Of a stretch of 64,000 nt of DNA, positions 1-64,000 are shown one piece after another. The stretch covers positions 248,001-312,000 of the forward strand of contig NZ_JAIVMC010000005.1 of the NCBI RefSeq assembly GCF_020177265.1, given 5' to 3'. The notes under the pieces are model-generated. The model was not told where the DNA came from. It was given only the letters and a program-made list of their open reading frames with translations, and made no database searches. The stretch's first letter is position 1, and each line of letters begins with the position of its first letter. Made by a program: the position numbers and the translations under genes. The stretch comes from Pseudooceanicola marinus. Its GTDB lineage: Bacteria > Pseudomonadota > Alphaproteobacteria > Rhodobacterales > Rhodobacteraceae.

Positions 1-1
1 C

Positions 2-702
<701 letters not shown>

Positions 703-706
<4 letters not shown>

Positions 707-1749
707 CCCCGGACGCGGGGGCCGGTGATGCCGGTCCCCCGCCCGCGCTGTCGCTTGGGCGACGGTATCGCCTGCGCCTGCTGCGGCGCCGGCTGCTTTA
801 TCGTGCACTGCGCGCGCGGCATCGTCTTCGGCCCGTCGCGGATCGCACGGAGGCCATCACCCCCGAGGCGGTGCTGGCCGTCACCTGCCTGCGCAACGAG
901 GCGCTGCGGCTGCCGTTCTTCCTCGATCACTACCGCCGCCTGGGCGTCGATCATTTCCTGATCGTCGACAACGGCAGTGACGACGGCAGCGCGGCCCTGC
1001 TGGCGGATCAGCCCGATGTCTCGCTCTGGCAGACAGCGGACAGCTACCGCGACAGCCGCTTCGGCATGGACTGGCTGGGCTGGCTGCTGATGCGCCACGG
1101 GTCGGGTCACTGGTGCCTGACGGTGGATGCCGACGAGCTGCTGGTCTGGCCCGGGCATGAGGCGGAAGGGCTGGCCGTCCTGACCGCCCGGCTGGAGAGC
1201 GCGGGGCAGAGCGCCTTGGGCGCCCTGATGCTGGATCTCTATCCCGAAGGGCCGCTGGACGGCGTGGCCTACTGGCCCGGGCAGAACCCGGCGGAGGTGC
1301 TGACGGGCTTTGATCCCGGCCCCTACCGGGCCTGCTGGCAGCCCCGCCATGGCAATCTGTGGGTGCAGGGCGGGATGCGCGAACGGGTGTTCTTCGCCGA
1401 GACCCCGGCGCAGGGGCCGACCCTGAACAAGCTGCCGCTGGTGCGTTGGCACTGGCGCCAAGCTTACCTGAATTCCACCCATGCCCTTCTGCCCGCCAGC
1501 CTGAACGCGGCCTATCGCGGCCCCGCCGGTCCCGGCCCCTCGGGCGTGCTGCTGCACACGAAATTCCTGCCCGACAGCCCCGCGCGTGCCGCGGAGGAGC
1601 GGCAGCGGCAGCAACATTTCGGCGACCCGGCGGCCTTCGATCCCTACTACAGCGCCGTCAGCGCCGCGCCCGATGCCTGGCACGCGGGGACCTGCCGCTA
1701 CACCGGCCCGGACCTGCTGGCGCAACTGGGCCTGATGCGCCGCGACTGA
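703..1749 (+). CDS. Glycosyltransferase family 2-like protein (Glyco_tranf_2_4 type)
   Basis: 348-residue cytoplasmic glycosyltransferase. The start at 703 is chosen because ATG overlaps the galE stop as ATGA; an in-frame ATG at 670 lies inside galE. The signature block TCLRNEALRLPFFLDHY followed by VDHFLIVDNGSDDGS is typical of the Glyco_tranf_2_4 family, and a metal-binding acidic motif follows in LTVDADELLVWP. It is clearly paralogous to the next gene (same block, same DADE/DPDE motif, same C-terminal GVLLHTKFL), so the two are a tandem duplication that diverged. The donor and acceptor sugars cannot be read from sequence. The context (galE, GT14, sulfotransferase) points to assembly of a surface or extracellular polysaccharide. 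Confidence 0.85.
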
Positions 1750-1907
1750 CCGGCGCGTCGCCGCAGGGGCACATTCGCCCCCGTTCGGACCACTCGGCCC
1801 TTTCCGACAGTTCTGTTTTCATAGAGAAATAGATTGTAGACTGACCGGCACGGATCCGCCGGCAGGGGTGGTCCGAGGCAGAGGGCGCCCGGCGCAGGAG
1901 CAGTGGA

Positions 1908-2918
1908 TTGGGCTGGTTCGAATCGTACAATCTGGGGCGGGAAAAGCGTTTCCTGCACTACAGGGCGCTGCGCAAGCGGCACCAGTTGACCGCCGTGGTC
2001 AACCGGACCCGGAAGATTCGCAAACGTCACATCCTGGCCTTCACCACCCTGCGCAACGAACGCATCCGCCTGCCGTATTTCCTGGAGTATTACCGCGACC
2101 TGGGGATCGACCATTTCCTCTTCGTGGACAACGACAGCGACGACGGATCGCGCGAATACCTGGCCGAGCAGGAGGACTGTTCGGTCTGGACGACCAGGGC
2201 CAGCTACCTGAAATCGCGTTTCGGCATGGACTGGATCAATTGGCTGCTGCTGCGCTACGCCCATGATCACTGGACGCTGACGGTCGATCCGGACGAATTC
2301 TTCGTCTACCCGTTCTGCGACACGCGCCCCCTGAACGCGCTGACCGACTGGCTGGACGCCTCAGAGATCCGCAGCTTCTCCGCCATGCTGCTGGATATGT
2401 ACCCCAAGGGGCCGATCACCGCGGACCCCTACCGGGAGGGGCAGGACCCGCTGGAGATCGCCAGCTGGTTCGACGCGGGCAACTACACGATCAGCCGCAA
2501 TTGGCGGAACGGCAACCTGTGGATCCAAGGCGGGCCGCGCATGCGGGTCTTCTTCGAGGATGACCCCTGGAAGGCGCCGGCGCTGAACAAGGTGCCGCTG
2601 GTGCGCTGGCACCGACGCTATGCCTTCGAGTCCTCCACCCATTCGCTGCTGCCGCGCGGGCTGAACCTCGTGTTCGACGAATGGGGGGGCGAAAAGGCCT
2701 CGGGCGTGCTGCTGCACACCAAGTTCCTCGATACCTTCACTGCCAAGGCGGCGGAGGAGCTGACCCGCGGCCAGCATTACGGCGACAGCCAGGAATACAT
2801 CGCCTACCACCAGCGGCTGAAGGACGAGCCGGAGTTGTGGTGCAAGTGGTCGGAGAAATACATCAACTGGCGCCAGCTGGAGATCCTCGGGCTGATGTCG
2901 AAGGGAAACTGGGCCTGA
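1908..2918 (+). CDS. Glycosyltransferase family 2-like protein, paralog of the preceding gene
   Basis: 336-residue glycosyltransferase of the same family. The start is TTG at 1908 (MGWFESYNLG), supported by AGGAG at 1896-1900 with 7-nt spacing; no in-frame ATG or GTG is better placed. Conserved blocks are TLRNERIRLPYFLEYY, GIDHFLFVDNDSDDGS and LTVDPDEFFVYP. The last has DPDE where the upstream paralog has DADE. The C-terminal block SGVLLHTKFLDTFTAKAAEE matches the upstream copy. A 158-bp gap separates it from the first copy, so it may have its own promoter. It probably adds a different residue to the same glycan; the specificity is unknown. Confidence 0.85.
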   Translation: MGWFESYNLGREKRFLHYRALRKRHQLTAVVNRTRKIRKRHILAFTTLRNERIRLPYFLEYYRDLGIDHFLFVDNDSDDGSREYLAEQEDCSVWTTRASYLKSRFGMDWINWLLLRYAHDHWTLTVDPDEFFVYPFCDTRPLNALTDWLDASEIRSFSAMLLDMYPKGPITADPYREGQDPLEIASWFDAGNYTISRNWRNGNLWIQGGPRMRVFFEDDPWKAPALNKVPLVRWHRRYAFESSTHSLLPRGLNLVFDEWGGEKASGVLLHTKFLDTFTAKAAEELTRGQHYGDSQEYIAYHQRLKDEPELWCKWSEKYINWRQLEILGLMSKGNWA

Positions 2919-2946
2919 CCGGCCCGTGAAAGGAGAGAGCGGGGAT

Positions 2947-4668
2947 TTGGGCGTCGGGATCGTGATGCTGGTCCATACGGCCCTGGGACGGGCCGAGCAG
3001 GTCGCGCGCCATTGGGCGGCGGCCGGATGCCCCGTGGTCATCCATGTCGACAAGAAGGTGCGCGACCGGGTCTATGACAAGTTCCGTGAGGCCCTGGCCG
3101 ACGAGGAACTGATCCGGTTTTCCCCGCGCCACCTGTGCACCTGGGGCGCCTGGGGGATCGTCGCCGCGACCCAGGACGCGGCCGAAATGCTGCTGCGCGA
3201 TTTCCCCGAGGCGCGCCACGTCTACCTGTCGTCGGGGTCCTGCCTGCCGCTGCGCCCGGTGGAAGAGCTGAAGCACTACCTGCGTGCCCGCCCCCATACC
3301 GATTTCATTGAAAGCGCCACCACGGCGGATGTGCCCTGGACCGTGGGCGGGCTGGACGAGGAGCGGTTCACCCTGCGCTTCCCCTTCTCCTGGAAGACGC
3401 AGCGCCGCGCCTTCGACTGGTACGTCGATTTCCAGCGCCGCGTCGGCTTCCGCCGGCGGATCCCGGCGGGCATCGTCCCGCATATGGGCAGCCAGTGGTG
3501 GTGCCTGACACGTCAGACCCTTCAGGCCATTCTGACCGATCCGCAAAGGGCGGAATACGACCGCTATTTCAGCAAGGTCTGGATCCCCGACGAAAGCTAT
3601 TTCCAGACCCTGACGCGGAAGTATTCGTCCCATGTCGAAAGCCGCTCGCTGACCCTGTCGAAGTTCGATTTCCAGGGTAAGCCGCACATCTTCTACGACG
3701 ATCACCTGCAATTGCTGCGTCGGTCGGATTGCTTCGTCGCGCGCAAGATCTGGCCCCATGCCAACCGCCTCTACCGCGCCTTCCTGACCGACCCGGCCGG
3801 CGCGATGAAGAAACGCGAGCCTAACCCCGGCAAGATCGACCGCATCTTTTCCAAGGCGGTGGAACGGCGCACGCGCGGGCGCGCGGGCCTGTACATGCAG
3901 TCGCGCTATCCCTGCGATGGCTGGGAAGGCGGGCTGACGGGCACCAAGTATTCCGTCTTCCAAGGCTTTGCCGAGCTATACGAGGACTTCGAGCCCTGGC
4001 TGGCGCGCACCACCGGCTGCCGCGTGCACGGGCAGATCTTCGGCCCCGGCGATGCGGCCTTCGCGGGCGGACAACCGGTGATCAACGGGGCACTGACGGC
4101 CAGCGCGACGCTGCGCGACTATGCCCCGCGCGACTTCCTGACCAACCTGCTGTGGAACACCCGGGGCGAGCGGCAGTGCTTCCAGTTCTCGCCGCGCGGC
4201 AACCAGGCGGTGACCTGGGACATGGCCAAGGACCTGAACGCGCAGATCAGCGTCATCTCCGGCGCCTGGGCGGTGCCGTTGTTCCGCGCAGACCGCCCCT
4301 TCAGCGAGATCCGCAAGGAAGCTGCGTGGCTGCAGAAGGTGGAGGCCGATTTCCTGCATGCGCTGCGGTCCCCCCATGCGAAGGCGCGGGTGCGGATCTG
4401 GACCATGGCGGAGTTCGTCGAGGCCCCGATGGAGCCGCTGCAGCTGATGATCGACGAGATGGGCGCCCGCACCGCGCGGCGCCTGTCGGAGGTGCCGCAG
4501 ATGCGCGACCTGGACGGGTTCGGGCAGTTTCTGCAGGACCTGAAGAACCAGGGCATGCACCCCTACCTGATGGGCGATTTTCCGACCACCCCGGCGGAGG
4601 CCGTCCCGGCCACCGAGCCGGAGGAAAAGCCGCGCAAACCCCGCCGCCCCTACCTGGTACAGAAATAG
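2947..4668 (+). CDS. GT14 (Branch-type) beta-1,6-N-acetylglucosaminyltransferase-like protein with C-terminal DUF5927/5928-type domain
   Basis: 573-residue protein. The N-terminal half resembles the Branch/GT14 family (core-2/I-branching enzymes): GIVMLVHTALGRAEQVARHW, VVIHVDKKV, VYLSSGSCLPLRPVEEL, GSQWWCLTR and WIPDESYFQTL occur in the order expected. The C-terminal half, from about residue 310, is the conserved extension seen on roseobacter GT14 proteins (assignment from memory; contains ISVISGAWAVPLFRADRPFSEI). The start is uncertain: TTG at 2947 gives the usual N-terminus MGVGIVMLVH and lies 11 nt after GGAG, while GTG at 2926 is in frame but has no ribosome site. It lies 6 bp before the sulfotransferase gene, so the two are surely one operon. 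Predicted role: branching a surface polysaccharide. Confidence 0.8.
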   Translation: MGVGIVMLVHTALGRAEQVARHWAAAGCPVVIHVDKKVRDRVYDKFREALADEELIRFSPRHLCTWGAWGIVAATQDAAEMLLRDFPEARHVYLSSGSCLPLRPVEELKHYLRARPHTDFIESATTADVPWTVGGLDEERFTLRFPFSWKTQRRAFDWYVDFQRRVGFRRRIPAGIVPHMGSQWWCLTRQTLQAILTDPQRAEYDRYFSKVWIPDESYFQTLTRKYSSHVESRSLTLSKFDFQGKPHIFYDDHLQLLRRSDCFVARKIWPHANRLYRAFLTDPAGAMKKREPNPGKIDRIFSKAVERRTRGRAGLYMQSRYPCDGWEGGLTGTKYSVFQGFAELYEDFEPWLARTTGCRVHGQIFGPGDAAFAGGQPVINGALTASATLRDYAPRDFLTNLLWNTRGERQCFQFSPRGNQAVTWDMAKDLNAQISVISGAWAVPLFRADRPFSEIRKEAAWLQKVEADFLHALRSPHAKARVRIWTMAEFVEAPMEPLQLMIDEMGARTARRLSEVPQMRDLDGFGQFLQDLKNQGMHPYLMGDFPTTPAEAVPATEPEEKPRKPRRPYLVQK

Positions 4669-4674
4669 GACGCC

Positions 4675-6084
4675 ATGGCCCGCTTCGACTACTTCATCGT
4701 CTTCGCCGAGATGCGCACCGGGTCCAATTTCCTGGAGGCGAACCTGAACGCGCTGGATGGCGTCAGCTGTCTGGGCGAGGTCTTCAACCCCTATTTCATC
4801 GCCTATCCCAATGCCGAGGACTGTCTCGGGATCACTCAAGGCGCGCGCGACGCCGATCCGCTGGCGATGATCGAGGCGGTGCGCGCGGCGCCGGGTCTGA
4901 ACGGCTTCCGCTTCTTCCACGACCATGACCAGAGGGTGCTGGACCTGGCCCTGGCCGACCCGCGCTGTGCCAAGATCGTGCTGACCCGCAATCCGGCCGA
5001 AAGCTATGTCAGCTGGAAGATCGCCCAGGCCACCGGCCAGTGGAAACTGACCGACGTGCGCCGCCGCAAGGAGGAGCAGGCCACCTTCGACGCCGAGGAG
5101 TTCGAGGCCCATCTTCAGGCGCTGCAGCAGTTCCAGATGCGGCTGATGTCGGTGCTGCAGGTGACGGGGCAGACGGCCTTCTACGTCGATTACGAGGACC
5201 TGCAATCGGTCGACGTGATGAACGGTCTGGCCGACTGGCTGGGCGTCGAGGCGCGGCTGGAGGGGCTGACCCAGAAACTGAAGGTGCAGAACCCCCAGGC
5301 CCTGTCGGAGAAGGTTGCGAACTTCGACCAGATGGAGGGGGTGCTCGCGCGGCTCGATCGGTTCAACCTGTCGCGCACCCCCAATTTCGAGCCGCGCCGG
5401 GGGCCACAGGTGCCGGGTTTCATCGCCGCGACCGAGGCGCCATTGCTTTACATGCCGGTGAAGGGCGGGCCGGACCGGCAGGTGGAACAGTGGCTGGCGG
5501 CGCTCGACGGGGGCAAGCCGCGCGACCTGACGCGCAAGATGTCCCAGAAGGAGCTGCGCCAGTGGCTGCGCGCCCGAACCGGGCACCGCAGCTTCACCGT
5601 GCTGCGTCATCCTCTGGCGCGGGCGCATGCGGTTTTCTGTGAGAAGATCCTGTCGGCCAAGTTCACCGAGATCCGCAAGATCCTGCGCCAGCGCTATTCC
5701 CTGCCGATCCCCGGCAAGCCCGATGGCGACTACAGCCTGGAACAGCACCGCGAGGCCTTTGGCCTGTTCCTCGATTTCCTGAAGGCCAACCTGGCGCAGC
5801 AGACGGGCCTGCGCATCGACCCCCATTGGGCCAGCCAGTCGGCGCTGCTGGAAGGGATGGCGCAGTTCGCCACCCCCGACCTGGTGCTGCGGGAAGAGGA
5901 GATGGCCGAGGATCTGACGCGCCTGGCCGCACGGCTGGGGATCGACGCGCCGCAGCCCGGCCCCGCGCCCGAGGATACGCCCTATACGCTGGCGCAGATC
6001 CACGATGCGGACCTGGAGGCGCGGGCGGCGGAGGCCTATCAGCGGGATTACATGATCTTCGGCTTCGGCCCCTGGGCGGGCTGA
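4675..6084 (+). CDS. NodH-like sulfotransferase with a second, degenerate sulfotransferase-like lobe
   Basis: 469-residue protein. The N-terminal lobe carries a 5'-phosphosulfate-binding-like loop EMRTGSNFL (residues 12-20) and a 3'-phosphate motif KIVLTRNPAESYVSWK with R105 and S110, as in Stf0/NodH-type PAPS-dependent sulfotransferases. The C-terminal lobe (about 250-465) has LLYMPVKGGPDRQVEQWL (257-274) followed by FTVLRHPLARAHAVF (R311). This is the arrangement of a Sulfotransfer_2-type domain, but the first loop lacks the usual PKxGxT(S) residues. The protein therefore looks like a fusion of one apparently intact and one degenerate sulfotransferase unit. As part of the glycan operon it probably sulfates the polysaccharide or a lipid-linked sugar; the acceptor is unknown. 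Confidence 0.75.
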   Translation: MARFDYFIVFAEMRTGSNFLEANLNALDGVSCLGEVFNPYFIAYPNAEDCLGITQGARDADPLAMIEAVRAAPGLNGFRFFHDHDQRVLDLALADPRCAKIVLTRNPAESYVSWKIAQATGQWKLTDVRRRKEEQATFDAEEFEAHLQALQQFQMRLMSVLQVTGQTAFYVDYEDLQSVDVMNGLADWLGVEARLEGLTQKLKVQNPQALSEKVANFDQMEGVLARLDRFNLSRTPNFEPRRGPQVPGFIAATEAPLLYMPVKGGPDRQVEQWLAALDGGKPRDLTRKMSQKELRQWLRARTGHRSFTVLRHPLARAHAVFCEKILSAKFTEIRKILRQRYSLPIPGKPDGDYSLEQHREAFGLFLDFLKANLAQQTGLRIDPHWASQSALLEGMAQFATPDLVLREEEMAEDLTRLAARLGIDAPQPGPAPEDTPYTLAQIHDADLEARAAEAYQRDYMIFGFGPWAG

Positions 6085-6105
6085 GGCGGGCAGGGGGCAG
6101 ACACG

Positions 6106-6130
6106 AAAAACGGGGCCCGAAGGCCCCGCT
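6106..6130 (-). terminator. Rho-independent terminator of ptsN
   Basis: Read on the minus strand, a GC stem (GGGGCC / GGCCCC around a 4-nt loop, 6111-6129) is followed by five T residues. It lies 27 bp beyond the ptsN stop and also separates ptsN from the converging polysaccharide operon. Confidence 0.8.
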
Positions 6131-6156
6131 GCGTGATCCGGTCCCTGCGCCTTGTG

Positions 6157-6621
6157 TCAGGCGGCGGCGACGTTCTGATCCGAGGTCAGGATCGCGTAGA
6201 GCGTCGAGGGATCGGGGTTGGCGCGCAACTTCTTGCACAGGCCCTGATCGCGCAGGCTGCGCGACACCAGTGCCAGCGCCTTGAGGTGTTCGACACCCGC
6301 GTCCTGCGGAGCAAACAGGGCAAATACCAGGTCCACCGGCTGACGATCAACCGCGTCGAAATCGACCGGCTTTTCCAGCATGATGAATCCGCCCTGAACG
6401 CTGTCCAGCCCGTCCAGCCGTGCATGGGGCAGGGCCACGCCATGGCCGACACCCGTCGGACCCAGCGATTCCCGTTCCTGCAGCGCCTCGACCACGCGGG
6501 ACTGGTTCAACTGGAAGGCGGAATGCGCCAACTCGCCCACATCGTGCAGAAGACGTTTCTTGCTGGAGGCCGAGTTGATCACCTTGATCGCCTCGGGCTT
6601 CAGGATCTGTGACAGTTTCAT
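6157..6621 (-). CDS. ptsN: PTS IIA-like nitrogen-regulatory protein PtsN (EIIA-Ntr)
   Basis: 154-residue EIIA-Ntr protein, the terminal phosphoacceptor of the nitrogen-related phosphotransferase system (PtsP-NPr-PtsN). It acts by binding regulatory partners and not by sugar transport. The phosphorylatable histidine is H66 in GVALPHARL, preceded by GPTGVGHG. Length and fold order (MKLSQILKP start, C-terminal LRANPDPSTLYAILT) match the family. It lies downstream of hpf on the same strand, as in many proteobacteria where lptB, (rpoN), hpf and ptsN are clustered. No rpoN is present between lptB and hpf here. Confidence 0.93.
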   Translation of the reverse strand: MKLSQILKPEAIKVINSASSKKRLLHDVGELAHSAFQLNQSRVVEALQERESLGPTGVGHGVALPHARLDGLDSVQGGFIMLEKPVDFDAVDRQPVDLVFALFAPQDAGVEHLKALALVSRSLRDQGLCKKLRANPDPSTLYAILTSDQNVAAA

Positions 6622-6678
6622 GCTGCCTCGTGCTGTTTCGGGCGGTCCGACCCCGCGTGGCGGGGCCGGAGGCGGCCA

Positions 6679-7248
6679 TCAGCTACGCGGGTCAATCCAA
6701 CCAATGTTTCCATCATCGCGGCGGTAGACCACGTTCAGACCGTTCTTTCCCTCGTTGCGGAAGACCAGGACAGGCGCGCCGGCCAGCTCCATCTGCATCA
6801 CGGCCTCGCCGACAGAGAGCGACGGGATCCGTGTTTCCATCTCCGCGACGATAATGGGCTGCAGGGTCTCGGGTTCCGAATCCTCGTTATCCTGATCCGA
6901 GGCGAGGATATACGAGGAGCCCTCGAGGATTTCAACCGGCGTGGCACGGGTTTTGTGATGGTCTTTCAACCGGCGCTTGTAGCGGCGCAGCTGCTTTTCC
7001 ATCTTGTCGCAGCATTTCTCGAATGCCGCGTAGATCTCGGTCGAGACACCCCGCGCCTGGGCGGTCAGCCCGGTGGAGAGATGGACGGTCGTCTCGCAGA
7101 CAAATTCATGGGCGTCCTTGGAAAAGGTCACGATCGCATCGGTGGGGCGCTCGGCATATTTCGCCACGGCGGTGTTGACGCCGTCCTTGACGTGAGTTTG
7201 CAGCGCATCGCCAATGTCGATCTGCTTTCCTGTGATCTTGTAACGCAT
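6679..7248 (-). CDS. hpf: Ribosome hibernation promoting factor, long form
   Basis: 189-residue long-form HPF/RaiA. The N-terminal RaiA domain (about 1-105; MRYKITGKQIDIGDALQ start, basic KQLRRYKRRLKDHH at its end) binds the 30S decoding region. The C-terminal S30AE-C domain (about 130-189; RIPSLSVGEAVMQMELAGAPVLVFRN, NVVYRRDDGNIGWIDPR) dimerises 70S ribosomes into 100S particles. The start at 7248 is chosen because GAGGAG stands 6 nt upstream; an in-frame ATG at 7263 has no ribosome site. It has its own likely promoter at 7420-7449 and leads into ptsN, so stress-time ribosome storage and PtsN signalling are probably co-expressed. Confidence 0.94.
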   Translation of the reverse strand: MRYKITGKQIDIGDALQTHVKDGVNTAVAKYAERPTDAIVTFSKDAHEFVCETTVHLSTGLTAQARGVSTEIYAAFEKCCDKMEKQLRRYKRRLKDHHKTRATPVEILEGSSYILASDQDNEDSEPETLQPIIVAEMETRIPSLSVGEAVMQMELAGAPVLVFRNEGKNGLNVVYRRDDGNIGWIDPRS

Positions 7249-7419
7249 TCCGTCTCCTCTCATGACAATTCGGGCGTCACCCGGGCGCGGCGGGGCCGCG
7301 GGGTGGGATCAGGCTCGAATGCTGCGGAAAAACGACAGGGCCGGCGACGAAATCTTCCGGGTCCCGCCGGGGCGGCACGCAAGGAACATTACGGCGTGAG
7401 TCAGACCTGTCATGGGTTC

Positions 7420-7449
7420 ATTTGACGAGCAAAGGGACCGGGCTGTCAA
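7420..7449 (-). promoter_or_regulatory. Candidate sigma-70-type promoter for hpf-ptsN
   Basis: Minus-strand TTGACA (7444-7449), 18-nt spacer, TCAAAT (7420-7425). It would start transcription about 165 nt before the hpf ATG. It lies in the 7264-7641 gap after lptB, where hpf needs its own promoter if the lptB-side hairpins terminate. Confidence 0.5.
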
Positions 7450-7500
7450 TGAAATCCGGTTCAAGAGCTTGCCAGGATCTTGCGCCGCAAAGCAGCGTAA

Positions 7501-7524
7501 ACCAGCGCAGGAGCCGCTGGTTTT
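7501..7524. terminator. Possible bidirectional hairpin in the lptB-hpf gap
   Basis: Perfect 7-bp inverted repeat ACCAGCG / CGCTGGT (7501-7507 and 7515-7521) with four T residues on the + side and a short TTTA on the - side. It may terminate read-through from lptB. The short T runs make this tentative. Apart from this and the candidate promoter, I see no gene in 7264-7641. Confidence 0.35.
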
Positions 7525-7614
7525 CCGCCGCTTGCGGGCCTGTCCCTTGTCACGTTGACGCTGCGCTGCGCGAGAACATGCCGCACTGCGGCGAGGGGCG
7601 GGAAAGATGCGTCA

Positions 7615-7633
7615 AAATGGCCCGCACGGGCCG
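7615..7633 (-). terminator. Weak terminator-like hairpin just after lptB
   Basis: Minus-strand GGCCCG / CGGGCC stem (7619-7632) with a 2-nt loop followed by ATTTTG, 9 bp after the lptB stop. The T run is only four bases, so termination may be partial. Confidence 0.4.
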
Positions 7634-7641
7634 GGCGGGGA

Positions 7642-8400
7642 TCAGCCGATCCGGAAATTGTCGCCCAGGTAGACGCGGCGCACGTTGTCGTTCTCGACCA
7701 CCTCGTCGGGGGTGCCCGACATCAGCACGGCGCCGTCGTGCAGGATATAGGCGCGGTCCACGATCTCCAGCGTTTCCCGCACGTTATGGTCGGTGATCAG
7801 CACCCCGATGCCGCGGGTCTTCAGGTCGGCCACCAGGTGCCGGATGTCGGCAACCGAGATCGGGTCGACCCCGGCGAAGGGTTCATCGAGCAGCAGGTAC
7901 TTGGGTTCTGCCGCAAGGCAGCGGGCGATCTCCACCCGGCGGCGTTCCCCGCCCGACAGGGCCAGGGCGGGCGCGCGGCGCAGGTGTTCGATGGAAAACT
8001 CCGACAGCAGCTCTTCCAGCCGCTCGCGGCGCTTGTGCCGGTCCGAGTAGGTGATGTCGAGGATCGCGGCGATGTTGTCCTCGACGTTCATGCCGCGAAA
8101 GATCGACATTTCCTGCGGCAGGTAGCCGATGCCGAGGCGGGCACGGCGGTACATCGGCAGGCCGGTCACGTCGGTGCCGTCCAGCATCACCCGGCCGCCT
8201 TCGGGAATCACCAGGCCGGCGACGGAATAGAAGGTGGTCGTCTTGCCCGACCCGTTGGGACCAAGCAGGGCCACCACTTCGCCCCGGTCCAGGGTCATGG
8301 TCACGTCGCGGATCACCACGCGCTTCTTGTAGGCCTTGCGCAGGCCCTCGATCCGCAGGCCGTGCTGGCCGTCCGCGACTGTCAGTTCCGGGGTGGCCAA
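7642..8400 (-). CDS. lptB: LPS export ABC transporter ATP-binding protein LptB
   Basis: 252-residue cytoplasmic ATPase that powers extraction of lipopolysaccharide from the inner membrane with LptF/LptG. Walker A is GPNGSGKTTTF (47-57), the ABC signature LSGGERRR, Walker B YLLLDEPFAGVD and the H-loop ITDHNVRET. The sequence PNGSGKTTTFY plus DEPFAGVDPISV is characteristic of LptB. It is last in an rnd-lptC-lptA-lptB run with gaps of 3-7 bp, so it is co-transcribed with the periplasmic bridge components. LptF, LptG and LptD are not in the window. Confidence 0.95.
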   Translation of the reverse strand: MATPELTVADGQHGLRIEGLRKAYKKRVVIRDVTMTLDRGEVVALLGPNGSGKTTTFYSVAGLVIPEGGRVMLDGTDVTGLPMYRRARLGIGYLPQEMSIFRGMNVEDNIAAILDITYSDRHKRRERLEELLSEFSIEHLRRAPALALSGGERRRVEIARCLAAEPKYLLLDEPFAGVDPISVADIRHLVADLKTRGIGVLITDHNVRETLEIVDRAYILHDGAVLMSGTPDEVVENDNVRRVYLGDNFRIG

Positions 8401-8403
8401 GTG

Positions 8404-8937
8404 TCAGTCCCCGTCCTGCGACAGGAAGGTGCGCACGCGGCCTTCCAGCTGGGCGGTGCCCGCGTCGACATCCACGCGCATCCGTTCGGAGGCGATGGTG
8501 CTGGGGCCACGCACCAGCAGGACGTCGCCCGACAGCACCAGCGCGCCGGAGGTCACGTCATAGTCGGCGCGTTCGGCCTCGGCGGCATCGTCGCCGCTGA
8601 CCAGGGTGACCCCGCCAGAGGCCGCCAGGCTGGCGATCTGCGACTGGGTCTCGTTGTAGATCACTTCGACGCGGGCCGCCGACAGGCGCATGTTGTCCTG
8701 TTCGACCAGCACATTGCCCTCGAAGATGGCGGCGCCATCGTCCTGGCTGACCGACAGGGTTTCCGACTGCACCTCGATCGGGGCGGAGCTGTCGGCCTGG
8801 GTGCCGAAGGGCACCGTCGTCTCCTGGGCGATACCGGGCGCGGCCAGCAGAAGCACCAGGCCTGCGGCAGCGGCCAGGGGACGGGCGAAGGCCCGGCCGC
8901 GACGCGGGGTTGGGGCGTGGGTCTGGACGCGGGGCAC
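8404..8937 (-). CDS. lptA: LPS transport periplasmic protein LptA
   Basis: 177-residue periplasmic bridge protein of the Lpt machine. A signal peptide (hydrophobic LAAAAGLVLLLAAPGIA, cleaved before QETTVPFG) is followed by an OstA-like beta-jellyroll (IEVQSETLSVSQDDGAAIFEGNVLVEQDNMRLSAARVEV). The start is GTG at 8937, 5 bp after the lptC stop, with GAGGAG at the end of lptC as ribosome site. It is short, as usual for alphaproteobacterial LptA. Three bases separate it from lptB. Confidence 0.9.
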   Translation of the reverse strand: MPRVQTHAPTPRRGRAFARPLAAAAGLVLLLAAPGIAQETTVPFGTQADSSAPIEVQSETLSVSQDDGAAIFEGNVLVEQDNMRLSAARVEVIYNETQSQIASLAASGGVTLVSGDDAAEAERADYDVTSGALVLSGDVLLVRGPSTIASERMRVDVDAGTAQLEGRVRTFLSQDGD

Positions 8938-8942
8938 AGGGG

Positions 8943-9563
8943 TTACTCCTCGGTTGGTCCGGGGGTGGATCCCGGATCGTATATCAGCTTCACGCCAGCG
9001 GTGAAAACCATATAGACCTTGCCGGTCTCGGGATCCGTACTCAGCCGCATGCGGCCGGCGGTGAAGGTGCCGGGCGGGCCTTCGGCGCGGATCTCGCCCT
9101 CGGTCTCGGCGCGGGTCTGGCGCATGCCGATGGCCAGGGCCTCCGTCTCCACGCGGTAGCCGGTGGAGGAGGTGATCTCCACCCCGCCGCGCAGGGTGGC
9201 GGTATCGGCGGGCTGGTCGATCTGGCCGGTTTCGGCGCGGACAGCCACGCTGCCACCGCTGGCAAAGTCGATCTCGGCCGCCAGGTCATTGGCGTCCAGG
9301 CGGTTCCCGTCGCGGGGCAGGGCGCTTTCGGCGGTGAAGGCGATCATGTCGCCTTCCTCGGTGGCGCCGGCAAAGCTGGGCTTGGTCACCCGTTCGCTGC
9401 GGGCGCTGTCGCGCAGGTCGACGGTGGAATAGGGGATCTCCGCCAGCGGGTCGATGCTTCGCGAGATCAGGAAGAGCGTCGACAGGATCGCCATGGCCGC
9501 CAGCGGCAGCACGATCTTCAGCCAGCTGATCAGCCGGGTGCGGGAGGACTCGCTCAGCGCCAT
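8943..9563 (-). CDS. lptC: LPS export periplasmic protein LptC
   Basis: 206-residue bitopic inner-membrane protein that takes LPS from LptFG and passes it to LptA. The ATG at 9563 gives MALSESSRTRLISWLK followed by one transmembrane helix (IVLPLAAMAILSTLFLI) and a periplasmic beta-jellyroll (about 60-200). Longer in-frame starts would overlap rnd and have no family support. It starts 7 bp after the rnd stop. This divergent alphaproteobacterial LptC is recognised mainly from topology and its position before lptA. Confidence 0.88.
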   Translation of the reverse strand: MALSESSRTRLISWLKIVLPLAAMAILSTLFLISRSIDPLAEIPYSTVDLRDSARSERVTKPSFAGATEEGDMIAFTAESALPRDGNRLDANDLAAEIDFASGGSVAVRAETGQIDQPADTATLRGGVEITSSTGYRVETEALAIGMRQTRAETEGEIRAEGPPGTFTAGRMRLSTDPETGKVYMVFTAGVKLIYDPGSTPGPTEE

Positions 9564-9570
9564 CTGACCC

Positions 9571-10185
9571 TCAGGAATGGGCGAAGATGTCGATCTCGGG
9601 CCAGCCCGCGAGGTCGAGTTTGGCCCGGGTGGGCAGGAAGTCGAAACAGGCCTGGGCGACCTCGGTCCGGTCCTCGCGCGCCAGCCGTTCGTCCAGCTTT
9701 TCGCGCAGGCGGTGCAGGTAGAGGACATCCGAGGCGGCATAGTCCAGTTGCGCCGGCGTCAGCTCCGCCGCGCCCCAGTCCGACATCTGCTGCTGCTTGG
9801 AAATGTCGACGCCGATCAGTTCCTGGGTCAGGTTCTTCAGCCCGTGGCGGTCGGTGTAGGTGCGCACCAGGCGGCTGGCGATCTTGGTGCAGTAGACCGG
9901 CGCGGCCAGGGCGCCGAAGGCCTTGAACATCGCGGCGATGTCGAACCGGCCGTAGTGGAACAGCTTCAGCACCTTCGGATCTTCCAGCATGCGGCAGAGG
10001 TTCGGCGCCTCGGTCTGGCCCTTCGCGACCTGCACGATATGCGCGTTGCCGTCGCCGCCCGACATCTGGATAACGCAAAGCCGGTCGCGATGCGGGTTCA
10101 GCCCCATGGTTTCACAGTCGATGGCCACCACCGGGCCGAGGTCCAGCCCGTCGGGCAGGTCGTTCTTGTAAAGGTGGTTGGTCAC
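9571..10185 (-). CDS. rnd: Ribonuclease D-like 3'-5' exonuclease
   Basis: 204-residue DEDD-family exonuclease domain without the C-terminal HRDC repeats of E. coli RNase D, so a short alphaproteobacterial form. DEDD motifs: AIDCETMGL (D23, E25), HYGRFDI (D82) and LDYAASDVLYL for the last acidic position with its Tyr. The start is GTG at 10185 (MTNHLYKNDL), placed behind AGGGAG; upstream in-frame sequence is not conserved protein. It probably trims tRNA or other structured RNA 3' ends. It is the first gene of the lptCAB run; the functional link between RNA trimming and LPS export is not evident. Confidence 0.88.
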   Translation of the reverse strand: MTNHLYKNDLPDGLDLGPVVAIDCETMGLNPHRDRLCVIQMSGGDGNAHIVQVAKGQTEAPNLCRMLEDPKVLKLFHYGRFDIAAMFKAFGALAAPVYCTKIASRLVRTYTDRHGLKNLTQELIGVDISKQQQMSDWGAAELTPAQLDYAASDVLYLHRLREKLDERLAREDRTEVAQACFDFLPTRAKLDLAGWPEIDIFAHS

Positions 10186-10249
10186 GGGGGCGGCTCCCTG
10201 AAAATCTGGAAATGACTTAGGGCGTCGGGGCCGTGGATGCAAATGAAGC

Positions 10250-10290
10250 TTGGGGAAAAGGCGTGGGGCCGGGCGGTGCGGCCCGGCCCC
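10250..10290 (-). terminator. Terminator after the dpp-type ABC operon
   Basis: Perfect 10-bp stem GGGGCCGGGC / GCCCGGCCCC (10265-10274 and 10281-10290), 6-nt loop. On the minus strand it is followed by ACGCCTTTTCC. It lies 24 bp beyond the last gene of the importer operon; the T run is modest. Confidence 0.6.
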
Positions 10291-10313
10291 CCTGTGCGGG
10301 TTTGCACAGCGCC

Positions 10314-11306
10314 TCAGGCGGCGTGGGCGGCCAGTTCCGGCAGCGGCGGCGTCAGCTCGCCCGCGTAGTGGCAGGCGACCTTGTGCCCCTCGGCGAAGGT
10401 CTTCACCGGCGGCTTCTCGGCCCGGCAGGTGTCGGTGGCGAAGGGGCAGCGCCCGGCAAACCGGCAGCCCTTCGGCGGGTTGATGGGCGAGGGCGGCTCG
10501 CCGGTCACGGTGAACCGATCGGTCGAGGGCGTGGTGTCGTCGGGTGACAGGGCCGCGGCCATCAGGGACCAGGTGTAGGGGTGTTTGGCACTGGCAAACA
10601 GCTCCTGCGTGGGGGCGGTCTCGACGAACTCCCCCAGATACATCACCGCCACATGGGTGCACAGGTGCTGCACCACCGCCAGGTCGTGGGAGATGAAGAC
10701 ATAGGTCAGGTGCTTCTCGATCTGCAGTTTCTTCAGCAGGTTCAAGATCTGCGCCTGGATCGCCACGTCGAGGGCCGAGACCGGCTCGTCGCAGACGATC
10801 AGCCGGGGCTCTGTCACCATGGCTCGCGCGATGCACAGTCGCTGCCGCTGCCCGCCGGAGAACTGGTGCGGGAAGAGGCGCTTGGCGTCGGGGTGCAGAC
10901 CCACGGCGCGAAACATCTCATCCACCCGTTTGTCCCGGCCCCGGGCCGGGCCGAGGCCCATCAGGTCAAGCGGTTCGCGCACTGCCTGACCCGCCCGCAG
11001 GCGGGGGTTGAGCGAGGAATAGGGATCCTGGAACACCATCTGCAGCATGTGTCGGAGGGTGCGCAGGGCCTCGCCCTCCAGCGCGCCCAGATCGTGCTTG
11101 TCCAGCTTGATACTGCCCGCCACCGGATCGACCAGCCGCATCAGCGCCTGCGCCGTGGTGGACTTGCCCGAGCCGCTTTCGCCGACGATGCCGAAGCTGT
11201 CGCCCTCGTTGACCTGGAAACTGACGCCATCGACGGCATGGACGGAGCTGCCATTTGCCAGGGGGAAGTGGACCTTCAGGTCCTTCACGTCGAGGAGGGG
11301 TTTCAT
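10314..11306 (-). CDS. Opp/Dpp-type ABC transporter ATP-binding protein (DppF-like)
   Basis: 330-residue ATPase of a peptide/opine/nickel (PepT-family) importer. Walker A GESGSGKST, signature FSGGQRQR, Walker B LIVCDEPVSALD, H-loop FISHDLAVV. The C-terminal oligopeptide-transporter extension has the conserved Cys-rich stretch CRFAGRCPFATDTC. The start at 11306 overlaps the upstream ATPase stop as ATGA. It is last in a five-gene minus-strand transporter run (binding protein, two permeases, two ATPases). The substrate cannot be read from the ATPase. The regulon context (see 18143-22593) suggests a taurine-containing compound rather than a general dipeptide. Confidence 0.9.
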   Translation of the reverse strand: MKPLLDVKDLKVHFPLANGSSVHAVDGVSFQVNEGDSFGIVGESGSGKSTTAQALMRLVDPVAGSIKLDKHDLGALEGEALRTLRHMLQMVFQDPYSSLNPRLRAGQAVREPLDLMGLGPARGRDKRVDEMFRAVGLHPDAKRLFPHQFSGGQRQRLCIARAMVTEPRLIVCDEPVSALDVAIQAQILNLLKKLQIEKHLTYVFISHDLAVVQHLCTHVAVMYLGEFVETAPTQELFASAKHPYTWSLMAAALSPDDTTPSTDRFTVTGEPPSPINPPKGCRFAGRCPFATDTCRAEKPPVKTFAEGHKVACHYAGELTPPLPELAAHAA

Positions 11307-12304
11307 GCGACCTGCTCCATCTTGTTGGTGTGCCAGCACAGGGCGGAATGGTCGGGGCCGGTGGGCACCACGGGCGGGGCCTCGGCGTGGCAGCGGGCAT
11401 CGGCCAGGGCACAGCGCGGGGCAAAGCGGCAGGCCTTGGGGAAACGACCCAGGGGCGGCACCATGCCGGGGATCTCGCCCAGCCCTTCCTCGGCGGCGCT
11501 GGCCGCAGCCGCGCCGAGGCGCAGGCGCGGGGTGCAGGCCATCAGGCCGCGCGTGTAGGGGTGCGAGGGATTGCTGAGGATTTCGCGAACCGGGCCGCTT
11601 TCGACGCATTTGCCTGCGTAGAGCACGGCGACCTCATCGGCCATTTCCGCCACCGCGCCCAGGTCGTGGGTGATCAGCATGATCGCGGTTTCGGTCTGGT
11701 CCTGCAATTCGCGCAGCAGGCGGAAGATCTGCGCCTGCACGGTCACGTCCAGCGCCGTGGTGGGTTCGTCCGCGATGATCACCTTGGGCCGACAGGCCAG
11801 CGCAATGGCGATCATCACCCGCTGGCGCATCCCGCCCGACAGCTCATGCGGATAGGCGGCCAGCCGGTCTTCGGGCGAGGGGATCTGGACGGCGCGCAGC
11901 ATTTCCAGCGCGATCTCGCGCGCCTCGGCGCCGGTCTTGCCCTGGTGCAGCTCCACCACCTCGGCGATCTGGCGTTCCACGGTCAGCACCGGGTTCAGGG
12001 CCGTCATCGGCTCCTGGAAGATCATCGAGATCGCGTTGCCGCGCAACTCGCGCATGCGGGCGGGTTTGGCGGCCAGAAGGTCCTCGCCCATCAGTTTGAT
12101 CGACCCGCCGGAGACGGCGAACCGGTCGGGCAGCAGGCCCATGGTCGACAGCGCCGTCATAGACTTGCCGCAGCCTGACTCGCCCACCACGCCAAGGGTC
12201 TTGCCGGGGGTGAGTTTCAGTGACACGCCATCCAGCACCGAATGCACCTGGCGGCCGGTGTCCACGCCGACCTTCAGGTCGGTGATTTCCAGAACGGGAT
12301 CCAT
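11303..12304 (-). CDS. Opp/Dpp-type ABC transporter ATP-binding protein (DppD-like)
   Basis: 333-residue ATPase, partner of the next gene. Walker [10 protein letters not shown], signature LSGGMRQR, Walker [14 protein letters not shown]-loop [14 protein letters not shown]. It has the C-terminal oligopeptide-transporter domain with [14 protein letters not shown]. The start at 12304 shares one base with the permease stop (TGATG), so translation is coupled. Two different ATPases form the heterodimeric motor, as is usual in DppBCDF-type importers. Confidence 0.9.
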
Positions 12305-13200
12305 CAGCGCCTCCGCAGTTTGGGGTTGAGGGCGTCGTTGATGCCGTCGCCGACAAGGCTGATCGCCAGCACGGTGATGAAGATCGCCACACCGGGCAGG
12401 GTCACCGTCCACCAGGCGTCCAGCAGGTAGTTCCGGTTCTGGCCGATGATCAGGCCCCAGGACATGGTGTTGGGATCCCCCAGCCCCAGAAAGGACATGC
12501 CGGCCTCGAAGAGGATCGCAGCGCCGACTGCCAGGCCCGCGGCCACCACCAGCGGCGGCAGGGCGGCGGGCAGGATGACGCGGAAGATCAGATAGGCATC
12601 GCGGGCGCCTGCGGTGCGGGCGGCCTGTACGTAGTCGAGTTTCCGGATCTTCATGAACTCGGCCCGGGCCAGGCGGGCGACCTGCGGCCAGCTGACCGCG
12701 CCGATGGCGAGGGTGATCGTCACCAGCGTCGCGCCGAAGATCGTCACCAGCACCATGGCGAGCAGCAGGGTCGGCAGGATCTGGAAGAACTCGGTCACCT
12801 TCATCAGCGCCGCGTCGATCCAGCCGCCGAAGTACCCGGCGAGCGATCCGATCAGGATGCCGATCACCACCGAGATCACGGCAGCGGCAGCCCCCACGGC
12901 CAGCGTGGCGCGGCCCCCTTCGATGATCCCGGCCAGCATGTCGCGGCCCAGGTAATCGGTGCCCAGGGGCGCATATTCTCCGCCCGGCGCGACGAAGGGC
13001 ATGTCGACCATGGAATAGGGATCCACGTCGTAGAAGACCGGGCCGAGGAAGGTGGTGCCCAGCACCAGCGCCAGCAGGATCAGCCCGATGATCGCGGACT
13101 GGTTGCGGGCGAAGGCGCGCAGGAACTCCAGCGCCGGATGCGCGGGTTTCGGCCCCGTGGCCTCGGGCGCGGCGGTGGGGGCGGAGGTCGTCTCCGTCAT
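12304..13200 (-). CDS. Opp/Dpp-type ABC transporter permease (DppC-like)
   Basis: 298-residue inner-membrane permease with an N-terminal OppC-type helix (NQSAIIGLILLALVLGTTFLGP), the GTDYLGRDML segment typical of DppC and OppC, and the binding-protein-dependent transport domain with EAA-loop residues around YVQAARTAGARDAYLIFRVILP. Six membrane segments are predicted. Start and stop overlap both neighbours by 1-4 bases, so the permease and ATPase genes are translationally coupled. Confidence 0.9.
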   Translation of the reverse strand: MTETTSAPTAAPEATGPKPAHPALEFLRAFARNQSAIIGLILLALVLGTTFLGPVFYDVDPYSMVDMPFVAPGGEYAPLGTDYLGRDMLAGIIEGGRATLAVGAAAAVISVVIGILIGSLAGYFGGWIDAALMKVTEFFQILPTLLLAMVLVTIFGATLVTITLAIGAVSWPQVARLARAEFMKIRKLDYVQAARTAGARDAYLIFRVILPAALPPLVVAAGLAVGAAILFEAGMSFLGLGDPNTMSWGLIIGQNRNYLLDAWWTVTLPGVAIFITVLAISLVGDGINDALNPKLRRR

Positions 13201-14198
13201 TGGGCCGCTCCTTTGGGTTTCGGGGCCTTGCGGCGCGACCCACCGATGCGGGGGTCGATCTTTCCATAGGCCAGGTCGGTCAAGATGTTGGCGACCATCA
13301 CCAGGATGGCCGAGAAGAAGAGGATCGCCAGGATCGTGGGATAGTCGCGGCGCAGGATGGATTCGTAGGCCAGCCGCCCCAGGCCCGGCCAGTTGAACAC
13401 CGTTTCCACCAGCACGGCGCCGGCGAACAGCTGACCGAACTGCAGACCCACCATGGTGACCACGGGGATCAGCCCGTTGCGCAGCGCATGGCCGAAGATC
13501 ACCCGGCGTTCGTTCAGCCCCTTGGCCCGCGCGGTGCGGATGTAGTCGGACCCCAGCACGTCCAGCATCGAGGCGCGCGAGAGACGCGAATAGGTGGCGA
13601 TATAGATCGAGGCCAGGGTCACCGAGGGCAGCACCAGATGGTGCAGCACATCCAGGACGGCGCCGATCCAGGTCTCGGAGCCGCGCACGTTCTGCATCCC
13701 CGAGACCGGGAAGATCGGAAAGACCGAGGCGAAGAGGATCAGCAGCATCAGCCCGGTCCAGAAGACCGGCGCGGCATAGCCCACGAGGGAGAAGATGGTG
13801 ACGAAATGCGACAGCAGACCTTTCGGTTTGCGCGCGGAATAGATCCCCATCAGCGTACCCACGACCACGGCGATCATCAGCGAGGACACGACCAGCAGGA
13901 TGGTGGCGGGCAGCCGTTGCAGGATCAGGCCCAGCACCGGCTGGTTGAAGTAGTAGGAATAGCCGAAATCGCCGGTGACGACCTTCGACAGGTAGAGGCC
14001 AAGCTGCACGATGACCGGCTTGTCCAGACCGTATTCGGCGCGCAGCCGGGCGATCAGCTCTTCCGAGGCGCCGCCCATCTCGCCGACGATGACCTCGACG
14101 GGATCACCCGGCGCCATCTGGATCAGCAGGAAGTTCAGCACCAGCACCGCGACCAGCAGGCCGATGGCGGAGGCAAGGCGTTTGACGAGGGGAGGCAT
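13197..14198 (-). CDS. Opp/Dpp-type ABC transporter permease (DppB-like)
   Basis: 333-residue permease. The N-terminal helix and MAPGDPVEVIVG motif are typical of DppB, and the EAA loop is DYIRTARAKGLNERRVIFGHALRNGLIP. ATG at 14198 is preferred over an in-frame start at 14237 because AGAGG stands 7 nt upstream and the protein then begins directly before the first helix. It is separated from the substrate-binding protein gene by an 82-bp gap that contains a strong stem-loop (14237-14268). Confidence 0.9.
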   Translation of the reverse strand: MPPLVKRLASAIGLLVAVLVLNFLLIQMAPGDPVEVIVGEMGGASEELIARLRAEYGLDKPVIVQLGLYLSKVVTGDFGYSYYFNQPVLGLILQRLPATILLVVSSLMIAVVVGTLMGIYSARKPKGLLSHFVTIFSLVGYAAPVFWTGLMLLILFASVFPIFPVSGMQNVRGSETWIGAVLDVLHHLVLPSVTLASIYIATYSRLSRASMLDVLGSDYIRTARAKGLNERRVIFGHALRNGLIPVVTMVGLQFGQLFAGAVLVETVFNWPGLGRLAYESILRRDYPTILAILFFSAILVMVANILTDLAYGKIDPRIGGSRRKAPKPKGAAQ

Positions 14199-14236
14199 GA
14201 AAGCACCTCTGGCAGGGGAGAAGGCTGAGGGAGGCA

Positions 14237-14268
14237 CCCGGCCCGCGGGGGAGCAGTCGCGGACCGGG
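14237..14268 (-). other. Intercistronic stem-loop between binding-protein and permease genes
   Basis: 11-bp arms CCCGGTCCGCG and CGCGGGCCGGG (one G-U pair) around a 10-nt loop, without a T run. Such hairpins after a binding-protein gene often stabilise the upstream mRNA and lower downstream expression, giving excess binding protein over permease. That role is inferred from position only. Confidence 0.5.
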
Positions 14269-14280
14269 CAGGGAGCGGGC

Positions 14281-15846
14281 TTATTCAGTCCACTCGACTT
14301 CGTCCCAGGGCGACACGGCGCCCCAGATGGTCTGCGGCAGCCCGGTCAGGCTGTCGTTGTAGGCGGTGTAGAAGGGCACTTCGTTGATGAAGAGGATCGG
14401 CGCATCGGCCACGACGATCTGCTGGAACTCCTTGTAGAGCTCCGCCCGGGCCTCCGGGTCGGTTTCCACGGCGGCCTGTTCCAGCAAGGCGTCCACCTCC
14501 GGGTTGGAATACTGCTGGGTGTTGGACCAGATCACGCCCTCGCGGATGTTCGAGGTCAGGTAGGTGCGGTGCACCCCGATCACCGGGTCGCCCCAGTTGT
14601 AGACGCTGTCCTCGGTCATGTCGAAATCGTAGGACGCGATGCGCTGAGCCCAGGTGGGGAAGTCCGGCGCGGTGCGCACCTCGACCTCGATGCCCAGGGG
14701 CCGCAGCTGGGTGCGCATGTATTCCGCCATGTTGCGGCCCATCTCGGCCATGCCGGGGATGAAGTCCATCGTGGCGGTGAAACGCACGCCGTCGGCGTCG
14801 GGGGCCAGGCCGGCCTCATCCAGAAGGGCGGCGGCCTTCTCCAGGTCGAAGTCGTAGGTTTCCACCTCGTCGGTGGCCATGGGCGAGGTCGCGGTGATCG
14901 GCCCGACGGAGGTCTTGGCCACGCCACCCAGCAGACGTTCCAGAATGAAGTCCTTGTTCATCGCATAGCCGATGGCCTGACGCACGCGCACGTCGTCGAA
15001 GGGCGGCTTCTGGGTGTTGAAGGCGATCCAGTTCAGCGGACCGACGGCATCGTAACCGTCATCCGAAACGCTGACGCCATCGGCCTTTTCCAGGCGCTGT
15101 ACGTCGCGGATGGCGGACATGAAGGGCACCATGTCGACGTCGCCGCGTTCGGCCGAGAGGGTCAGGTTGGCCTGGTCGCCGATGATCTGCACGATCACCT
15201 CGTCCATCTTCGGCAGGCCGTCGAGGAAGAAGTCCTCGTTCTTCTCCAGCCGGTAGAAATCCCCCTGCTGGTACTCGACGAACTTGAACGGACCCGATCC
15301 GACGGGCGACAGGTTGGCCGGGTTTTCCTGGATGTTGCCCTCGCCGTAGACGTGTTCGGGGATGATCGGCATCAGCGCGGGCGACATGGCCAGCATCAGC
15401 GCCGGGTGCGGGTTGGCGAGGTGGATCACCACGGTCAGGTCATCGGGGGTCTCGACCTCGGTCACCGGGGCCAGCATCGTCTGGAACGGGTGGTTTTCCT
15501 TGATCGTCTCGATCGAGAATTTCACGTCGGCGGAGGTCAGCGGCTCGCCATCGTGGAAGGTCACGCCGTCGCGCAGGTTCAGGGTGACCGTCAGGCCATC
15601 TTCGGAGGTTTCCCAGCTTTCGGCCAGGTAGGGTTCGGGGTTCCACTCGGCATCGTATTTCAGCGGCGAGGCGAAGACCTGCGCGGTGGCCATGAAGGTG
15701 GCGATGCCGGACTGGATGGCGCCGTTGAAATGGCGCGGGGTCTGGGTGGTGCCGACGACCAGCGTGTCGGCGACGGCCGGGGTGAAACCGGCGCTCAGGC
15801 CCAGGGCGAGGGCCCCGGCGAGAGTGGATGTCTTGAAGAGTTTCAT
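14281..15846 (-). CDS. Opp/Dpp-type ABC transporter substrate-binding protein (SBP_bac_5)
   Basis: 521-residue periplasmic receptor. A Sec signal peptide (LAGALALGLSAGFTPAVA) is cleaved near residue 26. Family landmarks are LAESWETSEDGLTVTLNLRDGVTFHDGEPLTSADVKFS in order, GSGPFKF, and VRQAIGYAMNKDFI. It binds the ligand and delivers it to the DppBC-like permeases. The gene follows the TauE/SafE exporter gene by 45 bp in an apparent aldehyde dehydrogenase-exporter-importer operon controlled from the element at 18143-18175. This argues that its ligand feeds taurine metabolism; a free di- or oligopeptide cannot be excluded. Confidence 0.88.
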   Translation of the reverse strand: MKLFKTSTLAGALALGLSAGFTPAVADTLVVGTTQTPRHFNGAIQSGIATFMATAQVFASPLKYDAEWNPEPYLAESWETSEDGLTVTLNLRDGVTFHDGEPLTSADVKFSIETIKENHPFQTMLAPVTEVETPDDLTVVIHLANPHPALMLAMSPALMPIIPEHVYGEGNIQENPANLSPVGSGPFKFVEYQQGDFYRLEKNEDFFLDGLPKMDEVIVQIIGDQANLTLSAERGDVDMVPFMSAIRDVQRLEKADGVSVSDDGYDAVGPLNWIAFNTQKPPFDDVRVRQAIGYAMNKDFILERLLGGVAKTSVGPITATSPMATDEVETYDFDLEKAAALLDEAGLAPDADGVRFTATMDFIPGMAEMGRNMAEYMRTQLRPLGIEVEVRTAPDFPTWAQRIASYDFDMTEDSVYNWGDPVIGVHRTYLTSNIREGVIWSNTQQYSNPEVDALLEQAAVETDPEARAELYKEFQQIVVADAPILFINEVPFYTAYNDSLTGLPQTIWGAVSPWDEVEWTE

Positions 15847-15891
15847 GACTGCGTTCCTGTTGGGAGAGATTTGTTATTTGGTTTCTTGGTT

Positions 15892-16620
15892 TTAGAGAAG
15901 ACCCCCGATCCCGCGCAGGGCGGTCACGGCGGCGGTGATACCCAGCAGGCCGATGGCGGCCATCCGGTATCCGCCCTCGCCCAGCCGGGCGAAGGCACGG
16001 CCCCCCGCCCAGGTGCCGACCAGCAGGGCGGGCAGGGCGATCAGGGCCTGGGTGAAGACCTGCACGTCGATCTTCTGCGCAAGCCACAGCCCCGGAAGGG
16101 CCATCAGGGAGGTCAGGAAGAAGAACACCATGGCCGAGGCGCGGGTGTTCTTCGCGGGCGTGTCGGTTCCCAGGAAATAGGCGATGGCGGGCGGTCCGGG
16201 CATGGCGGCGAGGCCCGAGAAGACCCCGGCGGTCAGACCTGCGCCGATGGCCGGGCCGGGTCCGCTGGGCAGGCGGATCTTCAGCAGCAGGGCAGCCAGG
16301 CCGATGGCCACGATCACCGCCAGCACCACGCGCATCACGTCCGGCGACAGCTGTGTCAGCCCCCAGAGGCCGAGGGGCGTGCCGACCACCGCGCCGATCG
16401 CCATGATCCCCAGCGTGCGGTACATCACCAGCCCCCGGGTGCTGAGGATGTCGCGCAGCCCCACCATGCATTGCAGCAGGATGGCGATGGTCACCGCGCG
16501 GGCAGGTGGCAGGAAGAGGCTGAGCGCCGGCACGGCCGCCAGGGCAAAGCCGAAGCCCGTCAGCCCCCGCAGGACCGCGGCGGCGAAGGTCGCCGCGCAT
16601 ATGAGGGCGTAGACCTCCAT
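15892..16620 (-). CDS. TauE/SafE-family exporter, proposed sulfoacetate exporter
   Basis: 242-residue inner-membrane protein with about eight hydrophobic segments and the TauE/SafE N-terminal motif LRGLTGFGFALAAVP repeated in reduced form in the second half (MPGPPAIAYFLG). The family exports sulfite, sulfoacetate and similar organosulfonates. The start shares one base with the aldehyde dehydrogenase stop (TGATG), so the two are translationally coupled. The tauR-tpa context suggests export of sulfoacetate, parallel to SafD-SafE in taurine-nitrogen assimilation by Neptuniibacter caesariensis. Sulfite export is less likely because no sulfoacetaldehyde acetyltransferase is present to release sulfite. 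The substrate assignment is inference. Confidence 0.8.
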   Translation of the reverse strand: MEVYALICAATFAAAVLRGLTGFGFALAAVPALSLFLPPARAVTIAILLQCMVGLRDILSTRGLVMYRTLGIMAIGAVVGTPLGLWGLTQLSPDVMRVVLAVIVAIGLAALLLKIRLPSGPGPAIGAGLTAGVFSGLAAMPGPPAIAYFLGTDTPAKNTRASAMVFFFLTSLMALPGLWLAQKIDVQVFTQALIALPALLVGTWAGGRAFARLGEGGYRMAAIGLLGITAAVTALRGIGGLL

Positions 16621-18110
16621 CAGTCGAAGTTCATCACGATGGTCTTCGAGCGGGTGAAATGGGCCAGCATCGCCTCAAGCGAGGCTTCCTTGCCCAGGCC
16701 CGAACGGCCGAAGCCGCCGTAGGACACGTTGGGCTGGATCGTCAGGTTCTGGTTCACCTGCACATAGCCCGCGTTCAGCCGCGCCGTGCTGTCCAGCGCC
16801 ACCGACAGGGATTTCGTCCAGACCGAGGCCGCCAGCCCGTAGTGGGTGGCATTGGCCTTGGCGATTACGTCCTCGTAGTCGTCCCAGGCGGCGATGAAGG
16901 CGACGGGGCCGAAGATCTCGTTCATCACGCAGGGATGATCCTCGGGCAGGTCCAGCAGCAGGGTTGGCTGCATGAACAGCTCCGGCGCCAGCTCCGCGCC
17001 CTCGGGCGCGGTGCCGCAGCGGATGACCTTCGCGCCCGGGGTCGCCTCGGCCTGGGCCACGTAGTCGTTGATCACCTTGGCCTGTTTGGCGTTGATGATC
17101 GTGCCCACATCCGTGGCCTCGTCCAGCGGGTCACCGATCACCAGCTGGTCCAGCTCGGCGGTCAGTTTCTCCATGAAGGCGTCCATCAGCGAGGCATGGA
17201 CGTAGATGCGCGAGGCGGCGGTGCAGCTCTGCCCCTGACGGGTGAAGCGCATGCCGGAGATCGCCCCCGCGACGGTCTTGTCGAGGTCGGCATCCTCGCA
17301 GATGATCATCGGGGACTTGCCGCCCAGTTCCAGGCTGACCGGGATGATCTTCTTGGCGGCGGCCTCATAGACCGTCTGGCCCACGGCCTCGGAGCCGGTG
17401 AAGGTGATCTTGGCGACCTTGGGGTGTTCGCACAGCGGCGCGCCACAGGCCGGGCCGGTGCCGTTGATGACGTTGACCACGCCGGCGGGCAGGTGGCGCG
17501 ACAGGATCTCGATCATCGCATAGGTGGCATAGGGCGCCTCTTCCGAGGCCTTCACGACCACGGTGTTGCCCGCCACCAGCGCCGGCGCGATCTTCAGCAT
17601 CATCAGCACCAGGGGCACGTTCCACGGCAGGATCGCGCCCACCACGCCCAGCGGTTCGCGGGTGGTCATGGTCAGGGAGCGAGGGTGGAAGGGCACCGTC
17701 TCGCCCTTCAGCTCGGAGCCCAGGCCGGAATAGAATTCCAGGATGTCGATGGCGGTCTTCACCTCGCCCCGGCATTCGGTGCGGATGGCCTTGCCGGTTT
17801 CGCGCGCCAGGGCCTGGGCGATCACCTCGGCCTCTGCCGTCATGGCGCGGGCGGCGGCGCCGACCAGCTTGCCCCGCTCACGTGCCGGCACCTGGGTCCA
17901 GCCGGGGAAGGCCGCGGCGGCCACCTCGACGGCGGCGGCGGTTTCCTCGGCCGAAGACGCGGCGGCCTGGCCTATCTCGGCCCCGGTGGCGGGGTTCATC
18001 ACCGCCAGGGTGGCGGCGGTGGCGCGTTTCTCGCCGCCCACCAGGTTCACACCGGCGTAGGAGGCGATCAGTGCCTCGGGATCCTGGGGCAGAAGGGGTG
18101 TCTCGGTCAT
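16620..18110 (-). CDS. NAD(P)-dependent aldehyde dehydrogenase, proposed sulfoacetaldehyde dehydrogenase (SafD-like)
   Basis: 496-residue aldehyde dehydrogenase. The catalytic cysteine is C296 in RQGQSCTAASRIY, the general-base glutamate E261 in LELGGKSP, and the oxyanion asparagine N164 in LPWNVP. The fold and length are those of the betaine/succinic-semialdehyde group. A TauR-like direct repeat lies 32 bp upstream of the start, and the gene is coupled to a TauE/SafE exporter. With tpa in the same regulon, the simplest substrate is sulfoacetaldehyde, oxidised to sulfoacetate for export. An alternative is an aldehyde released from the imported conjugate. Substrate specificity cannot be decided from residues. 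Confidence 0.85.
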   Translation of the reverse strand: MTETPLLPQDPEALIASYAGVNLVGGEKRATAATLAVMNPATGAEIGQAAASSAEETAAAVEVAAAAFPGWTQVPARERGKLVGAAARAMTAEAEVIAQALARETGKAIRTECRGEVKTAIDILEFYSGLGSELKGETVPFHPRSLTMTTREPLGVVGAILPWNVPLVLMMLKIAPALVAGNTVVVKASEEAPYATYAMIEILSRHLPAGVVNVINGTGPACGAPLCEHPKVAKITFTGSEAVGQTVYEAAAKKIIPVSLELGGKSPMIICEDADLDKTVAGAISGMRFTRQGQSCTAASRIYVHASLMDAFMEKLTAELDQLVIGDPLDEATDVGTIINAKQAKVINDYVAQAEATPGAKVIRCGTAPEGAELAPELFMQPTLLLDLPEDHPCVMNEIFGPVAFIAAWDDYEDVIAKANATHYGLAASVWTKSLSVALDSTARLNAGYVQVNQNLTIQPNVSYGGFGRSGLGKEASLEAMLAHFTRSKTIVMNFD

Positions 18111-18142
18111 TCTTTCGTTGTCCTTGGGTCATCTGCCCCCGG

Positions 18143-18175
18143 CTTGGGCCAGAGGGCGGCATTGCATGGGTCCAC
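18143..18175 (-). promoter_or_regulatory. TauR-like operator upstream of the aldehyde dehydrogenase gene
   Basis: Minus-strand half-sites GTGGACCCAT (18175-18166) and CTGGCCCAAG (18152-18143), starts 23 bp apart. The same spacing and sequence type occur before tpa and before the amidohydrolase gene. It ends 32 bp before the ATG. Confidence 0.7.
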
Positions 18176-18224
18176 GCGGGGCGGAAATGAAAACCGGATC
18201 GGGCCAGAGGCGCAGTCCGGGAGG

Positions 18225-19163
18225 TTATTGTCCTGCTTTCAGGGGGTTGCCAGAGAGCATCTCGGTCAGGTCCAGATCGGGCTGGGTGCCGATGCCGACC
18301 AGGTGCGTGCCTGTTTCCTGTGCATCTGAACCGGGGGTCAGCTCCCACCGACCGGCCACCCATTGCAGCAGGGCGGGGCCTTCGCCGGCGATCTCCACCC
18401 AGCCCTTCAGCCGCAGCAGATCGGCGGGCAGGGCGGCCAGCGCGGCCTCCAGCGCGGGGCGGGGCAGGGGGCCGGTGTCGACCCGGTAGCGGTGGAAGAC
18501 ATGGTCATGGGCCATCGGATCGCCCTGCGGGGCCGACAGCAGCGACAGGGTGGAGCCGGCCAGCAGCTCCATCGGCAGGGCGGCGCGGGTGGTTTCGGCC
18601 ACGGTCTTGCCCGGTGCGAGGCGGCGCAGGGCGGCGCGGGCCTCGGTAAGGCGGGCGTCACCGGCGGCATCCACGTGGTTCAGCACCACCAGGTCGGCGC
18701 CGTCGAACTGGCGCGCCACGGTGTCGCCAATCAGCGGGTCATCAAGCTGCGCCGCCAGCTCCACCGCGTTGGCCATGGTCACCACCATGTCCAGTTTCAG
18801 CCCGCGTTCCAGCAGGGCGAATTCGGCCACGCGGCGCGGTTCGCCCACGCCCGAGGCCTCGATCAGGATCTCGTCCGGGCCCTTTTCCATCGCCGCGACC
18901 AGGGCCGGGCCGATACCCTCGGCCATCGAACAGCAGATGCAGCCGCCCGACAGCTCCAGCGTCAGCCCGTCGTCCGAGCGGATCAGCGCGGCATCCACGT
19001 TGATGTCGCCAAAATCGTTGACCAGCACGGCGATGCGGGTGGTGGCGGCGCCCAGGATCCGGTTGACCAGCGTGGTCTTGCCGGAGCCGAGGAAGCCACC
19101 GATCACGGTGACCGGGATCAGGCCGGGCGCGGGCCGGGCGGCGACGTTCAGGGGTGGCGTCAT
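18225..19163 (-). CDS. COG0523 (CobW-like) GTPase, putative metallochaperone
   Basis: 312-residue G3E-family P-loop GTPase. Walker A GGFLGSGKTTLVNRIL, the metal-binding CxCC motif in SGGCICCS, the G3 segment ASGVGEP, and a CobW C-terminal domain (GWVEIAGEGPALLQW). The guanine-specificity motif reads NHVD instead of NKxD. There is no His-rich tail. The start overlaps the amidohydrolase stop as ATGA, so the pair is coupled. Family members load metal (Zn, Co, Fe) into partner enzymes, and this one most likely serves the metal-dependent amidohydrolase it is coupled to. Confidence 0.87.
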   Translation of the reverse strand: MTPPLNVAARPAPGLIPVTVIGGFLGSGKTTLVNRILGAATTRIAVLVNDFGDINVDAALIRSDDGLTLELSGGCICCSMAEGIGPALVAAMEKGPDEILIEASGVGEPRRVAEFALLERGLKLDMVVTMANAVELAAQLDDPLIGDTVARQFDGADLVVLNHVDAAGDARLTEARAALRRLAPGKTVAETTRAALPMELLAGSTLSLLSAPQGDPMAHDHVFHRYRVDTGPLPRPALEAALAALPADLLRLKGWVEIAGEGPALLQWVAGRWELTPGSDAQETGTHLVGIGTQPDLDLTEMLSGNPLKAGQ

Positions 19164-20881
19164 GCGGGCACCGGTGCGTCGGGGATCGTGACATCGGGCA
19201 CCGGCGCCTGGTCGGCGGGGATCGCGCTTTCGTACCACTGGCCCGCGCTGATGGTGCCCAGCACACGCACCTCGCGCAGTTTCATCGGCTCCACCTCGGC
19301 GGGGTCGCTGTCCAGCACGGCGAAATCGGCGAACTTGCCGACCTCGATCGAACCCACCAGGTGATCGAGTTTCAGCTGGTAGGCGGCGCCGATGGTGATC
19401 GCCTTCAGCGCCTCCTCGACGGGCAGGCATTCCTCCGGCCCCATGATGCGGCCCTCGCTGGTCAGCCGGTTGACGGCGCACCAGGCGGTAAACAGCGGGT
19501 TCAGCGGCGTTACCGGCACGTCGCAATGGACCGAGAACTGCACCCCTTCGGCCAGGGCCGTGCCGCAGGCATCCATGCGCCGCGCCTTGTCGGGTCCCAT
19601 GGTCAGCGCATAGTGCTGTTCGCCCCAGTAGAAGATGTGGTTGGCAAAGAGGTTGGCCGACAGGCCAAGCGCCTTCATCCGCCGGAACTGCGCCCGGTCG
19701 GCCATCTGGCAGTGCTGCAACACGTGGCGATGGTCCGGACGCGGCGCCTTGGTCAGCGCCTCTTCCATCACGTCGATCACGAACTCGGACGCCTGGTCGC
19801 CGTTGACGTGGCAATGCATCTGCATGCCGGCCTCGTGGTAGGCCAGGATCATCGCCTTCAGCTGCGCCGGCGGCACGTTCCATAGCCCGTTCGGCGCCCC
19901 GTTGTGATAGCCCGGCCATTTCAGTCGTCCGGTGAAGCCCTGGATGGAGCCGTCGGTCATGATCTTCACCAGCCCCATGTAGAGCCGGTCATTGCCCTGT
20001 GTCTTCAGCTCGGTCGCGCGGGCGATGCCCTCGTCCAGCGCCCACTGGATGGCGCCCAGGGCGGGCACGATGCGGATGGGGAAGTCCGCCTCTTTTGTGA
20101 CGGCCAGGAAGGCGGCCAGCGAGTCGTCGTTCAAGCGCTGGTGCAGGTCGGTGGTGGTGGTGACCCCGGCGTTGACGGAGGCGCGGCCATAGGTGCGCAG
20201 GGTGTCGGCATCGACATCGCGCACCGCCATCGCCTCGCCCACCACGCGGGCGGCCATGTTCATCGCCGCCATCTCCTGCAGTTCGCCCGTCTCGACGCCC
20301 TCAGCGTCGCGCAGGATGCCCTCGACGTTGCTCTGGCCCAGCATGTTGCCGCGTTCCATCACCGGCGTGTTCACGTTCAGCAGGTGCAGCGAGGCATGCA
20401 TGATGACGATCGGACGGGTGGCGGAAACGGCATCCAGGTGTTTGCGTGTCATCCGTTCGCTGTAGTAGATCGGGTCGAACCCCCAGGCGACCAGCGCCTG
20501 GTCGGGATCGGTCAGCTTCGCCTCTTCTTCCTTCAGCCGCTCGACCACCGCCTCGATGCTTTTCAGCCCGCCCTCGACATGGCCATCGGGCGCCGTGCGC
20601 TTGAAGTAGCCCAGGAACAGGTTGTTCCACAGCGAGCCTTCCATCGTGTGCCCATGGGCCTCGACGAAGCCGGGCATCAGGATGCGTTCCGCGAAACGCT
20701 CATCCAGGGTGCAGTCCCAGGTCGCCTGCCAGGCGGCGCAATCACTGGCATCACCCACGGCCAGGATGCGGCCGTCGCGCACCGCCACATGGGTGGCCAG
20801 TGGACGGTTGGGGTTCATGGTGCGGATGCGGGCCGCCTTGAAGATGGTCACGGCGGAGGATGTCGCGGGTGAGGAGGTCAT
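19160..20881 (-). CDS. Metal-dependent amidohydrolase, YtcJ-like (Amidohydro_3)
   Basis: 573-residue cytoplasmic amidohydrolase with no signal peptide. Metal-site landmarks are HxH in FVEAHGHTMEG, TDGSIQGFTG, HCHVNGDQAS and the segment HRHVLQHCQM. The C-terminus returns to the composite beta-sandwich typical of the superfamily (VGKFADFAVLDSDPAEV). Members hydrolyse amide, carbamate or related bonds. A TauR-like repeat 59 bp upstream and coupling to a COG0523 metallochaperone place it in the taurine regulon. The proposed role is release of taurine from an imported N-substituted taurine; the exact bond is unknown. It starts 126 bp after tauR and has its own operator, so it is separately controlled. 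Confidence 0.85.
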   Translation of the reverse strand: MTSSPATSSAVTIFKAARIRTMNPNRPLATHVAVRDGRILAVGDASDCAAWQATWDCTLDERFAERILMPGFVEAHGHTMEGSLWNNLFLGYFKRTAPDGHVEGGLKSIEAVVERLKEEEAKLTDPDQALVAWGFDPIYYSERMTRKHLDAVSATRPIVIMHASLHLLNVNTPVMERGNMLGQSNVEGILRDAEGVETGELQEMAAMNMAARVVGEAMAVRDVDADTLRTYGRASVNAGVTTTTDLHQRLNDDSLAAFLAVTKEADFPIRIVPALGAIQWALDEGIARATELKTQGNDRLYMGLVKIMTDGSIQGFTGRLKWPGYHNGAPNGLWNVPPAQLKAMILAYHEAGMQMHCHVNGDQASEFVIDVMEEALTKAPRPDHRHVLQHCQMADRAQFRRMKALGLSANLFANHIFYWGEQHYALTMGPDKARRMDACGTALAEGVQFSVHCDVPVTPLNPLFTAWCAVNRLTSEGRIMGPEECLPVEEALKAITIGAAYQLKLDHLVGSIEVGKFADFAVLDSDPAEVEPMKLREVRVLGTISAGQWYESAIPADQAPVPDVTIPDAPVPA

Positions 20882-20940
20882 GGGGGGAGAGTCCTGTTGG
20901 TCGATTTTTCCCGCAGCCTAGGCAGGGGGCGGCGCGCCAG

Positions 20941-20973
20941 ACAGGTCCAGCCCGGTCCCATGGGTTGGGCCAG
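20941..20973 (-). promoter_or_regulatory. TauR-like operator upstream of the amidohydrolase gene
   Basis: Minus-strand half-sites CTGGCCCAAC (20973-20964) and CTGGACCTGT (20950-20941), starts exactly 23 bp apart. The proximal half with its flanks shares the 13-mer GGCTGGACCTGTC with the tpa site. It ends 59 bp before the ATG and begins 34 bp after the tauR stop. Confidence 0.75.
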
Positions 20974-21007
20974 CGTAAATCCGTTTCATGTCAGGGATGT
21001 GTGCGGA

Positions 21008-22441
21008 TCACAGATCGCGCACGGCGCGGCCCAGCTCGGCGAGGCCCGCGTCGATCTTGCGTTCGTCGATGTAGGAAATCCCGAGCCGCAGGAAGCGGCC
21101 CGCCTGGTCCTCAGGCACGAAGGGGTCTCCGGATTCGAACAGCACCCCGCGCGCGCAGGCGGCGGTGAACAGCGCCCGCGCATCGACACCGGGCGGGCAT
21201 TCCAGCCAGACCGAGGACCCGCCATGCGTGCCCGTGCGGCGGAAGTCGGGCAGGTAGCGGTCGCAGCCCTCGACCACCTTGGCGTGGCGATGGTCCAGCG
21301 CGGCCCGCAGGGAGCGTTGCAGCGCCAGGTAATGCCCCTCGGCCAGGAAGATCCCGGCGGTGCGCTGGTTGTTCAGCGGGGCCGAGCGATGGATCAGCCG
21401 GCGCAGCCAGCGGGCCTCCTCCACCAGGGCGGGAGCGGCCACCATGAAGCCCAGGCGCACGCCGGGCGCCAGCACCTTGGACAGCGTGCCGAGGTAGGCG
21501 ACATGGCCGGAGTTATCGAGGCTTTTCAACGTGGTCTGGTCGCCGTCGCTGGCGGTTTCGCCCTCGTAGTCATCCTCGATCAGCACGGTGCCGTCACGGC
21601 GCGCCCGCGCTAGGGTCGCCAGGCGGCGTTCGGGGGACATGGGCACCATGGTCGGGCAATGATGCGCCGGGGTCAGCACCGCCAGGTCCAGCGCGCTGTC
21701 GGGCAGGCGGGCACCCTCGCTGTCGATGGGCAGGTCGATGATGTCGGCGCCTTCGGCGGCCATGATGTTGCGGCTGTCGGGATAGCCCGGCATTTCACAG
21801 CCCACGCGGGTGCCGGGGCGCGCCAGCAGACGGGCCAGAAGATACAGCCCCTCCTGGGTGCCCAGGGTGATCAGGATTTCCTCGGGCTTCGCGTAGATGC
21901 CCCTTTGCGGCAGGATCTGGGTGCGGATCTGTTCGACCAGCAGCGGATCATCCTCCACCGCGCGGTCGGCGGTCCACCAGTCAATGGCCGACCGGCCAAG
22001 CGCGTCGCGGGAACAGGTGCGCCAGGTGTTGATCGGAAAGAGCGAGGGATCGACCTGCCCGTAGACGAAGGGAAAGGCGTAGTCCTGCCAGTTCGAGGGC
22101 TTGATGATGTGGCGCAGCCGCGAGGGGCGCTGTTTCAGCCGTGCGTCCCAGTCCGGGCCGGTGCCGGGGGCGGCCTCGGGCTGGTTCGCCGGTTCGGGCG
22201 GCAGGTCGCGGGCGACGAAGACCCCGCGGCGCGGCACGGAATCGAGGTAGCCGCGCGCCACCAGTTCCTCGTAGACCGCCGTGACCGTGTTGCGCGCGAT
22301 GCCAAGCTGACCAGCCAGCTGCCGCGAGGGGGGCATCTTCTGTCCCAGCTGCATCTGGCCCGAGTGGATCGACTCGACGATCCGGCGCCGCAGCTGCGAC
22401 TGGATCGGCTCTTCGCTTTCCCGGGTGATGATGGTTAGCAT
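21008..22441 (-). CDS. tauR: MocR-family (GntR-aminotransferase) transcriptional regulator TauR
   Basis: 477-residue regulator. An N-terminal GntR winged helix (about 8-75: PIQSQLRRRIVESIHSGQM, PPSRQLAGQLGIARNTVTAVYEELVARGYL) is fused to a class-I aminotransferase-like domain with the PLP lysine in GTLSKVLAPGVRLGF. It is divergent from tpa with 209 bp between starts, the arrangement known for TauR of Rhodobacter capsulatus and relatives, where it activates tpa on taurine. The direct repeats at 22549-22593 resemble the published TauR half-site (CTGGACYTAA, from memory). In this window it probably controls tpa, the amidohydrolase-GTPase pair and the aldehyde dehydrogenase-exporter-importer operon. 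Confidence 0.88.
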   Translation of the reverse strand: MLTIITRESEEPIQSQLRRRIVESIHSGQMQLGQKMPPSRQLAGQLGIARNTVTAVYEELVARGYLDSVPRRGVFVARDLPPEPANQPEAAPGTGPDWDARLKQRPSRLRHIIKPSNWQDYAFPFVYGQVDPSLFPINTWRTCSRDALGRSAIDWWTADRAVEDDPLLVEQIRTQILPQRGIYAKPEEILITLGTQEGLYLLARLLARPGTRVGCEMPGYPDSRNIMAAEGADIIDLPIDSEGARLPDSALDLAVLTPAHHCPTMVPMSPERRLATLARARRDGTVLIEDDYEGETASDGDQTTLKSLDNSGHVAYLGTLSKVLAPGVRLGFMVAAPALVEEARWLRRLIHRSAPLNNQRTAGIFLAEGHYLALQRSLRAALDHRHAKVVEGCDRYLPDFRRTGTHGGSSVWLECPPGVDARALFTAACARGVLFESGDPFVPEDQAGRFLRLGISYIDERKIDAGLAELGRAVRDL

Positions 22442-22548
22442 GGGTGTTGGTCCTATCTCGCCGGATCATAGCCGGTGCGGCGGGACATGATACATGACGT
22501 TTCGCGCGGGGATGTTCGCCTGCCAACGGTTTCGCCCAAGATCCGGGC

Positions 22549-22593
22549 GTGGACAAGTCCGTGGACCCATGTATTCGTGTCGGCTGGACCTGT
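22549..22593 (+). promoter_or_regulatory. TauR operator in the tauR-tpa divergent region
   Basis: Three direct half-sites: GTGGACAAGT (22549-22558), GTGGACCCAT (22561-22570) and CTGGACCTGT (22584-22593). The last two are 23 bp apart, as at the other two operators in the window. They lie 57 bp before the tpa ATG and on the tauR-upstream side, so they could serve activation of tpa and autoregulation. Confidence 0.75.
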
Positions 22594-22650
22594 CGCGAGC
22601 GCGCGGCACGCGGCTTTGTGACGGCAAGGACCCAACCGGGAGTTATATTC

Positions 22651-24018
22651 ATGTACGACAACGACATCAGTGATGTGGTGGCCGCCGACAAGGCCCATGT
22701 CTGGCACCACCTGACCCAGCACAAACCCTTTGAAACCTCCGATCCGCGCGTGATCGTCGAGGGCAAGGGCATCCACGTCTGGGACGCCAAGGGCACCCGT
22801 TACCTCGATGCCGTCTCCGGCGGGGTCTGGACCGTCAACGTGGGCTATGGCCGCGAATCCATCGCCGATGCCGTGCGTGAACAGCTGGTGAAACTGAACT
22901 ATTTCGCCGGTTCCGCGGGCTCGATCCCCGGCGCGCTGTTCTCGGAAAAGCTGATCGAAAAGATGCCGGGCATGTCCCGCGTCTACTACTGCAACTCTGG
23001 GTCCGAAGCGAACGAGAAGGCCTTCAAGATGGTCCGCCAGATCGCGCACAAGCGCTATGGCGGCAAGAAGACCAAGATCCTGTTCCGTGAACGCGATTAC
23101 CACGGCACCACCATCGCCGCCCTGTCGGCCTGTGGCCAGCCGGAACGCCACATGCAGTACGGCCCCCTGACGCCCGGTTTCGTCGAGGTCCCGCATTGCC
23201 TGGAGTACCGCAAGCAGTGGGACGTCGAGAACTACGGTGAACGCGCCGCCGATGCGATCGAGGAAGTGATCCTGCGCGAAGGCCCCGACACCGTCGGCGC
23301 CATCTGCCTGGAACCCGTCACCGCCGGTGGCGGCGTGATCGTTCCGCCCAAGGGCTACTGGGAGCGGGTGCAGGAGATCTGCAAGAAATACGACGTGCTG
23401 CTGCACATCGACGAGGTGGTCTGCGGCGTCGGCCGGACCGGCACCTGGTTCGGCTACCAGCACTACGGCATCAAGCCCGACTTCGTGACCATGGCCAAGG
23501 GCGTCGCCTCCGGCTATGCCGCCATCGCCTGCTGCGTGACCACCGAAGAGGTGTTCAACCTGTTCAAGGACGATGCCGAGGATCCGCTGAACTATTTCCG
23601 CGACATCAGCACCTTCGGCGGCTGCACCGCCGGTCCCGCCGCCGCGCTGGAAAACCTGGCGATCATCGAGCGCGAGGGCCTGCTGGAAAACACCACGGCC
23701 ATGGGCGACTACTGCCTGGAGAAGCTGGAAGAGCTGAAGGACAAGCATGCCGTCGTCGGCGACGTGCGCGGCAAAGGCCTGTTCCTCGGCGCCGAACTGG
23801 TCGCAGATCGCGGCACGAAGGAGCCGGTGGCCGAGAAGCTGGCCCAGCAGGTCGTGGGTGAATGCGGCGCCCAGGGCGTGATGATCGGGGTCACCAACCG
23901 CTCGCTGCCCGGGTTCAACAACACGCTGTGCCTGTCGCCCGCGCTGATCGCCACGAAAGACAATATCGACGAGATCGTGGGCGCCATGGACGTGGCCCTG
24001 ACCCGCGTCTTCGGCTGA
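22651..24018 (+). CDS. tpa: Taurine:pyruvate aminotransferase
   Basis: 455-residue class-III PLP aminotransferase that converts taurine + pyruvate to sulfoacetaldehyde + alanine. The PLP lysine is K283 in MAKGVASGY, with IDEVVCGVGRTGTWFGYQHYG before it and SGSEANEKAFKMVRQI for the phosphate site. The sequence tracks characterised Tpa over its whole length as I remember it (VWHHL, SGGVWTVNVGYGRE, DYHGTT, FRDISTFGGCTAGPAAALEN). The start at 22651 is chosen for GGGAG 9 nt upstream; earlier in-frame starts cross the operator. It is divergent from tauR. No xsc or tauABC follows, so the sulfoacetaldehyde is probably oxidised rather than cleaved. Confidence 0.9.
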   Translation: MYDNDISDVVAADKAHVWHHLTQHKPFETSDPRVIVEGKGIHVWDAKGTRYLDAVSGGVWTVNVGYGRESIADAVREQLVKLNYFAGSAGSIPGALFSEKLIEKMPGMSRVYYCNSGSEANEKAFKMVRQIAHKRYGGKKTKILFRERDYHGTTIAALSACGQPERHMQYGPLTPGFVEVPHCLEYRKQWDVENYGERAADAIEEVILREGPDTVGAICLEPVTAGGGVIVPPKGYWERVQEICKKYDVLLHIDEVVCGVGRTGTWFGYQHYGIKPDFVTMAKGVASGYAAIACCVTTEEVFNLFKDDAEDPLNYFRDISTFGGCTAGPAAALENLAIIEREGLLENTTAMGDYCLEKLEELKDKHAVVGDVRGKGLFLGAELVADRGTKEPVAEKLAQQVVGECGAQGVMIGVTNRSLPGFNNTLCLSPALIATKDNIDEIVGAMDVALTRVFG

Positions 24019-24047
24019 TCCATCCGGGGCTGCGCCCCGCAATTCGC

Positions 24048-24079
24048 CCTCCGGCCCCGATGGGCCGGGGGGCTTTTTT
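24048..24079 (+). terminator. Rho-independent terminator of tpa
   Basis: Stem CCGGCCC / GGGCCGG (24051-24068) extended by G-T and G-C pairs, loop CGAT, then a run of six T (24074-24079). It starts 30 bp after the tpa stop, so tpa is monocistronic. Confidence 0.85.
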
Positions 24080-24263
24080 GCTGCCCGGTCTGCCCCTGCG
24101 CAGGGGGCAGGCGCGGCTGGCACACGTAATTCCCCATGGCGGCGCGGCGCATTTTGCGCGACGCTGCCCGCGACCCCGCCTGACGCGGCACCCGGTCCCG
24201 ACAGGTCCGGCCACTGGACGCAGGCCCGAAGGGAAACGGATTTCACGACACGAGAGGACCGAG

Positions 24264-25019
24264 ATGGCGAACGACCAAACCCCCGTGACCATCGAACGTA
24301 TCCGGCATGAGCTGAAGCGGCGCCCGCTGACCCTGCTGGAAAAGGAAGAACTGACCCCGCACATGCTGCGCCTGACCTTCGGCGGCGCGGACCTGGCCGA
24401 TTTCGCCTCGCCCGGCGTGGATGATCACGTGAAGCTGATCTTCCCCGTCAAAGGCGAGGAGGCGCCGGTGATGCGCGAATACACCCCGCGCAGCTACGAC
24501 AACGACGCGCAACGGCTGGTGCTGGATTTCGCCGTGCATGAGGCCGGCCCCGCCACCGCCTGGGCCATCGCGGCGCAGCCGGGCGACGAACTGACCGTGG
24601 GCGGCCCGCGCGGCAGCCAGGTGGTCAGCGGCCCGCAGGAGTGGCTGCTGATCGGGGATGAAACCGCCCTGCCGGCCATCGCGCGCCGGATCGAGGGGCT
24701 GGACGCGGGCCACAAGGTCACCGCGCTGATCGCCGTGCCGGGCGCAGCGGACGAACAGGGCTTCGACACCGATGCCGAGGTGGAGATTCGCTGGATCCAC
24801 CGCCCCGAGGACGAGGCGCATCTGGTCGATCCGATTCTGCCCGCCCTGGCGGAGGTCGAGTTGACCGAGGGGCTTTATGCCTGGATCGCCGCCGAGGCGA
24901 CCGTGGCCCGTGCCCTGCGAAATGCGCTGGAAGAACGGGGTCACCCGCTGACCCGGATGAAGGCCGCGGGCTACTGGACGCGCGGCGTGGCGGACGGGTC
25001 GGACAAGAGCATCGCCTGA
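24264..25019 (+). CDS. Siderophore-interacting FAD-binding protein
   Basis: 251-residue flavoreductase of the SIP family, which reduces ferric siderophores in the cytoplasm. The N-terminal FAD domain has MREYTPRSYD (RxYT-type FAD-binding motif), and the C-terminal SIP domain has EWLLIGDETALPAIARRIE and the end motif GYWTRGV, both family hallmarks. ATG at 24264 follows an AGAGGA site. It stands alone between the tpa terminator and the tRNA. I found no convincing Fur box in the 245-bp upstream gap, so its regulation is not readable. Confidence 0.9.
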   Translation: MANDQTPVTIERIRHELKRRPLTLLEKEELTPHMLRLTFGGADLADFASPGVDDHVKLIFPVKGEEAPVMREYTPRSYDNDAQRLVLDFAVHEAGPATAWAIAAQPGDELTVGGPRGSQVVSGPQEWLLIGDETALPAIARRIEGLDAGHKVTALIAVPGAADEQGFDTDAEVEIRWIHRPEDEAHLVDPILPALAEVELTEGLYAWIAAEATVARALRNALEERGHPLTRMKAAGYWTRGVADGSDKSIA

Positions 25020-25114
25020 GCGCCGGCGCCCAGGAAGCGGGGCCTTGGAAAACTGGGGAAGGGCAGGGGGGCACCTCTGCCCTTTTTCCTTGGCGCGGGG
25101 GCGGTAGGAACAAC

Positions 25115-25153
25115 AAAAAGCCCCGTGAAACCAAGGGTTTCACGGGGCTTTGA
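25115..25153 (-). terminator. Terminator of tRNA-Leu
   Basis: Long inverted repeat AAGCCCCGTGAAACC / GGTTTCACGGGGCTT (within 25117-25152) directly after the tRNA 3' end, followed on the minus strand by TTTTTG. The same hairpin can stop transcripts of the siderophore-interacting gene from the other side. Confidence 0.88.
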
Positions 25154-25157
25154 GTAA

Positions 25158-25244
25158 TGGTGCCCAGGAGAGGACTCGAACCTCCACGTCCATACAGACA
25201 CTAGCACCTGAAGCTAGCGCGTCTACCAATTCCGCCACCTGGGC
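25158..25244 (-). tRNA. tRNA-Leu (anticodon CAG)
   Basis: 87-nt class-II tRNA on the minus strand. The 7-bp acceptor stem GCCCAGG / CCTGGGC closes the molecule, and CCA is encoded (25158-25160). The D arm is GGCGGAATTGGTAGACGC, the anticodon arm GCTAGCTTCAGGTGCTAGT with CAG, and a long variable arm precedes GGTTCGAGTCC of the T arm. It reads CUG leucine codons, the dominant Leu codon in this GC-rich genome. Confidence 0.97.
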
Positions 25245-25260
25245 CGGTGTCGTGAGGGGC

Positions 25261-25289
25261 GATATATGGGGTGTGTCCGGGGGTGTCAA
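25261..25289 (-). promoter_or_regulatory. Promoter of tRNA-Leu
   Basis: Minus-strand TTGACA (25284-25289), exact 17-nt spacer, TATATC (25261-25266). The predicted start is about 10 nt before the tRNA 5' end, with a GC-rich discriminator as is usual for stringently controlled stable-RNA promoters. Confidence 0.82.
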
Positions 25290-25402
25290 CGAGGTTTTTG
25301 AGCATTTTGTGAAAGTGATTTCGACAAAGCTGCCAACCGCCTTGTGTGCAAGGGAAAGCGGGGCTAGGAACGAGAGGAATTCGATCAGCCGGAGGTACGT
25401 CC

Positions 25403-26392
25403 ATGCCCAAATCGAAGCTTGTCACCATTTTCGGCGGGTCGGGATTCGTCGGCCGTTACATCGCCCGGCGCATGGCGCAGCAGGGCTGGCGCGTGCGCGT
25501 CGCCGTGCGCAACCCCGCGCTTGCGGGCTTCGTGCGCCCCTATGGCGCCGTGGGCCAGGTGGAACCCGTGTTCTGCAACATCCGCGACGATGCCTCGGTC
25601 GAGGTCGCGATGCGCGGCTCTGACGCGGTGGTGAACTGCGTCGGCACTTTCGCGGCCAAGGGAAAGAACAATTTCGACGCCGTGCAGGCCGACGGGGCAG
25701 GGCGAATCGCCCGTGTCGCCGCGGCGCAGGGCGTGGCCAACCTGGTGCATATCTCCGCCCTGGGCGCCGATGCCGAGGGGGGAAGCGGTTACGCCCGGTC
25801 CAAGGGCGAGGGCGAGGCCGCCGTGCTGGCCGCCTATCCCGAGGCGATGATCCTGCGTCCCTCGGTGATTTTCGGCTACGAGGACAAGTTCTTCAACCGC
25901 TTCGGCAAGATGGCCAGCCGCGCCCCCGTGGTGCCGGTGATCGGTGCCGACACCAAGTTCCAGCCGGTCTGGGTGGATGATGTGGCCGCCGCCGCCGTGA
26001 TGGGCGTGCTGGGCCAGGCCCCGGGCGGCATCTACGAGCTGGGCGGCCCGGAGGTGAAGACCTTCCGCGGCTGGATGAAGGAAATGTTCGGCGTGATCCA
26101 CCGCCGCCGCGGCGTGCTGGCACTCCCCTTCTGGGTCGGCAGCGTGATGGCCGGCGTCCTGGGTCTGGTGGAAACGCTGACCCTCGGCCTGGTGACCAAC
26201 AGCGTGCTGACCAGCGACCAGGTGAAACAGCTGCGCCACGACAACGTGGTGACCGGCGAGGCCAATACCTTTGCCGATCTGGGCATCGACCCGGCTGCGC
26301 CCGAGGCGGTCCTGCCCGACTATCTGTGGACCTACCGTCCCTCCGGGCAGTACGCGGCGATCAAGGACTCCGCTCAGAACCTGAAGGCCTGA
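25403..26392 (+). CDS. NDUFA9-like NAD(P)-binding protein (complex I-associated SDR family)
   Basis: 329-residue atypical short-chain dehydrogenase. The Rossmann motif is TIFGGSGFVGRYIARRMA (residues 7-24). It lacks a classical YxxxK pair in the expected place (YARSKGEGEAAV is the equivalent segment). It matches the alphaproteobacterial NDUFA9 family, which is homologous to the accessory subunit of respiratory complex I and is often annotated as a complex I assembly or ubiquinone-related protein. ATG at 25403 has GGAGG 7 nt upstream. It is monocistronic with its own terminator. The biochemical role in bacteria is not settled. Confidence 0.85.
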   Translation: MPKSKLVTIFGGSGFVGRYIARRMAQQGWRVRVAVRNPALAGFVRPYGAVGQVEPVFCNIRDDASVEVAMRGSDAVVNCVGTFAAKGKNNFDAVQADGAGRIARVAAAQGVANLVHISALGADAEGGSGYARSKGEGEAAVLAAYPEAMILRPSVIFGYEDKFFNRFGKMASRAPVVPVIGADTKFQPVWVDDVAAAAVMGVLGQAPGGIYELGGPEVKTFRGWMKEMFGVIHRRRGVLALPFWVGSVMAGVLGLVETLTLGLVTNSVLTSDQVKQLRHDNVVTGEANTFADLGIDPAAPEAVLPDYLWTYRPSGQYAAIKDSAQNLKA

Positions 26393-26431
26393 TCAGACGG
26401 CCTGAACGCACCCGCGTTTCGACGACATGCG

Positions 26432-26459
26432 AAAGCCCGGCCACTGGCCGGGCTTTTTC
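26432..26459 (+). terminator. Terminator after the NDUFA9-like gene
   Basis: AAGCCCGGCC / GGCCGGGCTT stem with a 3-nt loop followed by TTTTT (26454-26458). The reverse strand carries AAAGC only, so it acts mainly on the + strand, but it may also help stop uppP, which ends 23 bp beyond it. Confidence 0.85.
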
Positions 26460-26481
26460 GTTGGGGCGGGCCGGGGCGGCG

Positions 26482-27285
26482 TCAGGCGTAGGCCCACCAG
26501 AGCAGGAAGCTGCCCAGGGCGAGGCGGTAGATCACGTAGGGGGTGAAGCTGACCGACCTCAGCAGCCGCATCATCAGCGTCAGGGCCAGAAGGGCCGAGA
26601 GGAAGGCGAAGAAGGCGGCGATGGCGCCGCTGATCGCGGCCTGGCTGTCGGCGGTGGCAATCACCTCGCCCGACAGGTAGGCGGCGCTGGCCAGGATCAT
26701 CGGGATCGACATCAGCATCGAGATCTTGGCCGCCGCCTGACGCTCGAAGCCGCCGAACAGCGCCCCGGTGATGCAGATGCCCGATCGAGAGGTGCCAGGG
26801 ATCAGGGCGATGGCCTGCCACAGCCCCAAGATGATCGCATCCTTCAGCGTCCAGTCCGTGGCCGGACGCCCGCTGTCGCCGCGCCGGTCGGCGATCCACA
26901 GCAGCACGCCGAAGCCCAGCATCGTCCAGCCGATCACGGCGGCCGAGCGCAGCAGGTCGTCGATGCCGGTCATCGCCAGGAACAGGCCAAAGAGGATGCC
27001 GGGGATCGTCGCCACGATCAGCAGGAAGGCCAGCCGGCTGCCCGGCGTGTCGGTCCGGCCGCGCATGAGCAGCGGCAGCCCGCCGATGGCTTCGCGGACA
27101 TCTGCCCAGAAGTAGAGCACAACCGCGCCGAGAGTGCCGACGTGGACCGCCACGTCGATCACCTGCCCCTGGTCCTGCATGCCCGACAGCGCGGGCAGAA
27201 GAATCAGGTGACCGGAGGAGGAGATGGGAAGAAACTCGGTAATACCCTGAATAATCGCGAGAAGAAGGAGCTGAAGCAAAGGCAT
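26482..27285 (-). CDS. uppP: Undecaprenyl-diphosphatase UppP (BacA)
   Basis: 267-residue polytopic inner-membrane enzyme that dephosphorylates undecaprenyl diphosphate, recycling the lipid carrier for peptidoglycan and O-antigen. The two family motifs are QGITEFLPISSSGHL near the N-terminus and IPGTSRSG in the middle; both carry the catalytic Glu, His, Ser and Arg residues. The start at 27285 (MPLLQLLLLAIIQG) fits the family; an in-frame ATG 21 bases upstream would add an atypical extension. It is monocistronic and divergent from gltD. Confidence 0.93.
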   Translation of the reverse strand: MPLLQLLLLAIIQGITEFLPISSSGHLILLPALSGMQDQGQVIDVAVHVGTLGAVVLYFWADVREAIGGLPLLMRGRTDTPGSRLAFLLIVATIPGILFGLFLAMTGIDDLLRSAAVIGWTMLGFGVLLWIADRRGDSGRPATDWTLKDAIILGLWQAIALIPGTSRSGICITGALFGGFERQAAAKISMLMSIPMILASAAYLSGEVIATADSQAAISGAIAAFFAFLSALLALTLMMRLLRSVSFTPYVIYRLALGSFLLWWAYA

Positions 27286-27515
27286 GGGAAATCCTGGGGA
27301 GCACAATCAAGGATAGGATTAACCCGCTGTAAGTGAATGGAAAGCTGTTAAATAGGTCCGGATCAATACCTAATAAAACCTGTCAGATGCGCGTCCGTCC
27401 GGCTGAAAGCGCTGTTTGCGCATTAATAGGTCACTAGTTCTGACTTTTCACGCCGCGATCCGTGCTGTAGAAGGCCTCGGAACAAGGTAGCGACAAGCGT
27501 AACGAGGAGTTGGCC

Positions 27516-28985
27516 GTGGCGAAGCAACCGATGCTGAAATTCGTCTCCGTCGAGCGGGAAACCCCGGAAAAGCGGGATGCGGATCTCCGTGCCCATGACT
27601 TCGACGAGATCTATGCGGAATATGCCCAGGCCAAGGCCGAGGAGCAGGCAAGCCGGTGCAGCCAGTGTGGTGTGCCCTACTGCCAGTCCCACTGCCCGCT
27701 GCACAACAACATCCCCGACTGGCTGAAGCTGACGGCGACGGGCCGTCTGGAAGAGGCCTATGCGATCAGCCAGGCCACCAACACCTTCCCGGAGATCTGC
27801 GGCCGCATCTGTCCGCAGGACCGTCTGTGTGAAGGCAACTGCGTGATCGAACAGTCGGGCCACGGCACCGTCACCATCGGCGCGGTGGAGAAATACATCA
27901 CCGATACCGCCTGGGAAAAGGGGTGGGTGAAGCCGCCCGCGCCCGCGCAGGAGCGCGAGGAAAGCGTCGGCATCATCGGCGCGGGCCCCGGCGGCCTGGC
28001 CGCGGCCGACATGCTGCGCCGTGCCGGCGTGCAGGTCACCGTCTATGACCGCTACGACCGCGCCGGCGGCCTGCTGACCTACGGCATCCCCGGTTTCAAG
28101 CTGGAAAAGGACGTGGTCATGCGCCGCGTCGAGCAACTGGAAGCGGGCGGCGTGGAATTCGTGCTGAACTGCACCGTAGGCGACGACATCTCCTTCGATG
28201 CGATCCGCGGCAAGCATGACGCCGTGCTGATCGCCACCGGCGTCTACAAGACCCGCGAGCTGACCGGCCCCAATGCCGAGGCCGAGGGTATCGTGCGGGC
28301 CATCGACTATCTGACCTGTTCCAACAAGGTCAGCTTCGGCGACGAGGTCGAGGAATACCTGAACGGCGAGCTGAACGCGAAGGGCAAGAAGGTCGTCGTG
28401 GTCGGCGGTGGCGACACCGCGATGGATTGCGTGCGCACCGCCATCCGCCAGGGCGCCGAGTCGGTCAAATGTCTCTATCGCCGCGACCGCAAGAACATGC
28501 CGGGCTCGCAGCGCGAGGTGCAGAACGCCGAGGAAGAAGGCGTGGAGTTCGTCTGGCTGTCGAACCCCGTCGGTTTCACCACCGGCGTGATCGAACCCGA
28601 AGGCGCGGGCGCCGGCGCCGGCCGCGTGCGCCAGGCCATGGTGCAGCGCATGCGCCTGGGTCAGCCCGATGCGACAGGCCGCCAGTCGCCCGAGGTGATC
28701 GAGGGCAGCGATTATGCCGAAGAGGCCGACATCGTGATCAAGGCGCTTGGGTTTGAACCCGAGGACCTGCCGAATCTGTGGAACACCGACGGCCTGGAAG
28801 TGACCCGCTGGGGCACCGTCCGCGCCGATTTCGGCACCGGCCGCACCTCTCTGGACCGGGTCTATGCCGTGGGCGACATCGTCCGCGGTGCCTCCCTGGT
28901 GGTCTGGGCGATCCGCGACGGCCGCGATTGCGCTGCCGCGATCCTCGAAGACCTGGCCGCTCCGGCCTCTGTCGCCGCCGAGTAA
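27516..28985 (+). CDS. gltD: Glutamate synthase [NADPH] small subunit
   Basis: 489-residue beta subunit that passes NADPH electrons to GltB for glutamine-dependent glutamate synthesis. Two cysteine clusters near the N-terminus (CSQCGVPYCQSHC and CGRICPQDRLCEGNC) hold 4Fe-4S centres. The FAD site is IIGAGPGGLAAADML and the NADPH site VVGGGDTAMDC. The start is GTG at 27516, 6 nt after AGGAG; an in-frame TTG at 27510 directly abuts the ribosome site and is unlikely. It is first in a gltD-unknown-gltB operon, an order with an inserted gene. The 230-bp AT-richer gap to uppP must contain its promoter, but I could not fix -35/-10 boxes. Confidence 0.95.
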   Translation: MAKQPMLKFVSVERETPEKRDADLRAHDFDEIYAEYAQAKAEEQASRCSQCGVPYCQSHCPLHNNIPDWLKLTATGRLEEAYAISQATNTFPEICGRICPQDRLCEGNCVIEQSGHGTVTIGAVEKYITDTAWEKGWVKPPAPAQEREESVGIIGAGPGGLAAADMLRRAGVQVTVYDRYDRAGGLLTYGIPGFKLEKDVVMRRVEQLEAGGVEFVLNCTVGDDISFDAIRGKHDAVLIATGVYKTRELTGPNAEAEGIVRAIDYLTCSNKVSFGDEVEEYLNGELNAKGKKVVVVGGGDTAMDCVRTAIRQGAESVKCLYRRDRKNMPGSQREVQNAEEEGVEFVWLSNPVGFTTGVIEPEGAGAGAGRVRQAMVQRMRLGQPDATGRQSPEVIEGSDYAEEADIVIKALGFEPEDLPNLWNTDGLEVTRWGTVRADFGTGRTSLDRVYAVGDIVRGASLVVWAIRDGRDCAAAILEDLAAPASVAAE

Positions 28986-29058
28986 GCAAGATCCCGGGCG
29001 CGCGTCCCCGCGCGTCCCCCCTTCCCAGCATTCCCGCAAGGCCCCGAAAGGGCAGGAC

Positions 29059-29802
29059 ATGGCAGACGCACTCGACATCACCCCGGTTTCGGACAGCGAG
29101 ACGCTGAAGGTCTGGCTGTACCGTGGCACCAGCACCCGCCTGGTGCTGTCCTTCTGGGACAGCGAGGAGGGCGGCGCGCCGCTCGCGGCCTTTGCCCATG
29201 CGGCCAGCCATGGCGGGCGCGACAACGTGCTGTTCTTCGCCGACCCCGGCAACACCTGGCTGAACGGCGAGGGCCTGATCGAGGAAATCGTCGAATGGGC
29301 CGCCGCCTATCGTCGCGAATGCGCCGCCGAAACGGTGATGGTGCTGGGCCAGGGGATGGGCGGTTTCATGGCGCTGGCCATGCCGGCCTTCCTGGAGGTC
29401 AAGGTGGCCCTGGCGTTGAGCCCGCTCTTCGCCATGCCGGCCCGCGCCATTCCCGAGGGCAAGGGCCTGGAGGATCTGCGCCTGCACAACCTGGGCGAGG
29501 TCCTGGGCCGGTCGGCCGACTACTACCTTATCCACGGCGAGGCGCCGGGCGAGGCCGCCCACCTGGAAAGCTTCCCGCTGCAGCCGAACATCCATCAGTT
29601 CGTGCTGCCCTCGGGCGACAAGACCGTGCCGCAGCTGCTGGATGATGCCGGGCTGACCGGCGCCGTGCTGGAACGCGCCTTCCTCAACCAGGCGCGCAAG
29701 CTTCGCAAGACACTGGAACCGCTGGGCGTCTACCGCCGCGAAGATGCGCTGCCCGAAGAGGGCAGCGAAACCGAAGAGATGACCGGAGAGCAGGGCGCAT
29801 GA
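29059..29802 (+). CDS. Uncharacterised alpha/beta-hydrolase-like protein between gltD and gltB
   Basis: 247-residue cytoplasmic protein that I do not recognise by function. The segment ETVMVLGQGMGGFMALAMPAF looks like the strand-nucleophile elbow-helix of an alpha/beta hydrolase, but the elbow reads G-Q-G-M-G instead of G-x-S-x-G, so the nucleophilic Ser is a Gly. YYLIHGEAPGEAAHLESF and FVLPSGDKTVPQLL could be the strand-acid and loop regions. No signal peptide or membrane helix. ATG at 29059 follows AGGACatg-type spacing from GGCAGGA. Its stop overlaps the first in-frame ATG of gltB. Position within a glutamate synthase operon suggests a role tied to that enzyme or to nitrogen status. Confidence 0.75.
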   Translation: MADALDITPVSDSETLKVWLYRGTSTRLVLSFWDSEEGGAPLAAFAHAASHGGRDNVLFFADPGNTWLNGEGLIEEIVEWAAAYRRECAAETVMVLGQGMGGFMALAMPAFLEVKVALALSPLFAMPARAIPEGKGLEDLRLHNLGEVLGRSADYYLIHGEAPGEAAHLESFPLQPNIHQFVLPSGDKTVPQLLDDAGLTGAVLERAFLNQARKLRKTLEPLGVYRREDALPEEGSETEEMTGEQGA

Positions 29803-29855
29803 CCGCCCCGGCTTTTCCCCGCAACACCGCCATTTCGGCCAAGGGAGACCTGACC

Positions 29856-32800
29856 ATGACCAAGATCGACGCGAATTGGGCCGCAGCCGAGAAAGCCAAG
29901 CGCCAGTGGATGGAGGAAAACGGCCTGTTCCGCGAGGAGCATGAGCATTCCTCCTGTGGCGTGGGCCTTGTCGTTTCCATCGACGGGAAGCCGTCGCGCA
30001 AGGTGGTCGAGGCGGGGATCACCGCGCTGAAGGCGATCTGGCACCGCGGCGCCGTGGATGCCGACGGCAAGACGGGCGACGGCGCGGGGATCCACGTGCA
30101 GATCCCGGTCCCCTTCTTCTATGACCAGATCAAGCGCACCGGCCACGAGCCGCGCGAGAATGAGCTGATGGCCGTCGGCCAGGTCTTCCTGCCGCGCACC
30201 GATTTCGGCGCTCAGGAAACCTGCCGGACCATCGTCGAGGCCGAAGTGCTGCGCATGGGCTACTACATCTACGGCTGGCGCCACGTCCCGGTCGAGATCG
30301 ACTGCCTGGGCGAAAAGGCCAATGCGACCCGCCCCGAGATCGAGCAGATCCTGATTTCCAACATCAAGGGCGTCGACGAGGAACAGTTCGAGCGCGAGCT
30401 GTACGTGATCCGTCGCCGGATCGAGAAGGCCGCCGCGAGCGCGGGCATCACCGATCTGTACCTGGCGTCGCTCAGCTGCCGGTCGATCATCTACAAGGGC
30501 ATGATGCTGGCCGAACAGGTCGCCGTCTTCTACCCGGATCTGATGGACGAACGGTTCACCTCGACCTTCGCCCTCTATCACCAGCGTTACTCCACCAACA
30601 CCTTCCCGGAATGGTGGCTGGCGCAGCCTTTCCGCATGCTGGCCCACAACGGCGAGATCAACACGCTGAAGGGCAACGTGAACTGGATGAAGAGCCACGA
30701 GATCCGCATGGCGTCGTCGGCCTTCGGGGACATGGCGGAAGACATCAAGCCGATCATCCCCGGTGGGTCCTCGGACTCCGCCGCGCTGGATGCGGTGTTC
30801 GAGGTGCTGGTCCGCGCGGGCCGCAACGCGCCCATGGCGAAAACCATGCTGGTGCCCGAATCCTGGTCCAAGCAGGCCGAGGAACTGCCCGAAGCCTGGC
30901 GTGACATGTATTCCTACTGCAACTCGGTGATGGAACCCTGGGACGGCCCCGCCGCCCTGGCCATGACCGACGGCCGCTGGGTCTGCGCCGGCACCGACCG
31001 CAACGGCCTGCGCCCGATGCGCTATGTCGTGACCGGCGATGGCCTGCTGATCGCGGGCTCCGAGGCGGGCATGGTGCCGACGAACGAGGCCACCGTGCGC
31101 GAAAAGGGCGCCCTGGGCCCAGGTCAGCTGCTGGCCGTGGATACCTTCGAGGGCAAGCTCTACCACGACGTCGAAATCAAGGACAAACTGGCCGCGGGTC
31201 AGCCCTTCGGCGAATGGGTCGGCAAGATTTCCGAGCTGGACGAGGCCCTGGCCCAGGTCGAGGAAAAGCCGCTGTTCGAGGGCGGCGAGCTGCGCAAGCG
31301 GCAGATCGCGGCCGGCTATTCCATCGAAGAGCTGGAGAACATGCTGGCGCCCATGGCCGAGGACGGCAAGGAAGCCATCGCCTCGATGGGGGACGACACG
31401 CCGTCGGCCGTGCTGTCCAACAAGTACCGCCCGCTGTCGCACTTCTTCCGCCAGAACTTCAGCCAGGTGACGAACCCGCCGATCGACAGCCTTCGCGAAT
31501 TCCGCGTGATGAGCCTGAAGACGCGCTTCGGCAACCTGAAGAACGTGCTGGATGAGTCGAGCTCGCAGACCGAGATCCTGGTGCTGGACACGCCCTTCGT
31601 CGGCAACGCCCAGTTCGAGGAGCTGCGCAACCACTTCAACGCCGAGATGGTCGAGATCGACTGTACCTTCCCCGCGACCGGCGAACGCGGCGCACTGCGC
31701 GAGGCGCTGAACCGCATCCGGCAGGAAGCCGAGGACGCGGTGCGTTCCGGCGGCGGTCACATCATCCTGACCGATCAGCACCAGGGCCCCGACAAGGTGG
31801 CCATGCCGATGATCCTGGCGACCTCCGCCGTGCACAGCTGGTTGACCCAGAAGGGCCTGCGCACCTTCTGCTCCATCGGCGTGCGGTCCGCCGAATGTGT
31901 CGACCCGCATTACTTCGCCGTGCTGATCGCCTCCGGCGCGACCATCGTGAACGCCTACCTGGCCGAGGACAGCATCGCCGACCGCATCAAGCGCGGCCTG
32001 CTGGACGGCACTCTGACCGAAAACATGAAGCGGTATCGCGATGCCATCGACCAGGGTCTGCTGAAGATCATGGCCAAGATGGGCATCTCGGTCATCTCCT
32101 CCTACCGTGGTGGCCTGAACTTCGAGGCCGTGGGCCTGTCCCGCGCCATGTGCGCCGAGTTCTTCCCCGGCATGCTGTCGCGCATCTCGGGCATCGGGAT
32201 CTACGGCATCCAGAAGAAGATCGAGGAAGTGCACCGCTTGGGCTGGAAGAACGGCCAGGACGTGCTGCCGATCGGCGGTTTCTACAAGGCGCGCAAATCG
32301 GGTGAGACCCACGCCTGGGAAGCGCAGACCATGCACATGCTGCAGGCGGCCTGTGACCGGGCCAGCTACGAGATCTGGAAGCAGTACAGCGCCCGGATGC
32401 AGGCGAATCCGCCGATCCACCTGCGCGACCTGCTGGCGATCAAGCCGCTCGCCAAGTCGATCCCGATTGAAGAGGTCGAATCGATCACCTCGATCCGCAA
32501 GCGCTTCGTCACCCCCGGCATGTCCCTGGGCGCCCTGTCGCCCGAGGCGCACAAGCTGCTGAACGTTGCGATGAACCGCATCGGCGCCAAGTCCGACAGC
32601 GGCGAGGGCGGTGAGGATCCGGCACACTTCGTGCCCGAACCCAACGGCGACAACCCGTCTGCCAAGATCAAGCAGGTGGCCTCTGGCCGGTTCGGCGTGA
32701 CCGCCGAATACCTGAACCAGTGTGAAGAGCTGGAGATCAAGGTGGCCCAGGGCGCCAAGCCCGGTGAGGGTGGCCAGCTGCCCGGCATGAAGGTCACCGA

Positions 32801-34394
32801 CCTGATCGCCCGTCTGCGCCACTCGACCAAGGGCGTGACCCTGATTTCGCCGCCGCCGCACCACGACATCTACTCGATCGAGGATCTGGCGCAGCTGATC
32901 TACGACCTGAAGCAGATCAACCCCACCGTGAAGGTGACGGTCAAGCTGGTGTCGTCCTCGGGCGTTGGCACCATCGCTGCCGGTGTGGCCAAGGCCAAGG
33001 CGGACGTCATCCTGATCTCGGGCCACAATGGCGGCACGGGCGCCTCGCCCGCGACCTCGATCAAGTTCGCCGGTCTGCCCTGGGAAATGGGTCTGACCGA
33101 GGCGCATCAGGTCCTGGCGATGAACAAGCTGCGCGAGCGGGTCACGCTGCGCACCGATGGGGGCCTGCGCACGGGCCGCGACATCGTCATGGCCGCGATG
33201 ATGGGCGCCGAGGAATACGGCATCGGCACCGCCGCCCTGATCGCCATGGGCTGCATCATGGTCCGTCAGTGTCAGTCGAACACCTGCCCGGTGGGCGTCT
33301 GCACCCAGGATCCGGCGCTGCGGGCCAAGTTCACCGGCTCGGCGGACAAGGTGGTGAACCTCATCACCTTCTACGCTCAGGAAGTGCGGGAAATCCTGGC
33401 CGAGATCGGCGCCCGGTCCCTGGACGAGGTGATCGGCCGTGCGGACCTGCTGCACCAGGTCTCGCGCGGGGCGGAACACCTCGACGATCTGGACCTCAAC
33501 CCGCTCTTGATCACCGTCGATGGCGCCAAGGACATCCACTACGACCGTTTGAAGCCGCGCAACGCGGTGCCGGACACCCTGGATGCCGAGATCGTCCGCG
33601 ACGCGGCTCGCTTCCTGAAGGACGGGGAGAAGATGCAACTGTCCTACGCGGTGCAGAACACGCACCGCACCGTGGGCACGCGCACCTCTAGCCACATCGT
33701 GCGGGCCTTCGGCATGCGCAACGCGCTGCAGCCCGACCACCTGACGGTGAAGCTGGAAGGCTCCGCCGGTCAGTCCCTGGGTGCCTTCGCGGCCCCGGGC
33801 CTGAAGATCGAGGTCTCGGGTGAGGCCAACGACTATGTCGGCAAGGGCCTGTCGGGCGGCACCGTGGTGGTGCGTCCCTCGATGCAATCGCCGCTGGTGG
33901 CCGCCGACAACACGATCATCGGCAACACCGTCCTTTACGGTGCGACCGACGGTTATCTCTTTGCCGCGGGCCGCGCGGGCGAACGCTTCGCCGTGCGGAA
34001 CTCGGGCGCCAAGGTGGTGATCGAGGGCTGCGGCTCGAACGGCTGCGAATACATGACCGGCGGTATCGCGGTGATCCTCGGCTCCATCGGTCCGAACTTC
34101 GGTGCCGGCATGACCGGGGGCATGGCCTACCTCTATGACCCGGACGGCCGTGCCGAGACGCTGATGAACAAGGAGACCCTGGTGACCTGCCCGGTGACCG
34201 TGGATCACTGGGAGCATCAGCTGAAGGGACTCATCGAGCGTCACGTGGCCGAAACCGACTCGCGCAAGGCCCGGGACATCCTTCAGCACTGGGATCTGGA
34301 GAAGGGCAACTTCCTTCAGATCTGCCCGAAAGAGATGCTGCAGCACCTGTCTCACCCCCTATCTGAGGGCGAAGTGTCTGTTCCTGCGGAATAA
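29856..34394 (+). CDS. gltB: Glutamate synthase [NADPH] large subunit
   Basis: 1512-residue alpha subunit. The N-terminal Ntn glutaminase domain begins after a propeptide: C34 in HEHSSCGVGL is the expected catalytic Cys exposed by cleavage. The central and FMN-binding synthase domains follow (GMSLGALSPEAH, SGEGGE, LISGHNGGTGASPATSIKFAG). The 3Fe-4S cysteines are in CQSNTCPVGVC, and a C-terminal GXGXG beta-helix closes the protein (GGTVVVRPS, GGIAVILGSIGPNFGAGMTGG). ATG at 29856 is favoured: GGGAG lies 9 nt upstream and the protein begins MTKIDANW. The in-frame ATG at 29799 overlaps the upstream stop. Works with GltD on glutamine + 2-oxoglutarate. Confidence 0.95.
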   Translation: MTKIDANWAAAEKAKRQWMEENGLFREEHEHSSCGVGLVVSIDGKPSRKVVEAGITALKAIWHRGAVDADGKTGDGAGIHVQIPVPFFYDQIKRTGHEPRENELMAVGQVFLPRTDFGAQETCRTIVEAEVLRMGYYIYGWRHVPVEIDCLGEKANATRPEIEQILISNIKGVDEEQFERELYVIRRRIEKAAASAGITDLYLASLSCRSIIYKGMMLAEQVAVFYPDLMDERFTSTFALYHQRYSTNTFPEWWLAQPFRMLAHNGEINTLKGNVNWMKSHEIRMASSAFGDMAEDIKPIIPGGSSDSAALDAVFEVLVRAGRNAPMAKTMLVPESWSKQAEELPEAWRDMYSYCNSVMEPWDGPAALAMTDGRWVCAGTDRNGLRPMRYVVTGDGLLIAGSEAGMVPTNEATVREKGALGPGQLLAVDTFEGKLYHDVEIKDKLAAGQPFGEWVGKISELDEALAQVEEKPLFEGGELRKRQIAAGYSIEELENMLAPMAEDGKEAIASMGDDTPSAVLSNKYRPLSHFFRQNFSQVTNPPIDSLREFRVMSLKTRFGNLKNVLDESSSQTEILVLDTPFVGNAQFEELRNHFNAEMVEIDCTFPATGERGALREALNRIRQEAEDAVRSGGGHIILTDQHQGPDKVAMPMILATSAVHSWLTQKGLRTFCSIGVRSAECVDPHYFAVLIASGATIVNAYLAEDSIADRIKRGLLDGTLTENMKRYRDAIDQGLLKIMAKMGISVISSYRGGLNFEAVGLSRAMCAEFFPGMLSRISGIGIYGIQKKIEEVHRLGWKNGQDVLPIGGFYKARKSGETHAWEAQTMHMLQAACDRASYEIWKQYSARMQANPPIHLRDLLAIKPLAKSIPIEEVESITSIRKRFVTPGMSLGALSPEAHKLLNVAMNRIGAKSDSGEGGEDPAHFVPEPNGDNPSAKIKQVASGRFGVTAEYLNQCEELEIKVAQGAKPGEGGQLPGMKVTDLIARLRHSTKGVTLISPPPHHDIYSIEDLAQLIYDLKQINPTVKVTVKLVSSSGVGTIAAGVAKAKADVILISGHNGGTGASPATSIKFAGLPWEMGLTEAHQVLAMNKLRERVTLRTDGGLRTGRDIVMAAMMGAEEYGIGTAALIAMGCIMVRQCQSNTCPVGVCTQDPALRAKFTGSADKVVNLITFYAQEVREILAEIGARSLDEVIGRADLLHQVSRGAEHLDDLDLNPLLITVDGAKDIHYDRLKPRNAVPDTLDAEIVRDAARFLKDGEKMQLSYAVQNTHRTVGTRTSSHIVRAFGMRNALQPDHLTVKLEGSAGQSLGAFAAPGLKIEVSGEANDYVGKGLSGGTVVVRPSMQSPLVAADNTIIGNTVLYGATDGYLFAAGRAGERFAVRNSGAKVVIEGCGSNGCEYMTGGIAVILGSIGPNFGAGMTGGMAYLYDPDGRAETLMNKETLVTCPVTVDHWEHQLKGLIERHVAETDSRKARDILQHWDLEKGNFLQICPKEMLQHLSHPLSEGEVSVPAE

Positions 34395-34427
34395 TTTCCG
34401 CTCTAGAAAGCGTCACAAAACTTTCAA

Positions 34428-34457
34428 GAGGGTCCGCCGCCGCGGGCCCTCTTTTTT
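34428..34457 (+). terminator. Rho-independent terminator of the gltD-X-gltB operon
   Basis: GAGGGTCCGC / GCGGGCCCTC stem (34428-34451, one G-T pair) followed by six T (34452-34457), 33 bp after the gltB stop. Confidence 0.9.
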
Positions 34458-34732
34458 CGTTCAACCACCCGCCGACAACTTTTCTAAGGGAAAACTGAAC
34501 TTTCAAGTACTGGAATTTGTTTAGTAACTGAATTGTAAAAGTACATAAAATCAGCGGGTTGCAAGACCTCTCATGTTTGTGAGGGCACGCTATGCCGTGA
34601 TGAACCTAGACCTGTGCATAGATGCACTTTCATTGGCGAGCGCCCGGGCCTATATCTCTCTCATCGCAAGGACGCAGACAGAAACACACAGCGTCTGAAG
34701 CAAAACAAACTAGAGATCTTAGGAGACTAACA
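34458..34732 (+). other. AT-rich leader region of a small secreted-protein gene
   Basis: About 275 bases, markedly AT-richer than the surroundings, with no open frame of interest. It must hold the promoter of the 34733 gene. I see an imperfect 7-bp inverted repeat CCTCTCA / TGTGAGG near 34570-34585 and a TATATC box near 34652, 17 nt after TTTCAT, but no strong -35. The low GC could reflect a strongly expressed promoter region. Confidence 0.35.
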
Positions 34733-34999
34733 ATGAAAACCCTCAAAGCATTCGGCATCGCAGCCCTCGTCGCAGCTTCCGCAACTTCCGCTTCGGCTCA
34801 GTTCTTCAACGGCTACAGCGACGACGACGCACGCTCGGGCGTGAACACCGTCATCAGCGAACAGAACGACGTGACCCGCAACTACACCGACACGTCCTCG
34901 CTGTCCGCCGCTGGCAACCACACCGTCCGCTACAGCGACGATGACGCCCGCGCCACGCTGGACAACGGCAACGACTACGTCCTGCCCGAAGGCAAGTAA
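34733..34999 (+). CDS. Small secreted protein with two YSDDDAR repeats, function unknown
   Basis: 88-residue protein. A Sec signal peptide (KAFGIAALVAASATSASA, cleavage before QFF) leaves a mature chain of about 65 residues. The motif YSDDDAR occurs twice, at residues 28-34 and 67-73, each following N-rich or H-rich text, so the mature protein is a two-repeat acidic peptide. A good AGGAG stands 7 nt before ATG. The long AT-rich leader and clean terminator upstream suggest a monocistronic, possibly well-expressed gene. I do not recognise the family; the acidic repeats could bind cations, which is a guess. Confidence 0.75.
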   Translation: MKTLKAFGIAALVAASATSASAQFFNGYSDDDARSGVNTVISEQNDVTRNYTDTSSLSAAGNHTVRYSDDDARATLDNGNDYVLPEGK

Positions 35000-35119
35000 G
35001 TCCTGGGGTTATCACCCACGCTCCCCGTGGTGACGACCAAGGCATCGGCACCGGCACCAGAGATGGCGCCGGTGCCGTTTACTATCAAGATCCCCATGCC
35101 CGGCTTCCGGGAGGTTTCC

Positions 35120-35407
35120 ATGACGACCCGCACTGCTTATGTCCCCGCTCTTATCCTGGCTGTTGCCCTGACGGGCCTCGCCCCCGGAACGTCGCAGGCG
35201 GACCCCGATGAGGGGCCCACTATCCTGTCCGGGCTGCGCAATGCGGCGCCGTCCTCGCGGGTGGACGATGAATACCGTCGGGATACTTTTGATCTGCGCG
35301 CCGGGTTCGGGGCCATCGGGTCCGACCGGAGGGATTTTGGCCACAGGACCCTGGGGGCAAAGCGCCCCGATATCTGGACCGCCGACTGGGCGGGACATCG
35401 CGATTGA
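35120..35407 (+). CDS. Small secreted protein of unknown function
   Basis: 95-residue protein with a signal peptide (AYVPALILAVALTGLAPGTSQA, cleavage before DPDEGP) and a mature part of about 70 residues rich in Arg and Asp (VDDEYRRDTFDLRAGFGAIGSDRRDFGH). GGGAGG lies 5-6 nt before ATG at 35120; an in-frame GTG or ATG further up would read through the gap. A strong terminator follows at once, so it is a self-contained unit. It resembles no family I can name and shows no cysteines. Confidence 0.65.
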   Translation: MTTRTAYVPALILAVALTGLAPGTSQADPDEGPTILSGLRNAAPSSRVDDEYRRDTFDLRAGFGAIGSDRRDFGHRTLGAKRPDIWTADWAGHRD

Positions 35408-35411
35408 ATGA

Positions 35412-35436
35412 AACCGGCCCTGGCGCCGGTTTTTTC
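35412..35436 (+). terminator. Terminator between the small secreted gene and mtgA
   Basis: Perfect stem AACCGGC / GCCGGTT (35412-35418 and 35425-35431) with a 6-nt loop and six T (35430-35435), starting 5 bp after the stop codon. Its position inside the longest mtgA frame argues for the later mtgA start. Confidence 0.88.
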
Positions 35437-35506
35437 TTGCCTGCCGCTCGGGAAGGGGCCTGGCAATGACTTTGCTGCCCGGGCTGTCCCGCGTATAGCT
35501 GGACCC

Positions 35507-36259
35507 GTGGCAAAGCAGACGAAACCCAAGACGAAGACGCGCAAGACGGCCTCCCGCAAGGGAAAACGGGCCGCGCGCGGTGGTCCGCAGCCCCTGCGCT
35601 GGCTGCGGCGCTGGCTGTTGCGAGGGCTGGCGGTCGTGGTGATTCTCCTCGCCCTTATCGTGACCTCCCATTCGGTGATCCGCCCCTGGGGCGGCGCCTA
35701 CATGCTGCGCGAACGGTTGCGCCTGGGCGAGATCGACAGGCAATGGATCCCGATGGAGGAGATCGCCCCGGTGATGGCGCGCTCGGTCGTGGCGGCCGAG
35801 GATGCCAATTTCTGCCTGCACTGGGGTATCGACATGTCCGCGATCCGCGACGCCATTGCCGATGGTGCAGCACGGGGCGGGTCGACCATCTCTCAACAAG
35901 TCGTGAAGAACGTCTACCTCTGGCACGGGCGCAGCTACGTCCGGAAGGCGCTGGAGACGCTGATCACCCCGTTGGTGGAACTGACCTGGTCGAAGCGCCG
36001 GATCCTGGAGGTTTACCTGAACGTGGCTGAGTTCGACGAGGGCGCCTTCGGCATCGAGGCCGGTGCCTGGCGTTATTTCCAGGCGCTTCCGAAGGATCTG
36101 TCGGCGGACCAGGCCGCGCGCCTGGCGGCCGTGTTGCCCTCGCCCCAAAGCTGGTCGGCCAGCGCGCCGGGTGAATTCGTCTCCCGCCGGTCGGCGGCAA
36201 TCCGCGACGGGGCCGCGACGATCGCGCGGGATGGGCGGGCCGCCTGTTTCGAGGATTGA
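35507..36259 (+). CDS. mtgA: Monofunctional biosynthetic peptidoglycan transglycosylase
   Basis: 250-residue GT51 enzyme that polymerises glycan strands from lipid II at the inner membrane. A basic cytoplasmic N-terminus (TKTRKTASRKGKRAARGG) precedes one transmembrane helix (LAVVVILLALIVTSHSV) and the catalytic domain. The catalytic Glu is in SVVAAEDANFCLHWGID; GGSTISQQVVKN and KRRILEVYLNVAEF are the other family motifs. GTG at 35507 is chosen because an earlier in-frame ATG (35408) lies before the terminator hairpin at 35412-35436. The stop at 36259 lies 102 bp before the next gene. Confidence 0.9.
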   Translation: MAKQTKPKTKTRKTASRKGKRAARGGPQPLRWLRRWLLRGLAVVVILLALIVTSHSVIRPWGGAYMLRERLRLGEIDRQWIPMEEIAPVMARSVVAAEDANFCLHWGIDMSAIRDAIADGAARGGSTISQQVVKNVYLWHGRSYVRKALETLITPLVELTWSKRRILEVYLNVAEFDEGAFGIEAGAWRYFQALPKDLSADQAARLAAVLPSPQSWSASAPGEFVSRRSAAIRDGAATIARDGRAACFED

Positions 36260-36361
36260 AATTCCGGGCCTTAGGCGGCAAGACAGGTGACATTTCAGGC
36301 CCCGGGGCCCGTTGGCCCGCCGCGCCGTCGCGCGCCAGGCCATTCGTACCAGGACACAACG

Positions 36362-37033
36362 ATGACTTCAGCAGAGCTTTACCACGTTCCCCTGTCTCCC
36401 TTCTGCCGCAAGGTGCGCCTGTCGCTGGCCGAGAAGAAGATCGAAGTGAAGCTGATCGAAGAGCGCTACTGGGAGAAGGACACCGATTTCCTGCGTCGCA
36501 ACCCTGCCGGCAAGGTGCCGGTGCTGCGGCTGGACGGGCACGCCCTGGCCGAAAGTGCGGCGATCTGCGAGTACCTGGAGGAGCTCTACCCCGAGCCCTC
36601 GCTGATGCCCTCGGATCCGCTGGCCCGGCATGAGGTGCGCCGCCTGGTGATGTGGTTCGACGACAAGTTCCACCACGAGGTGACGTCGAAACTGCTCTAC
36701 GAGCGGGTGAACAAGAAGATCACCGGCCAGGGATTTCCCAATTCCACCAACGTGATGGCCGGCCTGCGGGCGATCAAGTTCCACATCGACTACATGGGCT
36801 GGCTGCTGGATCACCGCCGCTGGCTGGCCGGGGACCGGATGAGCCTGGCGGATTTTGCCGCCGCCGCGCATCTGTCGGCGCTCGACTATATCTCCGACGT
36901 GGATTGGGACCGGAACGCGCAGGTGAAGGACTGGTACGCCAAGATCAAGTCGCGCCCCGCGTTCCGCGCCATCCTGATGGACCAGGTGCCGGGTTTCCCG
37001 CCGCCCGCGCATTACGCCGATCTGGATTTCTGA
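36362..37033 (+). CDS. Glutathione S-transferase-fold protein, likely FzlA-type cell-division factor
   Basis: 223-residue GST-family protein: an N-terminal thioredoxin-like domain (LYHVPLSPFCRKVRLSLAEKKIEVKLIEE, ESAAICEYLEELYPEP) and a C-terminal helical domain ending PPPAHYADLDF. The N-terminal PLSPFCRKVRL, the WFDDKFHHEV segment and the conserved C-terminal tail fit the alphaproteobacterial FzlA group, which binds FtsZ and activates septal wall synthesis, better than catalytic GSTs. This assignment rests on remembered family features. It stands between mtgA and queG; closeness to the wall enzyme mtgA is suggestive only. Confidence 0.7.
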   Translation: MTSAELYHVPLSPFCRKVRLSLAEKKIEVKLIEERYWEKDTDFLRRNPAGKVPVLRLDGHALAESAAICEYLEELYPEPSLMPSDPLARHEVRRLVMWFDDKFHHEVTSKLLYERVNKKITGQGFPNSTNVMAGLRAIKFHIDYMGWLLDHRRWLAGDRMSLADFAAAAHLSALDYISDVDWDRNAQVKDWYAKIKSRPAFRAILMDQVPGFPPPAHYADLDF

Positions 37034-37201
37034 GGGCGCGGACGGGCGCAGGCCGTGCCACAGGCGCGACCCGAGGCAGCGCAGGACCGTGCGACGGCAC
37101 AGCCATGCGCATGGCTATGCCTGACCCTGGCGAACCTGCGCAGCCCTTCGGGATCGCACCCTGCATTTCCCCCACCCCCCGTTTTCTGGCAAAAGGCGCC
37201 C

Positions 37202-38263
37202 ATGACCGAGGCCCTGAAACGCAAACTTCTGGACCAGGCGCGGGAGGAGGGATTCTCTGCGGCCCGTCTTTGCACGCCCGAGGCCGTGCCGGAGGTGGCC
37301 GAACGCCTGCGCGCCTTCCTCGATGCGGGCTATCACGGGCAGATGTCCTGGCTGGCGGATCGCAGCCATTGGCGCGGCGACCCTTCGGCGCTTTGGCCCG
37401 AGGCGCGGTCGATTCTCATGCTGGCCGAAAACTACGGCCCCGATCATGACCCGCTGGAGGTGCTGGAGCATCCCGACCGGGCAGGCATCACCGTCTATGC
37501 GCAGAACCGCGATTACCATGACGTGGTGAAGAAGCGGCTCAAACGCCTCGCGCGATGGCTGATTGCCGAGGCGGGGCCGCAGGCCGACGGCGAAGCGGCG
37601 CAGGTGAAGGTCTTCGTCGATACGGCGCCGGTGCCGGAAAAGGCCCTGGGCCAGGCCGCCGGGCTGGGCTGGCAGGGCAAGCATACCAACCTGGTCAGTC
37701 GCGAGCTGGGCAGCTGGTTCTTCCTCGGCGCCATCTTCACCACGCTGGACCTGCCCCCCGACGATGCGGAGGTAGACCATTGCGGGCGCTGCCGCCGCTG
37801 CCTGGACGCCTGTCCGACGGATGCTTTTCCCCAGCCGTATCAACTGGATGCCCGGCGCTGCATTTCCTACCTGACGATCGAATACAAGGGCCCGATCCCG
37901 GAGGAGCTGCGCGGCAAGCTGGGCAATCGGATCTACGGCTGCGACGACTGCCTGGCGGTCTGTCCCTGGAACAAGTTCGCCGAACGCGCGGCGGAGGTGA
38001 AATACCACGCCCGGGACGACCTTCTGGCGCCGCCGCTGGCGGAGTTGGCGGCGCTGGATGACGCCACCTTCCGCGCCCGGTTTTCCGGCTCGCCGATCAA
38101 GCGGATCGGGCGCGACCGCTTCGTGCGCAACGTGGCCTATGCCATCGGCAATTCTGGCCAGCCGGCACTGTTGCCGGCGGTCGAGGCGCTGACCGGCGAT
38201 GCCGACCCGGTGGTGGCCGAGGCCGCGGGCTGGGCCGTGGCACGGCTGCGCGCGCGAGGCTGA
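37202..38263 (+). CDS. queG: Epoxyqueuosine reductase QueG
   Basis: 353-residue cobalamin-dependent 4Fe-4S reductase for the last step of queuosine synthesis in tRNA. The cobalamin domain occupies the N-terminal half ([28 protein letters not shown] in order). Two ferredoxin-type clusters follow: [15 protein letters not shown] and [18 protein letters not shown]-like C-terminal end ([25 protein letters not shown]) binds tRNA. ATG at 37202 ([13 protein letters not shown]) is preferred over an upstream in-frame start that would add a non-conserved Pro-rich stretch. Other queuosine genes are not in the window. Confidence 0.93.
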
Positions 38264-38368
38264 CGGCAAGGGCATGACGGAACACGGCGCCCGGGATTTC
38301 TCCCGGACGCCGCCTGCCTTGCCTTGCCTGGCGCGCTCCGCGCGCCGTTCACACACCCGAAGGGTCGG

Positions 38369-39274
38369 TCAGACCCGGTCGTCGACGATCAGCCACAGCT
38401 TGCCGTCGGTCTTGCGGTAGAAGCCCACCACGTCCGGCGTGGCGTACCCGCGGCCCTGCAGCCAGCTGGCCAGCGGGCCGTTGGACGCGATGCGCTGACG
38501 CAGGCGGGCTATCCAGCCGCGGGATTCGCGCAGCTGTGCATCGAAGCTGGGGATCGAGATCTCGTCCCGGCGCGCCAGCTGCGTGACCGTCACCAGGCCG
38601 AAGGCCTGCGGGGGCAGGGTCGCGATGGCGGACATGCCGGAACCGCTGTCGGCAAAGGCCAGGCTCTCGGCATCGGGCATCATGCCGCCATTGGTGCCAC
38701 CGCCGTTTGTGCCACCGCCATTGGTGCCGCCTCCGCCGGAGCCGCCCCCATTGGAGGCGCCGCCGCCACCGCTGCCGGAGCCGCCGCCCGAACCGCCGCC
38801 GACGCCCAGGTCGGCGCCGATATCGGCGATGGTTTCGCCGCCGGCGCCCACGTTGACGTCGGCATCGGCGTTGATGCCGTCGCCACCGCCAAGGCCGGCG
38901 GTCACGTCCGCATCGGCATTGATACCGTCGTCGCCACCCACGTCGGCATCGACATCGGCGTCGGCCATCACGCCGTCGCTGCCACCGACGCCCACGTCGG
39001 CATCCGCGTCGGCGTTCACGCCATTGCTGCCGCCGACACCGACATCGGCATCGGCCGTAACGTCGAGACCGTCACTGCCGCCGACACCCACGTCCGCATC
39101 CGCGTTGATGCCGTCGTCGCCGCCGATGCCGACATCGACGCCCACGCCGATCCCGTCGCCATCACTCGCGTCAAGGTCCACGTCCAGGCCCAGTTGTGCC
39201 TGTGCCGCGGTAGGGCCGATCAGCGCCAGGGCGGCGAAGACGGCGGTCGTCCGTTTCATCAGTTCCAGGGTCAT
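38369..39274 (-). CDS. Secreted Asp/Gly-repeat protein with C-terminal domain shared with the neighbouring gene
   Basis: 301-residue exported protein. Signal peptide to about residue 26 (AVFAALALIGPTAAQA). Residues 45-150 are about seven imperfect copies of an Asp/Gly unit of the type ADADVGVGGSDGVN. Residues 158-197 are a Gly/Ser/Asn linker with three GGGTN units. Residues 219-301 are a non-repetitive C-terminal domain ending DGKLWLIVDDRV. That end aligns with the next gene (YATPDVVGF against FTPQDVIGV; LIVDDR against LVIDDR). Start supported by GAGGAG 7 nt upstream. Function unknown. The acidic repeats could form a cation-binding stalk that presents the C-terminal domain. Monocistronic. Confidence 0.8.
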   Translation of the reverse strand: MTLELMKRTTAVFAALALIGPTAAQAQLGLDVDLDASDGDGIGVGVDVGIGGDDGINADADVGVGGSDGLDVTADADVGVGGSNGVNADADADVGVGGSDGVMADADVDADVGGDDGINADADVTAGLGGGDGINADADVNVGAGGETIADIGADLGVGGGSGGGSGSGGGGASNGGGSGGGGTNGGGTNGGGTNGGMMPDAESLAFADSGSGMSAIATLPPQAFGLVTVTQLARRDEISIPSFDAQLRESRGWIARLRQRIASNGPLASWLQGRGYATPDVVGFYRKTDGKLWLIVDDRV

Positions 39275-39512
39275 GGATATTCTCCTCTCGCTATGCTGAA
39301 GAAACGTGTGCGATCTGCGTCAGTTGCACGCATGCCGGGAGTTTGGCGAGTCTTTGCCACTGGGAGGACGTATCATGGCCTTGAAAACAAGGGCTGAGGC
39401 GAAAAGGCGTATTTGAATCAACAATGAAGGAGCGTCGGCGAAATCTTGCCGAGTGACGCCGGGTGGCGTCGCCGCAGCGCGGAAGAAACGCAGCTTTGCT
39501 GCGAGGCGGCAC

Positions 39513-39539
39513 AAAAAAGGGACCCGCAATGCGGGTCCC
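39513..39539 (-). terminator. Terminator of the 39567-40256 gene
   Basis: Minus-strand hairpin GGGACCCGC / GCGGGTCCC (39519-39539) followed by six T. It lies 27 bp past the stop codon and separates the two related secreted-protein genes, so each is its own transcription unit. Confidence 0.88.
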
Positions 39540-39566
39540 CGGGGCGTTCTCGGTGGTGTGGAGAGC

Positions 39567-40256
39567 TCAGCCGCGGTCGTCGATCACCAACTGGGTGGAG
39601 CCGTCCGCCATGGCCTGGACGCCGATCACGTCCTGCGGGGTGAAACCCTGCGCCTCCAGCGCGGCGGAAAGGCTGGCGCTGGCCGAAATGGCGTCCTGCA
39701 TCGTCGCGATGGCCGAGGCATTGGCGCTAATCGAGCCGTTGATGCCGGCCTCGTCGATCGTGCCGTCGGCCATCAGCGAGGAGACGGTGGTGGTCGCCAG
39801 CCCCTCCTCGCCCACGACGTTCGACAGGACCACGCGACCCTCGCTGGCCGCCATCGAGGCGCCGTCGGCCACGGTGCCGGTGGCGGTGGTGGCGACACCT
39901 TCCGCGGTGTCGGTGGCCATGCCGGCCGCGCCGGTGGCAGTGTCGGTGGCGCTGGCCACGGTGTCACCCACGGTATCGGTGACCGTCCCCACGGTGTCGG
40001 TGGCCGTGCCGGTCACGCCCGAAACGGCGTCGCCGGCGGAGGCGACGGTATCTCCGACGCTGTCGGTCACGCCGCCGAGGCCGCCATTGTCCGTTCCGCT
40101 GGTCGCGCTGGCCTCTGCGCTGGCGCCGACACTGGCCGAGCCACCGCCGACCGACACGTCAGCGCCTCCACCCAGCGACAGCTGTGCCCAGGCGGCGGAG
40201 GTGGAAGCGGCGGCAATCACGGCGGCCAGGGCGAAGGAACGGGTTTGGAAAGTCAT
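39567..40256 (-). CDS. Secreted Thr/Val-repeat protein, paralog of the neighbouring secreted protein at its C-terminus
   Basis: 229-residue exported protein. Signal peptide to about residue 25 (LAAVIAAASTSAAWA). A Gly/Ser stretch (28-60) precedes short TDTVGDTVASA-type repeats (64-130). Residues 139-229 form a globular-looking C-terminal domain ending FTPQDVIGVQAMADGSTQLVIDDRG. The domain is homologous to that of the 38369-39274 protein, although the repeat stalks are unrelated (Ala/Thr/Val here, Asp/Gly there). ATG at 40256 follows GGAG at 6-nt spacing; an in-frame ATG 15 bases earlier lies too close to that site. No family name known to me. Confidence 0.78.
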   Translation of the reverse strand: MTFQTRSFALAAVIAAASTSAAWAQLSLGGGADVSVGGGSASVGASAEASATSGTDNGGLGGVTDSVGDTVASAGDAVSGVTGTATDTVGTVTDTVGDTVASATDTATGAAGMATDTAEGVATTATGTVADGASMAASEGRVVLSNVVGEEGLATTTVSSLMADGTIDEAGINGSISANASAIATMQDAISASASLSAALEAQGFTPQDVIGVQAMADGSTQLVIDDRG

Positions 40257-40594
40257 GTGCATCTCCTGCAATCGTTACGGATCGGGTTCCGTCTGGTGGA
40301 ACCCGGAAAGAGCAACGAGGGCAGAGGCAAAAGGTTTTCGTCCGTATTTTACGGGGTCGAAACAGGCGTCCCGCTGCCGGTTACGCCACCGTATCGCGGC
40401 GGGTTCCTGCCGGTTCGGCGGAGCGGGCGCAAAACCGTGAAAAGTCCCGAAACTTCGCCTGCGGGCCCCCGTAGATACTAGGTTAACTTGACTGTCGTGG
40501 CGCTCGCAGAGCCGACTGTAAAAGCTGTGTCGGTCGTACCCCTTTCCTTTCCGCCCGGCCTTCCCCACATTGAGGGCAAGCAACGGAGGAACTT
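40257..40594. other. Divergent intergenic region with a perfect inverted repeat
   Basis: 338 bases between a secreted-protein gene (-) and msrB (+). At 40284-40304 a perfect 7-bp inverted repeat GGGTTCC / GGAACCC with a 7-nt spacer lies 28 bp before the minus-strand start, where it could be an operator or a leader hairpin. A TAAAAT box on the minus strand (near 40355-40360) has no clear -35. I see no gene. Confidence 0.45.
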
Positions 40595-41041
40595 ATGTCC
40601 GACTATCGCAAGACAGACGAAGCCATCGCGCGGCTGACCCCGGAGCAGTTCCACGTGACCCAGGAAAGCGGCACCGAGCGGCCCTTCACCGGCCCCCTTC
40701 TGGAGAACAAGCGGGTGGGGATCTACGTTGACGTGGTCTCCGGCGAGCCGCTGTTTGCCAGCGCGGCGAAGTACGAGAGCGGCTGCGGCTGGCCCAGCTT
40801 CGTGAAGCCCATCGAGGAAGACAATATCGTCAACCTGCGGGACGAAAGTCACGGCATGGTGCGGGTCGAGGTGCGGTCGAAACACGGTGACAGCCACCTG
40901 GGCCACGTCTTCCCCGACGGGCCGACGGACCGGGGCGGGCTGCGCTACTGCATCAACTCGGCCTCGTTGCGCTTCGTCCCGAAGGAAGAGATGGAGGCCG
41001 AGGGTTATGGCCAGTACATTAACCAGGTGGAGGATCTGTGA
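40595..41041 (+). CDS. msrB: Peptide-methionine (R)-S-oxide reductase MsrB
   Basis: 148-residue methionine sulfoxide reductase for the R epimer. The catalytic Cys is in [13 protein letters not shown] and another conserved Cys in [10 protein letters not shown]. The CxxC pairs that bind structural zinc in many MsrB proteins are missing: the first reads [11 protein letters not shown]. This is therefore a zinc-less form. Cytoplasmic, no signal peptide. Its TGA shares a base with the msrA ATG (TGATG), so both repair enzymes are made together. Confidence 0.93.
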
Positions 41042-41553
41042 TGAGTGAAGAACGCGCCGTTCTCGCCGGGGGCTGTTTCTGGGGCATGCAGGATCTGATC
41101 CGCAAGCTGCCCGGGGTGAAACGCACCCGCGTGGGATACACCGGGGGCGACGTGCCCCATGCGACCTATCGCAATCATGGCACCCATGCGGAGGGGATCG
41201 AGATCTTCTTCGACCCCGATGTCATTTCCTATCGGCGGATCCTGGAGGTCTTCTTCCAGATCCACGATCCGACCACGCTGAACCGGCAGGGCAACGACAT
41301 CGGAATGTCCTACCGTTCGGCCATCTACTACGTCGATGACGTGCAGAAGGCCGTGGCCGAGGAAACCATCGCGGATGTGGAGGCCTCGGGCCTCTGGCCC
41401 GGGCGCGTGGTGACAGAGGTCGAACCCGTGGGTGATTTCTGGGAGGCCGAGCCGGAGCACCAGGATTACCTGGAGCGGATCCCTAACGGTTACACCTGCC
41501 ACTTCCCGCGCCCCGACTGGGTCCTGCCGAAGCGCAGCACGGCGGCGGAGTAA
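41041..41553 (+). CDS. msrA: Peptide-methionine (S)-S-oxide reductase MsrA
   Basis: 170-residue reductase of the S epimer of methionine sulfoxide. The catalytic Cys is in the family motif GGCFWG (residues 11-16); VGYTGG, Y-x(4)[14 protein letters not shown] and EPEHQDYL motifs follow in order. It is translationally coupled to msrB. Together they repair both epimers of oxidised protein methionine using thioredoxin. Confidence 0.95.
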
Positions 41554-41561
41554 CGCAGGGC

Positions 41562-42182
41562 CTAGGCCCCGGCGCCGCCCGGCGCGGGGCCGGCCAGCAC
41601 GAAGGCCAGCATCAGGATCAGGATCGCGGCGAGCCAGCTGGCCGCGATGCGCAGCGCGATGCCCGGGATCGGCCCCGGCAGCCGTGTCAGCAGCAGGTCC
41701 GCGATTTCCGCGATCAGCAGCGCCGTCACCGCCAACACGCCCATCGAGCCAAGCGCCATCAGCGCGGGCGCCGATGCGCTGCCGCCGTGGTAGAGAGCGG
41801 CCATGATGAGCGCGGGCAGGACGAACCCCATCCCGTGGCGCAGCATTCCCGGCAGCGGCGGCCCCTTCAGGGCCAGCACCGCACCAGCCAGCGCGCCCGC
41901 GCCCAGTGCCAGCGCCGTGGCGGCCTCGCCCAGCAGGTCGGCTCCCAGCAGGCCCGCCCCCAGTCCCGCCAGCCCGGCGATCAGCGGGCGGGGTCCGCCG
42001 GTCAGTGCCAGGCCCAGCACCAGCAGGGGCAGCAGGGCCTCGGGGTAGAGGAAGGGCAGGCGCAGGCCCAGCGTCAGTGATGCCATCGCCTCCGCCGGCA
42101 GGCCCGGCACATGGGCCATGGCCGGGGCGGGCAGAAGGGCCAGCCCCAAGCAAAGGCCCGGGACCAGAGCCCGGGCCTTCAC
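41562..42182 (-). CDS. HupE-like membrane protein, degenerate paralog of the upstream gene
   Basis: 206-residue exported or membrane protein. A signal-peptide-like start (ALVPGLCLGLALLPAPAMA before HVPG) is followed by about six hydrophobic segments. Its outline (signal peptide, His at the mature N-terminus, six helices, C-terminal helix rich in Ala/Leu) mirrors the HupE/UreJ protein encoded just upstream, but the metal-ligand pattern HPxxGxDH is missing; only HGMGF and YHGG His residues remain. The start is uncertain: GTG at 42182 or GTG at 42248 overlapping the upstream gene. It converges on msrA with 8 bp between stops. Confidence 0.65.
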   Translation of the reverse strand: MKARALVPGLCLGLALLPAPAMAHVPGLPAEAMASLTLGLRLPFLYPEALLPLLVLGLALTGGPRPLIAGLAGLGAGLLGADLLGEAATALALGAGALAGAVLALKGPPLPGMLRHGMGFVLPALIMAALYHGGSASAPALMALGSMGVLAVTALLIAEIADLLLTRLPGPIPGIALRIAASWLAAILILMLAFVLAGPAPGGAGA

Positions 42183-42219
42183 TGAGGTCAGGAATGGGGC
42201 GTGGCGCCGGGCCAAGAGG

Positions 42220-42822
42220 TCAGGCGACCCCGGCCAGGAAGGCGCCACCGACCACGGCGATCAGGCCTCCGGCCAGGCGCACGACGATCCGTCCGGCGGG
42301 TTTCGCGGTCAGTAGGCCCAGGGCGATTCCGGCCATGTGCAGCAGCCCCGTGCCCAAGACGAAGCCCACGCCGTAGGCCAGCGGATTGGCCGCCGCCGGC
42401 AGTTCGGTGCCATGGGCGTGGCCGTGGAAGATGGCGAAGACGCCGACGACCACCGCGGCGATCGGCAGCGGCGCGCGCACCGCCAGCGCCACGGCCAGGC
42501 CCAGGACGACACCCGACAGCGCGATGCCCGTCTCCACGGCCGGCAGCGGCACGCCGAGGATGCCGAGCGCGGCGCCGAAGGCCATGACCAGCGGGAAGAC
42601 CACCGGCAGGATCCAGATCGCGGGCTTGCCCAGGACCGCCCCCCAAAGACCCACGGCGACCATGGCGACCACGTGATCCCAGCCGAGGATCGGGTGGCTG
42701 AACCCGCTGACGAAGCCGCCGGCGTGGCTGCCGCCGGTATGGGCCTGGGCCGCGGCCGCCAGCAGCATCAGCGGCAGGGCAAGAGGCAGGGAGCGGGCCA
42801 TGGGGCGCAGAAGAGGGGTCAT
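42220..42822 (-). CDS. HupE/UreJ-family metal transporter
   Basis: 200-residue inner-membrane protein of the HupE/UreJ family (nickel or cobalt uptake). Signal peptide LALPLMLLAAAAQA is followed by the family metal motif HTGGSHAGGFVSGFSHPILGWDH, in which the His, Asp and final His are the candidate ligands. A central HGHAHG occurs between helices, and GFVLGTGLLHMAG later. Six helices are predicted. No hydrogenase, urease or cobalamin genes lie nearby, and I found no cobalamin riboswitch in the 270-bp upstream gap, so the metal is undecided. Co-directional with the degenerate paralog. Confidence 0.85.
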   Translation of the reverse strand: MTPLLRPMARSLPLALPLMLLAAAAQAHTGGSHAGGFVSGFSHPILGWDHVVAMVAVGLWGAVLGKPAIWILPVVFPLVMAFGAALGILGVPLPAVETGIALSGVVLGLAVALAVRAPLPIAAVVVGVFAIFHGHAHGTELPAAANPLAYGVGFVLGTGLLHMAGIALGLLTAKPAGRIVVRLAGGLIAVVGGAFLAGVA

Positions 42823-43092
42823 CGGGCAAAGGTCCTTTTCAACATCAGGAGGTCTGGCTTGGCACCGCGCAGGGCCTGGCTCCGGGGTTTGGCCCACTAT
42901 ACGCGCGGGCGGGCCCAAGGCCAGAGCCCTGCGCCGCGATCCTGTCCCGTCCTGCGGGGCCTGTCGCCCGTCCCTGCGACAGCGGGTATGCGCCCCGCGC
43001 CGTTGACCCCGCGACAGGCGCGGGACAGAAGGGTCGGGTGGCGCCCCGCCCTGGGGACGGGCGCGGGAAGTTACGACGCGAAAGGGGCCGGC

Positions 43093-44016
43093 ATGCAGCC
43101 GCTCAAGGGGATTGTCCTGAAACTGGTGGCGGTGATCTGCTTCATCACCATGACCTCTCTCATCAAGGCGACGGCGGGCCATGTGCCGCCGGGGCAGTCG
43201 GTTTTCTTCCGCTCCTTCTTTGCCCTGCCGGTGATCCTGGGCTGGCTGGCGGTGCGCGGCGACCTGAGGACGGGTTGGCGCACGCAGCGGCCCATGGCCC
43301 ATGTCTGGCGCGGGCTGATCGGCACCACCGCCATGGGCTGCGGCTTTGCCGGGCTGGCGTTCCTGCCGCTGCCCGAGGTGACGGCCCTGCAATACGCCAC
43401 GCCCATCCTGGTGGTGGTCTTCGCCGGCATGTTCCTGAATGAAAAGGTGGGGGTCTTCCGTCTCAGCGCCGTGGGCCTGGGCATGGTGGGCGTGCTGATC
43501 GTGCTGGAGCCCCGGGTGACGACCCTGGGCGGCGATACGGTGGCAGTGGCCGAGGCCGTTGGCGCGATGATCGTGATCTTTGGTGCCACCTGCGCCGCCC
43601 TGGCGCAGGTCCACATTCGCAACATGGTGCGCGAGGAACAGACCTCGGCCATCGTGTTCTGGTTCACCATCACCTCGACCCTGCTGTCGCTGCTGACCCT
43701 GCCGTTCGGCTGGGCCTGGCCCTCGGGCGCGGAGGCGGGGATGCTGATCCTGGCCGGGGTTCTGGGCGGCTTCGGCCAGATCTTCCTGACGTCCTGCTAC
43801 CGCTTCGCCGATGCCTCGGTCGTGGCGCCCTTCGACTATGCCTCAATGATCTTTGCCCTGGCGATCGGCTATTTCATCTTCGCCGAGGTGCCGACGCCGC
43901 AGATGTTGCTGGGCGCGGGGATCGTGATCCTGGCGGGCGTCATCATCATCCTGCGCGAACGCCACCTGGGCCTGAAACGCGGAAAGGCGCGGGCGGCGAA
44001 GTCGATCGAAAGCTGA
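43093..44016 (+). CDS. DMT-superfamily (EamA) permease
   Basis: 307-residue inner-membrane transporter with two EamA repeats of five helices each: repeat one about 5-140 (SVFFRSFFALPVIL, EVTALQYATPILVVVFAG), repeat two about 150-295 (VVAPFDYASMIFALAIGYFIFAEVP). The end is basic (RERHLGLKRGKARAAK), as usual for cytoplasmic tails. ATG at 43093 begins the first helix; the longer upstream frame is not protein-like. Members export or import amino acids, nucleosides and other metabolites. The substrate here is not readable and the gene stands alone. Confidence 0.85.
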   Translation: MQPLKGIVLKLVAVICFITMTSLIKATAGHVPPGQSVFFRSFFALPVILGWLAVRGDLRTGWRTQRPMAHVWRGLIGTTAMGCGFAGLAFLPLPEVTALQYATPILVVVFAGMFLNEKVGVFRLSAVGLGMVGVLIVLEPRVTTLGGDTVAVAEAVGAMIVIFGATCAALAQVHIRNMVREEQTSAIVFWFTITSTLLSLLTLPFGWAWPSGAEAGMLILAGVLGGFGQIFLTSCYRFADASVVAPFDYASMIFALAIGYFIFAEVPTPQMLLGAGIVILAGVIIILRERHLGLKRGKARAAKSIES

Positions 44017-44021
44017 AGGCC

Positions 44022-44138
44022 GGGGGCGCTGCCCCCGCCCGCCTGCGGCGGACTCCCCCGGAGTATTTATGGCTGTCGGATGGGCGGGGGCGCGGCGCCT
44101 TGTTTCATCCGACAGCCATAAATACTCCCGCCGGAGGC
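44022..44138. repeat. REP-like palindromic intergenic element, copy 1
   Basis: Element opening with GGGGGCGCTGCCCCC and closing with AAATACTCCCGCCGGAGGC. Inside are 23-bp perfect inverted arms (44060-44082 and 44106-44128) beginning GGAGTATTTATGG, separated by 23 bp. It lies between the converging DMT permease and FAD oxidase genes, where the cruciform can act as a bidirectional terminator. Both ends match copy 2. Confidence 0.85.
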
Positions 44139-44166
44139 TATCGCCCGCCAGGGCGATACGCTCCCT

Positions 44167-45519
44167 TCAATGATCGAAGAGCCGCGCCTGGGTGTACTCG
44201 GCGGCCAGGAAGAGGCGTCGGAAACGGCCCAGCGGGAAGCGCGGCGGCGGGGCGCGGAAGGAAGCCGGCAGGATCTCCGAGGGCTCTTCGTCGCGGGCCA
44301 GTTCCGCCATGCGGGCGCCGAGGTAGCTGCCCATGGCGACGCCGTTGCCGTGGTAGCCGAAGGCGGTGAAGGCGCCGGGCAGGCCCGGGACCGGGCCGCA
44401 ATAGGGCGTCAGGGAGGCGGTCAGGCAGACCATCCCGGACCAGTAGTGCGGAGTCTCGACGTGGGACCAGGCGGGGAAGGCGCAGTCGAAATCGGCGCGC
44501 ACCAGTTGCGCCAGCTTGGCCTCGGTCGCGGGCGAGGACAGCAGACCGCCGCGCTGGCCGAAGACCATCCGCCCGTCGGGCGTCAGGTGGAAGTAATGCA
44601 GCAGGCGCCGGTCCTCATAGGCCATCTGGCGTGACCAGTAGCCCTGAGCCTGCATTTCCTCTTCGCTTAGCGGGCGGCTGGCGATCGCCGAGCTTTGCGC
44701 GGGCAGGGTGCGGCCCCGGAACCAGGGCGCCAGGTTTTCCGCCGTGTAGCCATTGGTGGCGACCAGCACGCGGTCGGCGGTGACCATGCCCCGGGGTGTG
44801 GTCACGGCCAGGGTTCGGCCCTGCTGTTTGATCGCCAGGGCAGGCGTTTCGCCATGCACCGTCACACCGGCCGCCAGCGCGGCGCGCAGCAGGCCTGCAG
44901 CGTATTTCCGGGGGTGCAGGGCAAAGCCCAGCGGATTGTGCAGCCCGCCGTGCCAGGTGGGGCCGTCGAGGCCCTCGGCGGCCAGGTCGGCCTTGGACAG
45001 AACCCGCATCTCGGTGCCGTAGTCGGCGCTGTAGCTTTCGGCGCTGGCGGCGAGTTTCGCCATGGCCTTCGGCGAATGGGCCAGGATCGTCTCGCCCGTC
45101 GAATGGCGGTCCACGTCGATCCCGTGGACGCGGGTCAGCCGGTCCACATGGGCGATGGAGGAGGCCTCGGCCCGGCGCAGCTCGGCGGGGGCTTCGGGGC
45201 CGAAGCGGCGGCGCAGCTGGCCGTCGCTGGCCCGGGCCGAGCCGAGACAGCAGAAACCGCCGTTGCGCCCCGAGGCGCCGAAGGCGGGGAAGGCGGCGTC
45301 GATCAGCGTGACCTGGCGGCCCGCCTGCGCCAGCGACAGCGCGGCATTGAGGCCGGTGTAGCCGCCCCCGATCACCAGCGCCTCGACCCGGGCGGGGCCG
45401 GGCAGTGTCGGATGGGCCAGCGCCGCCTCGGGCACGGCCTCGGCCCAGTAGCAGCGCTCGATCGGCGCGCGCGTGTAGGTATAGTCCGGGTAGATCCGGC
45501 GCGGGGTCTTCGTCGTCAT
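44167..45519 (-). CDS. FAD-dependent oxidoreductase, gamma-glutamylputrescine oxidase-like (PuuB/DAO family)
   Basis: 450-residue DAO-family flavoprotein. The FAD-binding motif VEALVIGGGYTGLNAALSLAQAG (residues 45-67) and the segment ASGRNGGFCC are typical of PuuB-like enzymes, with YHGNGVAMGSYLG near the C-terminus. It probably oxidises a glutamylated or free polyamine (or another secondary amine) to the aldehyde, with peroxide and ammonia as products. It starts 9 bp after the permease stop of the polyamine ABC transporter, so it belongs to that operon. No puuA-type ligase is in the window, so whether the substrate is gamma-glutamylputrescine is open. Confidence 0.82.
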   Translation of the reverse strand: MTTKTPRRIYPDYTYTRAPIERCYWAEAVPEAALAHPTLPGPARVEALVIGGGYTGLNAALSLAQAGRQVTLIDAAFPAFGASGRNGGFCCLGSARASDGQLRRRFGPEAPAELRRAEASSIAHVDRLTRVHGIDVDRHSTGETILAHSPKAMAKLAASAESYSADYGTEMRVLSKADLAAEGLDGPTWHGGLHNPLGFALHPRKYAAGLLRAALAAGVTVHGETPALAIKQQGRTLAVTTPRGMVTADRVLVATNGYTAENLAPWFRGRTLPAQSSAIASRPLSEEEMQAQGYWSRQMAYEDRRLLHYFHLTPDGRMVFGQRGGLLSSPATEAKLAQLVRADFDCAFPAWSHVETPHYWSGMVCLTASLTPYCGPVPGLPGAFTAFGYHGNGVAMGSYLGARMAELARDEEPSEILPASFRAPPPRFPLGRFRRLFLAAEYTQARLFDH

Positions 45520-45528
45520 GGGGCCGTC

Positions 45529-46350
45529 CTACGCCTCGGAGCGGGCGGCGTCACGCTCTTCCTGCTGCTGGCGGATCGTGGCGCGTTTCGACATCAGCGA
45601 GAAGAGGATCACCCCCGTGGCGACGATGCCGATCATGATGGTCGACAGCGCGTTGATCTCCGGGCTGACGCCTAGGCGCACGGCCGAGAAGATCTTCATC
45701 GGCAGGGTGGTCGAGGACGGGCCGGCGGCGAAGGAGGCGATCACCAGATCATCCAGAGACAGGGTGAAGGCCAGCAGCCAGCCGGAGATTACCGCGGGCG
45801 CGATGATCGGCAGGGTCACCAGGCGGAAGCTCTGCCAAGGGGTGCAGCCCAGGTCGAGCGCGGCTTCTTCCAGGGAGGTGTCGAAGGAGGCGAGCCGCGA
45901 CGAGACCACCACCGAGACGTAGCACATGGAGAAGGTGGTATGGGCCAGCACGATGGTCAGCACGCCGCGGTCCAGGTCGATGCCGATGAACAGCAGCAGC
46001 AGCGACAGGCCGGTGATCACCTCTGGCATCACCAGGGGCGCGTAGATCATGCCGGAGAAGAGCGTGCGCCCCAGGAAGCGCCCCGATCGGACCAGGATCC
46101 AGGCCGCCATGGTGCCCAGCACCGTGGCGATGGTCGAGGAGATCAGCCCCACCTTCAGCGTTACCAGCGCGGCGTCGAGGAAGGCCTCGTTCCGGATCAG
46201 TTCGCCGTACCACTGGGTGGAGAACCCGGCCCAGACCGTCACCAGCTTCGAGGCGTTGAAGCTGTAGATGACCAGCACGACCATCGGCAGGTAGAGGAAG
46301 GCCAGCCCGAAGGTCAGCGACACGATGTTGAACCCGCTCATCCGTCTCAT
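45529..46350 (-). CDS. potI: Putrescine/spermidine ABC transporter permease (PotI-like)
   Basis: 273-residue inner-membrane permease with six helices. The N-terminal FNIVSLTFGLAFLYLPMVVLVIYSFN and the EAA-type loop SLEEAALDLGCTPWQSFRLVTLP are typical of PotC/PotI. SLDDLVIASFAAG near the C-terminus is a polyamine-permease hallmark. The start overlaps the potH stop by 4 bases (ATGA). With potH it forms the channel of the polyamine importer. Confidence 0.88.
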   Translation of the reverse strand: MRRMSGFNIVSLTFGLAFLYLPMVVLVIYSFNASKLVTVWAGFSTQWYGELIRNEAFLDAALVTLKVGLISSTIATVLGTMAAWILVRSGRFLGRTLFSGMIYAPLVMPEVITGLSLLLLFIGIDLDRGVLTIVLAHTTFSMCYVSVVVSSRLASFDTSLEEAALDLGCTPWQSFRLVTLPIIAPAVISGWLLAFTLSLDDLVIASFAAGPSSTTLPMKIFSAVRLGVSPEINALSTIMIGIVATGVILFSLMSKRATIRQQQEERDAARSEA

Positions 46351-47237
46351 TGGCCGGCCTCCCGGTTCTTCTGCTCGTTGCGCTGGAACAGCACGATCGG
46401 GATGATGAGGATGGCCAGCAGCACCACCGCCACGGCGGAGGCGACGGGCCAGTCACGGTTGTTGAAGAACTCTTCCCACAGGACCTTGCCGATCATCAGC
46501 GTGTCGGATCCGCCCAGAAGCGACGGGATGACAAACTCGCCGATGGCCGGGATGAAGACCAGGAAGCAGCCGGCGATGATACCGGGTTTCGACAACGGCA
46601 CCGTCACCAGCCAGAAGGCGGAGGTGCGCGAACAGCCCAGGTCCTCCGCCGCTTCCAGCAGTGAACCGTCGAGCTTTTCCAGCGTCGCGTAGATCGGCAG
46701 GATCATGAAGGGCAGGTAGGTATAGACGATGCCGATGTAGACGGCGATTTCCGTGTTCATGATGGTCAGCGGTTCGGAAATCACCCCGGTCCACAGCAGG
46801 AAGGTGTTCAGAAGACCGTTCTGGCTGAGGATGCCCATCCAGGAATAGACCCGGATCAGGAAGCTGGTCCAGAAGGGCAGGATCACCAGCATCATCAGCG
46901 TCGGGCGCCATTCCGGCCGGGCCGAGGCCATGCCGTAGGCCACCGGAAAGCCGATCAGCAGGGTCAGCAGCGTCGAGATCAGCGCGATGCGCAGCGAGCT
47001 GAGGTAGGCCTTCCAGTAGAGGTCGTCACTGGCCAGGAAGGCGAAGTTCTCGAAGTCGAGCTCGGCGACGAAATCACGGATCGCCGCCCAGCCCCCGGAC
47101 AGGTCCAGCTGCGGGAAATAGGGCGGGCGGGCCAGGGCCACGTCCGACAGCGAGATTTTCACCACGATCAGGAAGGGCACCAGGAAGAGCGCCAGTAGCC
47201 AGAGGTAGGGAACGAGGATCAGGATCAGGCGGCGCAT
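46347..47237 (-). CDS. potH: Putrescine/spermidine ABC transporter permease (PotH-like)
   Basis: 296-residue permease. Helices are at about 5-27 and five more from residue 83; the EAA loop is SLLEAAEDLGCSRTSAFWLVTVPLS. The motif FIPAIGEFVIPSLLGG is characteristic of PotB/PotH. A basic N-terminus (MRRLILILVPYL) sets the cytoplasmic side. It is separated from the ATPase gene by 241 bp containing a REP-like palindrome, unusual inside a transporter operon. Confidence 0.88.
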   Translation of the reverse strand: MRRLILILVPYLWLLALFLVPFLIVVKISLSDVALARPPYFPQLDLSGGWAAIRDFVAELDFENFAFLASDDLYWKAYLSSLRIALISTLLTLLIGFPVAYGMASARPEWRPTLMMLVILPFWTSFLIRVYSWMGILSQNGLLNTFLLWTGVISEPLTIMNTEIAVYIGIVYTYLPFMILPIYATLEKLDGSLLEAAEDLGCSRTSAFWLVTVPLSKPGIIAGCFLVFIPAIGEFVIPSLLGGSDTLMIGKVLWEEFFNNRDWPVASAVAVVLLAILIIPIVLFQRNEQKNREAGQ

Positions 47238-47291
47238 GCGGGGCCTCCCGTTGTGCGGGCTGCGGAGGACGGGGCCCGGAGGAGAGGCAGA

Positions 47292-47427
47292 GGGGGGCGC
47301 TGCCCCCCGTCTCCGTGCCGGAGACTCCCCCCGGAGTATTTGGAACGAAGTGAAGACAGGGGCCGGCGCCCGGTGGCCGCGCGCGGCGCCCCTGCTTCAT
47401 CTCGTCGGAAATACTCCCGCCGGAGGC
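47292..47427. repeat. REP-like palindromic intergenic element, copy 2
   Basis: Same opening (GGGGGCGCTGCCCCCC) and closing (AAATACTCCCGCCGGAGGC) blocks as copy 1. The inner inverted arms are longer but imperfect: 47333-47363 and 47388-47417, both starting GGAGTATTT at the outer end and reaching GAAG...CAGGGGC at the loop side. It interrupts the polyamine transporter operon between the ATPase and first permease genes; it could reduce expression of the distal genes. Confidence 0.85.
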
Positions 47428-47478
47428 ATCCGACAGGGACCAGGGGGCGCAGGGGGCGGGGCAGGGCGCCGGCCATCC

Positions 47479-48600
47479 TCAACGCTCCAGCAGGACGGCG
47501 GCGGTGTCGGACCAGCTGAGCCAGACCTTGTCTTCCCAGGTGAAGTTGCGCCGCGACAGGCGCCGGGTGTTGGTCGATTGCGCCTTCACCATGTGCCCGG
47601 TGGGCAGTTTCACGTGGTAGGTGGAGATATTGCCGAGATAGCCGATGTCGATGATCTCGCCATGCACCTTGTTGGTGGTCTCGGGCTCCTCGGCTGTGAT
47701 GGTGATCTTCTCGGGGCGGATCGCCAGGTAGCAGTGCTGGTCCTTGGTCAGCATCGCGGTGGAGGTGGCGACCAGGGGCGAGGCGCCCTCGGCCCAGGTG
47801 ACCAGCACCTTGTCGCCGGACTGGCTGGCGGCGCCCTCGATGATGTTCACGTCGCCGATGAAGTCGGCCACGTAGACCGAGTTCGGGTATTCGTAGATCC
47901 GGTCGGGGGTGGCGACCTGCACCAACTGGCCCTCGTCCATCACCGCCACGCGGGAGGCGACGGTCATCGCCTCTTCCTGGTCGTGGGTGACGATGACGAA
48001 GGTGGTGCCGGTCTTCTCCTGGATGTCCATCAGTTCGAACTGCGTCTCTTCGCGCAGCTTCTTGTCCAGCGCGCCCAGGGGCTCATCCAGCAGCAGCAGT
48101 TTCGGGGCCTTGGCGAGGGAGCGCGCCAGCGCGACCCGCTGGCGTTGCCCGCCCGAGAGCTGATGCGGCTTGCGGCGCGCGAATTTGTCGAGCCGCGTCA
48201 GGCGCATCATGTCGGCCACGCGGGTGGCGATCTCGTCCTTCTCGCGGCCTTCGCGTTTCAGGCCGAAGGCGACGTTTTCCCAGACCGAGAGGTGGGGAAA
48301 CAGCGCGTAGCTCTGGAACATCATGTTCACGGGGCGCTTGTTCGGCGGCGTGGCGGCGATGTCCTCGCCGCCCAGCAGGATCTTCCCGGTGGTCGGCGTC
48401 TCGAACCCGGCCAGCATCCGCATCAGGGTCGTCTTGCCACAGCCCGAGGGGCCAAGCAGCGCGAAGAATTCGCGCGTGTAGATGTCGAGGTCGATGGACT
48501 GAATCGCGGTGAAGTCACCGAATTTCTTGGTGACGTTCTGAAACCGGATCAGCGGTTTCTCATCGGGATCTTCCCAGGGGGCAAAGACGGTCTGGGGCAT
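47479..48600 (-). CDS. potG: Putrescine/spermidine ABC transporter ATP-binding protein (PotG-like)
   Basis: 373-residue ATPase. Walker A GPSGCGKTTL, signature LSGGQRQRVALARSL, Walker B LLLLDEPLGALD, H-loop VTHDQEEAMTVASR. A C-terminal TOBE/OB domain (about 290-373: LAIRPEKITI, IDIGYLGNISTYHV) is typical of Pot and Mal/UgpC-type ATPases. MMFQSYALFPHLSVWENVAFGLK marks the Q-loop region. It follows potF by 75 bp and drives the PotHI channel. Confidence 0.9.
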   Translation of the reverse strand: MPQTVFAPWEDPDEKPLIRFQNVTKKFGDFTAIQSIDLDIYTREFFALLGPSGCGKTTLMRMLAGFETPTTGKILLGGEDIAATPPNKRPVNMMFQSYALFPHLSVWENVAFGLKREGREKDEIATRVADMMRLTRLDKFARRKPHQLSGGQRQRVALARSLAKAPKLLLLDEPLGALDKKLREETQFELMDIQEKTGTTFVIVTHDQEEAMTVASRVAVMDEGQLVQVATPDRIYEYPNSVYVADFIGDVNIIEGAASQSGDKVLVTWAEGASPLVATSTAMLTKDQHCYLAIRPEKITITAEEPETTNKVHGEIIDIGYLGNISTYHVKLPTGHMVKAQSTNTRRLSRRNFTWEDKVWLSWSDTAAVLLER

Positions 48601-48675
48601 GGGCGCGCGCGAACTCCGGGACGTGACAAGGCCCGCGCCGCGCGGGGCGCGACGCGGGATCGGTTTCGGCGGGGA

Positions 48676-49767
48676 TCAGGTGCCCGATTTCACCCGGGTC
48701 CAGAGACGGGTCAGCAGACGCTGTTCCTTGGGCCCGAAGGGGGTCACGGTGTAGAGGTTGTCCAGCGTTTCCTCATCCGGGTAGATGGCGCCGTCGCCGA
48801 TCACGTCCTCGTTCAGGAATTCCTGCGACGCCTCGTTGCCGTTGGCGTAGTAGACGTAGTTCGACGCCGCGGCCATGTTCTCGGCATCCATGATGAAGTT
48901 CAGGAACTGGTGGGCCGCGTCGGGGTTCGGCGCGTCGACCGGGATCGCCATCTGGTCGAACCACATCAGCGCGCCCTCGGAGGGGATGTAGTATTCGACG
49001 TTGACGCCGTTGTCGGCCTCCGCCGCGCGGTCGCGGGCGATCAGAACGTCACCGGACCAGCCGAAGGCGACGCAGATGTCGCCGTTGGCCAGCGCGTTGA
49101 TGTACTCCGAGCTGTGGAACTTGGTGATGTAGGGGCTGATCGCGGTCAGCACCTCCTCGGCCTTGTCCAGCGCCTCTTCCGACTTGTCGTCGGGGTTGTC
49201 CCAGCCGGCATAGGTCAGGGCGGCGGGCACGGTTTCGGTGGGGGCGTCCAGCATGTAGATGCCACATTCCGACAGTTTCTCGGCATTGGCCGGATCGAAG
49301 ATCAGCGACAGCGAGTTTTGCGCCACGTCCTCGCCCAGGACCTCGGCCACCTTGTCGGTGTTCACGCCGATGCCGGTGGTGCCCCACATGTAGTTGATCG
49401 AATATTCCCCGCCCGGGTCGTAGACATCGGTGCGGTCCTGGATCACGTCCCACATGTTCTCGATGTTGGGCAGCTTGGACTTGTCCAGCGGCTGGAAGGC
49501 GCCGGCCATGATCTGGCGCTGCAGGAAGGTGCCGGTGGGCACCACCACGTCGTAGCCGGACCCGCCGGCCAGCATCTTGGTTTCCAGCAGTTCGTTGCTG
49601 TCGAAGACGTCGTAGATCAGCTCGATGCCGGTCTCGGCCTCGAATTTCTCCAGCAGGCTCTCGTCGATGTAGTCGGACCAGTTGTAGACGTGGACCTCTT
49701 CCGCCTGGGCCGCAGCCGCACCAAGGGCGAGGGTCGCGGCCGTCAGGCCGAGGATGGAACGTTTCAT
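48676..49767 (-). CDS. potF: Putrescine/polyamine-binding periplasmic protein (PotF-like)
   Basis: 363-residue periplasmic receptor. The signal peptide ends near residue 22 (LTAATLALGAAAAQA before EEVHVYNWSDYIDES). VHVYNWSDYI is the classic PotD/PotF start of the mature protein, and later acidic and aromatic residues (SGYDVVVPTG, MWGTTGIGVN, AFGWSGDV) form the polyamine pocket. ATG at 49767 is preferred over an upstream frame that would run through the promoter. First gene of the pot operon, with a likely promoter and operator at 49817-49845. Confidence 0.92.
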   Translation of the reverse strand: MKRSILGLTAATLALGAAAAQAEEVHVYNWSDYIDESLLEKFEAETGIELIYDVFDSNELLETKMLAGGSGYDVVVPTGTFLQRQIMAGAFQPLDKSKLPNIENMWDVIQDRTDVYDPGGEYSINYMWGTTGIGVNTDKVAEVLGEDVAQNSLSLIFDPANAEKLSECGIYMLDAPTETVPAALTYAGWDNPDDKSEEALDKAEEVLTAISPYITKFHSSEYINALANGDICVAFGWSGDVLIARDRAAEADNGVNVEYYIPSEGALMWFDQMAIPVDAPNPDAAHQFLNFIMDAENMAAASNYVYYANGNEASQEFLNEDVIGDGAIYPDEETLDNLYTVTPFGPKEQRLLTRLWTRVKSGT

Positions 49768-49815
49768 GAATGCACTCCCGTTGTTTCGCCTGGGGTCTTC
49801 TGCCCCTTGATCCCC

Positions 49816-49845
49816 GATTTGATCAAAAGGCCGGGAACCTGGCAA
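49816..49845 (-). promoter_or_regulatory. potF promoter with GntR-type palindrome over the -10 box
   Basis: Minus-strand TTGCCA (49840-49845), 17-nt spacer, TCAAAT (49817-49822). The perfect palindrome TTTGATCAAA (49818-49827) overlaps the -10. The + strand reads GATTTGATCA at 49816-49825, a 10-mer found again at 50675-50684. Confidence 0.6.
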
Positions 49846-49922
49846 CATGAAGATGTTTTCATGGCCGCCCTGACCGTGCAAGATGGCGCGGTGCCCGGGT
49901 GGGTCAACGTGAGGTGATTATT

Positions 49923-50645
49923 TTGCAGGCAGCGGACACGCAGGGCGGCCCTGCCGGGGCAGCGGCCCCGGACGACGGGCGGTCGGAGGGTGAGAAGCAG
50001 GGCGCGGGACAGGGGGCCGGGCTGCCCGCGCATGAGGTGGTCTATCGCACCCTGCGGGCCCGTGTTCTTTACGGGCAGTTCGAACCGGGCCAGGCGGTGA
50101 CCATCCAGGGGCTGGTGGCCGAACTGGGCGCGGGCATGACCCCGGTGCGCGAGGCGCTGCGCCGGCTGATGGCCGAGGGCGCGCTGGAATTTCAGGGCAA
50201 CCGCCGCATTTCCGTGCCCCTGCTGGGCGCGGCGGAGATCGAACAGCTTCTGGTGGCTCGCCGCGCGCTGGAGCCGGAACTGGCCCGCCGCGCCTGCGCC
50301 CGCATCGCGCCCGAGGACATCGCGGCGATGGAACGGATCGACGGCGCGCTGGATGACGCCATCCGGCGCGGCCATGTCCACGACTACCTGGTGGAGAACC
50401 ACAAGTTCCACGCCCGGCTGAACGCCGCGGCCGAGGCGCCGATCCTGTCGGGGCTGGTCGAGGGGCTGTGGCTGCGCTTCGGCCCGTCGCTGCGGGTGGT
50501 CTGCGGCGCCTTCGGCACCCGCAACCTGCCCGACATGCACAAGGACCTGATCACCGCCCTGAAAACAGGCGATGCCGAGGGGGCCGCCCGTGCCATGCAG
50601 GGTGATCTGGAACAGGGGATGGAGATGATCCTGCGCGCCCTCTGA
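49923..50645 (+). CDS. GntR-family transcriptional regulator (FCD/FadR type)
   Basis: 240-residue regulator. An N-terminal winged helix (about 40-95: VVYRTLRARVLYGQFEPGQ, TPVREALRRLMAEGAL) is followed by an all-helical FCD ligand domain (about 105-230) with possible metal-binding His residues in ENHKFHARLN and MHKDLI. The start is TTG at 49923, 5 nt after a full GAGGTGA site at 49911-49917; GTG codons at 49899 and 49914 are less well placed. It lies between the divergent potFGHI operon and the downstream aminotransferase. Both neighbouring promoters carry the same 10-mer across or beside the -10, so it is likely their repressor, relieved by a polyamine or breakdown product. Confidence 0.85.
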   Translation: MQAADTQGGPAGAAAPDDGRSEGEKQGAGQGAGLPAHEVVYRTLRARVLYGQFEPGQAVTIQGLVAELGAGMTPVREALRRLMAEGALEFQGNRRISVPLLGAAEIEQLLVARRALEPELARRACARIAPEDIAAMERIDGALDDAIRRGHVHDYLVENHKFHARLNAAAEAPILSGLVEGLWLRFGPSLRVVCGAFGTRNLPDMHKDLITALKTGDAEGAARAMQGDLEQGMEMILRAL

Positions 50646-50662
50646 GGGTTCCCGCGATTCGA

Positions 50663-50690
50663 TTGACAGCGCGGGATTTGATCATATCCT
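50663..50690 (+). promoter_or_regulatory. Promoter and operator of the SpuC-like aminotransferase gene
   Basis: TTGACA (50663-50668), 16-nt spacer, TATCCT (50685-50690). The near-palindrome GGATTTGATCATATCC (50674-50689) fills the downstream spacer and the -10 and contains GATTTGATCA, identical to the potF operator core. The layout is that of a repressor site. Confidence 0.55.
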
Positions 50691-50735
50691 CTGGGCCAAG
50701 CGCCCCTGACCGGGCGGACAGCCGAGGATTTCGCC

Positions 50736-52130
50736 ATGACCAAGATCTCCAACCACCTGCCGACGGCAGAGCTTCAGGCGCTGGACGCGGCGCACCACGT
50801 CCATCCCTTCACCACCCAGACCGAGCTGGCCGAGCGCGGCGCCCGGGTCATCACCGGCGCCCAGGGCTGCTGGCTGACCGACAGCGAGGGGCACAGCATC
50901 CTCGATGCCATGGCCGGGCTGTGGTGCGTCAACATCGGTTACGGCCGCACCGAGCTGGCCGAGGTCGCCGCCCGCCAGATGACCGAACTGCCCTATTACA
51001 ACACCTTCTTCATGACGACCCATGCCCCGGTGATCGCCCTGTCGAAGAAGCTGGCGGAGCTGGCGCCGGAGGGGCTGAACAAGGTGATGTTCGCCTCCTC
51101 CGGGTCCGAGGCCAATGACACCAACATCCGCCTGGTGCGCACCTACTGGGCCGAGAAGGGCAAGCCCGAGAAGCAGACCATCATCTCGCGCTGGAACGCC
51201 TACCACGGGTCCTCTGTCGGCTCCGGCTCCCTCGGTGGCATGAAGGGGATGCACATGCAGGGCGGCCTGCCGATCCCCGGCATCCACCATATCGACCAGC
51301 CTGACTGGTGGTCCGAGGGTGGCGACATGAGCCCCGAGGACTTCGGCCTGGAACGGGCGCAGCAGCTGGAAAAGGCCATCCTGGAGCTGGGCGAGGAGAA
51401 CGTCGCGGCCTTCATCGCGGAACCCGTGCAGGGCGCCGGCGGCGTCATCGTGCCGCCCGAGACCTACTGGCCCGAGATCCAGCGCATCTGCGACAAGTAC
51501 GAGATCCTGCTGATCGCGGACGAGGTGATCTGCGGCTTCGGGCGCACCGGCCACTGGTTCGGCAGCCAGGCCGTGGGCATCCGCCCCGACATCATGACCA
51601 TCGCCAAGGGTCTGTCGTCCGGCTACCAGCCGATCGGCGGCTCGATCCTGTCGGACGAGGTGGCCGAGGTCATCGGCGCGACCGAGTTCAACCACGGCTA
51701 CACCTACTCCGGCCACCCCGTCGCCTCGGCGGTGGCGCTGGAGAACCTGCGCATCCTCGATGAGGAAGGCGTGGTGGACACCTTCGGCAGCGTCACCGCG
51801 CCCTACCTGAAGGAAAAGTTCGAGGGCCTGGCCAAGCATCCCATGGTGGGCGAGGCGAAGATCGTCGGCGGCATGGGCTCCATCGCGCTGACGCCCGACG
51901 CGGCAAGCCGGGCGAAGTTCAAGGCCCCCGGCGGCACGGTGGGCTACATGGTGCGCGAGCGCTGCTTTGCCAACAACCTGGTGATGCGCCACGTGGGCGA
52001 CCGCATGATCATCTCGCCGCCGCTGGTGATCTCGACGGAAGAGATCGACACGCTGATCGAACGCGCCTGGACCAGCCTCGACGAGGCGATGGCCCAGGTG
52101 AAGGCCGAGGGGCTGTGGGAAGCGGCGTGA
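50736..52130 (+). CDS. Class-III aminotransferase, putrescine:pyruvate aminotransferase-like (SpuC type)
   Basis: 464-residue PLP enzyme. PLP lysine K291 in MTIAKGLSSGYQPIGG, phosphate loop SSGSEANDTNIRLVRTYW (about 121-138), and ADEVICGFGRTGHWFG before the lysine. SpuC-type enzymes move the amino group of putrescine (or cadaverine, spermidine) to pyruvate, giving 4-aminobutanal. The neighbouring polyamine importer, FAD oxidase and shared operator support this substrate class. It is distinct from tpa at 22651 (different N-terminus and residues around the lysine). ATG at 50736. Confidence 0.85.
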   Translation: MTKISNHLPTAELQALDAAHHVHPFTTQTELAERGARVITGAQGCWLTDSEGHSILDAMAGLWCVNIGYGRTELAEVAARQMTELPYYNTFFMTTHAPVIALSKKLAELAPEGLNKVMFASSGSEANDTNIRLVRTYWAEKGKPEKQTIISRWNAYHGSSVGSGSLGGMKGMHMQGGLPIPGIHHIDQPDWWSEGGDMSPEDFGLERAQQLEKAILELGEENVAAFIAEPVQGAGGVIVPPETYWPEIQRICDKYEILLIADEVICGFGRTGHWFGSQAVGIRPDIMTIAKGLSSGYQPIGGSILSDEVAEVIGATEFNHGYTYSGHPVASAVALENLRILDEEGVVDTFGSVTAPYLKEKFEGLAKHPMVGEAKIVGGMGSIALTPDAASRAKFKAPGGTVGYMVRERCFANNLVMRHVGDRMIISPPLVISTEEIDTLIERAWTSLDEAMAQVKAEGLWEAA

Positions 52131-52162
52131 TCGCCCGCCGCAGGGCCTGACGAAACGGAGCG

Positions 52163-52195
52163 GAGCCCTCGCCGGATGGCGGGGGCTTTGTTGTT
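52163..52195 (+). terminator. Terminator of the aminotransferase gene
   Basis: AGCCCTCGCC / GGCGGGGGCT stem with GGAT loop, then a T-rich tail (TTTGTTGTTCTT), 33 bp after the stop. Confidence 0.75.
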
Positions 52196-52288
52196 CTTGG
52201 GGAAAAGCCATCCGCACAGCTTACTTAACGGGAACCTCTGCCCCCCGCGCGGCGTTCGTCCTGATCCGCCGTATCAGGACTCTCCCCC

Positions 52289-53173
52289 GTGACCGATCTT
52301 TCCGACCCGAAGCACCCCCACCACGACGCCACCGAACAGACCTCCCAAAAGGACCACGAACCAGACCTCGAGGATCTTGAGGAAAAGTTGCCCTCCACCG
52401 CCGCCGCCGTGCATGAGATCATCCGGCGCGAAGGCGACAAGGAGATGGCGCGCGACGGGCGGGCCCTGCTGTGGTCGGCCATTGCGGGCGGGATCACCAT
52501 GGCGACCTCCTACATGGCGCGGGGGCTGTTGCATGCGCATCTGCCCGACACCGACATCGCCTTCCTGGTGGAATCCATGGGCTATACCCTGGGCTTCATC
52601 TTCGTCATCTGCGCCGGGCAGCAGCTGTTTACCGAAAACACCGTGACACCCGTGCTGCCCGTGATGTCGGACCCGACGAAACGCAACGTGGCCCGCGTTC
52701 TGCGGCTCTGGGCGATCGTGCTGGCGGGCAATACCGCCGGGGGCGCCATCGCCGGAGCGGTGCTGGCCTTCATGCCGCTCTTCGACAGTGACACGACCTC
52801 TGCCTTCGTCGAGATCGGGCGCCACCTGATCGGCAAACCGGCACCGGAGATGTTCTCGGGTGGGGTGATTTCCGGCTGGCTGATCGCGACGCTGGTCTGG
52901 GCCATGGCGGCGGCGCCCCGGGCGCGGCTCTGGCTGATCTTCCTCGCCACCTGGCTGGTCTCGGTGGGGGATTTCCCCCACGTGATCGCGGGCACCACGG
53001 AGGTCCTCTACCTGGTCTTCCTTGGCCAGGCGAGCCTGGGCGCGGCGGTGCTGGAATTCTGGCTGCCGACGCTTCTGGGCAATGTCATCGGCGGCACCTT
53101 CATCTTCGCGCTGATCGCCCATGCCCAGGTGCGTGCCGATGTCGACGACAAGGTCAGCCCGCGCAACCGCTGA
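52289..53173 (+). CDS. Formate/nitrite transporter-family channel (YfdC-like)
   Basis: 294-residue FNT-fold inner-membrane protein. A hydrophilic acidic and His-rich N-terminus (about 1-60: HPHHDATEQTSQKDHEPDLEDLEE) precedes six helices, starting ALLWSAIAGGITMATSYMARG. The YfdC branch differs from FocA and NirC, so the permeant anion is unknown. GTG start at 52289, the first codon of the conserved frame after the terminator. It stands alone. Confidence 0.82.
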   Translation: MTDLSDPKHPHHDATEQTSQKDHEPDLEDLEEKLPSTAAAVHEIIRREGDKEMARDGRALLWSAIAGGITMATSYMARGLLHAHLPDTDIAFLVESMGYTLGFIFVICAGQQLFTENTVTPVLPVMSDPTKRNVARVLRLWAIVLAGNTAGGAIAGAVLAFMPLFDSDTTSAFVEIGRHLIGKPAPEMFSGGVISGWLIATLVWAMAAAPRARLWLIFLATWLVSVGDFPHVIAGTTEVLYLVFLGQASLGAAVLEFWLPTLLGNVIGGTFIFALIAHAQVRADVDDKVSPRNR

Positions 53174-53270
53174 CCGACCTCAGGGCGGCCCTGCGGTCGC
53201 CGCCCCCTTGAACCTGGCGGCCCGGAGGCGCATCACCGGGCCGAATGATGCGCCAGACGGAGGGCAGCAG

Positions 53271-54320
53271 ATGCACGGCGAATACAAGGTGGTGGGCGGC
53301 AAGATGGTCGTCGCCGATCTGGAGGTGCGCGACGGCAAGCTGGCCGATGTGCGCATCTCGGGCGATTTCTTCCTCGAACCGGCGGAAGCGCTGGCCGACA
53401 TCACCGCCGCGCTGGAGGGGCTGCCCGCCAGTTCCAGCAGCGAAGACATCATCACGGCGCTGGACCAGGGCATTCCCGCCGGCACCGCGTTGGTCGGTTT
53501 CAGCGTCGAGGCCATCGCCATTGCCGTGCGCCGCGCGCTCGGTGTCGCCAAGGGCTGGCGCGATTACGAATGGCAGGTGATCCGCACCGACCCCCTGGCC
53601 CCGGCGATGCACCTTGCCCTGGACGACGTGCTGGCCCGCGACGTAGCCGCCGGGAAACGCCCGCCCACCCTGCGGTTCTGGGAATGGGATCGCCCGGCGA
53701 TCATCATCGGCAACTTCCAGTCGCTGTCGAACGAGGTCGACTTGGAGGCCTGCGACCGCCTGGGCGTTCAGGTCGTGCGCCGGGTGACGGGCGGCGGCGC
53801 GATGTTCGTCGAACCCGGCTCGGCCATCACCTATTCTCTCTATGCGCCCGGCGAGCTGGTCGGCGACATGGATTTCGCCGCCTCCTATGCCTTCCTCGAC
53901 AACTGGGTGCTGCAGGGGCTCAAGGACGTTGGCATCGACGCCTTCTACAAGCCGCTGAACGACATCGCCTCGCCCAAGGGTAAGATCGGCGGCGCGGCGC
54001 AGAAACGCTATGCGGGCGGGATGGTGCTGCATCATGTGACCATGTCCTACGACATGGATGCGTCGAAGATGATGCAGGTGCTGCGCATTGGGCGGGAGAA
54101 GATCTCCGACAAGGGCATCACCTCGGCGGCGAAACGGGTGGATCCGGTGCGCAGCCAGACGGGTCTGCCGCGCGAGGAGGTGATCGAACGCCTCGTCGGC
54201 ACCTTCAAGGCGGTGAACGGCGGCACCGACGGCGGGCTGAGCGAGGACGAGCGCGCCCGCGCCGAGGCCCTGGCGGCAGAGCAGTTCGAGACCGACGCCT
54301 GGCTGCACAAGGTGGGCTGA
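53271..54320 (+). CDS. Lipoate-protein ligase A family protein with N-terminal accessory domain
   Basis: 349-residue ligase. Residues 1-95 (MHGEYKVVGGKMVVADLEV, VRISGDFFLEPAEAL) match the small domain that is C-terminal in E. coli LplA and separate (LplB) in archaea. Residues about 105-345 are the catalytic biotin/lipoate ligase domain, with RRVTGGGAMFVEPGSAITYSLY and NDIASPKGKIGGAAQKR (the Lys that contacts lipoyl-AMP). The domain order is thus permuted relative to E. coli. ATG at 53271 has GGAGG upstream. It attaches free lipoate to 2-oxoacid dehydrogenases or GcvH; which substrate is not readable. Confidence 0.85.
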   Translation: MHGEYKVVGGKMVVADLEVRDGKLADVRISGDFFLEPAEALADITAALEGLPASSSSEDIITALDQGIPAGTALVGFSVEAIAIAVRRALGVAKGWRDYEWQVIRTDPLAPAMHLALDDVLARDVAAGKRPPTLRFWEWDRPAIIIGNFQSLSNEVDLEACDRLGVQVVRRVTGGGAMFVEPGSAITYSLYAPGELVGDMDFAASYAFLDNWVLQGLKDVGIDAFYKPLNDIASPKGKIGGAAQKRYAGGMVLHHVTMSYDMDASKMMQVLRIGREKISDKGITSAAKRVDPVRSQTGLPREEVIERLVGTFKAVNGGTDGGLSEDERARAEALAAEQFETDAWLHKVG

Positions 54321-54387
54321 GGGGCTGTTCGCGGTTTCCTCCGCCCCCGCGTCGGGGCATGATCCCGGCGCAAGAGGAGGAAAGACC

Positions 54388-55113
54388 ATGACCCTGCGTG
54401 ACCGCCTGACCGCCCCCGATGCCCGCCTGCGCGGCATCTTCCAGGACCTGCCCAGCCCGGCGGTGACCGAGGTGCTGTGCCTGGCCGGCGTCGATTTCCT
54501 CTGTGCCGACAGCGAACATTCCAGCTTTCGAGGTGAGGTCCTGTCGAACGTCCTGCGCGCCGCCGGCTGTCACGACACGCCGGTGCTGGTGCGGGTGGCC
54601 GATGCGGTGCCGCACTTGATCGCCGAGGCGCTGGATGCGGGCGCGGCCGGCGTCATGGTGCCGCGCGTCAGCGACGCCGAGACCGCCCGCGCCTGCGTGG
54701 CCGCTGCCCGCTTCCCGCCCCAGGGCGTCCGCGGTGCCGGGCCGGGGCGCGGCGCGGGCTACGGCTATCGCATGGCAGAGGTGATCGAGGCACCCGCGCC
54801 GCTGATCGGCGTGCAGGTGGAAACTCTGGGCGCGCTGGACACGCTCGAAGAAATCCTGGCGATCGAGGGGCTGGATTACCTGATGATCGGCCCGGCGGAC
54901 CTCGGCCTGGCCCTGCGTGCGGGACGCCCCGACTTGTCGCTGGATGCGGCCATCGTACAGGTGCGCGACGCCTGCGCCGCCGCTCGCATGCCCCTGGGCA
55001 TCTTCGCCGCTGATCGCGCGGCGGGGGATGCGGCGCTGGACTGGGCGCAGTTCGTCCTTCAGGGCACCGATGCGATGCTTCTGGCCGCCGCCACCGAGGC
55101 CGCCTTCCGCTGA
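54388..55113 (+). CDS. HpcH/HpaI aldolase family protein
   Basis: 241-residue class-II aldolase of the HpcH/HpaI (2-dehydro-3-deoxy-aldarate type) family. The TIM-barrel motifs are FLCADSEHSSF (catalytic His region), VLVRVADAVPHLIAEALDAGAAGVMVPRV, PPQGVRGAGPGRGAGYG (substrate-binding Arg), VQVETLGALD (metal Glu) and MIGPADLGLAL. It cleaves 2-keto-3-deoxy acids or 4-hydroxy-2-oxoacids to pyruvate plus an aldehyde. The substrate is unknown, and neighbours do not define a pathway. AGGAGG-type site just before ATG. Confidence 0.87.
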   Translation: MTLRDRLTAPDARLRGIFQDLPSPAVTEVLCLAGVDFLCADSEHSSFRGEVLSNVLRAAGCHDTPVLVRVADAVPHLIAEALDAGAAGVMVPRVSDAETARACVAAARFPPQGVRGAGPGRGAGYGYRMAEVIEAPAPLIGVQVETLGALDTLEEILAIEGLDYLMIGPADLGLALRAGRPDLSLDAAIVQVRDACAAARMPLGIFAADRAAGDAALDWAQFVLQGTDAMLLAAATEAAFR

Positions 55114-55138
55114 GCGGCGGGCCCCGGTGGCGCGAAGG

Positions 55139-56521
55139 TTACAGCCGCGCTAGGTGGTCGGCCACCAGCGCCTTCAGCTCCAGCCCCTCGACGGTTTCGA
55201 ACACCAGGTCGGTGGTGCCCAGATAGCTTTCCTGGTTCATCGCCGACCAGCCGTTCATCGCCAGCCGGTAGGTGGCGCTGTCGTCCAGGTCCGGGTCGGC
55301 CACGTGCATGTAGTCGCCCGTCCGCGCGTCGAGGTCGGCGGCACGGAACTGGTTTGCGCGCGTCAGGATCTTGCGCAGCTGCGCGCCGGTCACCTCGGTC
55401 ACCGAGATGCCGCCGCCAAAACGCACGAAAGCGTCGAAGTCGTATTTGGTCAGTGGTCCCGCGGCCAGCGGCGCGCCGAAGGTGGTGTGGCCCAGCATGG
55501 CGACGTCGGCCTGCGCCGCCGCGCGCACCGCCTCGGCGGCCAGCAGGATCGAGCCGTGGATGTCCAGGCTTTCGGGGATCTCGGCGATCAGCGCGCTGTC
55601 GTCCTGGGTCAGATGTTCGGCCTTCAGCGCCTCGATCCGCCCCAGCAGGGCGGCATCGCCGCCGCCGGCGGGCACGGGCAGGGCGCGGTAACCGGCGGTC
55701 ACCGCCTCGCCGTCGCGGCGCAGGGTGACGATGCCCAGCTCGGTCCCCCAGCAGGCGCCGTGGAAATAGGTGACGTGATCGACATCCATGCCGAAGCTCA
55801 GGTGGTCGTGGCCGCCCTGCATCACGGTGCCGGCGGGCAGGCTGTCGATATAGGCCTTGTCGGGGGTGACGCCCGCGTGGGTCATGATGACGGTCAGGTC
55901 CGTGCCTTCGGTCACGCCGGGCAGCTCTGCCGCGACGGTCTCGGCGGCCTCGGTGAAGCCCAGGGTGTCGCGCACCTCCTCGGGGTAGGTGAAGGGCGCG
56001 GTGACCCCGAGCCCGAGGATCCCGAGGGTCAGGCCACCCAGTTCCAGCGTCGTGGCGGGGGCGGCGAAGGGCGCGCCGCTGCGGGTGTCGGTAAGGTTGG
56101 AGATCACGGTGACCCCGGCGGCGCGGGCCAGTCGCACGGTCTCGGCCATGTCGAGGGTGAAGTCGGGCTCATGGTTGCCCAGGTTCAGGACGACGGGCAT
56201 CTCGGCGGCCAGCGCCTCGACAAAGGCCCAGTCGGCTGCCCCGCCGGAGCGCAGGCCGACCACGTTACCGGTCTCGAACAGGTCGCCATTGATCAGCACG
56301 GCGGCGGGGACCCCGGCGGCGTCGCGCTCGGCGCGGATCATCTCCAGCAGTTTCGGCAGGCGGGCGTAGGCGCAATGCAGGTCCGCCAGGGTGAAGAGCA
56401 GCGCCTCGGCGCCCCCGGACTGCGCGCGGGCCGACAGCGGCAGCGCGGCCAGCGCGGCGGAGGCGGCGGCGCCTTGCAGCATCAGGCGGCGGTTGAGGGC
56501 GAAGGTGGCGTGAAAGCTCAT
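55139..56521 (-). CDS. Secreted metallophosphoesterase, 5'-nucleotidase-like, Tat exported
   Basis: 460-residue periplasmic phosphoesterase. The N-terminus has a Tat-type signal: twin Arg in LNRRLMLQG followed by a hydrophobic run to ARAQSGG. Calcineurin-like metal motifs appear in order: TLADLHC, INGDLFETGN, LNLGNHEPD, MTHAGVT and GGHDHLS. The 5'-nucleotidase C-terminal domain follows from about residue 300 (NQFRAADLDARTGDYMHVA). The start could also be the ATG at 56530; 56521 is better spaced from AAGG. It probably hydrolyses nucleotides or other phosphoesters outside the membrane. Monocistronic. Confidence 0.85.
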   Translation of the reverse strand: MSFHATFALNRRLMLQGAAASAALAALPLSARAQSGGAEALLFTLADLHCAYARLPKLLEMIRAERDAAGVPAAVLINGDLFETGNVVGLRSGGAADWAFVEALAAEMPVVLNLGNHEPDFTLDMAETVRLARAAGVTVISNLTDTRSGAPFAAPATTLELGGLTLGILGLGVTAPFTYPEEVRDTLGFTEAAETVAAELPGVTEGTDLTVIMTHAGVTPDKAYIDSLPAGTVMQGGHDHLSFGMDVDHVTYFHGACWGTELGIVTLRRDGEAVTAGYRALPVPAGGGDAALLGRIEALKAEHLTQDDSALIAEIPESLDIHGSILLAAEAVRAAAQADVAMLGHTTFGAPLAAGPLTKYDFDAFVRFGGGISVTEVTGAQLRKILTRANQFRAADLDARTGDYMHVADPDLDDSATYRLAMNGWSAMNQESYLGTTDLVFETVEGLELKALVADHLARL

Positions 56522-56699
56522 GTCCGGCATCCTTGGTTGGGAAAGGGGAAGGGTGGCGCGCAGGCCGTCATCGCCGCTTCCCTAGGCCCGGATGATGACG
56601 CCCGCGTGACGGGTGACGCTCGGCGCGCGGGGTAGGGGCTCTGCTCCCCTTGAGCCTGCGGCTCAACTCCCCCCGGGGGCGATAAACGGGGCGGGACCC

Positions 56700-56740
56700 A
56701 AGGCAAAGGGCCCGCCGCTTGCGCGGGGGCCCTTCGGGTC
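56700..56740 (-). terminator. Hairpin terminator-like site after ilvE
   Basis: Near-perfect stem AAGGGCCC / GGGCCCTT with a GC-rich inner part (56706-56734), 28 bp beyond the ilvE stop. The following T content is low (TTTGCCTT), so it may be a weak terminator. The rest of the 231-bp gap between the phosphoesterase and ilvE shows no gene. Confidence 0.5.
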
Positions 56741-56761
56741 GTCTTGCATTGGCGGCCCGGG

Positions 56762-57628
56762 TCAGGCGCGGACCAGCTTCTCGTAGGTCTCGACCATGTC
56801 CTTGGCCAAGGCGCCCACCTCGAAGGTGTAGTCGCCGATCTGGCCCACGGGGGTCACCTCGGCCGCGGTGCCGGTCAGCCAGCACTGCTCGAAGCCTTCC
56901 ATCTCGTAGGGCTCGATATGGCGTTCGTAGACCTTGATACCCTTTTCCTTCAGCAGGTCGATCACCGTCTGCCGGGTGATGCCGTTCAGGAAGCAGTCGG
57001 GCAGCGGCGTGTGCACTTCGCCGTCCTTGACGAAGAAGATGTTGGCGCCGGTCGCCTCGGCCACGTAGCCACGGTAATCCATGAACAGCGCGTCGGAACA
57101 GCCCTTGGCCTCCGCCGTGTGCTTGGACATGGTGCAGATCATGTAGAGACCGGCGGCCTTGGCATGCACGGGGATGGTCTCGGGCGAGGGGCGCTTCCAC
57201 TTGGCGATGTCGAGCTTGGCGCCCTTCATCTTCGCGTCACCGTAGTAGTTGCCCCATTCCCAGCCGGCGATGGCCAGGCGCACGGGGTTCTTCATCGAGC
57301 TGACGCCCATGTCCTCGCCGGCGCCGCGCCAGGCCACCGCGCGCACATAGGCGTCGGTCCAGCCATTGGCTTCCAGCATGGCGTATTTCGCCGCTTCGAT
57401 CTCCTCTACCGAGTAGGGAATCTCGAAATCCAGCATCTCTGCGGATTTCCGCAGGCGCTTGGAATGCTCCACCCCCTTGAAGATCTTGCCGTTGTAGCAG
57501 CGTTCACCTTCGAAGACGGAGGAGGCGTAATGGAGCGCATGGGTCAGCAGGTGTACGTTGGCATCGCGCCAGTCCACCAGTTTCCCATCCATCCAGATCT
57601 TGCCGTCGCGGTCTTCATAACTCGACAT
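56762..57628 (-). CDS. ilvE: Branched-chain amino acid aminotransferase
   Basis: 288-residue class-IV PLP aminotransferase for the last step of Val/Leu/Ile synthesis. The PLP lysine is probably K157 in IPVHAKAAGLY; the conserved glutamate is in RGYVAEATGANIFFV and the substrate motif in HYASSVFEGERCYNG. An ideal AGGAGG lies just before ATG at 57628. It is divergent from petP with a 267-bp AT-richer gap, and a good promoter lies at 57713-57741. Confidence 0.92.
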   Translation of the reverse strand: MSSYEDRDGKIWMDGKLVDWRDANVHLLTHALHYASSVFEGERCYNGKIFKGVEHSKRLRKSAEMLDFEIPYSVEEIEAAKYAMLEANGWTDAYVRAVAWRGAGEDMGVSSMKNPVRLAIAGWEWGNYYGDAKMKGAKLDIAKWKRPSPETIPVHAKAAGLYMICTMSKHTAEAKGCSDALFMDYRGYVAEATGANIFFVKDGEVHTPLPDCFLNGITRQTVIDLLKEKGIKVYERHIEPYEMEGFEQCWLTGTAAEVTPVGQIGDYTFEVGALAKDMVETYEKLVRA

Positions 57629-57712
57629 CGCGAACCTCCTGACATCAGATTTTTTCCATATGTTGCGTCGAAATGGTCCGAACCGGACATAAAATTGCGT
57701 CGCAGCATCGGA

Positions 57713-57741
57713 CAGGTAGCTTTTGATTCTTGGAATGTCAA
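57713..57741 (-). promoter_or_regulatory. Candidate ilvE promoter
   Basis: Minus-strand TTGACA (57736-57741), 17-nt spacer, TACCTG (57713-57718), giving a leader of about 78 nt before the ilvE ATG. The consensus -35 is strong and the -10 is moderate. Confidence 0.5.
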
Positions 57742-57839
57742 CAAGTCTGACGTAGTTTTGCACTGCAGCGACTGGGCTGCGGGCGCAGCGAGGGGCCGTG
57801 CTGGGCCGTGACCCGTGCCGCGCGCGGGCCGGCGATGTC

Positions 57840-57868
57840 TTGGCTAATCGCCCTCGACCGCCTATCGT
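57840..57868 (+). promoter_or_regulatory. Candidate petP-petR promoter
   Basis: TTGGCT (57840-57845), 17-nt spacer, TATCGT (57863-57868), 27 nt before the petP ATG. Both boxes are weak matches, so this is tentative. Confidence 0.3.
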
Positions 57869-57895
57869 CGCGCTGCTTTGGTAATGGGAGGCGTC

Positions 57896-58393
57896 ATGTC
57901 GGAAGGTCAGGTCGGAGACTCGTTGCTGTTTCTGACGGATGAGCAATTGCGCCAGGGGATCGAGGCAATGTTCTTTGCCTATCGGGGGTTTACCGCCGGT
58001 CCCGACCATCTGCTGGAGGGCACGGGATACGGTCGTGCGCATCACCGGGCGCTGCATTTCATCGCCCGGGCGCCGGGGATGAACGTCAACCGGCTGCTGG
58101 CGATCCTGGGGGTCACCAAGCAGAGCCTGAACCGCGTGCTGCGCACCCTGATTGCCGATGAAATGGTGGAAAGCCGCGTCGGTCGCGCCGACAAGCGGGA
58201 ACGCCATCTTTACCTGACGGAGAAGGGGGCGGCGCTGGAGGGGCAGCTGTCGGACGCGCAGCGCAAGTGGATGCGCGACGCCTATCGCAAGGCCGGCCCC
58301 GATGCCGTCGCCGGATTCCGGCAGGTGCTGGAGGCGCTGATGGATAGCGACATCCGCAAATCCTACAACGCCCTGCGCGAGGCCGGTGCATGA
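57896..58393 (+). CDS. petP: MarR-family regulator PetP
   Basis: 165-residue winged-helix protein. The recognition region is LAILGVTKQSLNRVLRTLIADEMVESR followed by the wing GRADKRERHLYLT. The gene overlaps the next by 4 bases (ATGA) and the pair matches petP-petR of Rhodobacter capsulatus, which is needed there for expression of the cytochrome bc1 genes. GGGAGG lies just before ATG at 57896. The direct target is not in the window. Confidence 0.85.
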   Translation: MSEGQVGDSLLFLTDEQLRQGIEAMFFAYRGFTAGPDHLLEGTGYGRAHHRALHFIARAPGMNVNRLLAILGVTKQSLNRVLRTLIADEMVESRVGRADKRERHLYLTEKGAALEGQLSDAQRKWMRDAYRKAGPDAVAGFRQVLEALMDSDIRKSYNALREAGA

Positions 58394-59106
58394 GCGATCC
58401 GGATCCGCACCTGCTGATCGTCGATGATGACGAACGGATCCGTGACCTGCTGGCGCGGTTCCTCAAGCGCAGCGGCTTCCTGATCTCGACCGCCCGCGAC
58501 GCGGCCCATGCCCGGCGCCTTCTGTCGGGGCTGGAGTTCGACCTGATCGTCCTGGACGTGATGATGCCGGGCGAGGACGGGATTTCCCTGACCGAGAGCC
58601 TGCGTGCGGGCGGGTTGCGCACGCCCGTCCTGCTGCTGACGGCCCGGGGGGAGACCGAGGATCGCATCCGCGGGCTGGAGGCGGGGGCGGATGATTACCT
58701 CGTGAAACCCTTCGAGCCGCGCGAACTTCTGCTGCGCATCAATGCCATCCTGCGCCGGGTGCCGGACATGCCGGTGCAACGGGTGCTGCCCAAGGTGCTG
58801 CATCTGGGCGAGGTCCGTTACGACATCGACCGGGGCGAGCTCTGGGCCGGGGATCAGCCGGTGCGCCTGACTGCCACCGAGGTGCAGCTGATGCGGATCT
58901 TCTCCGCCCATCCGGGCGAGCCGCTGTCGCGGTTGCAGCTGGTGGAGGAGCTGGGCCGGGGCGGGCAGGGCGACACCGGCGGGGCGCAGGAGCGTGCCGT
59001 CGACGTGCAGATCACCCGCCTGCGGCGCAAGATCGAGGCGGACCCGAAGCAGCCGCGCTACCTGCAGACGGTGCGCGGCGCGGGCTACATGCTGGCGCCG
59101 GACTAA
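58390..59106 (+). CDS. petR: OmpR-family response regulator PetR
   Basis: 238-residue response regulator. The receiver domain has the acidic pocket VDDDER near residue 12, the phosphoacceptor D56 in LIVLDVMMPGEDG, and K106 in DYLVKPF. The C-terminal OmpR-type winged helix follows (VQLMRIFSAHPGEPLSR, RAVDVQITRLRRKIE, YLQTVRGAGYML). No sensor kinase is adjacent; the gene downstream is on the other strand. In R. capsulatus PetR likewise works with PetP as a pair without a neighbouring kinase. Confidence 0.87.
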   Translation: MSDPDPHLLIVDDDERIRDLLARFLKRSGFLISTARDAAHARRLLSGLEFDLIVLDVMMPGEDGISLTESLRAGGLRTPVLLLTARGETEDRIRGLEAGADDYLVKPFEPRELLLRINAILRRVPDMPVQRVLPKVLHLGEVRYDIDRGELWAGDQPVRLTATEVQLMRIFSAHPGEPLSRLQLVEELGRGGQGDTGGAQERAVDVQITRLRRKIEADPKQPRYLQTVRGAGYMLAPD

Positions 59107-59110
59107 GGCC

Positions 59111-60079
59111 CTAGCTCTTCAGCAGGTCGCGCAGGTCCTCGAACATCGCCTCGGACAGGGCGACCGTATGGCGGATGCGGGGTCCCGGCATGTCGGGGTG
59201 TTCGACGCGGACCAGCAATTCGTGACAGAGGAAAAACGGCAGGTCGCCCGTCAGCTCCTCGTCCGTCAGGGCGAAGGTACGGGCGAAATCCGCGAGGCCG
59301 CCCGCGTCCACGCCAAAGCGGCGCTGGCCCGAGGGCAGCATGCCGCGCCGGGCGGCGTGCACCAGGAAACGCGCGATGTCGCGATAGATCGGCGCGCGGT
59401 TGGACGCGCCCAGGTCGATCCCCCAGGTCACGCCACCTGCATCCCGCATCAGGTTGTTGGGGTGGAAATCCCCGTGCCCCAGGGCGCTGCGCCAGGTCGT
59501 GACGGGCCGCAGGCGGCGCGACAGGGCCTGCATTTTCTGCAGTACGCGCGCCTCGATCCCCTTCAGCCGGTTATGCGCTTGACGGGCCTGGCCGGCCTCG
59601 GCCCATTTGCGCCAGGGGCCGCGGTTGACCGGGCGGTCCTCCAGCGTGGGCGCGGCATGGGCGGCCAGCCAGCCCGCGCCGCTGGCCTGAAGGGCGGGGC
59701 GGTCCGGCTTGTCGGCCTGCCACAGCGCGTCCAGAAGGGGGGTGCCGCTGATCGCCTGCGTTACCGCTACGCGGTCGCCGGCGATCAGGCGGATCGGTTC
59801 GGGCACCCGGAAGGGGCCGTCGCCCATGTAGCCGTGCACGCGGGTCTGTTCGTCGTGGCGGGCGCGGAACCCCGCGACCTCCTCGGGGGCCAGGGCCAGG
59901 TGGAACACCACCGCCCGGCCCAGCCAGTGCCCGGCGAAGACGGCGCGGCGCCCGGGCACCAGGCGCAGGATCTCCTCCGGCGCCGCATCAAGGCCCGCCA
60001 GCAGCTCTTCCAGGATACCAGCGGCGCGGGCGGCCGCGGCGGGATCGGCCTGGGCGGTGTTTTCCAGCAGCGCGTTCAT
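59111..60079 (-). CDS. Aminoglycoside phosphotransferase (APH)-like kinase
   Basis: 322-residue protein-kinase-fold protein. The catalytic loop HGDFHPNNLM and the metal motif GIDLGASNRAP followed by YRDIARFL match APH/choline-kinase families. The N-terminal lobe is less conserved (VPGRRAVFAGHWLGRAVVF). Such proteins phosphorylate small hydroxylated molecules; no drug-resistance role should be assumed. ATG at 60079 is chosen because the longer frame runs into the xseB side. Divergent from xseB. Confidence 0.82.
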   Translation of the reverse strand: MNALLENTAQADPAAAARAAGILEELLAGLDAAPEEILRLVPGRRAVFAGHWLGRAVVFHLALAPEEVAGFRARHDEQTRVHGYMGDGPFRVPEPIRLIAGDRVAVTQAISGTPLLDALWQADKPDRPALQASGAGWLAAHAAPTLEDRPVNRGPWRKWAEAGQARQAHNRLKGIEARVLQKMQALSRRLRPVTTWRSALGHGDFHPNNLMRDAGGVTWGIDLGASNRAPIYRDIARFLVHAARRGMLPSGQRRFGVDAGGLADFARTFALTDEELTGDLPFFLCHELLVRVEHPDMPGPRIRHTVALSEAMFEDLRDLLKS

Positions 60080-60191
60080 GGGCCCATCCTGCGCTGTCCC
60101 GCCCAAGCCCGTCAACGCGCCAGAAGCCGAATTGAACCACCGGGAAGGGGGCGCTAAGGTGCGCCCGAACTCGCCCCTGAAGGAGCCCGCC

Positions 60192-60434
60192 ATGAGCGAT
60201 ACCCCGATCTCCGAGATGTCCTTCGAAGCTGCCATGAAGGAGCTGGAAACCGTCGTTGGCCAGCTGGAACGCGGCGACGTGGAGCTGGAGGCGTCGATCA
60301 AGCTTTATGAACGCGGGGCCGAGCTGAAGAAGCACTGCGAGACCAAGCTGAAAGAGGCCGAGGAGAAGGTCGCGGCGATCACCTTGGACGGCGAGGGCAA
60401 CCCCGCCGCGCTGAAACCGGTCGAGGGGCTCTGA
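60192..60434 (+). CDS. xseB: Exodeoxyribonuclease VII small subunit
   Basis: 80-residue helical subunit that joins the large subunit XseA to degrade single-stranded DNA. The hallmark SFEAAMKELETVVGQLERGDVELEASI is followed by LYERGAELKKHCETKLKEAEEKV. AGGAG stands about 6 nt before ATG. It is co-directional with ispA 3 bp later, a common xseB-ispA-dxs order. Confidence 0.93.
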   Translation: MSDTPISEMSFEAAMKELETVVGQLERGDVELEASIKLYERGAELKKHCETKLKEAEEKVAAITLDGEGNPAALKPVEGL

Positions 60435-60436
60435 TC

Positions 60437-61297
60437 TTGTTCCAGAACGCCCTGGCCGAGGCGGGCGCGGCTGTTTCCGACCATCTGGACGATGTGCTGG
60501 CCCCCTTCGAGGGCGAGCTGGGCGCGGCCATGCGCTATGCCTGCGGCGGCGGCAAGCGGCTGCGCGCCTTCCTGGTGCTGGAAAGCGCGCGCCTGCATGG
60601 CGTGGCGCGTTCGCCCGCGCTGGACGCGGCGGCGGCGATCGAGGCGGTGCATGCCTATTCGCTGGTCCATGACGACATGCCCTGCATGGATGACGACGAC
60701 CTGCGGCGCGGGCTGCCCACCGTCCACGTGAAATGGGACGAGGCGATGGCCGTGCTGACCGGCGATGCCCTGCAGGCCGTGGCCTTCGATCTGGTGTCGG
60801 ATGCCGATCTGCCGGACCTGGCGCGGCTGAACCTGCTGCGGGGCCTGGCCCGCGCGGCCGGGGGGCACGGCATGGTCCTGGGCCAGGTCCTGGACATCGC
60901 CGCCGAAACCGCCGCCACGCCGCTGACGCTGGATCAGATCAAGCGGCTGCAGGCGTTGAAGACCGGCGCGCTGTTTGAATGGTCGGCCACGGCAGGCGCG
61001 GTCATGGCCGGCGCCGACCCCGCCCCGCTGGCGCGCTACGCCGAGGCCTTCGGCCTGGCCTTCCAGATCGCCGACGACATCCTGGACGTCGAGGGTGACG
61101 AGGCACAGACCGGCAAACGCGTCGGCAAGGATGCCGCTGCGGGAAAGGCCACATTTGTCTCCCTCATGGGCCTGGACGGCGCCCGGGCCGAGGCGCAGCG
61201 CCTTGTCGACTTGGCCTGCGACGCCCTGGCCCCATATGGTGAGGCAGCCGGGAACTTGCGGGAGGCCGCCCGCTTCGTTATCTCCCGGCAAAGCTGA
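60437..61297 (+). CDS. ispA: Polyprenyl synthetase, farnesyl diphosphate synthase type
   Basis: 286-residue trans-prenyltransferase. The first aspartate-rich motif is [14 protein letters not shown], and the second is DDILD in [23 protein letters not shown] is the IPP-binding region. It condenses dimethylallyl and isopentenyl diphosphate to farnesyl (possibly geranylgeranyl) diphosphate. The start is TTG at 60437, 3 bp after the xseB stop, giving [10 protein letters not shown] as in related proteins. It shares a unit with dxs. Confidence 0.92.
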
Positions 61298-61346
61298 ACG
61301 CGCGGGGTCTCCCCCTGCCACCCCGCCCGAGCCCGAGAGCCAGACC

Positions 61347-63281
61347 ATGACCCAGATCCCCGCCGAGACCCCGCTTCTTGACCGCGTCGTCACGCCGGCC
61401 GACATGAAGGGCCTGTCGGATGCCGAGCTGCGGCGCCTGGCCAATGAGCTGCGCACGGAGACCATCGCCGCCGTGTCCGAGACCGGCGGCCACCTGGGCG
61501 CAGGCCTGGGCGTGGTGGAACTGACCGTGGCCCTGCACGCCATCTTCGAGACGCCGCGCGACAAGATCATCTGGGACGTCAGCCACCAGAGCTATCCGCA
61601 CAAGATCCTGACCGGGCGCCGCGACCGCATCCGCACCCTGCGCCAGAAGGACGGGCTGTCGGGCTTCACCAAGCGCTCTGAGAGCCCCTACGACCCCTTC
61701 GGCGCGGCGCACAGTTCCACCTCCATCTCTGCCGCCCTGGGCTTTGCCGTGGCGCGCGATCTTGGCGGGCAGGTGCCCGAGGGGCTGGGCGATGCGATTG
61801 CCGTGATTGGCGATGGCGCCATGTCCGCCGGCATGGCGTTTGAGGCGATGAACAACGCCGGTCACCTGAACAAGCGGATGATCGTCATCCTCAACGACAA
61901 CGAGATGTCCATCGCGCCGCCCGTGGGCGCGCTGTCGTCCTACCTGTCGCGTCTCTACGCCGGGGATCCTTTCCAGAGCTTCAAGGAAGCCGCCAAGGGC
62001 GCCGTGTCGATGCTGCCCTCGCCCTTCCAGGAAGGGGCGAAACGGGCCAAGGAAATGCTGAAGGGGATTGCCGTGGGCGGCACCCTCTTCGAGGAGCTTG
62101 GCTTCAGCTACATCGGGCCGCTCGATGGCCACGACATGAGCCAGCTGCTGCCGGTGCTGCGCACCGTGAAGGCGCGCGCCGACGGGCCGGTGCTGATCCA
62201 TATCGTGACGCAGAAGGGCAAGGGCTATGCCCCCGCCGAACGCGCCAGCGACCGTGGCCATGCCACGGCGAAATTCGACGTGGTGTCCGGCAAGCAGAAG
62301 AAGGCGCCGTCGAACGCGCCCAGCTATACCTCCGTCTTCGGTGAGGAACTGGTGCGCCTGGCGGGCGAGGACAGCCGCGTCTGCGCCGTCACGGCCGCCA
62401 TGCCCGACGGCACCGGACTGCAGCTGATGGCGGAACGGTTCCCCTCGCGCACCTTCGACGTGGGCATCGCCGAACAGCATGGCGTGACCTTCTCCGCCGC
62501 GCTGGCCGCCGGTGGCATGCGGCCCTTCTGTGCGATGTATTCGACCTTCCTGCAGCGCGGTTACGACCAGGTGGTGCACGACGTGGCGATCCAGCGCCTG
62601 CCGGTGCGTTTCGCCATCGACCGTGCGGGCCTTGTGGGCGCCGATGGCGCCACCCATGCGGGCAGTTTCGACGTGGCCTTCCTGGCCAACCTGCCGGGGT
62701 TCGTGGTCATGGCCGCCGCCGACGAGGCGGAGTTGAAGCACATGGTGGCCACCGCCGCGGCGCATGACGAGGGTCCCATCGCCTTCCGCTATCCGCGCGG
62801 CGAGGGCGTGGGCGTCGAGATGCCCGCCCAGGGCGTCCCGCTGGAGATCGGCAAGGGCCGGATGATCCGCGAGGGCGGACGCGTGGCGCTGCTGTCCTTC
62901 GGTGCGCGTCTGAAGGAAGTGATGGAGGCCGCCGAGGCGCTGGAAGCGCGCGGCATTTCCCCCACCATCGCTGACGCCCGTTTCGCCAAGCCGCTGGATC
63001 GCGACCTGATCCTGAAGCTGGCCCGCGATCACGAGGCGCTGATCACCATCGAGGAAGGTGCCGTCGGCGGTTTCGGCAGCCACGTGGCGCAGCTTCTGGC
63101 GGAGGAAGGGGTGTTCGACAGCGGGCTGAAATACCGCTCCATGGTGCTGCCCGACACCTTCATCGACCAGTCCAGCCCCGCCGACATGTACGCCACCGCC
63201 GGGCTGAACGCCGAGGATATCGAGGCCAAGGTGCTGGACGTGCTGGGGGTGGAACGCCTGGGCAAGCGCGCCGGCGCCTGA
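61347..63281 (+). CDS. dxs: 1-deoxy-D-xylulose-5-phosphate synthase
   Basis: 644-residue thiamine diphosphate enzyme, first step of the MEP isoprenoid pathway (pyruvate + glyceraldehyde 3-phosphate to DXP). Substrate and cofactor motifs: [14 protein letters not shown], the TPP-binding [34 protein letters not shown] and the [10 protein letters not shown] loop. Full family length. ATG at 61347 starts [14 protein letters not shown]. It forms an isoprenoid block with ispA. Confidence 0.95.
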
Positions 63282-63299
63282 GCCGCGCCGCGGGGGCGA

Positions 63300-63950
63300 T
63301 CAGCCCCCCGAGCCGCCGGTCACCAGCCACAGGATCAGCGTCGCGCTGAGGCCGATCCAGATGTAGCCGATCAGGGTGAACAGCCCGTCGCGGGTCAGCA
63401 GCCCGACGGCGAAGAAGGAGATCGCCAGGGCGAAGAAGGAGGTGACGAAGGGCAGCAGCTCCAGTGCCGGGATCACCAGGCAGATCGCCAGGATCACCAG
63501 GATCGTCACCAGGTTCGCCGGGCGCGACACCAGGCCCGTCAGGCGGGTGTGGGTGCGCCGGTCGACCCAGCCGCAGGGTTTGCGCAGCCAGGTCAGCGCC
63601 TTCTGCAACTTGTCCTCTCCCACCTCGCGGCGGCGCAGGAATTGCGGGATCCAGACGTTGGACCGGCCCATGGCCTTCTGGATGGTGATGAGGAAGATGA
63701 AGATCGCCCCGATGGTCGGCAGTCCGAAGATGCCCGACAGCGGCGAGATCAGGATCAGCGCCGGCACCAGGATGATCGGAGCGAAGGCACGGGTGCCCAC
63801 CTCGTCCACCACATTGCCGAGCGAGACCCGCCCGTCATGGGGCGCCTTTTCCAGCGCGTCGAGGATATCGGTCAGGGAGCGCAGCCGCTGTGCGTCGTCC
63901 TTGCCGTGCTGCGGGTCTGTCCCGTCCATCTGTTCCGCCATGCTTGTCAT
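63300..63950 (-). CDS. ExoD-like exopolysaccharide biosynthesis membrane protein
   Basis: 216-residue inner-membrane protein of the ExoD family. A hydrophilic N-terminus (about 1-50) precedes four or five helices (IILVPALILISPLSGIFGLPTIGAI, VTILVILAICLVIPALEL, FVTSFFALAISFFAVGLL, IGYIWIGLSATLILWLV). Family motifs RTFAPIILVPAL-type and GxPTIGAIFI are present. ATG at 63950 is behind GGAGAGG. ExoD mutants affect exopolysaccharide in rhizobia, but the molecular function is unknown. Convergent with dxs, 18 bp between stops. It may connect with the glycan genes at the window start only in a general way. Confidence 0.85.
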   Translation of the reverse strand: MTSMAEQMDGTDPQHGKDDAQRLRSLTDILDALEKAPHDGRVSLGNVVDEVGTRAFAPIILVPALILISPLSGIFGLPTIGAIFIFLITIQKAMGRSNVWIPQFLRRREVGEDKLQKALTWLRKPCGWVDRRTHTRLTGLVSRPANLVTILVILAICLVIPALELLPFVTSFFALAISFFAVGLLTRDGLFTLIGYIWIGLSATLILWLVTGGSGG

Positions 63951-64000
63951 GCCTCTCCAACGCATGCGGGCGCGGAAAGTTCACTGCTGTGAACGCTCGC

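Follow-up and report, generated by a model that had tools for sequence, protein, structure and literature searches.

A TauR-type regulon of Pseudooceanicola marinus that likely takes nitrogen from N-acetyltaurine and excretes sulfoacetate

Introduction

In pathways whose last enzyme is Xsc, the sulfur of the sulfonate is set free. What might a taurine-type regulon do in a genome without xsc, and which compound enters it? This question was raised by 64,000 nucleotides of Pseudooceanicola marinus (contig NZ_JAIVMC010000005.1; hereafter the window), in which a TauR-type regulator and a Tpa-type aminotransferase lie together with a peptide-type importer, an amidohydrolase and a dehydrogenase-exporter pair. 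The taurine-nitrogen pathway of Neptuniibacter caesariensis reportedly includes TauABC, Tpa and SafE. SafD and the release of sulfoacetate belong to the same pathway (Krejcik 2008, as cited in PMC12625764), and sulfoacetate generated from taurine is the subject of a study on Rhodopseudomonas palustris (Denger 2004, reference 118 of PMC12625764). By an inference made in PMC9870897, N-acetyltaurine and taurine pass from phytoplankton to marine bacteria. Judging from the genes described here, the regulon likely uses N-acetyltaurine as a source of nitrogen (and acetate), while the C2 sulfonate skeleton likely leaves the cell as sulfoacetate, with no desulfonation.

Results and discussion

From open reading frames and Pfam matches, a block of 11 genes was delimited at 10314–24018, running from oppF, oppD, oppC and oppB through binding protein, exporter, dehydrogenase, chaperone, amidohydrolase and regulator to the aminotransferase. 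Every component named in the preliminary description was present, namely tauR, tpa, the amidohydrolase with its COG0523 chaperone, the dehydrogenase with its TauE/SafE exporter, and the Opp importer. The importer genes reach left to 10314, past 14281, where the block had been taken to begin. The conserved block looked for in relatives was found in four other named species, with the order of the genes and the operators retained apart from a mismatch in one operator copy. These are Pseudooceanicola spongiae, P. sediminis (where the contig ends within tpa), P. nitratireducens and Antarcticimicrobium sediminis, with an identical 11-gene order in 4 of the best 80 loci. Viral contigs searched with Tpa gave no relative, and N-acetyltaurine was named in none of the plasmid matches listed (15 of 43 records).

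The importer is encoded on the minus strand by two ABC transporter ATPases with ABC_tran and oligo_HPY domains, of oppF/naaC' type (10314..11306, start inferred at MKPLLDV) and oppD/naaC type (11303..12304, start inferred), two ABC permeases, of oppC/naaB' type (12304..13200, BPD_transp_1 and OppC_N) and oppB/naaB type (13197..14237, BPD_transp_1), and a naaA-type periplasmic binding protein (14281..15846, SBP_bac_5, 288.6 bits). On the same strand, the gene of a COG0523/CobW-type GTPase, a naaT-type metallochaperone (18225..19166, cobW and CobW_C), overlaps that of a YtcJ-type (Amidohydro_3) amidohydrolase of naaS type (19160..20881, PF07969, 241 bits), the predicted N-acyltaurine amidohydrolase. 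This set resembles the Naa system of Ruegeria pomeroyi, SPO0657–SPO0664 (naaT-naaS-naaR-naaABB'CC'), annotated for N-acetyltaurine in a table of PMC4334477, which refers to work on Cupriavidus necator by Denger, Lehmann and Cook (2011). Both comprise a YtcJ-type amidohydrolase, a metallochaperone and a five-gene Opp-type importer, and the link to R. pomeroyi naaS (SPO0658) is by gene set and order. In contrast to the LysR-type NaaR of R. pomeroyi, the regulator in the block is a TauR2-type MocR protein, LysR-type control being absent from the block; moreover, the block includes tpa and the dehydrogenase-exporter pair, and its genome is without Xsc.

The same relationship was found across the family, where the usual arrangement is naaT-naaS-LysR-naaA-oppBCDF (L048 and L051 were the two loci checked for LysR) and where the importers are homologous to that of the block. 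A naaT-type chaperone match accompanied naaS in 80/80 of the best genome-contig loci and in 35/40 selected family loci (all but L077, L078 and L085–L087), and a naaA-type binding protein lay within the retrieved stretch in 41 of the best 80. Identity to the naaS-adjacent counterparts, in family loci having them, was 49–58% for the binding protein (72% in L054) and 54–64% for the permeases (higher in L054), and the amidohydrolase was 50–72% identical to those of the best 80 genome-contig loci.

We therefore agree with the preliminary description, because hydrolase, chaperone and importer match the Naa set, that an N-substituted taurine is the likely entry compound. An N-acyltaurine would be imported by the NaaA-type binding protein and the OppBCDF-type transporter, and the NaaS-type metal amidohydrolase, which probably receives its metal from the COG0523 chaperone, would release taurine and an acid, acetate if the acyl group is acetyl. 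Acetyl, rather than another acyl, a glutamyl or a carbamoyl group, is our best guess because it is annotated for the relatives. A variant of this pathway, overlapping with it, would admit other N-substituted taurines (longer acyl, gamma-glutamyl, carbamoyl) through a hydrolase broadened or shifted from N-acetyltaurine. The amidohydrolase is 60–72% identical to those of the four other block loci and only 39–56% to most other naaS products, and its acyl specificity may thus differ; in addition, tandem naaS copies in several relatives suggest divergent specificities, and Opp-type binding proteins often bind larger ligands. Nevertheless, gene set and order agree with those of the annotated N-acetyltaurine system, and the binding protein falls into the same group as those near other naaS genes, which makes the variant rather unlikely.

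The aminotransferase, a class III enzyme of Tpa type (22651..24018, plus strand), is predicted to be a taurine:pyruvate aminotransferase from its identity to enzymes encoded beside TauABC-like genes: 76% to that of genome G071, which adjoins TauABC-like genes, dehydrogenase and exporter, and 71% to a second tpa on contig C6 of the same P. marinus genome. None of the best 25 of 69 NCBIfam models was over cut-off or named Tpa. Its start is likelier the ATG at 22651 than the GTG at 22549, because an operator sits between both. The enzyme would transfer the amino group of taurine to pyruvate, yielding alanine and sulfoacetaldehyde. The absence of tauABC, claimed earlier, holds within the window but not for the genome, since contig C6 carries TauABC-like genes, a TauR-type regulator and the second tpa (tpa1); a genome without free-taurine genes is thereby ruled out. 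The TauA-like protein encoded there reached 152.6 bits with TIGR01729, under the cut-off of 304. Free taurine is probably used too, through this separate locus. Beside these TauABC-like genes lies an SSADH-like dehydrogenase gene, whose product is 29% identical to the block dehydrogenase, scored 276.9 bits with the SafD model (under cut-off) and may also act on sulfoacetaldehyde.

In the block, an aldehyde dehydrogenase (16620..18110, minus strand; Aldedh, 497 bits) would oxidise sulfoacetaldehyde to sulfoacetate, and a TauE/SafE-family carrier (15892..16620, minus strand), the predicted sulfoacetate exporter, would carry it out. Membership of the exporter in its family is clear (PF01925, 92.5 bits against a cut-off of 32.6), a match that is silent on the ion carried. 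The dehydrogenase had been taken for SafD; this identity was ruled out by a score of 228.4 bits on NCBIfam NF047626 against a cut-off of 700, and a protein over this cut-off was present in 0/16 genomes searched. Among curated families the dehydrogenase came closest to the aminobutyraldehyde and betaine-aldehyde dehydrogenases, with none of the best 25 of 46 families reaching its cut-off, and PDB searches gave no solved relative that reveals the substrate. Identity of the dehydrogenase to 11 orthologues was 62–75%, all 12 (window included) forming one group. The exporter gene adjoins that of the dehydrogenase in 12/12 of these loci, its product being only 37–51% identical outside the full block. 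Eight of the 12 loci have a tpa in the cluster (window, L095, L096, L099 and L100–L103), and three have a DAO and SnoaL pair resembling TauXY (L098, L180, L181); both are expected to make sulfoacetaldehyde. G071 has the order tauR-tpa-tauABC-dehydrogenase-exporter, without naaS, and in G018 the pair adjoins the TauXY-like pair; in G127 neither tpa nor TauXY lies within its 20 kb, with Tpa elsewhere in the genome. Two Rhodopseudomonas genomes have the pair beside TauXY-like genes with the same operator. In R. palustris XCP one operator lies between the pair and TauXY-like genes, and neither Tpa (E 1e-150) nor xsc was found there; the strain of the sulfoacetate study may differ from XCP, which is without tpa.

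The preliminary description had xsc as absent, and it was not found elsewhere in the genome either: the best match in the whole genome (98.8% complete) was 265.5 bits against a cut-off of 676.4 (TIGR03457). In the family sample, xsc occurred in 0/6 dehydrogenase carriers, which are few and share ancestry, against 247/388 other genomes (Fisher p 0.0025); among naaS carriers the figures were 0/4 with the dehydrogenase and 70/74 without (p 4.9e-5). The top 3 candidates per genome were scored in this sample, so that a carrier could have been missed. None of the five named dehydrogenase genomes has xsc. The gene is also commonly missing without the dehydrogenase (141/388 family genomes). G192, from the window's own genus, has Tpa and lacks both xsc and dehydrogenase, and hence xsc loss may predate the pair; four of 74 naaS genomes (G098, G102, G119, G209) likewise lack both, and another fate may therefore exist. 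The occurrence of the pair in genomes without xsc is as expected for sulfoacetaldehyde oxidation and export, the function first proposed for it.

Two other readings of the pair were weighed. In one, the aminotransferase would act on hypotaurine or an N-acyl form of it, spontaneous sulfite loss would give acetaldehyde, the dehydrogenase would make acetate and the exporter would remove sulfite; no Xsc would be needed. A precedent for such a route is said to have been described by Felux in 2013 for Paracoccus denitrificans. It would account for the missing xsc, and, according to PMC5320631, TauE classically exports sulfite. We hold it to be improbable, however, as the pair clusters with TauABC-like genes and tpa in G071 and adjoins the TauXY-like pair in Rhodopseudomonas and G018, where the known substrate is taurine; as sulfoacetate from taurine was reported for R. 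palustris (cited in PMC12625764); as importer and hydrolase correspond to those of the N-acetyltaurine set; and as the dehydrogenase is far under the cut-off of the acetaldehyde dehydrogenase model ExaC (332.6 vs 900). In the other, dehydrogenase and exporter would serve a different substrate, such as a semialdehyde from homotaurine or GABA, a suggestion made in 2016 (PMC5320631), and be merely co-regulated. In that paper the GabD-like dehydrogenases and Opp transporters of TauR/TauR2 regulons are connected with GABA and its sulfonate analogue, and the aminobutyraldehyde-type matches point the same way, but this reading would explain neither the complementarity with xsc nor why the pair accompanies two systems that are unrelated and presumably produce sulfoacetaldehyde, and we give it just as little weight. 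Returning to sulfoacetate, we lean towards a wider proposal: that the dehydrogenase founds a second, SafD-independent sulfoacetaldehyde dehydrogenase family, and that with its TauE/SafE-type partner it replaces Xsc in at least six genera, makes users of taurine or N-acetyltaurine sulfoacetate-returning nitrogen miners rather than sulfur-releasing carbon consumers, and supplies the genes so far lacking for sulfoacetate formation in Rhodopseudomonas.

The earlier view that no described route combines such an importer and hydrolase, and with it a route without precedent, had to be abandoned, since the Naa gene set is in print (PMC4334477) and Suvorova and Rodionov (2016, PMC5320631) predicted TauR2 to control importer and hydrolase jointly with tauE and an aldehyde dehydrogenase gene. 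Their regulon holds the same gene families without the present function; acetyltaurine, sulfoacetate and SafD are absent from the main text. The novelty seems to lie at the end of the pathway, in a dehydrogenase-exporter pair without xsc. No paper linking acetyltaurine and sulfoacetate in bacteria was found in the open-access literature, most subscription journals lying outside it. The block shares with N. caesariensis a Tpa-type aminotransferase, an aldehyde dehydrogenase and a TauE/SafE-family exporter, with sulfoacetate as the predicted waste, and differs in a dehydrogenase outside the SafD family and a likely N-acylated entry compound taken up by an Opp-type importer. If the block works as predicted, such bacteria take nitrogen only and export sulfoacetate, so that the sulfonate remains in organic form, available to other organisms. 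A source of sulfoacetate that escapes the SafD model could then be recognised from sequence, the so far unexplained TauR2 regulon would gain a function, and sulfoacetate production in Rhodopseudomonas would gain testable genes.

The operator common to three promoter regions, noticed before, proved to be TGGMCC-N17-TGGMCC. A pattern scan placed TGGACC-N17-TGGACC upstream of tpa (22562..22590, plus strand), TGGCCC-N17-TGGACC upstream of the amidohydrolase gene (20944..20972, minus strand) and TGGACC-N17-TGGCCC upstream of the dehydrogenase-exporter-importer genes (18146..18174, minus strand), all kept in relatives. The 64-kb window contains exactly 3 matches against 0.09 expected, a number reached in 0/100 shuffles; genome-wide, a loose form of the pattern was not enriched (9 matches vs 15 for the reversed control). 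L100, L101 and L102 each have exactly 3 matches at the same three promoters, and L103 has 2, its tpa copy carrying one mismatch as judged by eye. TauR-type operators are direct repeats with a consensus like CTGGACYTAA (PMC5320631), and the TGGCCC form of the box is present in the L100 and L101 operators as well. The TauR2-like regulator of the MocR/TauR family (21008..22441, minus strand; GntR and Aminotran_1_2) is 81–82% identical to its L100 and L101 counterparts and shares 39% identity with the second TauR-type regulator of the genome. MocR domains and paired TGGMCC boxes 23 bp apart at three promoters are, at the level of sequence, the features of a TauR/TauR2 regulon, and these boxes are where TauR2 would act as an activator. 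The promoter scan returned no sigma-70-like sites, and the terminator scan returned 6 terminator-like sites against 3.1 expected (sd 1.6).

The block in the window (G000:C5:248001-312000) combines a complete Opp-type importer with genes predicted to serve taurine-conjugate cleavage and sulfonate oxidation. The class III aminotransferase gene (tpa, 22651-24018) is read rightwards. All others are read leftwards: the MocR-type regulator gene tauR2 (21008-22441, from ORF and domain scan); the YtcJ-type amidohydrolase gene of the naaS type (19160-20881) and the COG0523-type GTPase gene of the naaT type (18225-19166), which overlap; the aldehyde dehydrogenase gene (16620-18110) and that of a TauE/SafE-family membrane protein, the putative exporter (15892-16620), which abut; and the importer, with a binding protein of the naaA type (14281-15846), two permeases (13197-14237 and 12304-13200) and two ATPases (11303-12304 and 10314-11306). 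By eye, a terminator-like hairpin lies 3' of tpa, and the next gene is separate (24264-25019, forward strand); we take it to resemble a siderophore-interacting protein, and it probably has no tie to the block. Among the best 80 of at least 562 relatives in genome_contigs, the order tpa-tauR2-naaS-naaT-dehydrogenase-exporter-naaA-oppBCDF recurred at four loci, in P. spongiae, P. sediminis (where a contig end cuts tpa), P. nitratireducens and Antarcticimicrobium sediminis. Rearranged versions of the set were found in three numbered genomes (G215, G018, G318) and in Rhodopseudomonas.

The upstream half alone is common, since naaS (E <= 1e-100) was found in 78 of the 394 genomes of the window's family. 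Among the 40 family loci selected for fetching, 35 contain naaT, and 29 encode a binding protein of the naaA type (at least 45% identical). For R. pomeroyi, PMC4334477 lists SPO0657 as naaT, a putative metallochaperone, SPO0658 as naaS, the N-acetyltaurine amidohydrolase, SPO0659 as the LysR gene naaR, and SPO0660-0664 as the transporter naaABB'CC'; naaS also serves as a marker for N-acetyltaurine use (PMC9870897). Two family loci (L048, L051) show the same arrangement, naaS and naaA being separated by a LysR gene. Judged by gene set and order, the upstream half looks like this known system, and the window's set like a Naa member under another regulator. Tandem naaS copies were observed in three family loci (L069, L077, L078), with no naaT match in the latter two; a split of acyl specificity between the copies is possible.

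The downstream half, a dehydrogenase-exporter pair in genomes without xsc, appears to be the new part. The preliminary description had taken the dehydrogenase for SafD, an assignment that failed: it scored 228.4 bits against the NCBIfam SafD model, whose cut-off is 700, and no protein in the 16 genomes searched exceeded that cut-off. The 12 aligned orthologues have a mean column identity of 75%. Arg288 and Arg291 are invariant in all 12, shortly before the presumed catalytic Cys296 (Arg291 by five positions); in 4o6r, the solved relative with the highest score, the residue aligned with Arg291 is Asn. We propose from this alignment that the two arginines may be sulfonate contacts.

The exporter adjoins the dehydrogenase at all 12 loci. 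In the same cluster, tpa was found at eight and a DAO + SnoaL pair, which we take to be TauXY-like, at three; the remaining locus (L094 of genome G127) has neither tpa nor TauXY within its 20 kb, and a Peptidase_S58 gene comes after its dehydrogenase-exporter pair. A Tpa-like aminotransferase is encoded somewhere in the genome of all six family carriers, the window's own among them, and also in the three named block genomes searched. Two Rhodopseudomonas genomes yielded no Tpa at E 1e-150, and there the DAO + SnoaL pair adjoins the dehydrogenase; in Achromobacter and Bordetella loci the pair lies close to genes for TauR-type regulators, to naaS and to TauABC-like genes. Because tpa occurs at some loci and the DAO + SnoaL pair at others, one dehydrogenase group is common to two unrelated systems that presumably produce sulfoacetaldehyde. 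According to the title of a study cited in PMC12625764, R. palustris generates sulfoacetate from taurine. Elsewhere in the window (44194-45450, reverse strand), an FAD-dependent oxidoreductase is about 31% identical to TauY-like proteins of two fetched loci (L098, L158).

The absence of xsc, noted earlier for the window, extends to its whole genome. In the family sample, where three candidates were scored per genome and the dehydrogenase carriers are few and of common ancestry, xsc was found at E 1e-150 in 247 of the 394 genomes (244 above the curated cut-off), in 70 of 74 naaS carriers without the dehydrogenase, and in none of six dehydrogenase carriers. Five named carriers also lacked it (P. 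spongiae, P. nitratireducens, Antarcticimicrobium and two Rhodopseudomonas; P. sediminis was outside this search). These counts invite the reading that the dehydrogenase simply replaces xsc; against it, 141 of the 388 family genomes without the dehydrogenase also lack xsc, and G192, of the window's genus, has Tpa and neither of the two. Both are likewise absent from four naaS-bearing genomes (G098, G102, G119, G209; G098 and G119 are incomplete), and from four genomes with TauR-linked naaS, of Jiella, Tardiphaga and two Bradyrhizobium. Three such loci from Tardiphaga and Bradyrhizobium (L129, L137, L174) unite a TauXY-like pair, a TauE-family gene, a TauR-type regulator and Naa genes.

The "same operator" described at three promoters proved to be a direct repeat, TGGMCC-N17-TGGMCC, with a 23-bp period. 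Its three matches in the window lie only in the tpa, amidohydrolase and dehydrogenase promoters (0.09 expected; 0 of 100 shuffles reached three), and among gaps of 5 to 40, three matches occurred at 17 only. Genome-wide, a loose form of the pattern is at background (9 versus 15 for the reversed control), so the operator claim rests on placement and conservation. The full-block loci in other species carry operators only at the corresponding promoters, exactly three in each of L100, L101 and L102 and two in L103; by eye, the L103 tpa promoter holds a further copy with one mismatch. Each of the Rhodopseudomonas loci L180 and L181 holds a single match, which lies between the dehydrogenase and TauXY-like genes, and L098 has one upstream of its binding protein gene. 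Single matches in L099 and L104 fall outside the tpa, amidohydrolase and dehydrogenase promoters, and the loci scan gave none at zero mismatches in L094, L095, L096, L129, L137, L174 or L018. In L094, operator-like boxes 22 bp apart accompany the dehydrogenase-exporter pair (about 9131-12504). TauR operators are quoted in PMC5320631 as CTGGACYTAA direct repeats.

Genes, order, operators and distribution are established by sequence, and they suggest a route in which N-acetyltaurine would be imported and hydrolysed to taurine and acetate, taurine transaminated to give alanine and sulfoacetaldehyde, and the latter oxidised to sulfoacetate, which would leave the cell through the exporter; TauR2 would act as the activator of the block. 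Section 14 of PMC5320631 predicts a TauR2 regulon with tauE, oppABCDF, COG523, COG1574 and COG1012 members, and section 15 suggests a tie to GABA and its sulfonate analogue; the terms acetyltaurine, sulfoacetate and SafD are absent from its main text. Among the papers listed by our search of an open-access library, none was seen to combine N-acetyltaurine use with sulfoacetate. For sponge symbionts, PMC12625764 describes the safD pathway as looked for and not detected, and points out that some other source of sulfoacetate is needed.

The same genome holds a second taurine locus (L018, G000:C6:94000-113000, at about 4642-15594). Its TauR-type regulator is 39% and its aminotransferase 71% identical to those of the window, and it also encodes a TauABC-like importer, an SSADH-like aldehyde dehydrogenase and a dimethylglycine-dehydrogenase-like protein with DAO and GCV_T domains.
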